Source of the DNA: Prevotella sp.
GTDB lineage: Bacteria; Bacteroidota; Bacteroidia; Bacteroidales; Bacteroidaceae
Length of the DNA stretch: 64,000 nt
Direction: 5' to 3'
NCBI GenBank assembly: GCA_017471245.1
Contig: JAFUVB010000005.1
Span: 1 to 64,000 of the forward strand
This document shows positions 1-64,000 of the stretch, in pieces. The position numbers were made by a program, and so were the translations under genes. The notes under the pieces are model-generated. The model did not search any database. It was not told the DNA's origin and saw only the letters and a list, made by a program, of their open reading frames with translations. The first letter of the stretch is position 1, and every line of letters begins with the position of its first letter.

Positions 1-160
1 AATAATTAGAACGAATTCAATCCACAAATTATAATAATTCGCATGATGGTTACATACATTATTCGTGTCAGGCCACCTTTGTGGCCGAATTTATTCTAAT
101 TATTCTCATTCGTTTCTAAAAGAATAACGCATCTATATTAGCAGCACAAGCGTTCTTCCC
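1..160. repeat. Intergenic palindromic element, copy 1 (cut by window start)
   Basis: Nearly identical to 221-380, at an offset of exactly 220 bp, diverging only at the end. The copy contains a hairpin GGCCAC-CTTT-GTGGCC and ends in the complement of its beginning, so the complete element is a palindrome. No coding sequence is visible in it. Confidence 0.85.
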
Positions 161-207
161 TCCCACAAAAAAGGAAACTATTCCGCGAATTGATGTAAAC
201 TTCTTTC

Positions 208-380
208 TGAAACGAATGAGAATAATTAGAACGAATTCAATCCACAAATTATAATAATTCGCATGATGGTTACATACATTATTCGTGTCAGGCCACCTTT
301 GTGGCCGAATTTATTCTAATTATTCTCATTCGTTTCTAAAAGAATAGCACATCTATATTAGCAGAATAATTGTTCTTCCC
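208..380. repeat. Intergenic palindromic element, copy 2
   Basis: The outer arms are inverted repeats of about 30 bp with few mismatches: 208-238 pairs with 307-337. The centre carries a 6-bp GGCCAC/GTGGCC hairpin with a 4-base loop at 291-306. The core matches copy 1 at 1-160. A diverged relative of the arm plus the GGCCAC hairpin lies in opposite orientation at 7001-7051. The pattern resembles a mobile or REP-like non-coding repeat; no transposase is present. Confidence 0.8.
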
Positions 381-431
381 CCAACATTTATCAATATTTC
401 ATAATATTTTTGCAAAAAAACGCGCAAACTC

Positions 432-463
432 TTTGTACAACGGGAAAAAAGACGTATATTTGC
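432..463 (+). promoter_or_regulatory. Bacteroidota-type promoter P1
   Basis: TTTG at 432-435 and TATATTTGC at 455-463 are separated by 19 bp, matching the -33/-7 consensus of the Bacteroidota housekeeping sigma factor. It would drive a transcript through 470-836, either a long leader of the surface operon or a separate small RNA. Two 24-codon ORFs (516-590 and 596-670) lie in this stretch, but neither is recognisable. Confidence 0.6.
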
Positions 464-705
464 ATCATAAAACAAAGCAAAACATGATTTTTTAGTGATA
501 ACCCATTTAACCAGAATGCCTATGGAGGAAAGCAAAAACGCATTTGACAATTGTCGTTACTCATCGTGTAACATACCGAGGTGCGAGTGACAGACATGAA
601 AACATCAGAATCTACTTTAGTTACCTGCGTGCAACGCCTTATTTTAAAGGGAATGTATGCGAAATGTTAAAAAATGTTCATTTTGTGAAAAAATACATTG
701 AAATG

Positions 706-738
706 TTTGCGCAATATGATAATTAAGCGTATATTTGC
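706..738 (+). promoter_or_regulatory. Bacteroidota-type promoter P2 of the surface operon
   Basis: TTTG at 706-709 and TATATTTGC at 730-738 are 20 bp apart. The start of the 1361-aa lipoprotein gene is about 90 nt further on, giving an A/T-rich leader. This is the nearer of two promoters in front of the gene. Confidence 0.7.
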
Positions 739-836
739 ACAAATTTATTGTCATCTCTCCATTGGAGGGGTGCAGTATCGTGGAGAAAATAAAGCATAAA
801 GTATATAATTTAGTTTAATTTAATTTTTTTAGTCTA

Positions 837-3800
837 ATGAAAAAGAAAATTTTTAGTTCTTTGCTCTTGGTGGCAGTAGCTATTGCTTCCACGAGCATGT
901 TCGTTTCTTGTAAGGACTATGATGACGACATCAACAAGAATGCCAATGCCATCTCTGCCTTGCAGACTACGATCGATCAGCTGAAAGGACAACTTGACCA
1001 GACTTATCTGAAGATTGCAGATGCTCAGGCCAAGTATGCTACTTTGGCTGACACTTACACAAGGAGCCAGCTCTACACAAAGGACGAGGCTGACAAGGCT
1101 TTCGCAAAGAAGGCTCTTGAGAATCAGTTTGAGAATTGGACAAAAGGCGTTGCTGATGCTCAGACTTTGAAGGATCTCATTGACAAACTTCAGAAGTTCA
1201 ACGATGAGAATCAGGGTGGTTACCTCAAAGCTGATGACCAGCGTTTCCTTGACCTCGTCGATTTCTTGAACGGTTTCGACCAGACGCTTGCTACGAAACT
1301 GCAAGACTATGTGACAAACGCAGGTCTGAACACTCGTCTTAGCCCAATCGAGTCTGCTTTCAAGAACCTTGAAGTTCAGGAAGGCTTGTTCGCTACATGG
1401 AAGACGATGCTTGCTGATCACGAAAATACTCTTAACAGCCTCGGCATCACACTGACAGAGGCTGAGAAGAAAAAGTTCGACGACCTGTCAAGCTGGTACG
1501 ACACTCAGAAGGATTTCATCGCTGGTCTTCCCAAAAACCTCGGCGACTTCACAGAGGATGATATTAAGACTCTGAAGGATAAGATGAAGGACATCAAGGA
1601 TATGACAAATCAGGTGGCTGGTCCTACTCTCGATGAGATCCAGTATATGATTGATCAGGTGCTCACAGGCATGCAGTTCTATCCGATGTACTACATTGGT
1701 GGTATCGAGACAATCGAAGTTCCCGTTCTCGCTTATCAGCCCATCATCACAAAGGCTGGTGAGAAGAAGGGTGAGCACTTTGAGTATAGCCCGAATGCAA
1801 TCTATGGAAGTCTCCAGACTGCCGACGGTATTGCTGAGTTGGATATCAACGAGCTCTACAACTTGGAGCTTGGTTCAATTTCTCCTGATAATGTTTCTCC
1901 TTGGGTGCTCAATGGTTACTTTGGATTGGTGAGCGAAGTGAAGAACAAGACTTACACCTACATGGAGTCTACTCTGACAGGTAACGCTTACTATCATATC
2001 AATCCTACAACAGCTAACCTCGAAGGTTATGATGCTAAGTTCTTGGATCACAAGGCTTATGCTATCGAGGCTATTGCTTCTCCAACAGAAATTCAGGCTC
2101 AGGGTGGCAAGTATGTTCTCGATCCTGATTACAAGAAGTTGACTGAGGCTGACATGCTGAAGTCTTCTGGCCGTTATGTTGCATCTAACTACGAGAAGAT
2201 GGACAATGGTCTGTTGAAGGTTAACATCGCATTCAAGGATCACAAGCAGTTCCGCGACTACATTCTTGAAGTTCTCAACAATGCTGATGTGATGACAATC
2301 CAGAATGGTGATCTCCAGCTCAATGCTACTGCTGTGAAGTATCAGAGCAACATCGACGTTGTGGCTCTCCAGATGACAAAGGACGACAAGACCGTTACAT
2401 CTGACTATGCAGCTGTTTGCCCGGCTATCTATCATGTTCGTCACATTGTTGACGTTCAGCCGACTGAGACAAAGACATCTGCTAAGGACAGCAAGTGGGC
2501 ATTTGCTGAGACTATGCCTAAGTGCGACCTCACTGAGGCTATGAAGGCTTGGTGGGCAGCAGAGTTCAAGGATATGGCTCGTGTTCACGAGATTCGTCCT
2601 CTCTTCATGACTGCTGCTTCGTGCGTTGCTGATGTTCCTACTCACATGGTTAACTATCAGAAGGAATTCAATGTACGTGAGTGGATACGTACTCACTATA
2701 CATACATTGCTCCTGAGTCTACTCTCCGTGAGGAATTCCTCCACAAGCAGGGTAATACCATCGAGGAAGATGATGCACTTTTGGAGAAGCTCGGTCTGCA
2801 CTATGAGTATCATCTCGTACGCTATGCTGAGGGTCAGAACGTAACAGAGGAAACAAACCACCTCGAGCACCTGAACGCAGCTGGTGAGAGCGTTGCTTCT
2901 AAGGACAACATCGATCCAGATCCACTGAGCCCAATTTTCATCGCTCGTTCTGTTGACACACGCACTGGTGAGACAATCTTCGGACAGCCTGCAATTGCTG
3001 ACCGTTATACTATCGACCGTGAGCCGTTGATCCGCGTTGAGCTGAAGAACACTAAGGGTGAGACTATCGAGGCTGGTTACATCAAGGTTATCATCAGCGA
3101 GGAAGAAGTTGTTGAAAAGATTCCACCAGTGACCGTAAATCACGACTTTGAGGGTCCGTACTATGTGAATTGTGCTGAGCTCGGTGACGAGATGACATGG
3201 AGCGAGGTTGAGAACATTATTCTTGCTGCTAAGGACGATGAAGGTAACTACATCCTCAAGAACATGACTAAGAATGAGTTCGACGAGTACTATGACGCTG
3301 ATGTTAATGCTGACGGTGTATTCAACCGCTATACAGAGGCTGATGCTACCAAGATCGACAAGAACCCGTTCGGTGAAATCACAATGAAGATCGACCCGAA
3401 GGAGAAGGAGACAAGCGTTGTACGTTGGGAGATTGGTGAGCCGAAGATCACTAAGGATCTTAAGCTGTTCACTAATACCGATGCTGGTCAGAAGTATCTT
3501 GAGCTTGCAAACAACGAAGACAATACTTTGAAGCAGAATGGTAAGGCTCTCGAAACTTACATCCGTTTCGTTCCGAAGGAAAGTGCTCCGGGTTCATACC
3601 CAGTTGCTTATCTGAAGTTGACTATTCCTGTTAAGAAGATCAACTATGCAATTGGTCTCGTACAGAATAAGGTTCTTGACTACTGGTATAAGTTGAACTC
3701 TGGTGTTGGTGCTGACCGTGTGAATGGTGTTATAGTTGACGATAACGAAACTCACATGAACGTTCCTACTCCAAAGGATCAGACTACAGTTCTTACCACT

Positions 3801-4922
3801 GACGACTTCAAGAAAGATCTCTATGGATTCTTCTACAATCCTGAGAAGGACAACGAGAAACTGTCTATGGACAAGCGCATTGAGCACAACATCCTTGACT
3901 GGAAGACCGATATGGAGAAGTTTGGCGAGCTGTCTAAGCACGGAACATTCAAGCTGGTTGAACCAAATGATCAGAACTCTCGCGTTCTTTATAAGAATGG
4001 TTGGAAGGTAACAGGCTACTCTGGTGATGTATATGTACTCAAGGTAACAGATATCACTACCAAGGAAGATGGATCAACAGAGCAGTACATTACTGCAACA
4101 AAGGACGGTGTGACAGAATCTATCGTTTCGTTGATCTACACTCCGGATGATCCTTCAACAAATGCTACTCTTGATGACAATGAAGAAACAGCCGTACTTC
4201 AGTTGTTGGAGTCTGAATATGGCTATGACATCATGAACAAGGTTGGTCATACATACCTGACTGAGGAAGATGAGACCTTCACTGCATTCATTGAGGTTGT
4301 TAACGAAGAGGCTTGCTACTCATTCATTGAGAATCCATACTTCAATGTTCGCTTCCTCCGTCCAATCAACTGGTACCCGAAGGAGCCGAATAACCTGAAG
4401 GATGCTTGGAATGAGAAGCAGACTATCAAGCTGAGCGAGTTCGTTGCATTCAACGATTGGCGTACAACTGACAACACGAATCCTGATATTGCTAACTACA
4501 CTGGTAAGTCTTATCCAGTACTCGAGAAGCTGAAGAATGCTATCTACGAGGGTGAGCAGACCACTTACAAGTACTACGGCATCACTATCAAGTCTAACGA
4601 CAAGGAGTGTGTGACCGACTTGGCAATGGGTAAGTCTGAGCGTGTTAAGATTAATGGTGACGATAATATCAATGCCGCTATTGCTAAGGGCGATCTGAAG
4701 AAGACTTATGTATTCACAGACTTCGACTTCACATTCGACGGTACTGATACTTACACCTACTACAACAACGAGGGTAACCTGGGTAACTTCCACATCTACG
4801 TTCCTCTCTACATCATGTACACATTCTCACCGTGGGAGACTGAACATCTGTTCATCCGTACATGGAGTGCCGTAACTGTGAAGGAAACTGTAAACAACCC
4901 GCAGACAGCAAAGAAGAACTAA
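837..4922 (+). CDS. Large surface lipoprotein with coiled-coil N-terminus (unknown function)
   Basis: A 1361-residue protein. It begins with a lipoprotein signal peptide whose lipobox is FVSC, so Cys22 should be acylated and the protein anchored in a membrane, probably the outer one. Residues about 30-90 are rich in A, Q, L and K in a heptad-like pattern (coiled coil). The rest is a long acidic, Tyr- and Asp-rich region typical of exported beta-rich proteins, and I do not recognise a domain. Codon choice is strongly restricted (GCT, GGT, AAG and CGT dominate), more so than in most of the window, which indicates very high expression. It is the first gene of an operon with a small lipoprotein and an OmpA-like protein, so a structural or surface-layer-like role is an inference. 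A terminator hairpin follows within 35 nt. Confidence 0.85.
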   Translation: MKKKIFSSLLLVAVAIASTSMFVSCKDYDDDINKNANAISALQTTIDQLKGQLDQTYLKIADAQAKYATLADTYTRSQLYTKDEADKAFAKKALENQFENWTKGVADAQTLKDLIDKLQKFNDENQGGYLKADDQRFLDLVDFLNGFDQTLATKLQDYVTNAGLNTRLSPIESAFKNLEVQEGLFATWKTMLADHENTLNSLGITLTEAEKKKFDDLSSWYDTQKDFIAGLPKNLGDFTEDDIKTLKDKMKDIKDMTNQVAGPTLDEIQYMIDQVLTGMQFYPMYYIGGIETIEVPVLAYQPIITKAGEKKGEHFEYSPNAIYGSLQTADGIAELDINELYNLELGSISPDNVSPWVLNGYFGLVSEVKNKTYTYMESTLTGNAYYHINPTTANLEGYDAKFLDHKAYAIEAIASPTEIQAQGGKYVLDPDYKKLTEADMLKSSGRYVASNYEKMDNGLLKVNIAFKDHKQFRDYILEVLNNADVMTIQNGDLQLNATAVKYQSNIDVVALQMTKDDKTVTSDYAAVCPAIYHVRHIVDVQPTETKTSAKDSKWAFAETMPKCDLTEAMKAWWAAEFKDMARVHEIRPLFMTAASCVADVPTHMVNYQKEFNVREWIRTHYTYIAPESTLREEFLHKQGNTIEEDDALLEKLGLHYEYHLVRYAEGQNVTEETNHLEHLNAAGESVASKDNIDPDPLSPIFIARSVDTRTGETIFGQPAIADRYTIDREPLIRVELKNTKGETIEAGYIKVIISEEEVVEKIPPVTVNHDFEGPYYVNCAELGDEMTWSEVENIILAAKDDEGNYILKNMTKNEFDEYYDADVNADGVFNRYTEADATKIDKNPFGEITMKIDPKEKETSVVRWEIGEPKITKDLKLFTNTDAGQKYLELANNEDNTLKQNGKALETYIRFVPKESAPGSYPVAYLKLTIPVKKINYAIGLVQNKVLDYWYKLNSGVGADRVNGVIVDDNETHMNVPTPKDQTTVLTTDDFKKDLYGFFYNPEKDNEKLSMDKRIEHNILDWKTDMEKFGELSKHGTFKLVEPNDQNSRVLYKNGWKVTGYSGDVYVLKVTDITTKEDGSTEQYITATKDGVTESIVSLIYTPDDPSTNATLDDNEETAVLQLLESEYGYDIMNKVGHTYLTEEDETFTAFIEVVNEEACYSFIENPYFNVRFLRPINWYPKEPNNLKDAWNEKQTIKLSEFVAFNDWRTTDNTNPDIANYTGKSYPVLEKLKNAIYEGEQTTYKYYGITIKSNDKECVTDLAMGKSERVKINGDDNINAAIAKGDLKKTYVFTDFDFTFDGTDTYTYYNNEGNLGNFHIYVPLYIMYTFSPWETEHLFIRTWSAVTVKETVNNPQTAKKN

Positions 4923-4956
4923 TTAGATAACCTGTCTAATTAAGGATACTAACAAG

Positions 4957-4985
4957 GGGGTGTCAACTCGTTGGCACCCCTTTTT
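4957..4985 (+). terminator. Intercistronic intrinsic terminator
   Basis: A 10-bp stem (4957-4966 with 4971-4980, one G-U pair), a CTCG loop and a run of five T form a classical terminator. The next gene starts only 20 bp later with no room for a promoter, so it probably acts as a partial terminator that lowers expression of the downstream genes. A weaker hairpin (4921-4927 with 4935-4941) lies just upstream. Confidence 0.8.
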
Positions 4986-5005
4986 AAACAAAAATAATTT
5001 TTATA

Positions 5006-5530
5006 ATGAAGAAGAATTCTATATGGGTGGTGTTGTTCGCCATATTGATGGTCGCTGTTGTCGTTTCGTGCAAGAAAAAGCAAGAAAAGACCGTTGATGA
5101 GATTGTTGCAGAAATGAGAAAACCTCAGTTTGACGTTACTCAGGCTGATACTGCCGAGGTAATGAGCTTGGTGGATCACTATCTGCAGCTGCTCAGAGAC
5201 AAGCAGATCGAAGATGCTGTGGCGATGCTTTACTTCTATCAGAATGATTCTGTAGTTCCTCTTCCCAAGCGTATGGCGGTTAGGCAGATGGGTATCTTCA
5301 ATACGTTCAAGGGTGTGAGATACGATGTTGAGAAGCTCGTTTTCCTCACTCCTATTGACAATGAAGTGGTCTACCTCGCCACGCTGTTTGAGAAACAGGA
5401 GAATGATCCTCGTCCCAACGAGATGCGTTTCGTGCTGAAGCCTATCCGCATTGATGGCAAGTGGTATCTCACCGTTGCCGACTCTCCGACGAGCACCATT
5501 AACCTGAAAGGTACAAATATTGATTATTAA
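5006..5530 (+). CDS. Small lipoprotein, OmpA-operon associated
   Basis: A 174-residue protein with a lipoprotein signal peptide ending in VVSC, followed by a Lys-rich stretch (KKKQEK). The remainder is one small domain. The pattern of a helical segment with a C-terminal strand pair (FVLKPIRIDGKWYLTV) is reminiscent of NTF2/DUF4878-like folds, but this is only a resemblance and no function can be given. The gene lies between the large lipoprotein gene (with a terminator between them) and the ompA-like gene 18 nt downstream. It is therefore co-transcribed with ompA and may be a partner in the envelope. Confidence 0.8.
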   Translation: MKKNSIWVVLFAILMVAVVVSCKKKQEKTVDEIVAEMRKPQFDVTQADTAEVMSLVDHYLQLLRDKQIEDAVAMLYFYQNDSVVPLPKRMAVRQMGIFNTFKGVRYDVEKLVFLTPIDNEVVYLATLFEKQENDPRPNEMRFVLKPIRIDGKWYLTVADSPTSTINLKGTNIDY

Positions 5531-5548
5531 ATTTAAAAACGGAAGTAT

Positions 5549-6691
5549 ATGAAATTTTTCAGAACACTTTTGGCTGCTGCACTTCTCTCTGTAAGTGCAT
5601 CTGTAATGGCTCAGGCAACTTATACTGATGCTGAAGGCAACAAGTATGAGTTCAAGAAGCACGCTTTCCTGACTCTTCAGGGCGGTTTGCAGTATACGCT
5701 CGGCGAAGCTAAGACAAGCAAGCTCTTCTCTCCGAATGCTCAGTTAGGTCTGGGCTATCAGTTCACTCCTGTATTCGGTGCTCGCATCCAGGCTAACGCT
5801 TGGCAGAGCAAGGGCGGCTGGAACGGATATTCTGCTCGCGTAGGTGCTGAAGCCATCACTGCTGACTATAAGTATAAGTATGTTGCTCCGGGTCTTGACT
5901 TCATGTTCAACCTCAGCAACCTGTTCTGCGGATGGAATCCCAACCGCGTGTTCAATGTGACTGCTTTCCTCGGTGGCGGTGCTAACGTTGCCTTTGGAAA
6001 TGACGAAGTTCAGGACATTGCTGCCAGTATTAAGAATGACCTCGGTGCTTACGAGCTCGAGTATCTGTGGGATGGCACAAAGGTTCGTCCTTTCGGACGT
6101 GCTGGTATCGACCTCGGTTTCCGTCTGAGCGATGCTGTTAGCCTCTTGGTTGAGGGTAACGCCAACATCCTTTCTGACAAGTACAACTCAAAGAAAGCTG
6201 GCAATGCAGACTGGTATTTCAATGGTTTGATCGGTCTTCGCATCAACTTGGGCAAGAGCTATACCAAGACTGCTCCTGCTCCAGCACCAGCTCCTGCTCC
6301 AGTAGAGCAGAAGTATGTTGAGCCGACACCTGCTCCAGCACCAGCTCCTCCAGCACCAGTTAAGATTGAACCGATCCGTCGTGACATCTTCTTCACCATC
6401 AACTCTATCACTATCACTGAGACAGAGCAGAAGAAGGTGAAGGATATCGCTGACTACCTGGCTAAGTATCCTAACGCAAAGGTTGTTGTTAGCGGCTATG
6501 CTGACAAGGGTACTGGTAATGCTCAGATCAACGCTCGCCTCGCTGCTCAGCGTGCAGACATCGTTGTCCGCGACCTGAAGGAGAAGTATGGCGTTAGCGC
6601 TGACCGCATTACTTACAGCAGCTATGGTGATACCGTACAGCCATTCGCTGAGAATGACCTGAACCGTGTATCTATCTGTATCGCTGAATAA
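5549..6691 (+). CDS. OmpA-family outer membrane protein
   Basis: A 380-residue protein with a type I signal peptide ending in VMAQ. Residues about 25-235 form an N-terminal beta-barrel with alternating aromatic strands (GLQYTLGEAKTSKLF, GLGYQFTPVFGAR). Residues about 240-275 are a Pro/Ala linker of APAPAP repeats. The C-terminal OmpA domain keeps the peptidoglycan-binding pattern, with the Asp of SGYADKG and the Arg of LAAQRA. It anchors the outer membrane to the cell wall. Codon use is as biased as in the first gene of the operon, as expected for an abundant porin-like protein. It is the last gene before a strong terminator. Confidence 0.95.
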   Translation: MKFFRTLLAAALLSVSASVMAQATYTDAEGNKYEFKKHAFLTLQGGLQYTLGEAKTSKLFSPNAQLGLGYQFTPVFGARIQANAWQSKGGWNGYSARVGAEAITADYKYKYVAPGLDFMFNLSNLFCGWNPNRVFNVTAFLGGGANVAFGNDEVQDIAASIKNDLGAYELEYLWDGTKVRPFGRAGIDLGFRLSDAVSLLVEGNANILSDKYNSKKAGNADWYFNGLIGLRINLGKSYTKTAPAPAPAPAPVEQKYVEPTPAPAPAPPAPVKIEPIRRDIFFTINSITITETEQKKVKDIADYLAKYPNAKVVVSGYADKGTGNAQINARLAAQRADIVVRDLKEKYGVSADRITYSSYGDTVQPFAENDLNRVSICIAE

Positions 6692-6746
6692 ATTAAACTT
6701 TATCCACGATCTTGAGAGGATGTGATTCTCTCTCAAGGAAATAAAA

Positions 6747-6787
6747 AAAGAGCATCGCCTTTTTTGCGATGCTCTTTACTTTTTTCT
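6747..6787 (+). terminator. Strong intrinsic terminator after ompA-like gene
   Basis: A perfect 12-bp stem (6747-6758 with 6766-6777), a 7-base loop and a T-rich tail ACTTTTTT. It ends the surface operon about 55 nt after the stop codon. Confidence 0.9.
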
Positions 6788-6799
6788 GTAGTTCTTTTT

Positions 6800-6935
6800 T
6801 CTTTAAAACGTATCGTTCACGCTTATTCTCGTTTTTCTTTTAAACGTAACATTCGCACTTATTCGCGTTTTTCTTTTAAACGTAACATTCACGCTTATAT
6901 TCCTTTTTCTTTTTTTAAACGTAAATCTATGTAAA
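6800..6935. repeat. 36-bp tandem repeat
   Basis: The motif TTTAAACGTAACATTC recurs, with AAACG at 6806, 6842, 6878 and 6917, giving periods of 36, 36 and 39 bp. It lies immediately behind the terminator. The period is a multiple of three, which opens a spurious ORF with a 12-residue repeat. I see no gene in 6692-7053. Confidence 0.8.
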
Positions 6936-7000
6936 TAATACGCGAATTATCATAAATGATTATGGTTCTTCTTTCGCACGTTAGTAGAATAAATGAGTTT

Positions 7001-7051
7001 CTTTGGAAACGAATTGGAATAATTTGAATAATTACGGCCACAAATGTGGCC
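7001..7051. repeat. Diverged inverted copy of the 1-380 palindromic element
   Basis: The stretch AAACGAATTGGAATAATTTG, followed a few bases later by GGCCACAAATGTGGCC, matches the complement of 291-337 with a few changes. The same element family therefore flanks both ends of the surface operon. Confidence 0.6.
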
Positions 7052-7053
7052 TT

Positions 7054-7782
7054 CTATTCTGTTGTATCTTCAATTACTGACGGCTGTTCTATCTCACCGT
7101 CGCGCATACTGGTATCTTCAGTCACTGACGGTTGTTCTATCTCACCGTCGCGCAGATGGATGGTGCGGTCGGTGATGGCGGCAAGCGACTCATCATGCGT
7201 TACAATCACGAAGGTCTGACCGAACTTGTCGCGCAGTTCGAAGAACAGCTGGTGCAGTTCCGTTTTGTTTTTCGAGTCTAAGCTGCCGCTTGGCTCATCG
7301 GCAAGTATCACGTCGGGATGGTTCACCAAGGCGCGTGCCACAGCTACGCGCTGCTTCTCACCGCCAGAGAGTTCGTTTGGCTTATGGCTTGCTCTGTCGC
7401 TCAGTCCCATGAAAGTGAGGAGTTCCTCAGCGCGTTTCTTCGCTTCGCTGTGCGATGCTCCCGATATAAAGGCAGGAATCATCACGTTTTCTAATGCCGT
7501 GAATTCCGGCAGGAGCTGGTGGAACTGAAACACAAAACCGATATGTTTGTTTCTGAACACCGACAATTGTTTCTTGTTCATGGTGCTGGTGTCAGTTCCG
7601 TCGATGATGATGCTACCGCTGTCGGGCTTGTCGAGTGTGCCGATAATCTGCAGTAAGGTGGTCTTGCCGGCACCGCTGGGACCAACGATGCTGACGATTT
7701 CTCCTTTCTCAATGGTGAGGTCGATGCCTTTCAACACCTGAAGGTCGCCAAAACTCTTCTTAATATTCTTAATTTCTATCAT
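7054..7782 (-). CDS. LolD/MacB-type ABC transporter ATP-binding protein
   Basis: A 242-residue ATPase starting at [12 protein letters not shown]. Walker A is GPSGAGKTT, the signature is LSGGEKQR and Walker B is [12 protein letters not shown], the pattern of the LolD/MacB/FtsE class that drives lipoprotein release or efflux permeases. No permease is adjacent, so the partner is elsewhere. The reading frame stays open 41 codons upstream through an Ile/Ser/Pro repeat. That extension is encoded by a 9-bp tandem repeat and is not typical of the family, so the internal Met was chosen as start. The C-terminus ends in a duplicated 16-residue unit ([14 protein letters not shown]) from a 48-bp tandem duplication. 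It follows the antiporter gene in the same direction. Confidence 0.85.
7064..7154. repeat. 48-bp tandem duplication inside the ATPase gene
   Basis: 7064-7106 and 7112-7154 are the same unit with three or four substitutions. The period of 48 bp keeps the frame and adds 16 residues at the C-terminus of the ATPase. Confidence 0.8.
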
Positions 7783-7812
7783 ATTGTTGTTGTTTTCGGT
7801 TTCTTTTTTTGG

Positions 7813-7902
7813 ACTTATAGGGCTTATAGGGCGTATAGGTCTTATAGGACTTATGGGGCAAATAGGGCTTATAAGGCTAATAAGGGTTATAGGCTGATAG
7901 GC
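7813..7902. repeat. 9-bp tandem repeat (nine to ten units)
   Basis: Consecutive 9-mers of the form (A/G)CTTATAGG run without interruption from 7813 to 7893, with a weaker tenth unit. They sit between the antiporter stop and the ATPase start, about 30 bp upstream of the latter. On the minus strand this part of the message is a CCTATAAGC repeat. Confidence 0.9.
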
Positions 7903-7916
7903 CATTTTGGGCTGCC

Positions 7917-10061
7917 CTAATGCTTGGGCGAGTGGCGCAACATCCAGTCGCGTATCTGCGTGTAGGCGCTCTGCTGCTCGCTCTTCTGCGGTGCCGTGAA
8001 CGACATCACATCGGTGGCTTCACCGTATTGGTCGGGGAAGATGATCATCAGGTTAGGTTGATGGTAATACTGAGTGAGTTCTGCGGGCAGCTTGTCGAAG
8101 GCAGCCTTATAGGAAACCGTGCTCTTTCTTGCCGTAATGACGATGAAGAGATGGTCGTCCTTGATTTCGGATGCTATCCGCGGCAGTTCATTCCAATGAG
8201 CCATAAGTGTGTAGTCGGCTCTTACACTGGGATGGATGTTCTGAATGTATTGGCTGATGAGGGCGAGCGTAGCCTGCTTGCTATGAAACTGTATGCGGCA
8301 GTCCATATTGGCAGCCATCCTCGCCAGACGGTCGAGCCATCTGTGGAACCCCGGCTCATATTCTGCCCTGCTGGGAACAGCCACTTGTATGCGGCGGATG
8401 GTGTTCAGCGGCTGTCCGAGATGCGCCATGATAATCTGGCGGTTCACCTCAGTGAACAGGTTTTCTGCGAAGACACCCCAGAAACCGTCGCTCTCCGACT
8501 GCTTGTTATGCAATCCCATGATAATTTCGCTGGCATCGTATTCCTTGAAAGCATGCATGATGCCGTTGGCGATATTCGTTGCAATGCGGCTTTGGGTCTG
8601 CATGCGCACGTCGGCAGCACTTGCAGCCATCACCGCCTGCTCAAGCAGGAGCTTGCCTAATGTCTGATTCTTCTGTACGTCAGCATCATCCAGCACCACA
8701 TTCAATCCAATCAGTCCGCGGTTGAGCTTATCATTGCGCATCATAATGGCAAGTGTGACAAGCGAGTCCATACTGCCTTGGTATTTCAGCGGTATCAGAA
8801 TCATCTCGTCGTCGCCGGTTTTCTCTTCTTCGTTGGTGAAACTGCCGTTGAGGACAATCTCTCGCGATGCCTTTTCGGTGAGTATCGAAGAGATGACGCA
8901 TGTGAAGAGAATCATCATAACCACACCATTCAGCATCTCTGCATTGACGAGCATCACGCCAGGAGCCACTTCCATCTTCATGCCGACCATCACAATGGCA
9001 ATCGAACCGGCAGCATGCGCACTGGTAAGACCAAACATCATGTGGCCGTGGCTCATCGGCAGACGGAACGCAATGCCGGCAACGTAGCCCGCAATCATCT
9101 TTCCCACGGTTCCAATCACCACGATAATCAGAACGATATAGGCGGTGTGCAGGCTGGTGAACAATGCCCTGATATTGATGAGCATACCTACTCCGATGAG
9201 GAAATAGGGAATGAAGATGGCGTTTCCCGTGAACTCAAGGCGATGCATCAGCGGAACCACGCGCGGAATGTATCTATTGAGCAGCAGTCCGGCGAAGAAT
9301 GCTCCGAACACACCCTCCAAACCGATCCAGCTGGTGATGGCTGCACTGAGGAACATGATGCTCAGCACAAAGATAAACTGCGTTACGGCATCGCTGTATC
9401 GCTGCAAGAACCACCGGGCGATGCGCGGAATGACGAAAACCATTGCGATGCAGTAGGCCGTGAGCTTGATCATCATCCAGCAGATGAGCCAGATGACGCT
9501 CTGCGACTCATGGTGTGCGCCTTTGCCGTATATGCCTACCAAGAGCGACAGCGAGAGCAGGGCCAGCAGCAGCGCAAGCATCGAGGCACCAACACTGAGT
9601 GTTACGGCGCGGTGACGCTGCAATCCGTACTTGCAAACGATGGGGTAGGCAATCAGCGTGTTACTCGACATCACGCAGCAGAGCAGCAACGTGGCCTGCC
9701 GGGAATAGTCCATCAGATGGATTCCTGCAAAATAAACGAGGATAAAGGGCGTTAGGAAGGTGAGCAGTCCGAAGATCAGAATCTGGCGCAAATGCTTTTT
9801 GAGTCCCTCCATGTCCATCTCCAATCCGGCGAGGAACATGATATAGTAGAGTCCCACCTGCCCAAACAGCTCAAACGAGGCATCGCGCTCCAGGATATTC
9901 AGTCCATATTGCCCCACCACAACACCTGCCAGCACCATGCCGATGATATGCGGAATGCGCAGTTTGCCCATGATCATCGGGGCAAAGAGTATCATCAGCA
10001 GCACAATGAAGAATATCCATGTGGTGTCTGTTATGGGGAAGTATGACGCGAAATCCAACAT
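7917..10061 (-). CDS. CPA2/KefB-type cation:proton antiporter with UspA-like tail
   Basis: A 714-residue protein. Residues about 10-400 carry around 12 hydrophobic segments with the family pattern [13 protein letters not shown] near the start and conserved [15 protein letters not shown] in the middle, as in KefB/NhaS-type Na+ or K+/H+ exchangers. Residues about 425-714 are soluble and appear to contain two universal-stress-protein-like domains (for example [16 protein letters not shown] and [16 protein letters not shown]), arranged as in other antiporter-Usp fusions. It would export monovalent cations for pH or salt homeostasis. The Met of MLDFASYF was taken as start because a longer frame would begin upstream of the promoter element. 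The leader would be only a few nucleotides long. Confidence 0.9.
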
Positions 10062-10068
10062 ATTCAGT

Positions 10069-10077
10069 GCAAAATTA
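10069..10077 (-). promoter_or_regulatory. Promoter -7 element for the antiporter gene
   Basis: TAATTTTGC on the minus strand lies 8 bp upstream of the chosen ATG. Transcription would begin almost at the start codon, implying a very short leader. Confidence 0.55.
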
Positions 10078-10120
10078 CTAATTTTTCTTTCATTCCTGCA
10101 CATAATCTCCCGAAAAGTTG

Positions 10121-10129
10121 TATTTTTGC
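10121..10129 (+). promoter_or_regulatory. Promoter -7 element for asd
   Basis: TATTTTTGC, divergent from the antiporter promoter. It implies a leader of about 270 nt before asd, filled by the GGAG repeats. Confidence 0.5.
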
Positions 10130-10173
10130 AGGAAAATAAAGAATGGGGGGTAGGAGAGAGGAGATTATTTTTA

Positions 10174-10375
10174 GGAGTGAAGGAGTTAAGGAGTAAAGGA
10201 GTTAAGACAAATGTTTTTGAGGTGAAGGAGTTTTTTTTAGGAGTGAAGGAGAATTTTTTTAGGAGTTAAGGAGTGAAGGAGTAAAGGAGTTAAGACAAAT
10301 GTTTCGGAGTGAAGGAGGTCTTATTTAGGAGTGAAGGAGGATGTTTTTTTGAAGTGGAAGATTGAAGGAGGATAT
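10174..10375 (+). repeat. AAGGAG-rich 8-bp repeats in the asd leader
   Basis: Units GGAGTnAA follow each other at 10174, 10182, 10190 and 10198, and further interrupted units continue to about 10375. AAGGAG occurs about 11 times. A 29-bp segment at 10188-10216 recurs exactly at 10276-10304. No ORF explains it. Confidence 0.85.
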
Positions 10376-10408
10376 ATATAAAAGGATACAAAACAAAAAT
10401 CAAGATAT

Positions 10409-11419
10409 ATGAAAGTAGCAATAGTAGGCGCCAGTGGCGCAGTGGGACAGGAGTTTCTCCGTATTCTCGACCAGCGTAATTTCCCGTTGGACGAGTTGGT
10501 ATTGTTTGGCAGTGAGCGTTCCGCCGGCAGGAAATACACATTCCGCGGCAAGGAGATAGAGGTGAAGCTCTTGCAGCACAACGACGATTTCAAGGATGTG
10601 GACATAGCGTTCACGTCTGCCGGAGCCGGCACATCGAGAGAGTTTGCTGACACTATCACGAAGTATGGAGCCGTGATGATCGACAACAGTTCCGCCTTCC
10701 GCATGGATGAGGATGTGCCTCTCGTGGTTCCCGAATGCAATGCCGAAGACGCGCTGAACCGTCCTCGCGGCATCATTGCCAACCCTAATTGCACCACGAT
10801 TATGATGGTGGTGTGCCTGCAACCGTTGGAAAAGCTGAGCCATATCAAGCGTATCCACGTGGCAAGCTATCAGAGCGCGAGCGGTGCGGGAGCCGCTGCC
10901 ATGGCCGAATTGCAGCAGCAATACGAGGAAATAGTGGAGGGCAAGCCCGTCACGGTGAAGAAATTCCCCCATCAGCTTGCCTATAACGTGATTCCCCAGA
11001 TTGACGTTTTCCAGCCGAATGGTTATACGAAGGAAGAGATGAAGATGTTCAACGAGACGCAGAAGATTATGCACACCGATGCCAAATGTTCGGCTATGTG
11101 CGTGAGAGTGAGCTCGCTGCGCAGCCATAGCGAGAGCGTGTGGATCGAAACCGAGCGCCCCATCAGCGTGGAGGAAGCTCAGCGTGCCTTCGAAGCCGCT
11201 CCCGGCGTCACGTTGAAGGACGATCCGTCGAGCCTCATCTATCCTATGCCGCTCGAAACCGCAGGTTTAGACGACGTGTTCGTGGGGCGCGTGCGCAAAG
11301 ACCTCAGTGATGAGAACGGTCTGACGTTCTGGCTCAGCGGCGATCAGATACGTAAGGGAGCCGCTCTGAATGCCGTTCAGATCGGCGAATATCTCATTCG
11401 GGTGGGCAACGTGAAATAA
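10409..11419 (+). CDS. asd: Aspartate-semialdehyde dehydrogenase
   Basis: A 336-residue enzyme that reduces aspartyl phosphate to aspartate semialdehyde with NADPH, the branch point to lysine, diaminopimelate, threonine and methionine. The N-terminal nucleotide-binding loop is GASGAVG (residues 7-13). The catalytic cysteine is Cys128 in NPNCTT, and the conserved His lies in [10 protein letters not shown]. The length equals that of the family. The gene stands alone, with a repeat-rich leader upstream and a 22-bp periodic repeat array downstream. Confidence 0.96.
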
Positions 11420-11450
11420 CCCGTTTTGCATCATTTGAGTTCCCCTTTTT

Positions 11451-11577
11451 CAAAAGCTATGTTTTTGGTCTCCAAAAGCATAGCTTTTGAACGTCAAAAG
11501 CATAGGTTTCAGGCCTCAAAAGCATAGGTTTTGCCCGTCAAAAACATAGGTTTTGAGTCTCAAAAGCATAGGTTTTG
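11451..11577. repeat. 22-bp periodic repeat array (six units)
   Basis: A 17-bp imperfect palindromic core CAAAAGCATAGGTTTTG starts at 11451, 11473, 11495, 11517, 11539 and 11561, exactly 22 bp apart, with variable 5-bp spacers. Related arrays with the same period occur at 34120 and 48361. It fills the gap after asd, and I see nothing coding in 11420-11713. Confidence 0.9.
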
Positions 11578-11669
11578 AAAGAGGGGAGATAAAATTTTAT
11601 ATCTAAAACTTGCACTTCTGTATTGAAAAATACCTAATATTGGGTATTGCCATACTGGGATGTAATCAC

Positions 11670-11678
11670 TAATTTTGC
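11670..11678 (+). promoter_or_regulatory. Promoter -7 element of the TonB-receptor/peptidase operon
   Basis: TAATTTTGC about 36 bp upstream of the ATG at 11714. It overlaps an in-frame TTG at 11675 and so argues against that earlier start. Confidence 0.6.
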
Positions 11679-11713
11679 AAAGACTATCGTTACATCATCA
11701 ATCGAATCAGCGT

Positions 11714-14563
11714 ATGGTTTCAATCATTTCAGGCAGAAGAGCATTGGTTTCGTTTTTGTTGCTGGCAGCAGTCGTGCTGTCGGCAGTGGCTCAGACAGCC
11801 TCTCCAACCCGCAAATTGCAAGGCACGGTGAAAGATGAGAAAGGCGGTGCAGTGGAAACTGCGCACGTCATACTCAACAATTCACTTTCCGCTTTCAGCG
11901 ACGAGCGGGGGCAGTTCACCATTTCCGGCATTCAGGCAGGGCAGTACGACTATTACGTTTCGTGTCTCGGCTTTGAGGAAGTGCGCGGTCAGGTGACGCT
12001 GAAAGGCGACGGCCGCGACCGTTTGGACATCAAAATGAAGGAAGCCACGCTCAATCTGAAGGAGGTGGTGGTCACTGCGCGCCAGCAGGCGATGGGTTCC
12101 AAGTCGGTGATCGGTCAGGATGCCATCCGCCATATCCAGCCCAAGAGCGTTGCCGACATGCTGCAGCTGATGCCCGGAGCGCTGACAGCGAATCCCACTC
12201 TTAACTCCCTGGCACAGGCAAACATCCGCGAGATTGGCGGAAACGACAACAATGCCATGGGAACGGCGGTGATTATCGACGGCACCCCCTTGAGCAATGA
12301 AGCCAATCTTCAGTCGATCGCCCCCACGAAATGGGGCTCGGCGAGCAGCACCAACGCCGACGGCATGAGCGAACAGACCACTGCCGGGCGCGGCGTAGAC
12401 CTGCGCACGATGGCTGCCGACAACATTGAGAGCATCGAAGTGATACGCGGCATCCCCGGCGTAGAGTATGGCAACCTTACCTCGGGCGTGGTTATCGTGA
12501 AGACCAAGGCAGGTCGCACGCCTTTGGAAGTGAAGTTCAAGGCCGACCAATTCTCCAAACTGGTGTATGCCGGCAAGGGTTTCGCCCTGAAGAACAACGG
12601 CGGAACGGTGAACTTAGGCATCGACTGGTCGCAGTCGTATGCTGACGTGCGCCGCAAATACCGCGGCTACGACCGCGTGACCGCCTCTTTCGGCTATTCC
12701 AATGTGTTCAACCGCGAGGGCAGCCATCCCCTGACGTTCAACGTGAACGGCTCGCTCTACAGCAATGTGAACAACTATAAGAGCGACAAGCAGTTGGAAG
12801 AGCTGGGGCTTTCGTATAAAAACGAGAGCGTGGGCGGGCGCATTGCCGTTCACGGAAACGTGAAGATGAACAACTTCCTCACCGCTATCGACTATGATCT
12901 CTCTGCACAATTGTCTCGACAAGTGGACACTCACCACAACTGGGTGGCAAGTCCCGACGGCGTGATAACCAACAGCATGACCACCGGCGAGGCACGTGCC
13001 ATCATCCTGAACAAAGCCTATTGGAGCGACTATCGCATGGAGGGCATCCCCCTGAACGTGTTCGCGCAGCTCAAGACCAACAAGTATATCCAGCTAAACA
13101 GCGACAACTACACGAACATACGTCTCGGTGCCGACTACCGAATGGACGGAAACCACGGCGACGGACTCACCTTCGACATGGCTAATCCCCCGCAGGCAAG
13201 CGGCAGCCACACCCTGCGACCCCGCTCATATCGCGACATTCCCACACTTCACAATGTGTCGTTGTTCGCCGAAGACGTGTCGCGCATCCATCTCGGACAT
13301 ACCTATCTCGACCTGACAGCTGGCGCGCGCTTCAGCACGCTGATACTCAACAAGGAGAAAGCAGGGCGCGGAAGAATCTCGGTTGCTGAGCCTCGCGTCA
13401 ACATGGAGTATGTCTTCCTCAACCGCAAGAACAACTCCCTGTTCGACAAACTGTCGCTCAGCGGCGGCTTCGGCATCTCCAACAAGATGCCAACCTTGCT
13501 CTATCTCTATCCCGACAGGGCGTATTACGACAACCGCTCCATGGGTCTGATGGGCGCCGACGAGCGTTCAACCCTGGGCATCATGACCACACGCGTGGTG
13601 GAAAACACCCAAAACCCCGACATCAAACCCGCCCGAAGCACCAAGTGGGAGGCAGGCTTGAATGCCCGCATCGGCGATATGCGCGGCTATGTAACCTTCT
13701 TCAGCGAGCGTCACCGCAATGAGTTCGGCTTCGCACCGCAGTTGGTGCTCCTTAATTATAATATATATAATGTACCCGCGGGCGCGACCGACCTGCAATA
13801 TACACCCGGAAGGGTGGAATACACCTATCAGGGACAGCACGCCACCGCCACTATCACCCCGGGCAATGAGATGGCCACATGGAGCAAACCGTCGAATACG
13901 AGCAGCTCCGACAAATACGGCATCGAGTATTCTTGGGACTTCGGCACGTTCAAACCGCTGAGCACCAAGCTCAACATCGACGGTGCGTGGTTCCACATCA
14001 AGCGCAAGAGCGACGTGGCTGCACTGAGCTTCATCAACCTGAACTACGATTTCATGCCGCTGCGACCTGCCGGCGGAGGAACCATCACTGACCGCGTGAA
14101 CACCAATTTCCGACTGATCACCCACCTGCCTGCCATCAAAATGGTGTTCACCACCACCGTTCAGGTGGTGTGGCATGAGAGCACCCGCAGCATCTATCAG
14201 GACGATCAGGGTACCCGACTCTACCATTCCTCGATGGACGGCACACGCTATGTGGTGTCGCCGTTGGGGTTCTACGACCGCCAGGGCAACTGGACCGACT
14301 GGCAGCCAGCCTATGAAAACGACAGCCGCTATGAGCGTATGAACGACCTCTACTACACCTATTCGTTCAAAAGCGATACCGTCAGTCCCTGGGCTTTGAT
14401 CAATTTCCGCCTTACCAAAGAGCTCGGTCGCGTGGCCGAACTGTCGTTCATGGCAAACAACTTCTTGAATATCAACAAGTATCATTCGCATAAATACTCC
14501 AACAGCCTGCGCCAGTTGTACCCTGACATGTATTTCGGCGCCGAGCTGAAAATGAAGTTTTAA
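11714..14563 (+). CDS. TonB-dependent outer membrane receptor
   Basis: A 949-residue protein with a signal peptide ending in SAVAQ. Residues about 30-115 are a carboxypeptidase-regulatory-like beta-sandwich (KLQGTVKDEKGGAV...TISGI). The plug follows, with LKEVVVTARQQ as TonB box region and VIIDGTPLSNE. The rest is a 22-strand-type barrel ending in a C-terminal aromatic residue (AELKMKF). There is no SusD partner; instead it heads an operon with a DUF4876-like lipoprotein, a DUF6850-like protein and a cysteine peptidase. It therefore probably imports something other than a glycan, such as a metal complex, haem or peptide; the substrate is inferred, not shown. Confidence 0.9.
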   Translation: MVSIISGRRALVSFLLLAAVVLSAVAQTASPTRKLQGTVKDEKGGAVETAHVILNNSLSAFSDERGQFTISGIQAGQYDYYVSCLGFEEVRGQVTLKGDGRDRLDIKMKEATLNLKEVVVTARQQAMGSKSVIGQDAIRHIQPKSVADMLQLMPGALTANPTLNSLAQANIREIGGNDNNAMGTAVIIDGTPLSNEANLQSIAPTKWGSASSTNADGMSEQTTAGRGVDLRTMAADNIESIEVIRGIPGVEYGNLTSGVVIVKTKAGRTPLEVKFKADQFSKLVYAGKGFALKNNGGTVNLGIDWSQSYADVRRKYRGYDRVTASFGYSNVFNREGSHPLTFNVNGSLYSNVNNYKSDKQLEELGLSYKNESVGGRIAVHGNVKMNNFLTAIDYDLSAQLSRQVDTHHNWVASPDGVITNSMTTGEARAIILNKAYWSDYRMEGIPLNVFAQLKTNKYIQLNSDNYTNIRLGADYRMDGNHGDGLTFDMANPPQASGSHTLRPRSYRDIPTLHNVSLFAEDVSRIHLGHTYLDLTAGARFSTLILNKEKAGRGRISVAEPRVNMEYVFLNRKNNSLFDKLSLSGGFGISNKMPTLLYLYPDRAYYDNRSMGLMGADERSTLGIMTTRVVENTQNPDIKPARSTKWEAGLNARIGDMRGYVTFFSERHRNEFGFAPQLVLLNYNIYNVPAGATDLQYTPGRVEYTYQGQHATATITPGNEMATWSKPSNTSSSDKYGIEYSWDFGTFKPLSTKLNIDGAWFHIKRKSDVAALSFINLNYDFMPLRPAGGGTITDRVNTNFRLITHLPAIKMVFTTTVQVVWHESTRSIYQDDQGTRLYHSSMDGTRYVVSPLGFYDRQGNWTDWQPAYENDSRYERMNDLYYTYSFKSDTVSPWALINFRLTKELGRVAELSFMANNFLNINKYHSHKYSNSLRQLYPDMYFGAELKMKF

Positions 14564-14608
14564 TCAGAGAGAATCAATATTGGATTAACATTAAACAAAC
14601 AGAAAACA

Positions 14609-15799
14609 ATGAAAAAGTATTTGAGTCTTGCGCTCATGGCAGTCATGATGCTGGGCAGCGCAGCAGTTGTCACCTCCTGTGGCGACGACGACGATGAAGT
14701 GAAAACGTATCTGCTTAACGTGAATCTGCAACTGAACGACGGTCTTACGTTAGACAATATCTCCAATCTGAAGATGGTTGTCACCAACTCTTTGGAACAG
14801 GAGCAGACCATAGACCTCACAGATGTCACCACCACAATGACCGTAGTGGGCGGCCAGTATGACTTCGTGGTGTCGGGAAAGGTGAAAGACGAGGCTGCCG
14901 CCCATGCTACGGGAACTGCCAGCACTTCTGTTTTCGCCGATACGAATGTCACCATCCAGGTGAGCAAATCCATCCAGGGATCGCTCGTTTGGAAGACTAT
15001 CTACACCACGGGAGCCAAGTCTGGCTACCTGAAAGACAGCTATTTCGAAATCGCCAACAACAGCGACGAGGTGCAGTATCTCGATCAGGTGATGCTCTTC
15101 TACACCTCTTCTGCCCTTACCTCTGAGAGCGCATGGCAGCAGGCAGGCTATCTCGACCGCTATCCCATGTATCAAGGCTCGATGGTTGCGTTCCCCGGCA
15201 GCGGCACCGACTATCCTCTGCAGCCGGGCGAAAGCGTGCTTATTGCCAACGATGCTGCCAATCACAAGGAGCTTTCCGGAAGCGATGCATGCCCCGACCT
15301 GAGCAAAGCCGACTGGGAAATCTATCTGAAGCAGGCTACGCGCAACGAGGTTGACTATCCGGTGCGGGATATGGACGATGTTTATTACAGCAGTTTCACC
15401 ATTGCTTCTTTCGCTCAGGGTCTCTTCAACGGCGGTTACATCATCGCCAAGTGTCCAGAAGGCATGACTCCGCAGCAGTTTGTGGAAGACACCAACAACT
15501 TCACCACCACGCCGGGAACCACATCCACCAACCTCATTCTGCTCATGCCGAGCAAGTATGTCATCGATGCTGTGATGATGTGGGATAGCCGCAAGTCGGA
15601 GTTCTATGGCAACTTCCTGCCGCAAGACGATGCCAAGGGCATCCTTTCAAGCACCTCGAACACCGGAAAATGCATCCGCCGCAAGGTGTCGAAGATTGAA
15701 AACGGCCGCGTTTACTATCAGGACACCAACAACTCTGCCAACGATTTCCTGAACAATCAGCCGTTGACACCGGGCGTTACACCGACATCTGTTGACTAA
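14609..15799 (+). CDS. DUF4876-like lipoprotein
   Basis: A 396-residue lipoprotein (lipobox VTSC, followed by an Asp-rich CGDDDDE that would favour surface or outer-membrane retention). Residues about 30-115 look like an Ig-like domain with Thr-rich strands. The rest contains a lamin-tail-like start (DSYFEIANNSDEVQYLDQVMLFY). I assign it to DUF4876 by its recurrent pairing with a TonB receptor and by this pattern; the biochemical function is not known. It lies 45 nt after the receptor gene, probably as its surface-exposed partner. Confidence 0.75.
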   Translation: MKKYLSLALMAVMMLGSAAVVTSCGDDDDEVKTYLLNVNLQLNDGLTLDNISNLKMVVTNSLEQEQTIDLTDVTTTMTVVGGQYDFVVSGKVKDEAAAHATGTASTSVFADTNVTIQVSKSIQGSLVWKTIYTTGAKSGYLKDSYFEIANNSDEVQYLDQVMLFYTSSALTSESAWQQAGYLDRYPMYQGSMVAFPGSGTDYPLQPGESVLIANDAANHKELSGSDACPDLSKADWEIYLKQATRNEVDYPVRDMDDVYYSSFTIASFAQGLFNGGYIIAKCPEGMTPQQFVEDTNNFTTTPGTTSTNLILLMPSKYVIDAVMMWDSRKSEFYGNFLPQDDAKGILSSTSNTGKCIRRKVSKIENGRVYYQDTNNSANDFLNNQPLTPGVTPTSVD

Positions 15800-15815
15800 C
15801 AAAACCATTTCAACC

Positions 15816-17402
15816 ATGAGAAAACTTGTTTTCTTTGCATGCCTATTGGCCTCAGCCAGTAGTGTTGCTGCCCAGAACGGCGGCGACACACTTAGTGTGA
15901 AACGCCTGAATCATCAGGAAATCAATTTTCTCGACAATATTATGGACGGCAGCCGAAACCCTGTTCGGCTGTCGTTCAATACCGTTCACACGCTCACCAC
16001 CGCAGCCGTCGGCACGCATTTTGAGCGTGGAGGGTTTCATGCAGTTGACGAAGGAGGGAAGCACAACGACATGCAGGTGAGCATCGCCGGACTGAAACGG
16101 TTCGGCAAACTGAGTCTTTCGGGCGATTTCAGCTACCTCAATGCCAAGGATTATGACCATCAATGGAACACCACACTGATGCTTTCAGCCCAGAATCCCT
16201 TTGTGCTCGCCGATTCTGTGAGCAGCAACGTCGCCTTGGAACAGTTCAGCATGCATGCTGCTGCTTCCTATCTGTTTTCTGAAAAGTTCATCGGTGCCTT
16301 GAGCATGCACTATAAAACGGGCGGCACTTCCGACCAGGAAGACCCGCGACCAAAGGTAAGTGCCATGCGCTTTACCATCACTCCGGGAGTCTTCTTCCGC
16401 CTGAATGCCCGCCATTTCCTCGGTCTGTCAGCCGATGCACAGTTCTATAGCTCCGACCTGACACATACATTGGTTGACAATTACACGCCTCAGACCTATT
16501 TCCTGATGAAGGGAATGGGCGACAATGTCTATTTCACGTCAAACGACATCGCTTCCTATCCGCGTGAATACGAAGGAAAAGTGTTCGGTGCGCATCTGCA
16601 ATGGCAGGCTTCTTTTGGCAATACGGACAACCTGTTGGAAGTGGGCGCACAGACAAACAGTGAAAAAGCCACCGACGGAGGCAGCTACTATACCTATAAA
16701 GGCGGCGATTACGGCGAGAACATGCTCATGTTGAGCGACAGGATTTCGTTTGGAAACAGTTCGCAGCAGCGCCACAACATCACGCTGAATGCCCTGTTGC
16801 AGCAGGGTAAAGGCGACTGGTATGACCAGCAGCGCAGCTTGGATGCTGCTCATAACTACCGGGTGGTCTATCAAGTGCTCAACAAGTCGAAGGTAAACGA
16901 GACCAATCGTGCCTCTGCCAGCGCAGCCTATCAGCTTCATCAGTTGCGTGCCGGCGCGCCCGTTTGGTCTGTCCGTGCATGCGCCTCTTTCGAGCATGTG
17001 CAGCAGAAACATTTCGAAGCCGCCGTGTTCGAGCAGGAATACACAATGGCGCAGATGTCGGCAGATGGAACAAAGTATTGGAACATCGGGCGGAACCGGC
17101 TGAAGACAGCCGTCGGAGCATACTATCGCATGCCTTTGGGCGATGCCACCTATTCCTCAGTGCGCGATAAGCTCGCCTCGGAATATGTGAATCCCGCCTT
17201 CGAACATGCCACCTCGGCATGCTTCGGCGTGCGGGCATGCGTGGCAATAGACGTTCCGGTGAGGCTATACCAGACACCTGTCTGGGCAACAGTCTATGCA
17301 AGCGGGCAGTATACTGCATACGGCGGCGACAACAAATATACAAATCTGTTCGACGGAGCGTCGCGAACCATTATGAATTTTGGCGTCACGCTGACGATGT
17401 AA
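15816..17402 (+). CDS. DUF6850-like outer membrane barrel protein
   Basis: A 528-residue protein with a signal peptide ending in SVAAQ and a pattern of alternating hydrophobic strands through to a C-terminal GVTLTM, as in outer membrane beta-barrels. An in-frame TTG at 15792 overlaps the preceding stop; the ATG at 15816 gives a proper signal peptide and was chosen. The family name DUF6850 is by recognition of context and fold and is not certain. It follows the lipoprotein gene by 16 nt and precedes the peptidase gene by 30 nt. Confidence 0.7.
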   Translation: MRKLVFFACLLASASSVAAQNGGDTLSVKRLNHQEINFLDNIMDGSRNPVRLSFNTVHTLTTAAVGTHFERGGFHAVDEGGKHNDMQVSIAGLKRFGKLSLSGDFSYLNAKDYDHQWNTTLMLSAQNPFVLADSVSSNVALEQFSMHAAASYLFSEKFIGALSMHYKTGGTSDQEDPRPKVSAMRFTITPGVFFRLNARHFLGLSADAQFYSSDLTHTLVDNYTPQTYFLMKGMGDNVYFTSNDIASYPREYEGKVFGAHLQWQASFGNTDNLLEVGAQTNSEKATDGGSYYTYKGGDYGENMLMLSDRISFGNSSQQRHNITLNALLQQGKGDWYDQQRSLDAAHNYRVVYQVLNKSKVNETNRASASAAYQLHQLRAGAPVWSVRACASFEHVQQKHFEAAVFEQEYTMAQMSADGTKYWNIGRNRLKTAVGAYYRMPLGDATYSSVRDKLASEYVNPAFEHATSACFGVRACVAIDVPVRLYQTPVWATVYASGQYTAYGGDNKYTNLFDGASRTIMNFGVTLTM

Positions 17403-17432
17403 GTCCATGTGACGGTATCAGGAATTGAGATT

Positions 17433-19619
17433 ATGAATAGACTACACTTGTTGAAACGACTGTGCATGGTGATGATGCTTGCCTTCATTGCTGTGCAGAT
17501 GCAGGCAAAACGGGGCTTCGCCATCGTGGTGGATCCCGAGAGTTATCAGGAGGCAAAGGCAGAAATCGATGCCTATGCACGTGCCATTGAGCAGATGAAC
17601 GGGTTGAAAGTGTTCATCGTTGAGGATCGTTGGGGCGTTCCCGACAGCATCCGTGCAGAGCTGATTCGCCTTCACCGCCAGAAAGAATCACCTATCGAGG
17701 GCGCGGTATTGGTGGGCGACATCCCCGTTGCCATGATTCGTGATGCGCAGCACCTGACGAGTGCGTTCAAGATGAATCAGGCGCAGCCGCGCAAAGATTC
17801 GTCAATACCGAGCGATCGCTACTACGATGATTTCGGCATGGTGTTCAACTATCTCGACAAAGACAGCGATGCACCTTATTTCTATTACACCCTGGCGGCA
17901 GAATCGCGCCAATACCTGCAGCCCGACATCTATTCCGGGCGCATTCGCCCCACTGATGCCGGCGGCGTATCGCGCTATGAGAAGCTGCGCCGCTACCTGC
18001 GCAAGGCCGTGGAGGCAAAGCGCTATCCGCGAGAGCTCCGCCAGATGTTCTTTTTTGGCGGTCATGGCTATATCTCAGAGTCTATTCAGGCGCGCATGGA
18101 CGAGAAAGCAGGGCTGTTTGAGCATTTCCCGTGGCTGAAAGGGCAGCAGAATGCCATAGAATATCTCGACCACAGCCAGCAGGAAGTGTCGAAATTCCCG
18201 TTGATGAACGAGTTGCAGCGACTGGATCTCGACTTTGCCATCCTGCATCATCACGGAGCACCCGACACGCAATATATGGACGGAGCGCCCAAAATCGCCA
18301 TGGCCGAGCGGGCAAAGGAGTTCATTCAGGACTATTGCCGCAGCTATCTGCGCCGTGCCGCGCGCCGCAAACAGGATGTTGACAGTGTGATGCGCGTGCT
18401 GGAAAAGCGTTTCGACATTCCTGCCTCGTGGATCAGCAATACTTTCGATGCAAAAATCGAAGAGCAAGACTCCATCACCGCAGCCAATAAAGACCTGGTG
18501 ATTGAAGACTTTGCGCGCTATGGCTACCAGCCCAACTGTCCTTTGGTGATCATCGATGCATGTTTCACGGGTTCGTTCCACCTCGACGACTGCATTGCCA
18601 ACGAGTATATCTTCAACGATGGAAATACCGTGGCGGTGGTTGCCAACTCAGTGAACGTGCTGCAGGACAAATGGAGCGACCGCTATATGGGGCTGCTCGG
18701 CATCGGTGCCATGGCTGGTTTCTTCCCGCAGTACAGCGGTTACTTGGAGTCGCAGGTGATGGGTGATCCCACGTTCTCGTTCACTCCCGCCGTCAAGACA
18801 GCCGATGTGAACGCGCTGTTGGCATCTCACAATGTCAAGGCATGGCGCAAGTATGTCACCGACAATGCCCTTCCCGACATGCAGTCGATGGCCATCGAGC
18901 AGTTGCATCAGGCTGGTGCCATCAGTTCTGATGAGCTGTTGCGCATCTTCCGCACCACAAACTCTCCTTTGGTAAGGCTGCAGTGCCTGCATTCCCTTTC
19001 AGAAAACCTCGGCGATTCTTTCATCGAGGCTCTGAAACTTGGTGTGAACGACAGCTACGAGCTTGTGCAGCGCTTCGCACTGAACTATGTGAGCAAGAGC
19101 GCAGACAGCCGTTTGCTGCCTGCATTGATCAGCAAAGTGATTGCAACGAACACGTCGCCGCGCTGTGCCTTTGCCGCAAAGAACGCGCTGGCAATGTATC
19201 CTGAGAAGGAACTCATGGAGGAGTTTGCCCGTCAGTTCGACCGCGATGAGGTGCGCTATGTGCAGAAAGCGCAGGCTCGCAGTCGCATTTCCCGATCAAT
19301 TCACCAGTCTGCCGCGACATGGGAGGAGAATCTGCGCGACATGACCAGTGAGCAGTCGACGCTGAAAGCGCGCAAGTCGGCAATCCGAAACACGCGCAAC
19401 TATTGCCCGCCATACGTGATTCAGAAGATGATGGAGTATGTTGCGGCATGCGATAATCCCGAAATTCAGGTGCTGATGCTTGAGTCTTTGGGCTGGCGCA
19501 ACCATTCTTGCTTAGCTCGCGAGATAGCCGACTTCGCCCAGAAAGTGAGCGGCGATGCCCGTTATGCGGCAAATGTGCGGCAAGAAGCACTGAAAACCTA
19601 TCACCGCGTGAAGCGATAG
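17433..19619 (+). CDS. Clan CD (gingipain/caspase-like) cysteine peptidase with helical-repeat tail
   Basis: A 728-residue protein with a signal peptide ending in MQA. A catalytic dyad typical of clan CD is visible: His about 274 in LHHHGAPD and Cys about 377 in IIDACFTGSFH, each preceded by a hydrophobic strand. The Rossmann-like region upstream (GAVLVGDIPVAMI, PSDRYYDDF) is as in C25 peptidases. Residues about 455-728 are helical and resemble HEAT repeats (LVRLQCLHSLSENLGD). There is no type IX C-terminal domain, so a periplasmic location is likely. The gene is the last in the TonB-receptor operon, suggesting it processes imported protein or the receptor complex. A GTG at 17409 is possible as start, but the ATG at 17433 fits the signal peptide better. 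Confidence 0.85.
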   Translation: MNRLHLLKRLCMVMMLAFIAVQMQAKRGFAIVVDPESYQEAKAEIDAYARAIEQMNGLKVFIVEDRWGVPDSIRAELIRLHRQKESPIEGAVLVGDIPVAMIRDAQHLTSAFKMNQAQPRKDSSIPSDRYYDDFGMVFNYLDKDSDAPYFYYTLAAESRQYLQPDIYSGRIRPTDAGGVSRYEKLRRYLRKAVEAKRYPRELRQMFFFGGHGYISESIQARMDEKAGLFEHFPWLKGQQNAIEYLDHSQQEVSKFPLMNELQRLDLDFAILHHHGAPDTQYMDGAPKIAMAERAKEFIQDYCRSYLRRAARRKQDVDSVMRVLEKRFDIPASWISNTFDAKIEEQDSITAANKDLVIEDFARYGYQPNCPLVIIDACFTGSFHLDDCIANEYIFNDGNTVAVVANSVNVLQDKWSDRYMGLLGIGAMAGFFPQYSGYLESQVMGDPTFSFTPAVKTADVNALLASHNVKAWRKYVTDNALPDMQSMAIEQLHQAGAISSDELLRIFRTTNSPLVRLQCLHSLSENLGDSFIEALKLGVNDSYELVQRFALNYVSKSADSRLLPALISKVIATNTSPRCAFAAKNALAMYPEKELMEEFARQFDRDEVRYVQKAQARSRISRSIHQSAATWEENLRDMTSEQSTLKARKSAIRNTRNYCPPYVIQKMMEYVAACDNPEIQVLMLESLGWRNHSCLAREIADFAQKVSGDARYAANVRQEALKTYHRVKR

Positions 19620-19650
19620 ACAACAAGAGTGCGTGTAAAAAAAGATACTA

Positions 19651-19733
19651 CAATGGATTTCACGGATTTCGCGGAGTATTAAGTTCCTGATTATCAGCAT
19701 GACTTAAATCCGTAAAATCCGTGAAATCCGTTG
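19651..19733. terminator. Long hairpin between convergent peptidase and tRNA genes
   Basis: The arms 19651-19674 and 19710-19733 are inverted repeats of 24 bp with a few mismatches, built from GGATTTCACGGATTT units with a 35-nt loop. It could stop transcription from both sides; there is no clear T-run. Confidence 0.6.
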
Positions 19734-19778
19734 TTTCTATAGGAATGCCTGTATTATGACTTACCTTCTTTTCCTTTG

Positions 19779-19852
19779 TGTCGACACTTGGATTCGGACC
19801 AAGGACCCCCACCATGTCAAGGTGATACTCTAACCAACTGAGCTATGCCGAC
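19779..19852 (-). tRNA. tRNA-Val (anticodon GAC)
   Basis: On the minus strand the acceptor arms GTCGGCA and TGTCGAC pair, the anticodon stem TCACC/GGTGG carries loop TTGACAT, and the T arm is CTTGG/CCAAG. The discriminator is A, and CCA is not encoded. It lies 23 nt downstream of tRNA-Leu and is probably in the same transcript. Confidence 0.93.
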
Positions 19853-19875
19853 CACTCTTTCTGACTTCTTTTTTG

Positions 19876-19957
19876 TGCGCCTGACAGGACTCGAACCTGC
19901 ACGTCGTGAAACACCAGATCCTAAGTCTGGCGCGTCTACCAATTCCGCCACAGGCGC
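19876..19957 (-). tRNA. tRNA-Leu (anticodon TAG)
   Basis: The acceptor is GCGCCTG/CAGGCGC, the anticodon stem CCAGA/TCTGG has loop CTTAGGA, there is a long variable arm as expected for a class II tRNA, and the T arm includes GGTTCGAGTCC. CCA is not encoded. Confidence 0.95.
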
Positions 19958-19988
19958 ATGCCGACGCATCGTTTTGGTAAATGCGGGT

Positions 19989-19997
19989 GCAAAGATA
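19989..19997 (-). promoter_or_regulatory. Promoter -7 element of the tRNA pair
   Basis: TATCTTTGC on the minus strand, about 32 bp upstream of the tRNA-Leu 5' end. Confidence 0.65.
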
Positions 19998-20081
19998 ATC
20001 ATTTTATTTCATTTAGCCATCATTTTTCTCCATTTTCTTGAAAGAATATGCAGCCAATGCCGTGAAATGAACATTTTCTCC

Positions 20082-20168
20082 CGATGGCTGGTGCCGTTGT
20101 TTCTCCGAGTGATGATGCAAAATCTCACGATGGCTGGTGCCGTTGTTTCTCCGCGGGATGATGCAAAA
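20082..20168. repeat. Direct repeat, about 41 bp, two copies
   Basis: 20082-20122 and 20128-20168 share GATGGCTGGTGCCGTTG and what follows up to ATGATGCAAAA, with a three-base difference. The second copy runs into the A-run of the neighbouring terminator. Confidence 0.85.
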
Positions 20169-20200
20169 AAGCGACTGCCTGTGATGGGCAGTCGCTCTTG
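20163..20200 (-). terminator. Intrinsic terminator of the small transcript
   Basis: A perfect stem of about 10 bp (AGCGACTGCC with GGCAGTCGCT) followed on the minus strand by six or more T. It lies about 50 nt after the stop of the 27-residue ORF. Confidence 0.85.
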
Positions 20201-20248
20201 TTATTACTATTCTGAAAACTTTTTCTTTCTTTGTTTAGTGTTTGGATA

Positions 20249-20332
20249 TTAGCGGTTTTCCACTGAATGATCCATCCACAGACCCGTTATTGCAAATACA
20301 GCAAACAGGGCGCATAATGTTGGAATGCTCAT
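20249..20332 (-). CDS. 27-residue putative membrane peptide
   Basis: MSIPTLCALFAVFAITGLWM is followed by DHSVENR: a single hydrophobic segment of about 18 residues with a short polar tail, typical of small inner-membrane proteins. An AGGAAAGG stretch lies 8-16 nt upstream of the ATG. It is the only candidate gene between a minus-strand promoter at 20614 and a minus-strand terminator at 20163, which supports it being expressed. It is not recognisable as a known small protein, and the transcript could instead be a regulatory RNA. Confidence 0.5.
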   Translation of the reverse strand: MSIPTLCALFAVFAITGLWMDHSVENR

Positions 20333-20613
20333 TTTTGTTACCCTTTCCTGTCTTTTTTAATATATTCAACTCTTATGTATAAACCACCCTCGCGGGCATT
20401 GTGTTATCCTTTGAATCCAATCTTTACTCTTTACCTCTTGCTGAATACCTATTTCCTGAACTATTCCTTATCAACTAAAAACCTATTGCATCCTTGCCAA
20501 CAATCATTTTTACCTTAATCTAACACCATATTGACGACTTTTTACCTAAAACTATTAACCCATAAAACTTAACAATCTATTGAAATAATTACGTCATAAA
20601 TGGTTTTGACAAT

Positions 20614-20622
20614 GCAAATTTA
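20614..20622 (-). promoter_or_regulatory. Promoter -7 element of the small transcript
   Basis: TAAATTTGC on the minus strand with TTGTTG about 20 bp upstream. It would give a leader of about 270 nt ahead of the 27-residue ORF. Confidence 0.55.
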
Positions 20623-20682
20623 ATACTGTTTTCGCACACAACAATGGTTTTGTGCCTCAAAATTCGTTGTTTTGGCGCAATT

Positions 20683-20698
20683 CTTGATATAAATCAAG
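20683..20698. promoter_or_regulatory. FNR/CRP-like palindromic operator
   Basis: TTGAT-ATAA-ATCAA within the 16-bp palindrome CTTGATATAAATCAAG. It is identical to the FNR consensus arms and centred about 80 bp upstream of the predicted start of the small transcript. Confidence 0.5.
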
Positions 20699-20720
20699 CG
20701 GCTGAAGCGTATGTATATGC

Positions 20721-20754
20721 AAAAAGGCTGCATTCAATCACAAATGCAGCCTTT
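20721..20754 (-). terminator. Intrinsic terminator after the FKBP gene
   Basis: A 12-bp perfect stem (20723-20734 with 20743-20754), an 8-nt loop and T5 on the minus strand, 24 nt after the stop codon. Confidence 0.85.
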
Positions 20755-20777
20755 ATTATTGTCTGAATCTGATTATG

Positions 20778-21464
20778 CTATTCGTCGATCCAAACGCCTG
20801 ATGGCTTTGCATCCCAAGTCGGGATGTAGGCGCCAGCGTGGTAGTAAGCCACTAACGTCATGTCGAATATCAGCACGGTGGAACCCCTGAAGAAGTAGCT
20901 CACGCCGTTCACCGTGGAGTTGGTATCGTCGGCTCCGTAGGCAAGCATGTATGGAATATATACGCGCCATCGATCTCCGATGTGCATATTCATCAAGGCT
21001 GTGGTCCATCCGTCGACCACTCTGCTGGTCAGAAACGTTGCCGGCTTGATGATTTCCGGCTGGTAGCTGCCAGAATAAGACTGGTCGAAGACATATCCTT
21101 CGGGATAATTGGCGGTGGGGATGTATCGCCCGCGATAATGAACCATCACAGAGTCGGTATACAAAGGGCATCCGCTGCCGGTGCCTTTTTCAAGCACTTG
21201 CACCACGATATGGTCGTCGGCATCCGTCGCCACATCATCATTGAGCGACCAGTTGCGCAGGATTTTCCATTCCTGGGAGCCGTTGGCAATGGCACTCTTT
21301 GCCTGGTTGTACACGTTGTTGAAATAGGTATCGTTGCGCTCTTTCCAGTTTTCATATTCGTCTTCAGTATCATCGCTCTCGCTGCAAGAAACGAGGCACG
21401 ATGCGAACATCACGAAAAGAAAAAGCGCAAGCCCCTTCGCCCTATCCATGAATGACATTTTCAT
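20778..21464 (-). CDS. FKBP-type peptidyl-prolyl isomerase lipoprotein
   Basis: A 228-residue lipoprotein (lipobox LVSC at residue 27). Residues about 100-210 carry the FKBP fold: SVMVHYRGRYI, VFDQSYSG, VVDGWTTALMNMHIGDRWRVYIPYMLAYG and a final strand LIFDMTLVAYY. It would catalyse proline isomerisation of exported proteins in the periplasm. It follows glyS by 38 nt in the same direction and ends at a strong terminator. Confidence 0.9.
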   Translation of the reverse strand: MKMSFMDRAKGLALFLFVMFASCLVSCSESDDTEDEYENWKERNDTYFNNVYNQAKSAIANGSQEWKILRNWSLNDDVATDADDHIVVQVLEKGTGSGCPLYTDSVMVHYRGRYIPTANYPEGYVFDQSYSGSYQPEIIKPATFLTSRVVDGWTTALMNMHIGDRWRVYIPYMLAYGADDTNSTVNGVSYFFRGSTVLIFDMTLVAYYHAGAYIPTWDAKPSGVWIDE

Positions 21465-21502
21465 TATCTCCGTTCTTTATTTATTCTCTATTGTGAATGC
21501 GC

Positions 21503-23044
21503 CTATTGCAGTTTTTTCAGCAGGCTGGCAATGCTCACCTTGTCTTCAATGATGCCGAGAAGCTGGTCGATGCTCACGCGCTCCTGCTCCATGGTGTCGC
21601 GGAAGCGTAGCGTCACGCAGTTGTCGTTCAGCGTATCATAGTCCACGGTCACGCAATAGGGCGTTCCGATGGCATCCTGACGGCGGTAGCGCTTGCCGAT
21701 AGTGTCTTTCTCGTCGTAAGTGCAATTGAAGTGGAACTTCAGGTTGTCGATGATCTCGCGTGCCTTCTCGGGCAGTCCGCCCTTCCTCACCAAGGGCAGC
21801 ACAGCCAGTTTCGTGGGTGCGAGAGCTGCCGGCAGCTTGAGCACCACGCGCGTTTCTCCGTTCTCCAACTGCTCCTCAGTGTAGGAATGACACATGATGG
21901 AGAGGAACATGCGGTCAACACCGATGGATGTCTCAATCACAAACGGGGTGTAGCTTTCGTTGGTTTGCGGGTCGAAATACTTGATGCTCTTTCCGCTATA
22001 CTTCTCATGCTGCGAGAGATCGAAGTTGGTTCGGCTGTGGATGCCCTCCACTTCCTTGAAACCGAATGGCATGTGGAACTCGATGTCGGTGGCTGCATTG
22101 GCATAGTGGGCGAGCTTCTCGTGGTCGTGGAAGCGATAGTTCTCAGCTCCGAAACCCAGTGCCTGATGCCATGCCATGCGGGTTTGCTTCCACTTGGGGA
22201 ACCACTCCAGCTCGGTGCCGGGCTTCACAAAGAACTGCATTTCCATCTGTTCGAACTCGCGCATGCGGAAGATAAACTGGCGCGCAACGATCTCATTGCG
22301 GAATGCCTTGCCTATCTGTGCGATGCCGAAAGGTATCTTCATGCGGCCTGTCTTCTGCACGTTCAAGTAGTTCACGAATATTCCCTGAGCCGTTTCCGGG
22401 CGCAGGTACACTTTCATGGAATTATCTGCTGAGGCTCCCATTTCTGTGGCGAACATCAGGTTGAACTGGCGAACATCCGTCCAGTTGCGCGTTCCGCTGA
22501 TGGGGCAGACGATCTCTTCGTCAAGGATGATCTGCTTCAGCTCGTCGAGATCCATCTTGTTCATCGCAGCAGCATAGCGCTCATGCAGGGCATCGCGCTT
22601 CTGCTGGTTTTCCAAAACGCGGGCGTTTGTCTCGCGGAACTTTTCCTCGTCGAATGCCTCGCCGAAGCGTTTCCTCGCCTTGTCTATCTCTTTCTGGATT
22701 TTCTCCTCATACTTTCCAATCTGGTCTTCTATCAGCACATCGGCGCGATAGCGCTTCTTCGAGTCGCGGTTGTCAATCAGCGGATCGTTGAAGGCGTCCA
22801 CGTGTCCGCTCGCCTTCCATATCGTGGGGTGCATGAAGATGGCAGAGTCGATGCCCACGATGTTCTCATGCAGCAGCACCATGCTCTTCCACCAATACTC
22901 TTTGATGTTGTTTTTCAACTCTACGCCATTCTGACCGTAATCGTAAACAGCTCCTAATCCATCATAGATTTCACTGCTGGGGAATACGAATCCATATTCT
23001 TTGCAGTGCGAAACAATCTTCTTAAAAACGTCTTCTTGTGCCAT
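21503..23044 (-). CDS. glyS: Glycine--tRNA ligase
   Basis: A 513-residue class II synthetase of the single-chain dimeric type. Class II motifs are visible as RPETAQGIFVNY (motif 2 neighbourhood), FRMREFEQMEMQFF and, near the end, ETSIGVDRMFLSIM (motif 3). The C-terminal anticodon-binding domain follows (LAPTKLAVLPLV). It charges tRNA-Gly. The start is supported by a -7 promoter element 30 bp upstream. Confidence 0.97.
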   Translation of the reverse strand: MAQEDVFKKIVSHCKEYGFVFPSSEIYDGLGAVYDYGQNGVELKNNIKEYWWKSMVLLHENIVGIDSAIFMHPTIWKASGHVDAFNDPLIDNRDSKKRYRADVLIEDQIGKYEEKIQKEIDKARKRFGEAFDEEKFRETNARVLENQQKRDALHERYAAAMNKMDLDELKQIILDEEIVCPISGTRNWTDVRQFNLMFATEMGASADNSMKVYLRPETAQGIFVNYLNVQKTGRMKIPFGIAQIGKAFRNEIVARQFIFRMREFEQMEMQFFVKPGTELEWFPKWKQTRMAWHQALGFGAENYRFHDHEKLAHYANAATDIEFHMPFGFKEVEGIHSRTNFDLSQHEKYSGKSIKYFDPQTNESYTPFVIETSIGVDRMFLSIMCHSYTEEQLENGETRVVLKLPAALAPTKLAVLPLVRKGGLPEKAREIIDNLKFHFNCTYDEKDTIGKRYRRQDAIGTPYCVTVDYDTLNDNCVTLRFRDTMEQERVSIDQLLGIIEDKVSIASLLKKLQ

Positions 23045-23074
23045 TGTTCTATTAATATTACGATAATATTGGGC

Positions 23075-23083
23075 GCAAAGTTA
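23075..23083 (-). promoter_or_regulatory. Promoter -7 element of glyS
   Basis: TAACTTTGC on the minus strand, 30 bp upstream of the glyS start. Confidence 0.65.
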
Positions 23084-23206
23084 CAACTTTTCGCGCATTT
23101 AAGGGCAACGTGAACGATAAAAAATCATAATTACCCGCAAATTCACCGCTGCTGGGCGAGGTCTCATACTGAATTCGGAATGGGAAAGTGCTGCTTTAGA
23201 GTTGCC

Positions 23207-23356
23207 AAAGTGCCGTTTTTGAACGCCGAGTGCGGCACTTTCGAGGCTCAAAATTGCAGCATTGCTTCAGCAAATTAAATTAATTTGCTGAGTAAATTAA
23301 GTTGAATTGAAAAGTAAATTAAATTAATTTGCGCGGTAAATTAATTTAATTTACTT
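23207..23356. repeat. Inverted repeats in the glyS-parC divergent region
   Basis: There are two hairpins. A 9-bp perfect one, AAAGTGCCG, at 23207-23215 and 23233-23241. A perfect 19-bp A/T-only one at 23312-23330 and 23338-23356 with spacer GCGCGGT. Between them is a near-palindrome made of AAATTAAATTAATTT. The stretch 23100-23430 holds no gene that I can see. Confidence 0.85.
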
Positions 23357-23431
23357 TTGGAATGTGCCGCTTTCGCAGCTCCATTCCACTTTTTTCACGC
23401 TTAAACTGTGAAGAGTTTCACTTTTTTTTTG

Positions 23432-23440
23432 TACTTTTGC
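23432..23440 (+). promoter_or_regulatory. Promoter -7 element of parC
   Basis: TACTTTTGC about 30 bp upstream of the parC start. Confidence 0.6.
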
Positions 23441-23471
23441 AAAGTTAAAAGAAAAATGAGCACCTAAATAT

Positions 23472-26222
23472 ATGGACGACGAGATAAGAAATATACCCCT
23501 TGATGAAGCAGAAGACAAGGAAGAACACTCAGACTACAAGCCGGTGAACAGATTCGATGCAGCAGCCGTGCATCACCTAAGCGGCATGTACCAAAACTGG
23601 TTCCTTGATTATGCAAGCTACGTGATACTGGAACGTGCCGTGCCTCATATCGAAGACGGACTGAAACCCGTGCAGCGCCGCATCCTGCACTCAATGAAGC
23701 GGATGGACGACGGGCGGTATAACAAGGTGGCGAATATCGTGGGACACACCATGCAGTTCCATCCCCACGGCGATGCCTCTATTGGCGATGCACTGGTGCA
23801 GTTAGGACAGAAAGACTTATTGGTGGATTGCCAGGGAAACTGGGGAAATATCCTCACGGGCGACCGCGCCGCAGCTCCCCGATATATAGAGGCAAGGCTC
23901 TCGAAATTTGCCCTCGACGTGGTGTTCAACCCCAAGACCACCGAATGGCAACTCTCTTACGACGGGCGAAACAAAGAACCCATCACCCTGCCTGCCAAGT
24001 ATCCGCTTTTGCTGGCACAGGGCGCTGAAGGCATTGCCGTGGGACTGTCTTCCAAGATCCTCCCTCACAACTTCAATGAAATATGCGAAGCCGCCATCTC
24101 CTATCTGAAAGAGGAACCCTTCGTGCTATATCCCGACTTCCCAACAGGTGGAAGCATCGACGTGAGCAAATACAACGACGGTCAGCGCGGAGGTGTGCTG
24201 AAGATACGTGCCAAGATTGAAAAGCTCGACAACAAGACGCTTGTGATTCGCGAACTGCCGTTCTCCAAGACCGTGAGCACCCTTTGCGAGAGCATCACCA
24301 AGGCTATTGAGAAAGGAAAGATCAAGGCGCGCAACGTGACCGACCTCACTTCGGCACAGGTGGAGATACAGGTGCATCTGGCACCTGGCGTGAGCAGCGA
24401 CAAGACCATCGATGCCCTTTATGCATTCACCGATTGCGAAATCAATATTTCTCCCAACTGCTGCGTCATTGAAGACAACAAGCCGCAGTTCCTCACCATC
24501 AGCGACGTGCTGAAGCATTCCGTTGACCGCACCATGCAGCTGCTTCGCCGGGAGCTTGAGATACGCAAGCACGAACTGCAAGAGCAGCTTCACTTCTGCT
24601 CGTTGGAGAAAATATTCATTGAAGAGCGCATCTATAAAGACCGCAAGTTTGAGCAGGCACCCACCATGGATGCCGCCTGCGAGCATATCGACGACCGGCT
24701 CACGCCCTATTATCCCATGATGATCCGCGAGGTGACGAAAGACGACATCCTCCGCCTGATGGATATCAAAATGGCGCGAATACTGAAATTCAACAGCGAC
24801 AAGGCTGATGAACTGATCGTAAGGCTGAAAGGTGAGATTGATGACATCAACAACAGGCTGGAGCACATGGTGGATGTAACCATCGAATGGTTTGAATATC
24901 TGAAAAACAAGTACGGCGGCGAGCATCCGCGGCTCACTGAAGTGCGCAATTTCGACACCATTGAGGCAACCAAGGTGGCAGAAGCAAACCAGAAACTCTA
25001 TATCAACCGTCAGGACGGATTCATCGGAACCGGTCTGAAGAAAGACGAGTTTGTGTGCAACTGTTCCGACATCGACGATATCATCATCTTCTATAAAGAC
25101 GGAAAATACAAGGTGATCCGTGTTGCCGACAAGATTTTCGTGGGCAAGAACATCATTCATGTGGCGGTGTTCAAGAAAAATGACAAGCGAACCATCTACA
25201 ATGTCGTGTATCGCGACGGAAAGAAAGGATTCTATTTCATCAAGCGCTTCAACGTGACATCCATGACGCGCGACCGCGAATACGACCTCACCCAAGGCAC
25301 AGAGGGCAGCCGCGTGGTATACTTCACGGCAAATCCCAATGGCGAGGCAGAGGTGATCAAGGTGACACTGGAGCCGCGCGAGCGACTGAAGAAGATGTTC
25401 ATCGACAAGGATTTCAGTGAGATTATGATCAAGGGGCGCACCAGCAAGGGCAACCTGCTTACGAAATTCTCTGTGCATCGCATCTCGCTGAAGAGTCATG
25501 GCCATTCCACGCTCGGCGGCAGGAAGGTGTGGTTCGATCCGGATATCAGCCGCCTGAACTATGACGAGCACGGCACTTATCTCGGAGAGTTCAATGATGA
25601 AGACCAGATACTCGTTGTTTTGGACAATGGTGAATACTATCTCACCAACTTCGACCTGAACAACCATTATGAAGATCACATCCTGAGAATAGAGAAATTC
25701 ATGCCCGAAAAAGTGTGGACGGCAGTTCTCTATGATGCTGATCAGCAGGGCTATCCCTATCTGAAGCGCTTCTTGATGGAGGCTTCCAAGCGCAAGCAGT
25801 GTTTCCTGGGCGAGAACATGAACAGCAAGCTTGTGTTGCTCACCGATACCGTGTATCCGCTCATCAAGGTTACCTTTGGCGGCAACGACGAATTCCGCGA
25901 CCCCATGGAGATAGATGCCGAGCAGTTTGTGTCGGTGAAGGGATTCAAGGCAAAGGGAAAGCGAATTTCCACATGGGCCATACAGAGCATCGAGGAGCTG
26001 GAACCGCAGCGGTTGCCTGAACCTGAAGATGCCGAAGAAGAGTCGGCCGACGAAATGGAAGATGCTGATGAGGCAGAGCAGGATCCCGTAGCAGAGGTAG
26101 CTGCCATAGAAGAGCCCGACGAAGAACCCGAGACCGATGCCGACGACCGGCAGCAAGCCCCACCGCCAGCTCACACATCCACACATACCGCTCAGTTAAG
26201 TCTTTTCCCAGATGAAGAATAG
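23472..26222 (+). CDS. parC: DNA topoisomerase IV subunit A
   Basis: A 916-residue type IIA topoisomerase A subunit. The catalytic Tyr138 lies in AAPRYIE, the DNA-gate region includes HPHGDASIGDALV, and KPVQRRILHSM is the N-terminal winged-helix region. Residues about 500-840 form a degenerate C-terminal beta-pinwheel. ParC rather than GyrA is favoured because the GyrA-box (QRRGGKG type) is absent. Residues about 845-916 are an acidic, disordered tail that ends in QLSLFPDEE, where QLSLF (908-912) matches the sliding-clamp binding consensus. It decatenates sister chromosomes. It overlaps the next gene by 11 bp. Confidence 0.92.
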   Translation: MDDEIRNIPLDEAEDKEEHSDYKPVNRFDAAAVHHLSGMYQNWFLDYASYVILERAVPHIEDGLKPVQRRILHSMKRMDDGRYNKVANIVGHTMQFHPHGDASIGDALVQLGQKDLLVDCQGNWGNILTGDRAAAPRYIEARLSKFALDVVFNPKTTEWQLSYDGRNKEPITLPAKYPLLLAQGAEGIAVGLSSKILPHNFNEICEAAISYLKEEPFVLYPDFPTGGSIDVSKYNDGQRGGVLKIRAKIEKLDNKTLVIRELPFSKTVSTLCESITKAIEKGKIKARNVTDLTSAQVEIQVHLAPGVSSDKTIDALYAFTDCEINISPNCCVIEDNKPQFLTISDVLKHSVDRTMQLLRRELEIRKHELQEQLHFCSLEKIFIEERIYKDRKFEQAPTMDAACEHIDDRLTPYYPMMIREVTKDDILRLMDIKMARILKFNSDKADELIVRLKGEIDDINNRLEHMVDVTIEWFEYLKNKYGGEHPRLTEVRNFDTIEATKVAEANQKLYINRQDGFIGTGLKKDEFVCNCSDIDDIIIFYKDGKYKVIRVADKIFVGKNIIHVAVFKKNDKRTIYNVVYRDGKKGFYFIKRFNVTSMTRDREYDLTQGTEGSRVVYFTANPNGEAEVIKVTLEPRERLKKMFIDKDFSEIMIKGRTSKGNLLTKFSVHRISLKSHGHSTLGGRKVWFDPDISRLNYDEHGTYLGEFNDEDQILVVLDNGEYYLTNFDLNNHYEDHILRIEKFMPEKVWTAVLYDADQQGYPYLKRFLMEASKRKQCFLGENMNSKLVLLTDTVYPLIKVTFGGNDEFRDPMEIDAEQFVSVKGFKAKGKRISTWAIQSIEELEPQRLPEPEDAEEESADEMEDADEAEQDPVAEVAAIEEPDEEPETDADDRQQAPPPAHTSTHTAQLSLFPDEE

Positions 26223-26988
26223 TCTGTTCATTATATTGATGCTCGTGCTCCTGCCTTCGGCGGTAGTGGCACAGCAGCATGCCGCAGCCGAGAAGGCGTG
26301 GATGATAGGAGTGGGGGGAGTGAACATTCTCGACACTTATATCAGTCCTGAAAAATACAGCGGCGAGGAGCTGCGCTTCGTTTCTTATGCTGCTTTCCAC
26401 GGCAGCAAGCATCCGGAAATCGTGACGCAGTTCACCCATGAGGGCAATCTGCAGATGGCATCGCCACGTTCTGACAATGCCGATGATTTGGCGGCATCCT
26501 ATCGTTTCGCCTATGCCATGCGCCGAGAGTGGAAACTGGGAGAGCGATTCTTCCTTCAGGCAGGTGCCCAGACCGACTTCTCGCTGGGCTTCCTCTACAA
26601 CAGCAGGAATGGAAACAATCCCGCCCAGCTGAAATCACACCTCTCCGTGGCTCCCAATGCCGTGGTTTGCTACAGCTTCCCCTTGTGGCGCAAGGAGATC
26701 GGCATACGCTATGAAGTGAGTGTTCCCCTCCTTGGAGCCATGTTCACACCCAACTACGGGCAGTCGTACTATGAGATTTTCTCGCGTGGCAACTATGATC
26801 ACAACATTGCGTTCACCACTCCGTTCAATGCCCCTTCTCTCGGACAGTTGCTGGCAGTGGACATTCCCATCAAGAAAACCACCGTGCGCCTCGGCTATTT
26901 GGGTGACTACAGGCAGGCGGATGTGAACAGCCTGAAATATCATACCTATTCCCATCTCCTCGTCATCGGACTGGTGAAGCACTTCTAA
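26212..26988 (+). CDS. DUF3316-like outer membrane protein
   Basis: A 258-residue protein with a signal peptide ending in VVAQ and about eight predicted amphipathic strands, ending in GLVKHF as outer-membrane barrels do. I assign it to DUF3316 by overall pattern (GGVNILDTYISPEKYSG at the start of the mature part). Function unknown. Its start codon lies inside the last codons of parC, so translation is probably coupled. Confidence 0.75.
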   Translation: MKNSLFIILMLVLLPSAVVAQQHAAAEKAWMIGVGGVNILDTYISPEKYSGEELRFVSYAAFHGSKHPEIVTQFTHEGNLQMASPRSDNADDLAASYRFAYAMRREWKLGERFFLQAGAQTDFSLGFLYNSRNGNNPAQLKSHLSVAPNAVVCYSFPLWRKEIGIRYEVSVPLLGAMFTPNYGQSYYEIFSRGNYDHNIAFTTPFNAPSLGQLLAVDIPIKKTTVRLGYLGDYRQADVNSLKYHTYSHLLVIGLVKHF

Positions 26989-27063
26989 CATCATGTGAGC
27001 TCGCCGAAACGCCTCTTCTTCGATGAAGTTGAGGTAGGCGAGACTTCAATAAACTATCTGTCT

Positions 27064-28071
27064 ATGTCAGCAAAAAAGAAAATATATATCGCGTTGTCCG
27101 TGTTGCTCGGTGTGTTTTTGTGCGCTTCCTGTGTTGATGAGGAAGAGTTCAAGAACAATAACCAGGGAAATTTCGAGGCTCTGTGGAAGATCATGGATGA
27201 GCACTACTGCTTCTTCCGTGAGAAAAACATCGACTGGAATGCCATTCACGACAAATATGCCAAGCAGGTGAACGGCAATATGAACAGGGATCAGCTGTTT
27301 GAAGTGCTTGCCAACATGATCGGTGAGCTGCGCGACGGGCATGTCAACCTGTACACTTCATTCGATATGGGGCGCAACTGGTCGTGGCACGAGGACTTTC
27401 CGAGCAATTTTTCCGACTCCCTGTTTAACCAATACATGGGGAACGATTATAAGATTGCGGCAGGATTGAAATATAAGACACTCGACGATAATATAGGTTA
27501 TGTGTATTATGGTTCGTTCTCTTCAGCCATCGGAGATGGAAACCTCGACGAGGTGATGATGGAACTTGCGCCCACGCGTGCATTGATTCTCGACTTGCGC
27601 AATAACACCGGCGGCAACCTCACATACGCGGAGAAACTGGCAGCACGGTTCGTCAATGAGGAAACACTGGTGGGCTATATGCAGCATAAGACAGGTCGCG
27701 GTCATGATGACTTCTCTGCCCTTGAGGAACAGCGCATCAAACCCAGCAAAGGTGTTCGTTGGCAGAAGAAGGTGATTGTGCTGACCAACCGCAGCGTATA
27801 CAGTGCAGCCAATGAATTTGTGAAATACATGAAGAGTCTTCCGCAGGTTACCATTGTTGGCGATAATACCGGCGGCGGTGCCGGTCTGCCTTTCTCAAGT
27901 GAGCTGCCTAACGGATGGGGTGTTCGTTTCTCTGCCTGTCCGATGTATGATGTGAACAAGCAGAGCACCGAAAGCGGTATTGCGCCCCACCATGCTGTGT
28001 CGCTCAGCCAGGAGGATCTCCTGAAGGGCAGGGACACCATCATCGAGTTTGCGCGCAGTATCGTTCCATGA
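27064..28071 (+). CDS. S41-family (tail-specific) peptidase lipoprotein
   Basis: A 335-residue protein with a lipoprotein signal (CASC). The N-terminal helical part contains WKIMDEHYCFF and GELRDGHVNLY. The protease core has LILDLRNNTGGN and the catalytic segment NRSVYSAANEFVKYMK (Ser and Lys), then GDNTGGG. It cleaves unfolded or C-terminal protein ends in the periplasm. The ATG at 27064 was chosen because the upstream GTG at 26995 gives no signal peptide at the N-terminus. A hairpin (CTCGCC...GGCGAG) sits in the gap before the gene. Confidence 0.88.
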   Translation: MSAKKKIYIALSVLLGVFLCASCVDEEEFKNNNQGNFEALWKIMDEHYCFFREKNIDWNAIHDKYAKQVNGNMNRDQLFEVLANMIGELRDGHVNLYTSFDMGRNWSWHEDFPSNFSDSLFNQYMGNDYKIAAGLKYKTLDDNIGYVYYGSFSSAIGDGNLDEVMMELAPTRALILDLRNNTGGNLTYAEKLAARFVNEETLVGYMQHKTGRGHDDFSALEEQRIKPSKGVRWQKKVIVLTNRSVYSAANEFVKYMKSLPQVTIVGDNTGGGAGLPFSSELPNGWGVRFSACPMYDVNKQSTESGIAPHHAVSLSQEDLLKGRDTIIEFARSIVP

Positions 28072-28125
28072 CACACCGAGCGTTGATGCAGAAAGAGACA
28101 ATCACTCAAAAAAAGCTTTGAAAAA

Positions 28126-28896
28126 ATGATCACACTGACCTCGCTAACCATAGGTTATAACACCAAAAACAGCAAGAAAATCGTGGCTGAGAACATTTCT
28201 GCCTCCATTCAGGAGGGGGAACTCACTTGCCTGATCGGCCCCAACGGGGTGGGGAAGTCTACCTTGCTGCGCACGCTCAGTGCTTTCCAACCGCCCCTTT
28301 CCGGTGAGATAGCCATCAACGGGCAGGCACTGTCGAGGCTCACCGACCGGCAACTCAGCCGCCTGATAGGCATCGTGCTCACCACCAAACCCGACATACA
28401 GAACATGTCGGTGTATGAACTCGTATCTTTAGGGCGCAGTCCGTATACCGGTTTCTGGGGGAAACTATCCGACGAGGATAAGCATATCGTGGAAGAGAGC
28501 ATCCAGATGGTGGGTATCAGCCACTTGGAGAAGCGCATGGTGCAGACACTGAGCGACGGAGAACGCCAGAAAATGATGATTGCCAAGGCATTGGCACAGC
28601 AGACTCCCGTCATCTTCCTCGACGAGCCCACTGCCTTTCTCGATTATCCCAGCAAGGTGGAGATGCTCCAACTGCTCCATCAGCTGAGTCGTGAAACGCA
28701 GAAGACCATTTTCCTTTCAACCCACGATTTGGAGCTCGCCCTGCAGATTGCCGACACACTCTGGCTGATGCAGCCGCAGAGACCCGTAGCTATCGGTACG
28801 CCAAGAGCACTCGCCCAAGGAGGGCAGTTAGGGGCTTTCCTCAATCGTCCGGGACTGCATTTCAACGAAACGACACTGGCCATTCACGTGGAATAG
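28126..28896 (+). CDS. FecE/BtuD-type ABC transporter ATP-binding protein (orphan)
   Basis: A 256-residue ATPase with Walker A GPNGVGKST, a signature LSDGERQK and Walker B VIFLDEPTAFLDYP. This subclass serves importers of iron-siderophore, haem or cobalamin. No permease or binding-protein gene lies nearby, which is unusual, since these genes normally form one operon. It is the last gene of the parC cluster, 54 nt after the S41 peptidase, and its stop lies in a terminator hairpin. Confidence 0.9.
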   Translation: MITLTSLTIGYNTKNSKKIVAENISASIQEGELTCLIGPNGVGKSTLLRTLSAFQPPLSGEIAINGQALSRLTDRQLSRLIGIVLTTKPDIQNMSVYELVSLGRSPYTGFWGKLSDEDKHIVEESIQMVGISHLEKRMVQTLSDGERQKMMIAKALAQQTPVIFLDEPTAFLDYPSKVEMLQLLHQLSRETQKTIFLSTHDLELALQIADTLWLMQPQRPVAIGTPRALAQGGQLGAFLNRPGLHFNETTLAIHVE

Positions 28897-28907
28897 CCAG
28901 TGTCGTT
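28869..28907 (+). terminator. Hairpin overlapping the ATPase stop codon
   Basis: A perfect 12-bp stem (28869-28880 with 28896-28907) and a 15-nt loop. The T-run is weak (TTTACTTT), but the stem is strong. Confidence 0.65.
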
Positions 28908-28998
28908 TACTTTCCGTTGCGTTGTTCGTATTGTCGTTTGTTACGTATCTTTCTTTCTGTATTGATGTTTGTAGCCAGAAGAGCAGGCAACGCGGATG

Positions 28999-29181
28999 CT
29001 ATTTTGTTTCATCTTCATAATCCCAGATGGAAAATGGCTTAACGCGTATCTCGCTCTTGTCCATAATCATTGGCTCATCAAATACTTCCATTTGCGTTTC
29101 TTGTGATTCTGCCAATAGACTTTCGTCTTCATTGGCAAAGGCAATGCGGCCGATGGCTGGTATTTTATATAGTTTTTTCAT
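28999..29181 (-). CDS. Small protein of the MKK-x-Y-x-x-P type
   Basis: A 60-residue acidic protein beginning MKKLYKIPAIGRIAF with LLAES further on. It resembles the many small Bacteroidota proteins that start with MKK-Y-P and carry a central L-L-x-x-S stretch. The function of that group is unknown to me. It lies 29 nt after the type IX-like secreted protein gene, so they share a transcript. Confidence 0.55.
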   Translation of the reverse strand: MKKLYKIPAIGRIAFANEDESLLAESQETQMEVFDEPMIMDKSEIRVKPFSIWDYEDETK

Positions 29182-29210
29182 TGTAGTTTTCTGTTTTTAT
29201 GGTTCCTTCC

Positions 29211-30338
29211 TCATTTAACTATCACTTTCCTGCCATTGCGGATATAGATGCCCTTTCCTGAGGGCGCATCCACGCGCATGCCCTTCAGGTTATACCAATT
29301 GTCATCTTTCAGGCACGAGCCATCATCGGTGATGCCATTGATTCCTGTGGTAGCTTCCTCTCCGAAAGCATAGAAATCCTTTGCTCCTGTATCTTTGATG
29401 ACGAGGTAGACTGAGCCGGCAGGGAACTCGACACCTGTATTCACTCTATAGAAACCGACTTTCCCATTCTTCGCGGCAATGCCATAGATCGTGCTTGCAT
29501 CTCCGACTACAGATTTACTGCCAACTTTCAGCAAGTTGTCGTTAAGTTTTTCCACAGTTCCCATGCTGAGCTTACGTGCGATATAATGATTCATATCACC
29601 ATATAATATGACTGGAGTGCCAAGGGGAACTTGTTTAACCTCTTCGAGGGTCACTTTCTGTTTGTTTGCATCCGTAACGATATACACTTTCAGGTTCTTG
29701 GTGTCCGTGAAATCATAATCGGTTGAAGTCAATGTTACAAATGATGAGTAGGAGTCATATTTTTTCGTAACAACAATATCACCTTCTTTGGAAATTTTTT
29801 TGAATAAGTACGAATATTTGGTGTTTTTTGTCTTGTTGCAGGAAAAAGTAGTGGTAGAGTTGCATATATACAAACCGGTGGCTGTGTTTTTGAAAGTAAC
29901 TCCATTATTGTTTAATTCTATCGTCCACTTTATCCTGCTGTATGTATCATCTTTCACTCTCTTTAAATCTTTTGTAGAATCGGAAGTGCCTGTTCCACCT
30001 TGAATAAACTCTCCCGAAGCAGTGAATTGTAAATAATAAGTATTAGCTTCTCCTTCTACAGGAATCAGTTTGATGCCATCAGGAATCTGAACTGCTGGCG
30101 ACAACAAAAGATTGTTGATCATATTTGTCTTGCTGGGTTTTGATGTAGCAAAAGGCTTATCTTCTGTTCCTTTTAGTGCATACTCCCCATCGACTTGGCA
30201 GATGGCATACTCGTCTTCGACATCAATATCTTCCAAAGATGTCACCTTTTGATAAAGCTCTTCTGCGCTCACTTGCGTGCTGCCTGCTATCAGCAGTGCA
30301 GCAATAAAAAGAATTCTGATTGAAAATCTATATTCCAT
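29211..30338 (-). CDS. Secreted protein with type IX-like C-terminal signal
   Basis: A 375-residue protein with a signal peptide ending in QVSAE, a Thr- and Lys-rich body that I cannot assign, and a C-terminus WYNLKGMRVDAP...GIYIRNGRKVIVK. That tail has the pattern of the type IX secretion (Por) sorting domain in Prevotella, so the protein is probably exported to the surface by that system. Codon and base use are A/T-richer than in the neighbours. A -7 element (TACCTTTGT) lies 20 bp upstream. Confidence 0.75.
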   Translation of the reverse strand: MEYRFSIRILFIAALLIAGSTQVSAEELYQKVTSLEDIDVEDEYAICQVDGEYALKGTEDKPFATSKPSKTNMINNLLLSPAVQIPDGIKLIPVEGEANTYYLQFTASGEFIQGGTGTSDSTKDLKRVKDDTYSRIKWTIELNNNGVTFKNTATGLYICNSTTTFSCNKTKNTKYSYLFKKISKEGDIVVTKKYDSYSSFVTLTSTDYDFTDTKNLKVYIVTDANKQKVTLEEVKQVPLGTPVILYGDMNHYIARKLSMGTVEKLNDNLLKVGSKSVVGDASTIYGIAAKNGKVGFYRVNTGVEFPAGSVYLVIKDTGAKDFYAFGEEATTGINGITDDGSCLKDDNWYNLKGMRVDAPSGKGIYIRNGRKVIVK

Positions 30339-30493
30339 AAAGTTGTTGATTTTTGTGACAAAGGTATGAATATTTTAGACAAACAAAGAGAATATGCGAA
30401 TAATTAACAAAATTTATACATAAAGGATCTTGCGATGAATTGTTACATTTTACAAAAACTACCGACAAATGAACAAATATGAATTATTATTCG

Positions 30494-30502
30494 TATCTTT
30501 GC
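30494..30502 (+). promoter_or_regulatory. Promoter -7 element of the MATE gene
   Basis: TATCTTTGC 20 bp upstream of the ATG at 30522. An in-frame TTG at 30507 would lie almost at the transcription start. Confidence 0.65.
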
Positions 30503-30521
30503 ATCCTTGAAGAAAGAACCG

Positions 30522-31901
30522 ATGAAAAAAAGTGATGTGTTATTGGAAATGATTCGCGACGGTCAGCGAATGACAGGCGGACAGAAACTCAACTTGATAT
30601 ATCAGTTGAGTATTCCTTCCATATTGGCACAGATCACGAGTGTGATGATGTTTTTCATCGACCAGGCTATGGTTGGGCGTATCGGTGTGGAAGCAGCGGC
30701 AGCCTGTGGCTTAGTTGAATCCTCAACGTGGCTTTGTGGCAGTATGACAAGCGCTGCCTCGATGGGTTTTTCCGTGCAAGTGGCTCATTTCATCGGTGCA
30801 AAAGATTTTGAAAAGGCGCGTTCCGTATTTCGCCACGGGCTGATTTGCACATTGCTGTTCAGCCTTTTCATCAGCATTGTCGGGCTTTTGATATCTGGCA
30901 GGTTGCCTTTTTGGTTAGGCGGCGGTGCAGATATTGCAGGCGATGCCACCATCTATTTTGCCGTATTCATGATGGTGATCCCGTTTTTCCAGCTTTCCAA
31001 TCTGTCGGGAGCCATGCTCAAGTGTTCGGGCAACATGCGCATACCCAGTATTATGAGTGTGATGATGTGCGTGTTGGATGTGTGTTTCAATTACATCTTC
31101 ATCTTTGTGTTCCATCTTGGAGTGCTGGGTGTGGCCATCGGCACAGGGCTTGCCATTGTGATTGGCGGCAGCGTGCAGGCATATTATGCAGTGTTCAAGA
31201 GCGATATGCTTTCTTTGGTGAGAAGAATGGAGAGGTTCGTGTTTAATTGGGACTACATCAGGAATGCCCTGAAGATAAGTGCTCCGATGGCAGCACAGTC
31301 GATATTGATGAGCGGGGCGCAGATTGTGAGCACCATGATTGTGGCTCCTTTGGGCAATATTGCCATAGCAGCCAACACATTTGCCATCACTGCCGAGAGC
31401 CTTTGCTATATGCCTGGCTACGGAATAGGTGATGCTGCAACCACCTTGATAGGTCAGAGCATGGGTGCGGAGCGCAAGGAACTGTGCAAGAGCTTTGCCA
31501 GAATGGCTGTGTTCTCGGGCATGATTGTGATGGCTCTGATGGGGGCTGTGATGTATTTGACTGCTCCTCAGCTCATGGCAATCATGACTCCTGTGCAGGA
31601 TATCGTGGATCTGGGTGCTGCGGTATTGAGGATCGAGGCTTTTGCAGAACCCATGTTTGCTGCATCAATCGTATGCTATAGCGTTTTCGTTGGTGCCGGC
31701 GACACCTTCAAGCCTGCCTTGATGAACCTGTGTTCGATGTGGTTGGTGCGCCTTACATTGGCTGCTCTGCTTGCCCGCGACTATGGATTGCGCGGTGTAT
31801 GGACGGCAATGGCAATCGAACTGGTTTTCCGTGGAAGCATTTTCTTGTGGAGATTGTTCCGTGGGAAATGGATTGAGAGACCGTTGAGCATTGACCATTG
31901 A
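30522..31901 (+). CDS. MATE-family efflux transporter
   Basis: A 459-residue protein with about 12 hydrophobic segments in two similar halves. Family patterns include QAMVGRIGVEAAAACGLVE near the start and GYGIGDAATTLIGQSMGA in the second half. It exports organic cations or drugs in exchange for Na+ or H+. The last codons lie within a heptanucleotide repeat, so the C-terminus (RPLSIDH) is partly repeat-encoded. Confidence 0.93.
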   Translation: MKKSDVLLEMIRDGQRMTGGQKLNLIYQLSIPSILAQITSVMMFFIDQAMVGRIGVEAAAACGLVESSTWLCGSMTSAASMGFSVQVAHFIGAKDFEKARSVFRHGLICTLLFSLFISIVGLLISGRLPFWLGGGADIAGDATIYFAVFMMVIPFFQLSNLSGAMLKCSGNMRIPSIMSVMMCVLDVCFNYIFIFVFHLGVLGVAIGTGLAIVIGGSVQAYYAVFKSDMLSLVRRMERFVFNWDYIRNALKISAPMAAQSILMSGAQIVSTMIVAPLGNIAIAANTFAITAESLCYMPGYGIGDAATTLIGQSMGAERKELCKSFARMAVFSGMIVMALMGAVMYLTAPQLMAIMTPVQDIVDLGAAVLRIEAFAEPMFAASIVCYSVFVGAGDTFKPALMNLCSMWLVRLTLAALLARDYGLRGVWTAMAIELVFRGSIFLWRLFRGKWIERPLSIDH

Positions 31902-31994
31902 CCGTTGACCATTGAACATTGAGTATTGAACATTGACCATTGAACATTGAGCATTGACCATTGAGTATTGAGCATTGACCATTGAGCATTGACC
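31883..31994. repeat. Heptanucleotide repeat, 16 units
   Basis: Uninterrupted 7-mers (A/G)TTGA(C/A/G)(C/T) from inside the end of the MATE gene to about 66 bp before the M13 peptidase gene. The same unit appears at 34378-34545, 47890-48105 and 48273-48356. Confidence 0.92.
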
Positions 31995-32060
31995 GTTGGG
32001 CTATAATCAATAAACGTGAACCAATAACTGTTAAACAATAACCGATAAAAACAAAAGAAG

Positions 32061-34085
32061 ATGAAAACAAAAATGCTAACAATTGCGCTCGCCTTTGCGG
32101 CTTCAACGGCATGGGCGCAGAGCGGGACTTCTGGAATTGACCGGTCGAATCTCGACTTGTCTGTTCGTCCCGGAGACAATTTCTATCAGTATGCCGCAGG
32201 CGGATGGCTCAAGAACAATCCCCTTGATGCGGAGCATGTGGACAATGGGGCTTTCACCGAACTGAGTGAGCTGAGCCAGAAACGCATACAGGAGCTCATT
32301 CTGCAGTATGCCGACGGTAAGCAGGCGAAAGGCTCGCTGGGGCAGAAAATAGGCAGTCTCTACCGTTTGATGATGGATAGTGTGAGGCTGAACAAGGAGG
32401 GATTTGCTCCTATCAAGCCCACTTTGGCAAAGATTGCCGCCATCAAGACGCGCAAGGAGTATCAGCTGGTTACCGCACAGCTCGACCGCAGGGGAGAGAG
32501 TACGATGATGTTCGGCATCGGCGTGGGTGCCGACATGCGCAATGCCGATATGAACCTGGTGAGCATCGGACAGGGCGGACTGGGACTCAGCTCACGTGAC
32601 TACTACCTGAACGATGATGCCCAGACCGTGAAAATACGCGACACGTATAAGTCGGTGATGAAGAATCTCTTCAAGATGGTGGGCAACGATGAAGCTGCTG
32701 CTGAGAAGAAAATGCAGGCTGTGATGGCTATTGAGACGCGCATTGCGAAGGCAAGCTACAGCCGTGTGGAGTTGCGCGACATTGACAAGAACTATCACAA
32801 GATGACATACGCTCAGTTGGTGGAGGATTATCCTGGCATCGACTGGGGCAATGTGTTCCTTCTCTCCGGCTTCCCGGCATTCAATTTGGTTGACGTTGGT
32901 CAGCCGGAACCCATCCACGAGGTTGAGAAGATTCTGGCAGAAGCACCCTTGGAGGATCTGAAATCGTATGCCGAGATACGCGTGATCATGGGCGCGGCAG
33001 GACAGATGAGCGATGATTTCCGCAAGGAATCGTTCAGATTGAGCCAGGTGATGAACGGTGTTCAGCAGGATCGTCCGCGCTGGAAGCGTGCCGTTGGGCT
33101 GGTGAGCGGTGTGATGGGCGAGGCCGTGGGCAAGCTGTATGTGGAGAAATACTTCCCCGAAAGCAGCAAGCAGCAGATGCTCTCGTTGGTGAAAAACCTG
33201 CAAGTGGCACTGGCTCAGCGCATCGAAGAGGCCACATGGATGAGCCCGGAGACCAAGGCACAGGCAAAAGACAAGCTTGACAACTTCATCATCAAGATTG
33301 GTTATCCCGACAAATGGAAGGATTATAGCGGTCTTCAGGTTGACGAAAGCCTCTCGCTCTATGAGAACCTGCAGAACATCTCGGAATATATGACCCTTGA
33401 TGAGCTGCAGCGCAAGGTGAACAAACCTGTTGACAAGATGGAATGGCTGATGACACCACAGACCATCAACGCCTATTACAACCCGACAACCAACGAGATC
33501 TGTTTCCCGGCAGCCATCTTGCAGCCTCCTTTCTTCGACCCGAATGCCGACGATGCCGTAAACTATGGTGCCATCGGTGGCGTGATTGGTCATGAGATGA
33601 GCCATGGTTTCGACGATCAAGGCTCGCAGTTTGATAAGACGGGAAACCAGCACAACTGGTGGACAGAGGAAGACAAGAAGAACTATACCCAGCGCACCAA
33701 GGTGCTTGAAGACTTCTTCAGCACGGTGGAAGCTGTTCCCGGAAAGAACATCAACGGCAAGCAGACGCTCGGAGAGAATATCGGCGACAACGGCGGACTG
33801 AACGTTGCTTTCCGCGCATTGCAGAACACAATGAAGGAAAAGGCACTCGGCACCATCGACGGGTTCACTCCTGAGCAGCGCTTCTTCCTTTCCTGGGCTC
33901 GTGTGTGGGCAAGCAATATGCGCCCGGAATACGTGGACTATCTCATCACCGTGGATACCCATTCGCCCAACAAGGCTCGTGTGAATGCCGCTCTGCCTCA
34001 CATCGATGCATGGTATGACGCATTCAAGGTGAAGAAGGGCAACAAACTCTTCATCCCGAAGAAGAAGAGAGCCCACATTTGGTAG
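32061..34085 (+). CDS. M13-family (neprilysin-like) metallopeptidase
   Basis: A 674-residue protein with a signal peptide ending in AWAQ. Zinc ligands are His511 and His515 in HEMSH, with the third in the GENIGDNGG motif. The substrate-binding stretch NAYYNP and the closing CxxW-like end (RAHIW, without the Cys) are as in PepO-type bacterial enzymes. It degrades oligopeptides in the periplasm. No promoter is visible between the MATE gene and this one, only the heptamer repeat, so they may be co-transcribed. Confidence 0.94.
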   Translation: MKTKMLTIALAFAASTAWAQSGTSGIDRSNLDLSVRPGDNFYQYAAGGWLKNNPLDAEHVDNGAFTELSELSQKRIQELILQYADGKQAKGSLGQKIGSLYRLMMDSVRLNKEGFAPIKPTLAKIAAIKTRKEYQLVTAQLDRRGESTMMFGIGVGADMRNADMNLVSIGQGGLGLSSRDYYLNDDAQTVKIRDTYKSVMKNLFKMVGNDEAAAEKKMQAVMAIETRIAKASYSRVELRDIDKNYHKMTYAQLVEDYPGIDWGNVFLLSGFPAFNLVDVGQPEPIHEVEKILAEAPLEDLKSYAEIRVIMGAAGQMSDDFRKESFRLSQVMNGVQQDRPRWKRAVGLVSGVMGEAVGKLYVEKYFPESSKQQMLSLVKNLQVALAQRIEEATWMSPETKAQAKDKLDNFIIKIGYPDKWKDYSGLQVDESLSLYENLQNISEYMTLDELQRKVNKPVDKMEWLMTPQTINAYYNPTTNEICFPAAILQPPFFDPNADDAVNYGAIGGVIGHEMSHGFDDQGSQFDKTGNQHNWWTEEDKKNYTQRTKVLEDFFSTVEAVPGKNINGKQTLGENIGDNGGLNVAFRALQNTMKEKALGTIDGFTPEQRFFLSWARVWASNMRPEYVDYLITVDTHSPNKARVNAALPHIDAWYDAFKVKKGNKLFIPKKKRAHIW

Positions 34086-34119
34086 TTTGCTTGGGGATCA
34101 TATTCCTGAATTCAGTTTT

Positions 34120-34224
34120 CAAAAGATGATGCTTTGCATGTCAAAACATCATCTTTTGCGTGTTAGAACCATACGTTTGAGCAGGCAAAACCGTATGTTT
34201 TGCAGATTGAAACCATATCTTTTT
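34120..34224. repeat. 22-bp periodic repeat array (five units)
   Basis: Cores of the CAAAAnCATnnTTTTG type start at 34120, 34142, 34164, 34186 and 34208, exactly 22 bp apart. Same family as 11451-11577, but with more sequence drift. Confidence 0.8.
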
Positions 34225-34340
34225 TGAGGGCAGTGGGCTGTGGTTTCATGATGAGCCTTCAGCTATCCCCCTATGCCAAAACAAGAAATTATCTGTATAT
34301 GCGTGTAAGTGCCTAAAATAGAGGGCTTTATCAAATTTTA

Positions 34341-34571
34341 TGCGTTACTTGCTGCGTTACCTGCTGCGTATTTTCATTGAACATTTATCATTGAACATTG
34401 AGCATTGCATTATCAACGACTAATGGTCAATGGTCAATTATCAATTGTCAATGTTCAATGCTCAACGGTCAATTGTCAATGGTCAATGCTCAATGGACAA
34501 CGGTCAATGGTCAATGTTCAATGATAAATGGTCAATGAAAATACGCAGCAGGTAACGCAGCGAGTAACGCA
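34341..34571. repeat. Long inverted repeat between convergent genes
   Basis: The outer arms are TGCGTTACTTGCTGCG... at 34341 and its complement ending at 34571, continuing inward over about 65 bp with few mismatches. The inner part is made of heptamer repeats (ATTGAAC on the left, GTTCAAT on the right). It lies between the M13 peptidase (plus) and a GH43 gene (minus). No gene is seen in 34086-34648. Confidence 0.85.
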
Positions 34572-34648
34572 GAAGATTACGCAGGGTGTTTTTTAATTAA
34601 TTGATACTGAGTGACTTAAACGCAGTAACATATAAATGCTTTTTTCCC

Positions 34649-36331
34649 CTATGGTTGTTGAGCCGAAGCATAGAGCCCTATACACACGCCGATGAACCCT
34701 CCTGAGCGGCTGGTGCTCAGGTTCACTGCATCCACTCCCGACGCGATGGTTTTCCATTCGCCGCCTTGGGAGAAGAAGAACGAATAGTAGCGGCCGTCTC
34801 CCTCAATCTTCAGCTTCACGGGCTTGTCGGGATTGACTGTTGCTGAGCCGATGAGCGTGCGCTGGCGCTCAGCACGAGTCAGCGTAACGGCAGGTTTGCC
34901 GCCGAGAATGGTCTTTCCGAACACAAAGTTGAATTCCTCATTCTGGAGCAATGCCAGTCCTGCCATGTCTTTTTCTGATTTGGGAGCAAAGCTCACTTCG
35001 GTTTCAGCAGTGAAGGTGGTGTGCTGCTGGCGGCAGAATACAGCCGACAGAGGTTCGCGCTGGCTAATGTCTGCCTTGCTGGGTGTAATGGTCAGCCCGT
35101 TGCTTCCCCAATGATAGCGTTCCATTTCCGGGTTGCGCAGGAATATCCATCTTGAATCCAGCTTGTCGCCGTCGAAGGTATCGGTATATGTGAAATTGCC
35201 TGTCAGCAGGTTCTTTCCTGGTTGCAGCCCGGTCTTGTCAACCACAGTGGGAACCACTTTCCCCTTCTCCAGAATCTCCGGCCATCCGTCTTTCCACGTG
35301 ACAGGCAGCATATACGTGTCGCGCCCCGTGTTATAGAATGGTCCTTCGTAGGCGCGGCAGCCCAGGAACACAGCCCACCAACTGCCATCCTTTGCCTGCA
35401 GCAGGTCGGCATGTCCGGTGCTTGTCACGATGTCAGGACGGTCGGCAGGAACACCCGTGCGCTGTGTCAATATCGGATTGTTGGGGCATTCCTCCCAAAC
35501 GTCGGGGTTGGTGATGTCCGACTTCAGCGGTGCCCGGAAGATTACTTCCGAATGCCAGTCGCCAGTACCGCCCTCGGCGCACATCAGGTAGTAGTATTTC
35601 CCTATTCTGTAAAGATGGGGACCTTCAATCCAGATGGGCCGGGCTTCCACATGTGTGCCGCCGCGCACAATCTGGCTCCATGCCTTGCCGCCGTCCTTGG
35701 GCTTGATGATGCTGTCGCCTTTGGTGTCGAAGCGCAGGATGCGGATGGCGCGCTGCCCCTCATAGTCGGCTCCGCCTTCCACAGGTCCGTTGTGAACGAT
35801 ATATGCCTTTCCGTCGTTGTCGAAGAACAGTGATGGGTCGATGCCGTCGATTTCAGGCAAGCGTATGGGATCGCTCCAGCCTTTGGTCGGGTCAGTGGTC
35901 TTCACAACGAAATTACCCATCCGGATGTTGGTGGTAATCATGTAGAACGTCTTGTTCTTAGGGTTGTACTTGATGTCGGGTGCGAAGATTCCTTCAGAAA
36001 CGCGTTGCCCGTCCAAGGGAAGTTGCGATCTGCGGTCGAGCACATGACCTGCCTGCTTCCAGTTTACGAGATCTTTGCTTTCAAAGAGTGGCACGCCGGG
36101 AAAGAAGGCAAACGAAGAGTTCACCAGATAGTAAGTGTCGCCAACGCGGCAGAAAGAGGGATCGGGATAGAATCCTGCCAGGATGGGGTTGAGATACTGG
36201 CGAGCCGGATCGAAATCTTTTTGGAACCGCAGATCCTGTCCGCTGTATGTGAAATACTTGAAATTGGCATTCTGTGCCATAGCTGTTGTCATGCATCCAA
36301 ACATCAGCAGGGCGAATTTTATTCTTTTCAT
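34649..36331 (-). CDS. GH43 beta-xylosidase/alpha-arabinofuranosidase
   Basis: A 560-residue protein with a signal peptide ending in AMAQ. The five-bladed propeller carries the catalytic base Asp in GFYPDPSF, the modulating Asp in GIDPSLFF and the acid Glu in WIEGPHLY. Residues about 365-560 form a C-terminal beta-sandwich (GH43_C2/DUF1349-like: DTFDGDKLDSRWIFL). This pairing is typical of enzymes that cleave xylose or arabinose from xylo-oligosaccharides. The Met at 36331 fits the signal peptide; an upstream in-frame Met does not. It is the last gene of the accessory arm running from 43997. Confidence 0.92.
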   Translation of the reverse strand: MKRIKFALLMFGCMTTAMAQNANFKYFTYSGQDLRFQKDFDPARQYLNPILAGFYPDPSFCRVGDTYYLVNSSFAFFPGVPLFESKDLVNWKQAGHVLDRRSQLPLDGQRVSEGIFAPDIKYNPKNKTFYMITTNIRMGNFVVKTTDPTKGWSDPIRLPEIDGIDPSLFFDNDGKAYIVHNGPVEGGADYEGQRAIRILRFDTKGDSIIKPKDGGKAWSQIVRGGTHVEARPIWIEGPHLYRIGKYYYLMCAEGGTGDWHSEVIFRAPLKSDITNPDVWEECPNNPILTQRTGVPADRPDIVTSTGHADLLQAKDGSWWAVFLGCRAYEGPFYNTGRDTYMLPVTWKDGWPEILEKGKVVPTVVDKTGLQPGKNLLTGNFTYTDTFDGDKLDSRWIFLRNPEMERYHWGSNGLTITPSKADISQREPLSAVFCRQQHTTFTAETEVSFAPKSEKDMAGLALLQNEEFNFVFGKTILGGKPAVTLTRAERQRTLIGSATVNPDKPVKLKIEGDGRYYSFFFSQGGEWKTIASGVDAVNLSTSRSGGFIGVCIGLYASAQQP

Positions 36332-36426
36332 TTGTTTATATATGGATTTTGGGGTTATTGATATTGAGTCATGCTGATAACGCAAACGCTACAGATGACA
36401 GATGATTGCTCATGTGAATGAAACGA

Positions 36427-38616
<2,190 letters not shown>

Positions 38617-38750
38617 CTATTGATATTATTTGTTCGTCTTAATGAATGGCAGTCATTATCGTTGAGCGCTTTGACTTTCGTTTTTATATAAGAAGGAAAA
38701 AACAGCAAGGGTGGGCGCTAAATATAATAATGTGGAGAGAAGGTGATTCT

Positions 38751-40975
<2,225 letters not shown>

Positions 40976-40979
40976 GTTG

Positions 40980-43900
40980 TTATTCTCCTTTGGAATAGTC
41001 GAAGGCATCGATATCCACATAACCACCTGATTTCTTCGTGGCATAGCAGAAGATTGCGAACTTGGTACCCATGAAGAAACGTTGCCAGTCGAAACGCATA
41101 CGGTAGTCGGTAGTGCCGATCTTTGTCCATTGTTCACCATCGAGGCTGTAGTAGAAATTAGCTGAATCGTGACCGCCGCGCTCTCTAAGCTGGAAGTCGG
41201 CATCGATCCGCAGCCAGATTTTGTTGTTTTTCAGACTGATAGATTCTATGGTATTCTCTTCAACTTTCATCACTTCTTTGTCGCGGTCGGAGAGTTCCAC
41301 AGTCATTTCATTCATCTCAAGCATCACACACTTGCCCTTTTTCTTGATGACGAGAGCACCGGTGTCGCTGTTGAATGCAGCCAATCCGGCACAGTCGCCG
41401 TCTTTCATCTTCGTGATGTCCATGGCGATAGCGCCGCTGCATGTCGGTCCTTCCATGCGTTGAGTCAGCGTGTTGGGAGCAAGATAGATGTTGGGAACGA
41501 TGCGGTTGGTCTTTAGCCGCAGGTATCCGGGGCGCTGTGTGAGCGACCATGCTGCATCTATAGGATTGTGATTCCACTGCCAGTGCAGTCCCAGCTTCGT
41601 TTCCGTGAAATCATCACTTTTCACAATGCTTGTCGTTGGCTGTCCGCTGATAAGCGGACGTACGATGTCAGGCACTTTCCCATTCTCGTCGCCCAGCATC
41701 GGCCACCCATTTATCCAACGGCAAGGCATTACCGTGAGCACGCGACCAACGCCGCCCCTGTCTTGGAAGATGATTCCATACCAGTCGCCTTCTGGCGTGT
41801 CAACGATGGTTCCTTGTGCTTCATAGGAAAAGCCGCCGAATTCACTCTCCAGAATCACTTGCTTTTCATAGGGACCATGTATGTCATCAGCCCTGTAGCA
41901 CACCTCGCGACGATGCCTTCTAGGGGCATAGGTATGAGATATCATCAGCAGATAGTACTTTCCGTTATGCTTGATCATGCGACTTCCCTCCAAAAGACCT
42001 TGCTCATCGGGCTCGCGTTGGAAAATATGCTGGTGGGTTCCTTCGATGACATCAGAGAGATCGGGCTTCAGCTCCATCATCTCGCCTGTACCATAGATGA
42101 CATACACTCTGCCGTCATCATCGAAGAAAAGTGAGCAGTCGTGGAAATGCCGCATCCTTGACACGATGTTCCATGGTCCTTCAGCCTTCTCCGCAGAGAA
42201 GATATAGGTATCTCCCATGGCGCCGCGCTCGTTTGGAGCCAGCAGGGCGTAGAACTTCCCGTTGTGATATTTCAGGGATGTAGCCCATTGTCCTCTGCCA
42301 TAGGCTGTGCCTTGAAGCAAGTCATACTTTGGGGAGTCTGTCAGCCGGTCGAAGATATAGCCCACCGTTTCCCAGTTTTTCAGGTCTTTCGATCGCATGA
42401 TAGGGGCTCCAGGCATGAGGTGCATGGTGGTAGACACCATGTAGAACGTGTCGCCTACGCGGATAACATCAGGGTCGGGAACGTCTGACCATAACATGGG
42501 ATTCTGTATTTTCTCCATTTTCAGAGTCTCATAGTCTCCTAATGGTACCGGGTCTGCAGTGTATTTAGTTTGGGAAAGTGGCATGTTCACTTGCTGCAGT
42601 CCGCGCATTTCCCACCAGTCGAAGTTGAAGAGCTTCGGTCCCTTGCGACCTGTAAACACGAAACATAGGTCGTGGTGGCCACGGACGATGGAAGTGAGAT
42701 CGGTGGTCAGTGTGCACCACTGTTCCCAGCCGCCTGTGCCAGGTACTTCAAGGCGACCCAGAAGCTGCCCTCCTAAGCTGTCAATGCGAATCTCTATGGC
42801 ACCACCGCGCAAACCACTGGCTACGCGAGCCGTAAACATGCGTGGAGTTTTATCGCCGAAGTCTACATTTTGCAGCTTGATATAGTCACCGTTGTGGATG
42901 CTGGTAACGTATACGCCCACGGAATCATTCTGTTCCGTCTTCACGCCATGGCTGAATGCCATGGTCTCAGCCTCCACACGGCGATATGGGTCGAAATTGC
43001 CAACAGGTTTGACTCCTTCATCAGTCGGCATTATCTTTGGAAACCTACCGTCAGCATTATATTTGAACTCCTCTACCGCGACGCTGCGACCGAAGCCACC
43101 CCCATTTGGCAGTTTTCCAGTGTGGTAGAAGAAATAGTTGTGACCTTTAAATTCAGCTACCCCGCAATGGTTGGTAAATGAATTGGTATCGCAGAGCGGC
43201 ATGATTTCGCCTGCGTATGTCCAAGGTCCTGTGGGATGAGGGGCAGTAGAGTATGAAATATGCTCTGGCACACCGCCTGCTGCGTAGAGCAGATAATACT
43301 TTGAATCGGGAGATGAGGGGCGAGAGGTGACGGGAGCTTTCATAAGCCACGGACCTTCCACATAAGAGTCTTTATATTGTTTGCCTTTTTCGCGTTTGCT
43401 CATGGCGGGTGAGCCGAATGCCTCCTCTGTCATGGGCAGCATTCCCACTGTTCCCTCGTATGATATCATGTCACGGTTCAGTTTCAAATAGTATACTTGT
43501 GGATTTCCCCACATGAGCCATGTTTGTCCGTCATCATCAATCATCACGGTAGGATCGATGTGGTCCCACTTCCCATCCTCATAAAGCGGTTTGCCGATAG
43601 CATCGCGGAACGGGCCGGTAGGCTTGTCGCTGACTGCCACACCGATAGCCATGCCGCCCGACAGTTGCGAATGCGCGCATATATACCAAAAGAACTTTCC
43701 GTCGCGCTCTATACATTGAGATGCCCATGCACGGTCGTCTGCCCATGAGAATGACTCCAAGGCAAGCGGCGAACCATGATCAGTCCAGTTCACCATGTCA
43801 TCAGTGGAGTAGACGCGCCACTCCTGCATCCAGAAAAAATCTGCCCCGTCTTCATCATGGCCGGTATAAACGTACATGCGATCGCCTACGACAAGTGGTG

Positions 43901-43997
43901 CCGGGTCAGAGGTAAACCATGACTGAACAAACGGGTTTTGTGCATAAACTGCTAAAGCAACAAGGCTCTGAATCGTAAAAAGGATTGTTCTTTTCAT
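40980..43997 (-). CDS. Double GH43 enzyme with CBM6 between the domains
   Basis: A 1005-residue protein with a signal peptide ending in VYAQ. The first GH43 spans about 22-310 (base Asp in TSDPAPLVVGD, modulator in HIDPTVMI, acid Glu in YVEGPWLM). CBM6 follows at about 340-470 (YRRVEAETMAFSHGV...FNFDWWEM). The second GH43 spans about 500-800 (DVPDPDVIRVGD, HDCSLFFD, LLEGSRMI). The last about 200 residues form a C-terminal beta-sandwich. Both active sites look intact, so it probably combines arabinofuranosidase and xylosidase activities. An upstream in-frame Met at 44027 is also possible; the Met at 43997 gives the signal peptide. Confidence 0.93.
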   Translation of the reverse strand: MKRTILFTIQSLVALAVYAQNPFVQSWFTSDPAPLVVGDRMYVYTGHDEDGADFFWMQEWRVYSTDDMVNWTDHGSPLALESFSWADDRAWASQCIERDGKFFWYICAHSQLSGGMAIGVAVSDKPTGPFRDAIGKPLYEDGKWDHIDPTVMIDDDGQTWLMWGNPQVYYLKLNRDMISYEGTVGMLPMTEEAFGSPAMSKREKGKQYKDSYVEGPWLMKAPVTSRPSSPDSKYYLLYAAGGVPEHISYSTAPHPTGPWTYAGEIMPLCDTNSFTNHCGVAEFKGHNYFFYHTGKLPNGGGFGRSVAVEEFKYNADGRFPKIMPTDEGVKPVGNFDPYRRVEAETMAFSHGVKTEQNDSVGVYVTSIHNGDYIKLQNVDFGDKTPRMFTARVASGLRGGAIEIRIDSLGGQLLGRLEVPGTGGWEQWCTLTTDLTSIVRGHHDLCFVFTGRKGPKLFNFDWWEMRGLQQVNMPLSQTKYTADPVPLGDYETLKMEKIQNPMLWSDVPDPDVIRVGDTFYMVSTTMHLMPGAPIMRSKDLKNWETVGYIFDRLTDSPKYDLLQGTAYGRGQWATSLKYHNGKFYALLAPNERGAMGDTYIFSAEKAEGPWNIVSRMRHFHDCSLFFDDDGRVYVIYGTGEMMELKPDLSDVIEGTHQHIFQREPDEQGLLEGSRMIKHNGKYYLLMISHTYAPRRHRREVCYRADDIHGPYEKQVILESEFGGFSYEAQGTIVDTPEGDWYGIIFQDRGGVGRVLTVMPCRWINGWPMLGDENGKVPDIVRPLISGQPTTSIVKSDDFTETKLGLHWQWNHNPIDAAWSLTQRPGYLRLKTNRIVPNIYLAPNTLTQRMEGPTCSGAIAMDITKMKDGDCAGLAAFNSDTGALVIKKKGKCVMLEMNEMTVELSDRDKEVMKVEENTIESISLKNNKIWLRIDADFQLRERGGHDSANFYYSLDGEQWTKIGTTDYRMRFDWQRFFMGTKFAIFCYATKKSGGYVDIDAFDYSKGE

Positions 43998-44052
43998 ATT
44001 GATTCCAAATAAACTGATATTATTCATGACTTTCGAATCTTTATATTTTGCA

Positions 44053-44061
44053 GCAAAGTTA
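44053..44061 (-). promoter_or_regulatory. Promoter -7 element of the minus accessory arm
   Basis: TAACTTTGC on the minus strand, about 55 bp upstream of the double GH43 start. Confidence 0.6.
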
Positions 44062-44090
44062 CGACAAAAATCAGAGAATAACACTTCGAC

Positions 44091-44119
44091 GATGTATCAT
44101 ATTCTTTTTGTGATGTATC
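44091..44119. promoter_or_regulatory. Candidate operator: GATGTATC direct repeat
   Basis: GATGTATC occurs at 44091-44098 and 44112-44119, 21 bp apart (two helical turns), with a partial third (TGTATC) at 44126. It lies between the two divergent promoters of the accessory arm. Two-turn direct repeats are what an AraC-type output domain of an HTCS would bind; this is inference. Confidence 0.35.
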
Positions 44120-44169
44120 TTTTCCTGTATCTTTACATTACCTCGCTTGGCATACTGGGGATTTATTGT

Positions 44170-44178
44170 TATATTTGC
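44170..44178 (+). promoter_or_regulatory. Promoter -7 element of the plus accessory arm
   Basis: TATATTTGC about 38 bp upstream of the ATG at 44216. It is divergent from 44053-44061. Confidence 0.65.
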
Positions 44179-44215
44179 GAAAAACTAAGTAGTGAAATGT
44201 GAAAAGATAAAGATG

Positions 44216-46240
44216 ATGAAGACGAAAAACTCTTTGTTGATTCTCGCGGGGTTGCCTCTTGTGTTGTGGGCACAGAATCCCGTTATCCGCGACCAGTTCG
44301 CAGCCGATCCCACCGCGCGCGTATTTAATAATAAGGTATATGTATATCCCTCTCACGACATTGTTGCTCCCGAAGGACAGCGGCAAGACTGGTTCTGCAT
44401 GGCTGATTATCATGTGTTTTCCTCTAAGGATCTCATCAACTGGACCGACCATGGCGTGATTCTCTCGCAGGAAACCGTGCCTTGGGGGAAGTCCGACGGC
44501 TATTCCATGTGGGCACCCGACTGCGTTTTCAAGAATGGGAAGTATTATTTCTATTTCCCCAACGCTCCGAAGAACGGTCGAGGCTTTGCCATTGGCGTGG
44601 CAACAGCCGATAGCCCCGAAGGACCATTCACCTGCGAGCAGGAACCTGTCAAGGGTGTTTCAGGCATCGATCCGTGTGTGCTGCTTGATGACGATGGCCA
44701 AGCCTACATCTATTGGAGTGGCATGGGCATTCGCGGTGCCAGGCTGAAGGACAACATGAAAGAGCTGGACGGCGAACTGCAGGAAGTGAAGTTTCCCAGA
44801 CGGGAGGGCATGCCAGAGATGCCTCCAATGAAGGTGGGCGGACAGGAGATGAAAGGTCTGCCAGATGGATTTAAGGAAGGTCCCTTCGCCTTCAAGCGCA
44901 ACGGATGGTATTATCTCACTTTCCCTTGGGTGAGGGTTGAGAATGGAACGGAGACACTGGCCTATGCCATGTCGAAGTCACCCCTCGGACCGTGGGACTT
45001 TAAGGGTATCATAATGGCAGAACATGCCAACGGTTGCTGGACTAACCATCATAGCATCATGGAGTATCGTGGTCAGTGGTATATTTTCTATCACCATAAT
45101 GCCTATTCCCCATGGATGGACAAGAGGCGTTCTGCATGTATTGAGAGAATGAGCTTTAATGCCGACGGCACGATATGCGAGGTGAAACCGACACTTCGTG
45201 GCGTTGGAATCAACAAGGCAACAGATAAGATACAGATAGATCGCTACAGTGGTGCTTCCGCCAATGTGGAGATTGAATATCTCGATACGCTCAACCGTTT
45301 CCGTGGCTGGCAGGTGATACTCCCGCAGAAAGGCTCCTGGGTGCGCTATAATGATGTGGATTTCTGTTGTATTACCGATGGCTATGCCGTGGTATGTGCC
45401 AAGGCAAACAGCAACACCCGGTTTTGTCTCCGTGAGAAAACCGCTAACGGCAAGGTGATTGCCCGGTTCGCAGTGACCGTCAAAAGTGAAATGGGACCGT
45501 TCCGCCGTGATATGAGCGGGCAGTGGCTGACACTGACGGCACCATTGGAATACACTCCAAAGGGCATTGCCGATCTTGTGCTTACCTGCGAGGGTGATGG
45601 TGTTGATGTGGATTGGGTTTTGTTTAAGAACCGACCTCACTATTTCTCCTCAGTTTCCACCCCGAAGGCACAGCCAGATGAGAATGGATTCATTCGCCGT
45701 TGGATGTTGCTTGAGCCAATCAGCAAGCCCAACCGCTCGAATAATGTGTTTACAGAAACCTATTTGCGAGAGCATTTCTACATGGACTATTTCAAGGGGC
45801 AACAGACCATCTTGCCTAAAGAGGGGCAGAAAACCCGAGTGGGCAAGCAGACACTTGCCTGGCATGCCCTCGACAGCGAGAACTACAACGTGAAACTCTT
45901 CCGTTTTGCCGAGAAATGGGGACAGCAGACCTACGGTTCTCTGTTCTGGGCAGTGACTGTTATCGACTGTCCTGAAGAAATCCGCAATGTGCGATTGGCT
46001 GCCGGTTCCAACGGAGCGTCGGCATGGTGGCTCAATGGCGAGGAAGTTCTCATGCTTTCCGGCGACCGTCGCATGGTGGTTGATGATGGTATGTCACCCC
46101 GTGTAACCCTGAAGAAGGGGCGCAACATACTGCGCTGTTCGGTAATCAACGGCCCTGGGCTAAGCGATTTCTGCGTCCGCTTCCTCGATGAGGACCAGAA
46201 ACCCGTTACTGCTTTCAGTGTGATTAGTGATGTGAGATAA
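44216..46240 (+). CDS. GH43 enzyme with CBM6-like and C-terminal domains
   Basis: A 674-residue protein with a signal peptide ending in VLWAQ. The GH43 propeller has catalytic Asp in AADPTARVF, modulator in GIDPCVLLD and acid Glu in FKEGPFAF. A CBM6-like sandwich spans about 340-480 (WVRYNDVDFCCI...GDGVDVDWVLF), and a second sandwich of about 190 residues (RRWMLLEPISKPN...AWWLNGEEVLML) is of the type found at the end of several Bacteroidota hemicellulases. It probably removes arabinose or xylose. It is the first gene of the plus arm; the next starts 20 nt downstream. An in-frame GTG at 44192 is less likely as start. Confidence 0.92.
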   Translation: MKTKNSLLILAGLPLVLWAQNPVIRDQFAADPTARVFNNKVYVYPSHDIVAPEGQRQDWFCMADYHVFSSKDLINWTDHGVILSQETVPWGKSDGYSMWAPDCVFKNGKYYFYFPNAPKNGRGFAIGVATADSPEGPFTCEQEPVKGVSGIDPCVLLDDDGQAYIYWSGMGIRGARLKDNMKELDGELQEVKFPRREGMPEMPPMKVGGQEMKGLPDGFKEGPFAFKRNGWYYLTFPWVRVENGTETLAYAMSKSPLGPWDFKGIIMAEHANGCWTNHHSIMEYRGQWYIFYHHNAYSPWMDKRRSACIERMSFNADGTICEVKPTLRGVGINKATDKIQIDRYSGASANVEIEYLDTLNRFRGWQVILPQKGSWVRYNDVDFCCITDGYAVVCAKANSNTRFCLREKTANGKVIARFAVTVKSEMGPFRRDMSGQWLTLTAPLEYTPKGIADLVLTCEGDGVDVDWVLFKNRPHYFSSVSTPKAQPDENGFIRRWMLLEPISKPNRSNNVFTETYLREHFYMDYFKGQQTILPKEGQKTRVGKQTLAWHALDSENYNVKLFRFAEKWGQQTYGSLFWAVTVIDCPEEIRNVRLAAGSNGASAWWLNGEEVLMLSGDRRMVVDDGMSPRVTLKKGRNILRCSVINGPGLSDFCVRFLDEDQKPVTAFSVISDVR

Positions 46241-46260
46241 GTATAAACAAGAAAAACAAT

Positions 46261-47751
46261 ATGAAAATGAAAAAGAATCAACATATCGATATAGTTAATA
46301 CGGTGAAAGCGGTGGTGTTTCTTATCACTTGCCATTTGTCGCTTGCAACTACCCATGCACAGGTGGGACAGCCCTACATCCACGACCCCTCAACCATAGC
46401 TGAGTGTGAAGGGAAATACTACACCTTTGGAACGGGTGGGGGAGGACTCATCTCTGAGGATGGCTGGAGCTGGCACAGTGGAGCTGAGCGGCCGGGCGGG
46501 GGAGCAGCCCCCGATGTCTTGAAGATTGGCGACAGATACCTTGTTATCTATGGTGCCACGGGCGGTGGGCTCGGCGGCGGACATAATGGTCGCATTCTCA
46601 CCATGTGGAACAAGACTCTTGACCCCAAGTCGCCCATCTTCAAATACTCCGATCCGATAGAAGTGTGCTATTCCGATGGTATGGAAGATCAGGACGCCAT
46701 CGATCCGGGCATGCTTCTCGACCCCGTCACCGGACGGCTGTGGGTGAGCTATGGAACCTATTTCGGCACGATCAGGCTCATCGAACTCGACCCCAAGACC
46801 GGAGAAAGGATGAAAGGCAATCAGGAACTGGATATTGCCATCGACTGCGAAGCCACCGATCTCATCTACCGAGATGGCTGGTATTATCTGCTTGGCACTC
46901 ACGGCACATGCTGCGATGGCGTGAACTCCACCTATAATATTGTGGTGGGACGGTCGAGAAAGGTGACGGGACCTTATCTCGACAACGTAGGCCGCGATAT
47001 GTACCATGGTGGAGGTAAAATGGTAATTGCTGCCGGTGACCGTGTCTGCGGACCTGGTCATTTTGGAAGAACGGTTATTGATGAAGGCGTGGAAATCATG
47101 TCGTGCCACTATGAGGCCGACTTCGATCAGGGTGGGCGCAGCGTGCTTGGCATTCGTCCGCTTCTTTGGAAGAACGGGTGGCCTGTGGCTGGCGACCGTT
47201 TCCGTGGCGGAACCTTTGAGATTGAGTCGGAGCGCCGCGGCTATGCCCTTGAGCTGGCAGTGGATTTCGTAAGGATACAACAAGAGCGTCAGGCATTCTG
47301 GCACATTGATCCCAAGGAGCCCGTGGTGCCCGTTGCCAACCAAAAGCTGGAGGAGGTGATGGGCGGATGGCCTGAAGGCGATATCCCCGCGCGCATAGGC
47401 GACTATATGTTCCGTCCCCACCAGCGCTGGACTGTTACGCCAGTTCCCGAGAAGGGCGGCTATTTGGGTGGCCCTTACTTCAGCATCACCATCGAGGGAA
47501 CCCACCGTGCGCTTGCCGCTACTGCCAACAAAGAGGTTACAACGGTGCCTGCCTATACTGGCGACGACTCACAGCTGTGGCGCATTGAGCAGCTCACCGA
47601 TGGAACGTTCCGCCTGATGCCCAAGGCAATCCCCGGAACAGATGGATTGAACACGCATCTCTGCCTCTATTCGGCAGGCGACAGAACACCCACGCTCGCT
47701 GAATATGATTTCAACAGCGATAATTCCAAATGGAATTTCCGCAATCATTGA
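46261..47751 (+). CDS. GH43 enzyme with ricin-like C-terminal domain
   Basis: A 496-residue protein with a signal peptide ending in THAQ. The GH43 part resembles endo-arabinanases: base Asp in YIHDPSTIAE, modulator in DQDAIDPGMLL and acid Glu in CEATDLIYRDGWYYLLG. The last about 110 residues (SITIEGTHRALAAT...DDSQLWRIEQL) look like a ricin-type trefoil module for sugar binding. Arabinan or arabinoxylan side chains are the expected substrate. It is the last gene of the plus arm, followed by a long inverted repeat. Confidence 0.9.
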   Translation: MKMKKNQHIDIVNTVKAVVFLITCHLSLATTHAQVGQPYIHDPSTIAECEGKYYTFGTGGGGLISEDGWSWHSGAERPGGGAAPDVLKIGDRYLVIYGATGGGLGGGHNGRILTMWNKTLDPKSPIFKYSDPIEVCYSDGMEDQDAIDPGMLLDPVTGRLWVSYGTYFGTIRLIELDPKTGERMKGNQELDIAIDCEATDLIYRDGWYYLLGTHGTCCDGVNSTYNIVVGRSRKVTGPYLDNVGRDMYHGGGKMVIAAGDRVCGPGHFGRTVIDEGVEIMSCHYEADFDQGGRSVLGIRPLLWKNGWPVAGDRFRGGTFEIESERRGYALELAVDFVRIQQERQAFWHIDPKEPVVPVANQKLEEVMGGWPEGDIPARIGDYMFRPHQRWTVTPVPEKGGYLGGPYFSITIEGTHRALAATANKEVTTVPAYTGDDSQLWRIEQLTDGTFRLMPKAIPGTDGLNTHLCLYSAGDRTPTLAEYDFNSDNSKWNFRNH

Positions 47752-47802
47752 TTCACTTTTCATCGTCATCAGCAATGCCTCCCAGCGATAAAAAAGCAAT
47801 TT

Positions 47803-48191
47803 ACCCGCACCCAAGCATAACATTCTGACTATCAACGTGTTTATGAGAAAATAACCCGCACCCGATCCCGCACCCGATCCCACACCCGAGTCATTGACCA
47901 TTGTGCATTTACCATTGACCGTTATCCATTGAACATTGAGCATTGACCATTGAACATAAGCATTGACCATTGAACATTGAGCATTGAGCATTGTCCGTTG
48001 ACCATTGAGCATTGACCGTTAACCATTGACCATAGAGTATTGAACATTGCTTTGCTCAATGTTCAATGTTCAATGGTAAATGTTCAATGGTAAATGTTCA
48101 ATGACTCAGGTGTGGGATCGGGTGTGGGATCGGGTGCGGGTTATTTTCACATAAACACATTGATTGTCAGTGTGTTATGCGTAGGTGTGGG
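47803..48191. repeat. Very long inverted repeat containing heptamer arrays
   Basis: The outer arms (from 47803 rightward and from 48191 leftward) match over about 120 bp with scattered mismatches, including repeated CCCGATCCC(G/A)CACC units. Inside, heptamers face each other (ATTGACC type on the left, GTTCAAT type on the right) and meet in an 11-bp perfect hairpin at 48040-48050 and 48057-48067. The region is convergent (GH43 plus, GH10 minus) and has no gene. Confidence 0.85.
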
Positions 48192-48272
48192 ATGTTTCGT
48201 TTTTTAGCCTTGGGAGAGATGTAGCTGTTGATCATTTATCACTTTCTAATATCTTCGCGAACAAATGCCAAT

Positions 48273-48356
48273 GGTCAATGGTCAATCCTCAATATTCAAT
48301 GGTCAACGTTCAATGTTCAATGGTCAATGTTCAATGTTCAATGTTCAACGGTCACC
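48273..48356. repeat. Heptanucleotide repeat, 12 units
   Basis: Consecutive (G/A)(G/T)TCAA(T/C) 7-mers without interruption. Same family as 31883-31994, in opposite orientation. Confidence 0.92.
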
Positions 48357-48360
48357 GTTT

Positions 48361-48443
48361 CAAAAGCTATGTTTTCAGAGATCAATATCATAGTTTTTGT
48401 TCGTCAAAACCATAGATTTTGAGGTGTGAAACCATAGTTTTTT
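48361..48443. repeat. 22-bp periodic repeat array (four units)
   Basis: Cores at 48361, 48383, 48405 and 48427 (CAAAAGCTATGTTTTCA, CAAAACCATAGATTTTG and similar), 22 bp apart, directly after the heptamer array. Confidence 0.8.
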
Positions 48444-48513
48444 TCATCACAGCATAGGCAGAACCCTTGTCGGTGGCAATGGTGGCATGGTGGAAAGTAT
48501 GAGATTGAAGAGC

Positions 48514-48548
48514 ACAAAAAGAGTCCGGACTTTCACAAACCCGGACTC
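48514..48548 (-). terminator. Intrinsic terminator of the xus operon
   Basis: GAGTCCGG (48521-48528) pairs with CCGGACTC (48541-48548), followed on the minus strand by T5. A second, 10-bp perfect hairpin (48601-48610 with 48617-48626) lies right after the xylanase stop and may protect the 3' end. Confidence 0.8.
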
Positions 48549-48643
48549 CCCAAACAATGTAAAGTTCTAAAATTGTCCATGAAGCATGAACAATGGGCAG
48601 CCTTCGGAGGTCGGTGCCTCCGAAGGTTTATTTCAATGAGAGA

Positions 48644-50857
48644 TTATTTACCGCCCAAGCCGTCTGCAAAACCTGCATAGGTGTGCTTGCGGTTGTAGTT
48701 CAAATCCCAGAGACCTACAGGCTCGCCTGTACGCCAACTGCTGGAGGCAGGAGCATCGGTGATGCACCACTGGGTGATGCCATACTGCTGGTTGGCAGGA
48801 ACAATCTCCACATATTTCTTGATAATCCACTTGTAGAGATCCGACATCTCCCTATGCTGTGCCTGGGTCAAATCTTCTGTCTTCAGCGATGTGCCGCTTT
48901 CATCAACATAGCCCATGTCGAGTTCGCTCACGCGCACCAGTTTGCCCGTGGCAGCCATCAGCTTGAACATGTTCTCAATGGCATTCTTCTTGCTCTCCTG
49001 AGTACCCTTGTTGGCATAGCAGGAAATGTGCATCTGCGTGCCGATACCGTCGATCTTGGTAACGCCGTCGGATTCCCAACGCTTGATCCACTCGATGAGG
49101 CTCTTCAGTTTGCCGTTCTTGTCCCAGTCGCTCTCCAGATTATAGTCGTTAACGAAGAGTTTGATGTCTTCCGGACCATACTGGCGAGCCAGTCTGACGG
49201 CTGTGCGCACATAGTCGAGATCGCCCATATAATCCTGCCAGAAGAAGTTGTTGACACTGCTCTCCGTGGCATGCTGCAGTGCATAAACGCCATCACCATC
49301 GGGATTGCCGCCGGAAAGTGCCTCGTTGACAACATCCCAAGCGTGAACATTGCCTTCGCAAGCTTCCATCATACCGCTGATCCACTTGTCCATTGCCCAG
49401 GTGAGCGTGTCCTTCTTCTCCTCGGGAGTCAGAGGAATACCGTTGCCCTGTTTCTCTATTTCAAGCACAACGTTGTCGATATAGTAGACTCCGTCGGTTG
49501 CGTTAGGCGACATGTTGAAGGCTAATGACTGCATGATGCCGCCCCTACATGCTCCTTCATCGATAGTGATCGTCTTGTCATAGGTCTGCCAGTCAGATGA
49601 GAAGCTCACATCTGGGTATCCGCTCTGCCAGTAAATGTAATCACCGGGTCCCATGTGCGTCTGTATCGAAACTGACGTTCCTGCACATCCGCCATCGGCG
49701 CGATAGTCAAACTTCAGGTGAATCTTGTCGCCGGCGTTGATGTCTTTATTGGATGCAATCCAGAACTGGCTCTCCCAAGCATCGGCCTGAGAGCCTTTCG
49801 ACTCGATGCGCGCACCGCGGCCGCCATTGACACCTGCACCTGCGGAGATCCTGTTGATGGTGGATCCAGAGTTTTCCTTAACAAAGAAGTTGTGGGCATC
49901 GTCGCCTTCCATGTCGCCATTGTCGATCAGGCTTTCCATGTAGGTGGCAGGTCCTGCGGCATCACTGTGAGATACTGTCAAGTCTTTGAAGCAGATGCGC
50001 TGGTTTTCAACGCCTGACAATTGGAAGACAATAAAACCGTTTGCTCCGCCTAATGGTTCATCAAACTGCACGGATGCTTCACTCCATTCGTCTGTGGTTG
50101 AAAGAGCGAGCTTCTTCTCAAAGCTCTGGTCTCCACCCCAGCCCCAACGCAGCACAACAGTGATCGATGCATCGACGGGACTCTTATAGGTAACAGACAC
50201 CTTGTACTTCTTCTCGGCTTCAAGTCCCATGTTGTCGGCTGCGAAATACTGATACCAGCCAGCGTCGCTCAAGCTGATAAGGCCTTCTTCTGGGCTGAAA
50301 TCAGGAGAGTAGCCCATAGGATAGAACGGGAAAGAAGCAATCTTTGTGTAATCGATCGTATAGTCTTCTTTTTCCACCAGATCATCAGGATTGATCTCAA
50401 TAGGCTTGTCTGCAAGCATGGCGTTCAGCCATTTCACAGGCTGCTGCGAGTGCCAAGCGAGCGTATGACCATATATGGAAATCCCGTTTTCGTTGGCATT
50501 CCTCACAAAAGCTTCAACCGTGCTGAAGTCCATGTCGCCCTTGTCGTTCACAATCGATGCCATCTTCATCTCGTTGCCTGCCACTATCTCATCGAAGTTC
50601 GCATTGGCAAGGCGCGTAACGACACCGTTGGCATTATAGTCGGTGGCAGCCAATGCCGCACCCAACTTGAAGTTGGATGAGATATTGGGATTGCCTGCCG
50701 AGTACTCTTTCAATGCTCCGTAATCAGCGAGATACTCCATGCCCTCGATGGAGGCTGGTTTCTCAAAATTGAATTCCAGTGGATCCATATCAGCGCAGGA
50801 TGTGAAAACCGCTGCCGAAAGAAGCATTGCTCCGAAAATCTTATATGAATGTTTCAT
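48644..50857 (-). CDS. xyn10C: Surface GH10 endoxylanase with inserted carbohydrate-binding modules
   Basis: A 737-residue lipoprotein (lipobox FTSC, Cys21, followed by acidic residues). The GH10 barrel is split: residues about 60-150 (GHTLAWHSQQP) and about 475-737, with acid/base Glu512 in DVVNEAL and nucleophile Glu645 in SELDMG. The insertion at about 155-470 holds two beta-sandwich modules of the CBM4/22 kind (WYQYFAADNMGLEAEKKYKV and NGDMEGDDAHNFFVK). This architecture is known from surface xylanases of Bacteroidota xylan loci, such as P. bryantii Xyn10C. It cuts bound xylan outside the cell. It is the last gene of the xus operon. Confidence 0.95.
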   Translation of the reverse strand: MKHSYKIFGAMLLSAAVFTSCADMDPLEFNFEKPASIEGMEYLADYGALKEYSAGNPNISSNFKLGAALAATDYNANGVVTRLANANFDEIVAGNEMKMASIVNDKGDMDFSTVEAFVRNANENGISIYGHTLAWHSQQPVKWLNAMLADKPIEINPDDLVEKEDYTIDYTKIASFPFYPMGYSPDFSPEEGLISLSDAGWYQYFAADNMGLEAEKKYKVSVTYKSPVDASITVVLRWGWGGDQSFEKKLALSTTDEWSEASVQFDEPLGGANGFIVFQLSGVENQRICFKDLTVSHSDAAGPATYMESLIDNGDMEGDDAHNFFVKENSGSTINRISAGAGVNGGRGARIESKGSQADAWESQFWIASNKDINAGDKIHLKFDYRADGGCAGTSVSIQTHMGPGDYIYWQSGYPDVSFSSDWQTYDKTITIDEGACRGGIMQSLAFNMSPNATDGVYYIDNVVLEIEKQGNGIPLTPEEKKDTLTWAMDKWISGMMEACEGNVHAWDVVNEALSGGNPDGDGVYALQHATESSVNNFFWQDYMGDLDYVRTAVRLARQYGPEDIKLFVNDYNLESDWDKNGKLKSLIEWIKRWESDGVTKIDGIGTQMHISCYANKGTQESKKNAIENMFKLMAATGKLVRVSELDMGYVDESGTSLKTEDLTQAQHREMSDLYKWIIKKYVEIVPANQQYGITQWCITDAPASSSWRTGEPVGLWDLNYNRKHTYAGFADGLGGK

Positions 50858-50890
50858 TTTTTCTTCCTGTTTAAATATGAAACTGTTAGT

Positions 50891-51922
50891 TTATTCAGCC
50901 AACTTGAACCACTCTGCCTTCACACCGCGGTCGCGAACAACCAGTGTGTCCTTAGTGGCGCAGTTGATGCCTCCATAGTTGAGCGTATAATCCAGATAGA
51001 GAACATCATGATCTTCATTGCCCCAGCTGTTCTTGTCGCCCTTGGTTACAAACTGACCGCTACCGGTAGCCGTAACGCCGGGGGAGGTAGTTGAGACAGA
51101 GCACTTGCCTTCAGCATCGAAGTTGAGTTTCAGGTTGCACTCGATAATCACTCCATCCTTATCCTTCGTGGGGCGAGCCCACTCTACTGAGTTGATGCCT
51201 AATGTGGTGAACTGGTTCTGGAGCACCTCGTCTTTTTCCACATATTCAGCATGGCGAACCTCTGTGCCTGTCTTGGCACCGCTGTAGGTGTCTTTACCAC
51301 GGCGCAGATAGTTAGACTGATACTTGCTGATATACTTCACGGCATAAAGGGTGTAGTCTTTCGGCAATACAGACCAGTCGGAAGCCTTCGCACGGTTCGG
51401 GCTGCTCACTCCGTCTTGTGGCTGACCGCAAAGAATGCTGTCAGCACCCTCAACATGTGTCATCACAACAGGAATCACGTAGTTCAGCTTTGTCGACATC
51501 GGGTCTGCAAAGAATGCATCTGTCAGCTGAACGGTGACACCACCTAACACTTTACCATTTGCGATAACAATCTGGTTGCCGCTCAAGGTGTAGTAGTTGG
51601 ATGGCATGGCAACAACGGGTGTTCCATCCTCATACTTAATGCCGTTGCAGAGCGAATTGTCAACCTTGATGTCAATCACCACGTTCCGGTTGTTTTCATA
51701 AACACCACTTATTGTAGCCATAATCTGGAACTTGTGGTCGTTGTCCATCGAGTTGTCTGTTGTAGCATCCTCGCCTAAGGTGATGGTACGTATAGGACTC
51801 TGATAGGCAAAGTAAACTGCCGAATGGTCGTTGTCGGGAAAATCCCAGTCTCCGTTTTCGCATGCCGTCAGCAAGAATGCTGCCAGCAGCAAATTGGCTA
51901 TATACAATATTGTCTTATTCAT
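50891..51922 (-). CDS. xusE: XusE-like surface lipoprotein (DUF1735/DUF5627-type)
   Basis: A 343-residue lipoprotein (lipobox LTAC). Residues about 25-160 form an Ig-like N-terminal domain (VYFAYQSPIRTITLGED, VKDNS-like strands) of the DUF1735/BT3987 type. The C-terminal domain of about 150 residues ends with a strand motif DVLYLDYTLNYGG. Position and size match XusE in the described xylan cluster, where it probably binds xylan. It follows xusD by 26 nt and precedes the xylanase gene by 33 nt. The ATG at 51922 gives the lipobox; an in-frame upstream start overlaps xusD. Confidence 0.8.
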   Translation of the reverse strand: MNKTILYIANLLLAAFLLTACENGDWDFPDNDHSAVYFAYQSPIRTITLGEDATTDNSMDNDHKFQIMATISGVYENNRNVVIDIKVDNSLCNGIKYEDGTPVVAMPSNYYTLSGNQIVIANGKVLGGVTVQLTDAFFADPMSTKLNYVIPVVMTHVEGADSILCGQPQDGVSSPNRAKASDWSVLPKDYTLYAVKYISKYQSNYLRRGKDTYSGAKTGTEVRHAEYVEKDEVLQNQFTTLGINSVEWARPTKDKDGVIIECNLKLNFDAEGKCSVSTTSPGVTATGSGQFVTKGDKNSWGNEDHDVLYLDYTLNYGGINCATKDTLVVRDRGVKAEWFKLAE

Positions 51923-51948
51923 AGCTTTTAGTATTTTACATTGTTTCT

Positions 51949-53766
51949 TTACCATCCTTTATTTTGGATTAACGCATCAAACTTCAATATCTCAGAATAA
52001 GGAATCGGTCCGTAAATCATATAGTCTGAATACTTGCGATCCTCCACATTGAACACTTCATAGTGATTGTTGGTGATGCGCATACCCTTTACAGTCTCGT
52101 TGAGTTTGGATACGCCCACATTCCAACGGCGGAGATCCCAGAAACGGAATCCTTCGAAGCAGAGTTCGATGCGGCGCTCGTTGCGGATCAGTTCGCGCAT
52201 CATGTTCTTGTCGGCCTTGCATGTTTCAAGATAAGAATCCATAGCATTGATGCCGGCACGCTGGCGGATGGCCTTGATCACGTCGTAGGCAGAGAATCCG
52301 TTGGAACCAGCACCTGTCGGTCCCCAAGCTTCGTTGGCTGCTTCGGCATAGCTCAGGAAGAACTCCGTGTAACGCATCCATGGTCTGATGTGGAATTGTC
52401 CTGCCTTATTGCTCGGATTGCAGTTCACATCCTCAACCAATAGTTTTTTCAGATAGTAGCCGGTACGTGTGGAGCGTCCGTCATCACGACCAAGAGCATC
52501 GTCGTTGCTACCGTCGACAGCAGTGTTGATGGTCTGACCCTTGAACGTTGTACCATTGTGAATGATATAGAGGTCAAGGCGCGGGTCGCGGTTGGCGTAT
52601 GGATTCTGCGGATCATAGCCGCTGTTCGGGTCGGTGATGGGCAGACCGTTTGCCATTGGGAAGGCGTCCACCAGGTTTTGTGACGGATTCACACGTCCAT
52701 TGCCAAATAATGAGGGAGGGAAGTTCAGTGTTTCAATCCAAGAAGATGAATTGTCCGGGTCTTCTCCACCCTTGTTGGAGCGCCACAATATCTCAGGACG
52801 GTTGAAGCCTGGTGCTAACGAATTCAATGCAGCATACTCATTGTACCACTGATTGCCGGTAGGATCGATATTGCTCAATGGGTTACTGCCGAGACCTTCC
52901 TTCAGCACTGTTGCCAACAAGTTGGCTGCCTGATCCCATGTAACACCTGAACCGTCGCTGTAAGCGGGACTTGCTGCCATGAGAGCGGCCTGGGCGCGCA
53001 CGGCCTTTGCCACGCGAGCACTCATGCGGTTCTTTGCATGGTCACCAAACACACGCGTGAAGATTTCAGATGTGGCTCCCAACTGGCGATACTTTGAAGG
53101 AACATCGTTGCTGTTGTCGATGTTACCATAGTCTTCAGGGAGATACTTGATAGCCTCTTCCACGTCCGCATTCAGCTGGTCAATACACTCTTTGAAGGTG
53201 TTGCGTGGATTGTTGAATTCGGATGTCACGGTTTCAGACTCTGTCAAGATGGGAATACCCATCAGCTGACCGTCGGCTGTCTTTCCGGCATGAGCTCTTA
53301 ACAGATGGTACATGTAGAGTGCGCGCATGCCGTATGCCTCACCCATGAAACGCTGTTTGTAGAGTTCAGCGGCAGTTGGATCGCTTGCCCATGTAACCTT
53401 CGGAGCAAGTTCAATCATCTGGTTGATATACTGCCATGAAGCACGCAGATATTGCCAGGTGTCCATCGGGTTGTTGTCGGCACGCCATTGTCCTGAAGCC
53501 ATTCTGCGGTAGGTGTTGTCCACGTCATTGGATACAGCATCGTCGGTGGCAACCTCTGTCATTGTCCAGCCTACAGCATCCTGCCCCAGGGGATTGCTGA
53601 TATAGGCATGGCCCAGCAGTCCTACTGCCCATTGCGGCATATCCTCTAACTGTTCCATCGTCTTATGGTTCTCAACAGCAGGTTCAAACGCATCGTCGCA
53701 ACCAACCAGAGCAGCTGTCAGTGGGGCTATAATTGTTAGTATTGCTACTTTTCTAAAATTTTTCAT
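51949..53766 (-). CDS. xusD: SusD-family xylan-binding lipoprotein
   Basis: A 605-residue lipoprotein (lipobox LVGC). The RagB/SusD fold shows in ALYMYHLLRAHAGKTADGQLMGIPIL in the N-terminal TPR region and in RYTEFFLSYAEAANEAWGP and NERRIELCFEGFRFWDLRRW near the end. It caps its SusC partner (the next gene upstream, 26 nt away) and captures xylo-oligosaccharides at the surface. Confidence 0.94.
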   Translation of the reverse strand: MKNFRKVAILTIIAPLTAALVGCDDAFEPAVENHKTMEQLEDMPQWAVGLLGHAYISNPLGQDAVGWTMTEVATDDAVSNDVDNTYRRMASGQWRADNNPMDTWQYLRASWQYINQMIELAPKVTWASDPTAAELYKQRFMGEAYGMRALYMYHLLRAHAGKTADGQLMGIPILTESETVTSEFNNPRNTFKECIDQLNADVEEAIKYLPEDYGNIDNSNDVPSKYRQLGATSEIFTRVFGDHAKNRMSARVAKAVRAQAALMAASPAYSDGSGVTWDQAANLLATVLKEGLGSNPLSNIDPTGNQWYNEYAALNSLAPGFNRPEILWRSNKGGEDPDNSSSWIETLNFPPSLFGNGRVNPSQNLVDAFPMANGLPITDPNSGYDPQNPYANRDPRLDLYIIHNGTTFKGQTINTAVDGSNDDALGRDDGRSTRTGYYLKKLLVEDVNCNPSNKAGQFHIRPWMRYTEFFLSYAEAANEAWGPTGAGSNGFSAYDVIKAIRQRAGINAMDSYLETCKADKNMMRELIRNERRIELCFEGFRFWDLRRWNVGVSKLNETVKGMRITNNHYEVFNVEDRKYSDYMIYGPIPYSEILKFDALIQNKGW

Positions 53767-53792
53767 ATCTTATGCGATTTTAATTTCAATGT

Positions 53793-56600
53793 TTAGAATG
53801 AAGCCTTCAAACCAATGCTATAGTAGCGGCTTTGAGGAGCACTGCCTACATTCATCTCAAGTACCTTACGCTCCTTGGCGATGGTAAGCAGGTTGCTGCC
53901 ACTAATATATACATCCAGTCCTTTCACAAACTTCACAAAGGAATTGGCAAACACTGTTTCCGGGAAGTTGTATGTCAGCTGCACCTTTCTGAGTGTGAAA
54001 CGGTCGTTCTTATACATCCAGAAGTCGGTGTAGCGGTAGTTGTTGTCACCGTTACTCGTTGTCAGGCGCGGATAGATGGCTGTTGCGGCTGTCTCAGGAG
54101 TCCAAGTGTCGCGAGCTGCTTCTGAATATTTGCTTGTGCCTGGCATCCAGTAGTAAGAGCTGTTCTTCATGCCATGTCCTCCGAGATAGAGATTACCCAA
54201 CGTGAAGAAGGTGATGTTCTTCCATTTGAGGGTAAGGTTGATGCCGCTCATGAAAGGAGAGTCCCAACGTCCGAGGAATACCTGGTCGTTATTGTCAATC
54301 TTGCCGTCATTGTTCTGGTCAACATAGCGAATGTCGCCCGGGCGCACATCACCGAAGGTCTGTGTGGGTGCATTGTCAATCTCTTGCTGCGACTGGAACA
54401 GGCCCACGCTCTGCAATCCCCAGTATCCGTTCAGCGCTTTGCCGATGCGCGACTGGTATGCAAACTCATAGTTCTCGTCGCGTTTGCCTACTGTGCTCTT
54501 ATACCACATTCCGCTGATGCCCAACTTTGCAAAGAACTCGCCGAAGTGCTTTTGGAAGTAAACGCTGAAGTCGATACCCGTGCGATTGTCAACATTATAG
54601 TTGGTGTAAGGGATGATGGATGAAGAGGGGTATCCCACCTGAGTGAAGTAGTTAGGATAGAGAGTTGCCACACGGGCAAGTCCGCCGTCCATCTTGTTGG
54701 TGAAGAAGTTCACGTCGAAAGTAATCAGCTTGTCGAACATGGAACCACGCAAACCAACCGTGAACTCCTTGCGCTTAACAAAGGTCATGTCGGGGTTGTC
54801 GCCACGCTGGAATTCAGTAGCTGCCATACCTCCGTTGTCAGCCCAGCTATACCATCCGCCTGACTGCACTACTGACTGATACAGGTAGTAGCCGTCCTCA
54901 TTGTCATCGGTAGTGATGTCAATATCCTGATCAATGATGGCAACCGATGTGGTCAGCATGAGGTCATCCAAGAACGAATCCTTCAGAACATCCCTTGTGG
55001 GACGCCATCCCAAAGTCACAGCTGGAGAGAATCCGGTGCGGTTGCCCTCTGGCATTTTTGTGGAATAAGGAATGGCAGCACTGAAGTCAACGTAGTATGT
55101 ATGGTCGTAGTTGTAAGACAACTGTAAGCCCATGTTCACATTGGTCGTGCGATGATAGTGGCCATTGCGCTGTGTCTGCCAGATGTTGCCCAACAGCATG
55201 CCAAACACATTGTGCTTCTCAGCGAAGGTGCGGTTGTAGTCGAACTGTCCTGAGATGTTGTAGGTGTAACGGTATGCAGAGTTGCTGATGTTCTCATTTC
55301 CCGACTTGTAGTCTTTTCCATACTGGGTGATATCCCGAATCATGTCATTTCCGGCATAGTTGGTCCATGTAGGAGCAAAGGTGGCATAGTCGTTAGAGTA
55401 GCCCTGATTATAGGTAGAAGCATAGTCGATACCGTATTTCGTGCGGAAGATCAGTCCCTTCACCAATGAGTTCAGGTTCACATCAAACTGTGTGTTGAAC
55501 TGGAACTGGCGACTGACATACTTGCTGTCGCCTGCTGCGAAGGCATCAGCATAGGGGGTTGTCGGGTTTGCCTGAGAACCTCCGAAGAAGAAGTCGCCCT
55601 GCAGGTAGTCGCTGTTGCGCACAATGTCTAATGATGTGGCATCAGCCTCTTCGATATAGCTGATAGGAATCAGTGGAGCCACTAAATACGGGCGCCATGT
55701 TGCAGACTGTCCCCACCAGTCGGTGTTTGCGCTGTAGGAGTCGTAGAAGGTAACGTTGGCATCTGCCTTGAAAGAAAGAACCTTGTTGAGTTCCACGTCG
55801 ATGTTACCACGGACAAAGAAACGGCTGACATAGTTGTCTTTCGTCTTGCCCACCTTCAGAGGAGAAGCCTCGCGGTAATAGCCTGTTGTCGTGTAATACT
55901 TCATGCGGTTTGTTCCGCCGGTAACCTCCATGATTCCCTCATAGCGTGCATGTGAGTTCTTCACATAGTCGGAAGACAGCATGTTGAAATCAGGATAGCG
56001 ATAAGGATTGATGCCCGAAGCATAGTTATAGATATCCTCGGCAGAATAGTTTGCCGACAATCCGTCGTTTGCACGAGCCTGATTGAACATGCTCATATAC
56101 TCGGCTGATCCCAGATACTTAGGAAACACTTTGGGAACATAAAGCCCGCCATTGGCATGTGCGTTGATGCGCAGGTCGCCCAGCTTGCCACGCTTGGTGG
56201 TAATCTGGAGCACTCCCTTGGCAGCGCGAGGTCCATAGAGCACAACAGCTGATGCTCCTTTCAACAGTGTGATTTGGTCGATTTCGGTAGGAAGCACGTT
56301 GTTGGCATCGCGCACCATACCGTCTACAACGACTAAATAGTCATCATTTCCCCAGATGTTGCCGTTGAAGCCGCCCACCACATTGTCAATATAGTCTAAA
56401 CTGTAACTGCTGTAGGCTTTGTCTTGCAGCTCCTTCATGTCGATAACGGAGATTCCGCCCAACAAGTCTTGCTTGTCAACAGCGCGGAACGCCACGTTCA
56501 CTGCCGTTGAGTCGCCAGCCTCCTGTGCGAGGAGAGGAAGAGAGGAGCCTGCCAACAGCAAACACCCAACGACCAACACCTTATTTATTATTTTGTTCAT
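53793..56600 (-). CDS. xusC: SusC-family TonB-dependent transporter without N-terminal extension
   Basis: A 935-residue protein with a signal peptide ending in PLLAQ. The plug carries DDYLVVVDGMVRDA, LLKGASAVVLYGPRAAKGVLQITTKRG; the barrel ends in SIGLKASF. The carboxypeptidase-like N-terminal domain and a canonical TonB box are missing, and the plug follows almost directly after the signal peptide, so coupling to TonB may differ from xusA. No remnant of such a domain lies in the 42-bp gap upstream. It pairs with xusD to import xylo-oligosaccharides. Confidence 0.92.
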   Translation of the reverse strand: MNKIINKVLVVGCLLLAGSSLPLLAQEAGDSTAVNVAFRAVDKQDLLGGISVIDMKELQDKAYSSYSLDYIDNVVGGFNGNIWGNDDYLVVVDGMVRDANNVLPTEIDQITLLKGASAVVLYGPRAAKGVLQITTKRGKLGDLRINAHANGGLYVPKVFPKYLGSAEYMSMFNQARANDGLSANYSAEDIYNYASGINPYRYPDFNMLSSDYVKNSHARYEGIMEVTGGTNRMKYYTTTGYYREASPLKVGKTKDNYVSRFFVRGNIDVELNKVLSFKADANVTFYDSYSANTDWWGQSATWRPYLVAPLIPISYIEEADATSLDIVRNSDYLQGDFFFGGSQANPTTPYADAFAAGDSKYVSRQFQFNTQFDVNLNSLVKGLIFRTKYGIDYASTYNQGYSNDYATFAPTWTNYAGNDMIRDITQYGKDYKSGNENISNSAYRYTYNISGQFDYNRTFAEKHNVFGMLLGNIWQTQRNGHYHRTTNVNMGLQLSYNYDHTYYVDFSAAIPYSTKMPEGNRTGFSPAVTLGWRPTRDVLKDSFLDDLMLTTSVAIIDQDIDITTDDNEDGYYLYQSVVQSGGWYSWADNGGMAATEFQRGDNPDMTFVKRKEFTVGLRGSMFDKLITFDVNFFTNKMDGGLARVATLYPNYFTQVGYPSSSIIPYTNYNVDNRTGIDFSVYFQKHFGEFFAKLGISGMWYKSTVGKRDENYEFAYQSRIGKALNGYWGLQSVGLFQSQQEIDNAPTQTFGDVRPGDIRYVDQNNDGKIDNNDQVFLGRWDSPFMSGINLTLKWKNITFFTLGNLYLGGHGMKNSSYYWMPGTSKYSEAARDTWTPETAATAIYPRLTTSNGDNNYRYTDFWMYKNDRFTLRKVQLTYNFPETVFANSFVKFVKGLDVYISGSNLLTIAKERKVLEMNVGSAPQSRYYSIGLKASF

Positions 56601-56642
56601 AATAATTATCAATTTTCAATTATCAATTTCAATTATCAATTC

Positions 56643-58586
56643 TTACCACCCAGGATTCTGCTTGAACTCAGGATAGATCATCACATCCTCATTCTTGAAG
56701 GGGAGCCAGTAATGTTTTGCACTGAGATTGCGCTGGATGATCACTTCCTCCCTGAAGTTCTTGACAGCATTCTCCTTAGGATCCACGGTGATGTCAAGTC
56801 CTGGATGATAGCTGTCAGTTTCCGGATCAATGTTTGCACCGGGAACACGGTCAAACTTCTGTCTCGTCTTAATGTTGTATGGATATACAGTCAACAGTTT
56901 CCAACGGCGGAGGTCATTGAAGCGGTGAGCCTCGAAAGAAAGCTCAACAGCACGCTCACGACGGATCTCGTCCATAAATTTGTCAGCTGAACCAAGGAAG
57001 CGGTCATCAACAGGATCAACGCCTGCACGCTCACGAATCTTATTCACTGCATCTGCCGCTGTAAGAGAGCAGGTGGAGGATTTGCCGTTGGCACCGCCGT
57101 AACCCATGTCGGCAGCCTCTGCATACATCAGATAAACATCTGCAAGGCGCAACCAGGAGAGGTGCAGGTGGAATGCATTTGTCCATCCGCTATGACCATT
57201 GTCAATTGTATTGCAGTCAATGGCAATGAACTTATAGTTCAGGTATCCCGTCCTACTTCTATGGAGGTCTTGTATGCCATTGCCTCCATCATAGAAATTG
57301 GCATATTGGAATTGATATAAAGACTTGTCAACAGGCTGTCCGTTGAACATCTTCACGCCATCATAGATGAAATTATAATAGAAACGCGGGTCGCGATTCT
57401 TCCACGGGTGCTCCTTGTCGAAACCTGAGTCGGCCTCAGTGAGGGGAAGACCGTTCTGCATTCCGAAGTAGTTCACATAGTTGGCAGCGGGGCATAACAC
57501 AATACCGTCGCCATCGGCAATCTCCTTAATCTGATACACATTTGCCTGTCGCCAGTATGAGTCGGCACCGAAGGAAGGACTACGCATGATGGCCTCTGTT
57601 CCGCCAGGCATCATCCAGCTCTGTTTCTGAGTCCAGAACAGGGTGTGGTAGTCTTCAAATGGCACCAGCGCATATTGTGTCTGACCGCTCTCAACCAAGC
57701 TCAGCACCTGTCCGAATGCATCGGCAGCACGTTTACAATAGTTGGAATCATACTTATATGTGTCGCCTGTTGCGTCAACACCGTTCACCATCAGCGGACT
57801 GCCGGCATAGAGCAGTGCCTTGCCCATGTACGACAATGCCCAGATTTTGTTGGGGCGCAATTCGTTCTTACCTTTGCCAATCTGTGAGCCTGTGGCGGTA
57901 TTGTCCCAGTTGATGGGCAACAGATCGGCAGCGCGCTTGAAATCTTCAGCCATCTTGTCGGCACATTCCTGGAATGACTCGCGAGGCAGATTGAATTGAG
58001 CACCCGGATCCAGAGGTTCCGTGATATAAGGCAGACCACCCCAATAGGTGCAAAGCTCGAAATAGAACCAGGCACGAAAGAATAGCAACTGACCTTCAAT
58101 AAGATTGCGCTGTTCCTGAGAAGCGTCTTTCAACAGACCGTCTTGCAGGGCCTTCAAGCCAATATTTGCCTGACGGATGCCATACCAGCTGCCGCCCCAG
58201 AGAGCTTTGTCGAAACGTGCACCTGAACTTCCCTGAATTTGTCCGACAGCCCAAGGACGATCCAAAAAGCATGCCGAATTGTTGATATAGCCTCTATAGT
58301 TTCCGTTGTCAACCATAGCGGTGAATATGCTGTTTGCCCAACCACTGTCAAAAGTATGGACTTCATCCTCACCCCAGTTGAAACAACTTGTCCAGTGGCT
58401 CTTCATTACGTCAGGGATAACATTGTACATGACTTCTACAAATCCCTGGAAATTATTGAAATTCTTGAACGCATCCTCTTCCTGGAGCACAGATTCAGCA
58501 TCCTTTTCCAAATAGTCGGTACAGGAGGAGAGGCTCACCGTTCCGGCAAGAAATGCGAACATTATATATATTAATGACTTTTTCAT
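56643..58586 (-). CDS. xusB: SusD-family xylan-binding lipoprotein
   Basis: A 647-residue lipoprotein (lipobox LSSC). SusD features are FFRAWFYFELCTYWGGLPYITEPLDP, the RLADVYLMYAEAADMGYGG helix and the RRERAVELSFEAHRFNDLRRWK ending. It is the partner of the SusC encoded just upstream (xusA, 17 nt away). The gap to xusC contains short CAATTATCAATT repeats. Confidence 0.94.
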   Translation of the reverse strand: MKKSLIYIMFAFLAGTVSLSSCTDYLEKDAESVLQEEDAFKNFNNFQGFVEVMYNVIPDVMKSHWTSCFNWGEDEVHTFDSGWANSIFTAMVDNGNYRGYINNSACFLDRPWAVGQIQGSSGARFDKALWGGSWYGIRQANIGLKALQDGLLKDASQEQRNLIEGQLLFFRAWFYFELCTYWGGLPYITEPLDPGAQFNLPRESFQECADKMAEDFKRAADLLPINWDNTATGSQIGKGKNELRPNKIWALSYMGKALLYAGSPLMVNGVDATGDTYKYDSNYCKRAADAFGQVLSLVESGQTQYALVPFEDYHTLFWTQKQSWMMPGGTEAIMRSPSFGADSYWRQANVYQIKEIADGDGIVLCPAANYVNYFGMQNGLPLTEADSGFDKEHPWKNRDPRFYYNFIYDGVKMFNGQPVDKSLYQFQYANFYDGGNGIQDLHRSRTGYLNYKFIAIDCNTIDNGHSGWTNAFHLHLSWLRLADVYLMYAEAADMGYGGANGKSSTCSLTAADAVNKIRERAGVDPVDDRFLGSADKFMDEIRRERAVELSFEAHRFNDLRRWKLLTVYPYNIKTRQKFDRVPGANIDPETDSYHPGLDITVDPKENAVKNFREEVIIQRNLSAKHYWLPFKNEDVMIYPEFKQNPGW

Positions 58587-58603
58587 TTCGTTCTTTATTA
58601 AAG

Positions 58604-61600
58604 TTAAAGTGTAACTCTAAGACCAATGTTGAAACGGCGCTGTGTAGGATATGCACTCCATCCGCCTGTATTCGACTCACGGTCATCAGGCATGTCAGTC
58701 CAGAGGGCAAGGTTGTTGCCGTTGACAAACAGCTTCAACGACTGTAGACCAACGTTGCTCAACCATCTCTCTTTGGAGAAGGTGTAGGAAATCTCAGCAT
58801 ACTTCAGACGGAGATATGAACCATCGAACATGAAACGTGTGCCATTCGAATAGGTGCTTGCCTTGGCATTCGTGCTCCAGCGAGGAAGCGGAACGTCGGC
58901 ATTCTGATTCTCCGGACTCCAGTAGCTGCCTTCGTGGTAGCCTGAAGTGCGGCTGTCGTTCAAACTCACGAGATTTACATCACGCGAAACGTTGTTGGTG
59001 CCGTAGAACTGTACGAAAGCGCTCCATCCCTTATAATCCACGCCAATCTGGAAATTCATGGTGTTCTGTGGAATACTTGAGAATCCATAGGGTATATAGT
59101 CGTTCTGCGAGATTACACCATCGGCATCGTAGTCAAGAATGATATAGTTTCCCGGCATTCGGTTGCTGTCATACTCATCGTGGGCGGTACTTCCATAAAG
59201 CTCATCCCAGTTGTTGTAATAGCCATGATCCAGATAAACATACGTTTGGTTTATCGTCTTGCCTGCCTTCTTCTGATATTCAGGAGTCAGCTGCGGGTCA
59301 TCGCGTTCAACAATGGTATTCACGGCATGGGTGAATGCCATGTTACCCCAGAGCCGCCAGTCATTGTTCAACTTCTTGTTGAAACGGATGTCAAGCTCGT
59401 AACCGGAGCTCTTCACCTTACCCAAGTTGGCAACAGGTGCGTTTCCGCCATAGTAACCCGGAACGGCGCGGTCGCTGCCGGCAATCAGAATGTCGGTACG
59501 ATTCTCACGGAAATAGTCGAATGAACCTGTGATCAGACCGCCCAAGAAACCGAAGTCAACAGCAAGGTCGAGCTTTTTGGCTACTTCCCAATGCAAGTCG
59601 GGGTTACCTTCCTGAGTCTTCTGCCACCATGTGTAAGGGCTTGAACCGAAATTCGGGCTGCCTCCAGAAATCTCCTGCGCAATGTTTCCGCTGTTCTCCC
59701 ACGTGTCGCGGAACAGCCAACGACCTTGGCTTACATGGTCGTCACCAATCTCACCATAGGAGGCGCGCAGTTTCAGCACGTCGATGATGTGCTTATCGCG
59801 AAGGCGCTTCATGAAAGCTTCCTCGCTGACCATCCAACCGATAGCTCCAGAATTGAAGAATGCGAAACGGTTGTCCTTTGAGAAGATTTCTGAACCGTTG
59901 TAGGCACCGTTGTACTCTAACAGATACTTGCGGGCGAAGTCGTAAGTGGCACGGAACACCCAGTTCTCACGCAGATAGGGTGAGAAACTCCCCGTCTGGT
60001 AGCGCTCGCGGCTGAAGTTACCCATTACACCCACGGTGTGGTCACCGAATGTGCGGCTGTAGTTCAGCTGCATAGAGTAGTTCAGACGACGGTAGGTGAG
60101 CAGGTTGTTTACACTACCAGGTCCCTGAGACCATGCATTGTTGTTCTTATAATCGAACTTATAGTTGGTTTCAGGCTGCACGTCCGACTTGCCAATGCCC
60201 GTGTCGGGATCAATCCAGTAGTGAGCCTCGTCTTCCCAGTCGTTAGTATCGTCGATACCACGGCCTTGCTCCACGAATGAATTATCGAAGGCGAGCTTTG
60301 CCATGGCCTTCAGTCCTGGGGTGATGAAGCCGAGATCCTGTTCGAGAGTGAAGTCGGTGTTCAGGCGGTCGGTAGTGGTATAGCCGATACCTGTTGTGCT
60401 CAGATACTCCATAGAGTTCTGTGAAGCCTGAGTTGGATTGGGATCATAGTATCCCCACATGCCGTTATCATACAAAGGACGGAAGGCTCCGGGAGCAATG
60501 CCATAGAATGCCGACCATACGAGATTCTCATATTGAGCCTGCGTGGCCTTGCGGATGGCATGTGAACCGGAGAGGTTGATATGCAGCTGTGTGGTTTTTG
60601 TGAGGTTGAAGTCAAGGTTGCTGCGAACATTAATGCGGTCGTAGGCGAATCCCGGCTCATAACCGCGAGTGTTAGGTACCTTCTTATAAATGTCACCCTC
60701 GTGAGCATAGTCAACGCTTGTGAAATATTTCACGAACTTGGAACCGCCGGATACGTTCACGTTGAAGTTGTAAGACATGGCAACATCCTTGAGCAACTCG
60801 TCAATCCAGTTTACATTCGGATAACGTTCCCATTCCTCGCGGGTTGCAGGATTGCGATACTTGTTGAGAATATCCTGCGGAGTGAATTTCACCCAATCAT
60901 CGGGAGCGTATGCCAATTCTTTCTGAATGGCTTTGTTGCGAAGAACCAAAGCATCGTAGGAGTCCATTGCATCGGGCAGCTTTGAATAGGTCTTCAAAGT
61001 GGTGCTGGCATTGATGTTGATCGTGGCTGGACCTTCTGTTCCGTGCTTTGTGGTGATAAGAATAACGCCATTCGCTCCGCGCACACCGAACACGGCTGTA
61101 GCGGAGGCATCTTTCAATACGGAAATACTTGCCACGGAGTTGATGTCAACACTCGACATGGGACGCTCGATACCATCAACCAGTACCAAAGGTTCACCAC
61201 CATTCCATGAAGTAGTACCGCGAATGTAGATCTTCGGATCCTCGTCACCAGGCTGACCGGAGGTACTCATGGTTACCACACCAGGCAGGTTTCCGGTAAG
61301 AGCCTGACCGAGACTGGTCACACCACCGGTACGTTCCAACACTTTAGAGTCGGTCTGGGTGATGGCACCCACCACAGAGGCTTTCTTCTGCTGACCGAAA
61401 CCAACCACCACCACTTAAGAGAGTTGGGTGTTGTCAGTCAGCACCACACTGAAGGTGCGCTGCGAGCCCACCTTAAATTCCTTGGTTTCCATTCCCACGT
61501 AGCTGACAACTATAACTGTCTGCTCAGAGGGAACATCAAGCTGGAATTTGCCGTCAAAGTCTGTTACCGTTCCATGAGCGGTATTTCCCTTAACAACAAC

Positions 61601-61750
61601 CGATGCTCCGATGAGAGGCTCACCGGCACCGTCGACGACTGTACCGTTCACTCGGATGCTTCCGCCCTGCGCCAGCGCGTTTGCCAGCGGCAACATTAGC
61701 ATCAGGAGAGAAGGAACAGCGCGTTTCAAGAGACTTTTTAGCTGTTTCAT
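58604..61750 (-). pseudogene. xusA: SusC-family TonB-dependent transporter, interrupted by in-frame TAA
   Basis: The full reading frame is 1048 codons from an ATG at 61750, with a signal peptide ending in NALAQ and a carboxypeptidase-like domain (INGTVVDG-type: VNGTVVDGAGEPLIGASV). Codon 112 is TAA (61417-61415). Before it stand TDNTQLS, after it VVVVGFGQQKKASVVGAITQ in the same frame. Members of the family read LSEVVVVGFG here, so a single GAA to TAA change at the TonB-box Glu explains it. The rest of the barrel (58604-61414) has no other defect. No full-length protein is expected without readthrough. A promoter -7 element lies about 260 bp upstream. Confidence 0.9.
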
Positions 61751-61850
61751 CTTGTCTGATTTTGATTCATAATTATTTATATTGGTTTTATACATTATAA
61801 TATTATATATATGGTGCGACTTTACATCGTCATACTGTTTTCTTTTCCAA

Positions 61851-61889
61851 GGCTGGCACAAATCTCCTTCACAGGGACACGTGCCAGCC
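61851..61889 (-). promoter_or_regulatory. Leader hairpin of the xus operon
   Basis: GGCTGGCAC (61851-61859) pairs perfectly with GTGCCAGCC (61881-61889), with a 21-nt loop, in the middle of the leader of about 250 nt before xusA. There is no T-run behind it, so it is not a simple terminator. Confidence 0.6.
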
Positions 61890-62009
61890 GTTGTTTCCAT
61901 GATAATTAAATCACTGGCTTATAAAAAAAGCTACTAATCACTAACTACAAATACTAACTACTAACAATATAATTAACATTAAAAAAACTGCTCAGGTTTG
62001 ATTTTCGTT

Positions 62010-62018
62010 GCAAAGGTA
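62010..62018 (-). promoter_or_regulatory. Promoter -7 element of the xus operon
   Basis: TACCTTTGC on the minus strand, about 260 bp upstream of xusA. GTAACATG occurs at 62071 and at 62179, each upstream of one of the two divergent promoters, as a possible shared operator (weak). Confidence 0.65.
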
Positions 62019-62190
62019 GGCAAATTCTGGTGTTCTCGTTTTGCAAAAAGTAGCGCGTATGTTTAATAAAGTAACATGATGTGAATTTTAATCAAAACAT
62101 GAAAAGCCTTGTTATGCGGGAAACGCGCCGCCCGCCAAGCTAAAAACATGGGATGTTGTTACGAAAACTTTGTCAAATGTAACATGCGCA

Positions 62191-62222
62191 TTGCCGGTTT
62201 GCGGGAAAATGTGTATATTTGC
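62191..62222 (+). promoter_or_regulatory. Promoter of the HTCS-like regulator
   Basis: TTG at 62191-62193 and TATATTTGC at 62214-62222, 20 bp apart, 35 bp upstream of the ATG. Confidence 0.65.
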
Positions 62223-62256
62223 AACGATAATGATACAAATCGATAAAACACGAACA

Positions 62257-64000
62257 ATGTTACGTAAAGTTCTATTAACGGCATTTGAACTTATTTTTGC
62301 AGTGTGTTTCACACATGCACAAACCGGAAAGCTGTTTGATGCAGACAAACAGTTGTCGAGCAGTTTCACCAGTCAGGTGTATCTTGACCGGGATGGTTTC
62401 ATCTGGGTTGCTACGCGAAATGGGCTCAACCGATATGATGGCTATCAGTTTCAGTCAATAAAAAGAGAGAGAGCATGAGTCGGGCATGGCGAGCAATTAT
62501 GTGAATTGCATGATACAAGATGGCAGCGGACTTTTCTATCTTGGCATGTATGGCGCGCTTCAGACTTACGACGGCAACAGTTTCCGCGACGTGGAAGTGC
62601 GCGACCTGAGCGGAAACGTGGTTCCCTGCTATGTCACTTGTTTCCTCCAACTCAGAAACGGCGACATGCTTGCAGGCACTTCTGGTCACGGACTGCTGAA
62701 GATTACCGACCGGAGCCATGCCGTTCAGCAAAACGGTGCCTTGCGCAAAATCCTTACCGTTCAGGATATGGTAGAAGACCGGCGAGGACATGTGTGGATT
62801 GCAACCAACAGCTACGGTCTGCTCGATTATGACGGAAAAACAGCAACGAGATATTTTGCCGACGACAAGCAAGTGGGCATTTTGCGCCAGATTTGTCTCG
62901 ATCAGGACGGAAACATGTATGTGGGTACATCTGGAAACGGTGTTTACGTGCGCAGTGCCAAAGGCGGAGAGTTCCGCCATCTCGATGCGGCAGGCAGCAA
63001 GCATGTTTCTTCACTCTATTGTTGCCGCGACGGGCGGCTGATGATCGGCTACGACGGGAAAGGCGTGGCTATCTATAACCCGAAAACCGGGCAGATAAGC
63101 GACAACCCGTTCTTCAGTCGCGACGTGGATCTCAGCATGAGCAAGGTTTACAGCATGGTGGAGGATGCCAGCGGCAATATCTGGTTGGGACTCTTGCAGA
63201 AAGGAATCTACATGCAGCCTAAGCAGGTTACGGGATTCCGCTACTTGGGTTACAAGCTCGGAGGGCGCAATGTGATAGGTCAGGCGTGCGTTATCAGTAC
63301 GCTGATTGATAGCCGTGGCCGCTGCTGGGTAGGCACCGACAAGGACGGTCTCTACTGTCTCGACGAGCAGCAGCGCCCAATACACCATTTCAAAGAAGGA
63401 TTCCCCGCATCGGTGATGAGCATTGCCGAGGACGGTTCGGGCAGGATTTGGGTAGGCAGCTGGAACGAGGGATTCGGTTATATCGACTCTGAGGCGAAGA
63501 GCTATCATCAGTATCCCCACTACACATCTTCCAGCGGCTTTGCCATTCAAGCCTCAGGAAGCACGTTGTGGGTAGCCACGATGGGGCAGGGGCTGATTGA
63601 AATCAACCAGGAAACCGGTCATCTGAAGGCCTATACCATGGATTCCAGGGCTGCCACCGACAGGAAAGTGAACAGCATTGCCAACGACTATATCTCGAAA
63701 ATGTCGCTATCGCCCGATGGCAAACGAGTGTATCTCGCCACCACAATGGGCGTTTGCTGCCTCGACGTGGAGAAAAACAGCTGGACAAGTGTGTTCGGGG
63801 AGAACTGCCTGAACTACGGAACGCCGGCGCGAATTGTGAAAGAGTATAACGGCAAACTGTGGATTGGCACTAACGACGGGCTCTACTGCTACGACATGAA
63901 GCTGAAACAGCTGAACCTTTACACCACGGAAAAGGGACTGGCTGACAATGGTATCGCTTCGATTGAGCAAGACAAGGAGGGCCGATTGTGGATTGGCACC
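62257..64000 (+). pseudogene. xusR: HTCS-type xylan regulator, frameshifted and cut by window end
   Basis: Starts with a signal peptide ending in THAQ and a first propeller repeat (FIWVATRNGLNRYDGYQF). The frame then ends at 62478 after SIKRERA. From 62474 the +1 frame continues without a stop to the window end, with at least seven further Reg_prop repeats (WIATNSYGLLDYDG, WVGTDKDGLYCLD, LWIGTNDGLYCYD and others). The break coincides with AAAAA(G) followed by an (AG)5 run at 62464-62473; one more AG, or one base fewer, restores a single frame. HTCS proteins sense oligosaccharides through this periplasmic propeller and activate the divergent PUL. The kinase and AraC parts lie beyond the window. 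As sequenced, no full sensor can be made. Confidence 0.85.

Follow-up and report, generated by a model that had tools for sequence, protein, structure and literature searches.

What has become of the first SusC-like transporter of a xylan cluster when its reading frame is open throughout except for a single TAA at one of its most conserved residues? The window in which this occurs, the whole 64,000-nucleotide stretch of DNA analysed here, is taken from a 114-contig draft assembly of a Prevotella sp. The codon could be a true mutation, an error of the consensus, or a stop that the cell reads through.

The interrupted gene and its cluster

The xusA frame lies on the minus strand from 61750 to 58604 and holds 1048 codons ahead of its natural stop. 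In agreement with the sequence-only reading that prompted the question, a codon scan found one internal stop among them, a TAA at 61417-61415 (codon 112). It shares its frame with the start codon, ATG at 61750, and with the terminal TAA at 58606-58604, and is flanked by TQLS*VVVVGFGQQ. Roughly 48 stops would be expected in a random frame of the same composition, and the frames of relatives are open across the site, so xusA is one interrupted gene rather than two open reading frames. The earlier suggestion that a single base change explains the stop is likewise supported. The frame of a SusC-type gene should continue through the Ton box, and here it is cut at that point.

Upstream of the stop, a 5' fragment of 111 codons (61418-61750, minus strand) contains a signal-peptide-like start, judged by eye rather than with a predictor, and a CarboxypepD_reg-like N-terminal extension ahead of the Ton box (PF13715, E=2.3e-17, profile positions 1-69 of 88). 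The 3' fragment of 936 codons (58604-61414, minus strand) contains the TonB plug (PF07715, E=5.5e-15) and the barrel, the latter assigned by similarity to full-length relatives. As expected of a SusC-like gene, xusA adjoins a SusD-like one, xusB (56643-58586; PF07980 and PF14322). It is followed on the same strand by the second SusC-like transporter xusC (53793-56612) and the SusD-like xusD (51949-53766), both recognised by domain search and from relatives' loci, and, by domain search, by an XusE-like protein with a BT_3987-like N-terminal domain and DUF5627 (50891-51955), named from its position, and xyn10C, in which GH10 was matched in two stretches (48644-50857). The plug model matched xusC weakly (E=4e-5), and PF13715 was not found there at E<=0.001, unlike in xusA.

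The order xusA-B-C-D-E-xyn10C is that of the Xus xylan utilisation locus, as described in the available text of PMC7848910 and PMC8002723, and close relatives keep xusA-xusB-xusC-xusD as far as their loci reach (to xusD). Domain matches and cluster order thus agree with the earlier identification of the interrupted gene as xusA, the first SusC of the xylan locus. Each of the genes from xusB to xyn10C is a single full open reading frame, so the claim that they are still readable also stands. Genes for GH43, a GH10-esterase and a SASA-esterase lie near the cluster (34649-47751). Divergently, on the plus strand, domain search identified the 5' part of a hybrid two-component regulator (62486-64000), the whole gene of which, read in L044, occupies contig positions 62486-66244. 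The interval between this regulator gene and xusA holds an inverted repeat of 32 bases (61996-62236), imperfect (72%) and with its arms 177 bases apart. Elsewhere in the window, at 11675-19619, a SusC-like receptor gene is followed by genes for DUF4876, DUF6850 and a protein with weak resemblance to peptidase C25; non-ATG starts are listed for three of these four genes.

The lost residue and the age of the lesion

How constrained is the codon that was lost? I collected the xusA loci of relatives (n=47; 12 + 29 + 5 + 1), of which all except L011 cover the stop position, 42 of these 46 being distinct across the surrounding 600 bases. The residue at this position is Glu in 44 and Asp in the other two, and is therefore acidic in all 46; a stop occurs in none. 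The column is likewise invariant in an alignment of 20 homologues from which the two Asp-bearing sequences were left out. The stop opens the EVVVVG stretch of xusA, which is, by sequence comparison with the DEVVVTG reported for the levan SusC Bt1763 in the available text of PMC7782687, its putative Ton box. The proposal that the stop falls on the conserved Ton-box Glu is thus borne out. The longer motif invoked with it, LSEVVVVG, survives only in part, for the Glu is conserved but the residue before it is E, D, T or Q among eight close orthologues.

If xusA had been broken long ago, the remainder of the gene should have begun to decay. Of 271 columns at which the other 20 sequences do not vary, the window differs at three, the stop itself included, compared with zero to two in the eight close orthologues. 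Where the other eight close sequences are invariant, the window departs in 16 of 616 columns (2.6%), within the range of the others (0.3% to 3.8%). Relaxed selection was not seen either: dN/dS of xusA against close orthologues is 0.057-0.098, within the 0.053-0.155 of intact pairs, although with dS near saturation this test rules out old decay only. The N-terminal part of the window's gene is the more divergent (dN 0.35-0.48, against 0.11-0.18 in the remainder), as it is in two of the three intact pairs computed, whereas in the closest intact pair, L014/L004, the N-terminal part is the less divergent one (dN 0.047, remainder 0.073). The few departures at invariant columns, together with dN/dS values like those of intact pairs, suggest that any loss of xusA is recent.

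Are such stops frequent in the family? My early stop counts in relatives covered the matched stretch downstream of the Ton box and so missed upstream stops such as the window's, whereas a full-length xusA profile takes them in. Searched against 398 genomes of the genus, one per species, this profile gave at least 150 matches (more exist), and two of the 150 listed contain an internal stop: the window (TAA) and genome G284 (TAG, in the N-terminal extension). The G284 locus (L123, contig C11, ~24.5-29.3 kb) is a second damaged xus locus, in which the xusB frame shifts some 540 residues in; with this additional lesion it looks like plain decay or error. None of the xusB matches listed carries a stop flag, a flag that does not show frame jumps. 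As a control, the similarly long housekeeping gene for topoisomerase IV A had stop flags in 8 of 150 matches listed, each of them within 5 codons of the start or 15 codons of the end of the matched span; no stop inside such a gene was thus seen in these assemblies. Internal stops in two of 150 xusA matches, set against none of 150, do not amount to a meaningful excess.

Mutation, error or rescue

The codon itself, its position, its open neighbours, the lack of decay and the failure to find a close paralogue make up the observed basis for what I consider the best explanation, at a probability of roughly 0.6: a single nonsense substitution has recently turned xusA into a null allele, the xylan cluster being intact in other respects. 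I infer from them that the mutation is present in the organism, that no product would be made and that a phenotype would follow. Ribosomes starting at 61750 would halt short of the Ton box, yielding a pre-protein of 111 residues that comprises the signal region and N-terminal extension. The plug and barrel would then be unmade, or made only as a cytoplasmic restart product, and uptake of xylo-oligosaccharides would be left to XusC/XusD.

Could a second copy or a restart rescue the transporter? No second close xusA was found in the genome: one match reached E<=1e-100 (8 of 55 candidates scored), and the next-best SusC scores 226 bits against 1871 for xusA itself (all 143 candidates scored). GTG codons directly follow the stop; an ATG first appears at codon 161. 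A restart product would be without the N-terminal signal region, and because this region and the N-terminal domain precede the stop, it should not be exportable. The sequence-only reading had argued that a lesion at the Ton box would abolish transport even with re-initiation. If the base is real, this fits what is described in the available text of PMC7782687, where deletion or mutation of the Ton box of Bt1763 caused growth defects resembling those of a SusD deletion. The position of the signal region upstream of the stop would be the stronger reason for loss of transport than this analogy.

The chief rival, which I regard as less likely but a real possibility, is that xusA is intact in the organism, the stop reflecting an incorrect base or the base of a minority strain in a mixed consensus. 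The absence of decay elsewhere in xusA is equally expected from an error, and the assembly, as noted, is a draft in 114 contigs. It also gave no 16S match, a weak point since the same search succeeded in 9 of 14 control genomes and missed 5. (The missing 16S, and the Ala, Ile and Leu-UAA tRNAs missing as described below, were perhaps lost together with the rRNA operons.) Furthermore, the single TGA flag among 65 plug matches in this genome, on contig C17, is not a nonsense-split SusC but a frame jump in another TonB-dependent receptor (L122 ~1980-2210, jump near 24150), whose N-terminal part and plug lie in different frames; this apparent frameshift indicates that errors in the assembly are possible. 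Against an error, the xusA stop is a substitution outside any homopolymer, with a short GTG repeat just after it, and lies 28 kb from the contig end, and the topoisomerase IV A flags were confined to the ends of the matched span. The case looks like an ordinary one, whether xusA was disabled recently or the sequence is wrong.

The remaining alternatives would give the stop a function, and nothing I found pointed to recoding, a switch or selection at xusA. Readthrough or recoding, by which full-length XusA would still be made, would agree with the normal constraint on the remainder of the gene, yet seems extremely unlikely. An Rfam search of the genome returned 42 tRNA matches (150 of 303 first-look candidates scored), and ARAGORN, run on the Rfam candidate places, at least one further tRNA gene (Val, in L068). 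No UUA anticodon, which would read UAA, and hence no suppressor tRNA, was among the tRNA genes found, a set that must be incomplete since tRNAs for Ala, Ile and Leu-UAA were likewise not found. The earlier suggestion that the stop might be suppressible thus gained no support. Nor was a recurrent in-frame TAA found in the genome's other SusC- and SusD-type genes: the SusC profile search flagged TAA in two of 64 rows, the window and C66, where the codon lies 5' of the ATG start and so does not split a second SusC, and the one TAA flag among 48 SusD matches (C17) is a natural gene end rather than a nonsense codon. The absence of a stop at this position in the 46 relatives also speaks against readthrough. 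Just as unlikely is a selected or reversible loss, in which pressure from phage, immunity or diet repeatedly yields xusA nulls as an adaptive OFF state. In its favour, G284 supplies a second homologue stopped before the Ton box among the 150 matches listed, the xusB matches listed are unflagged, and 6 of the 16 genes that evolve in parallel in B. fragilis are SusC/D genes according to the available text of PMC9393564. However, two cases are too few, G284 with its broken xusB resembles simple decay or an error, the stretch 60900-62500 contains no direct repeat as long as 14 bases, and the stop lies outside both imperfect inverted pairs found (61996-62027/62205-62236 and 60992-61007/61439-61454). 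Finally, since the stop sits at the end of the N-terminal extension, it is conceivable, if very improbable, that a free NTE domain is secreted to the periplasm from this allele, XusA-minus alleles being kept in populations while XusC/XusD carry xylan uptake.

The null allele among known systems

Pseudogenes and null alleles with a single lesion exist in bacterial genomes, one substitution in a frame that is otherwise intact. The xusA case is alike in both respects and differs by the position of the lesion alone. A null allele of xusA would not surprise a specialist, given that within-host change is known to affect SusC/D genes (PMC9393564, available text), and no nonsense allele of xusA appeared among the titles and abstract openings of the best matches in a literature search. 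If real, the allele would be a naturally occurring knock-out, by a single codon, of one of two transporters in a conserved xylan cluster and would allow one to ask whether XusA and XusC are redundant. Automatic annotation could list it as a 936-residue 'transporter' without the N-terminal part.

In its gene order, its two SusC/SusD pairs, its two-stretch GH10 and its hybrid two-component regulator, the cluster resembles the xusABCDE-xyn10C loci of Prevotella and Bacteroides, as far as the available descriptions of these go. Unlike known XusA, the window's copy is broken by a stop at the Ton box. As in the Bt1763 mutants described in the available text of PMC7782687, the lesion affects the Ton box and follows the PF13715 domain. 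However, those mutants are engineered in-frame changes in which the transporter is still made, whereas xusA loses everything past codon 111.
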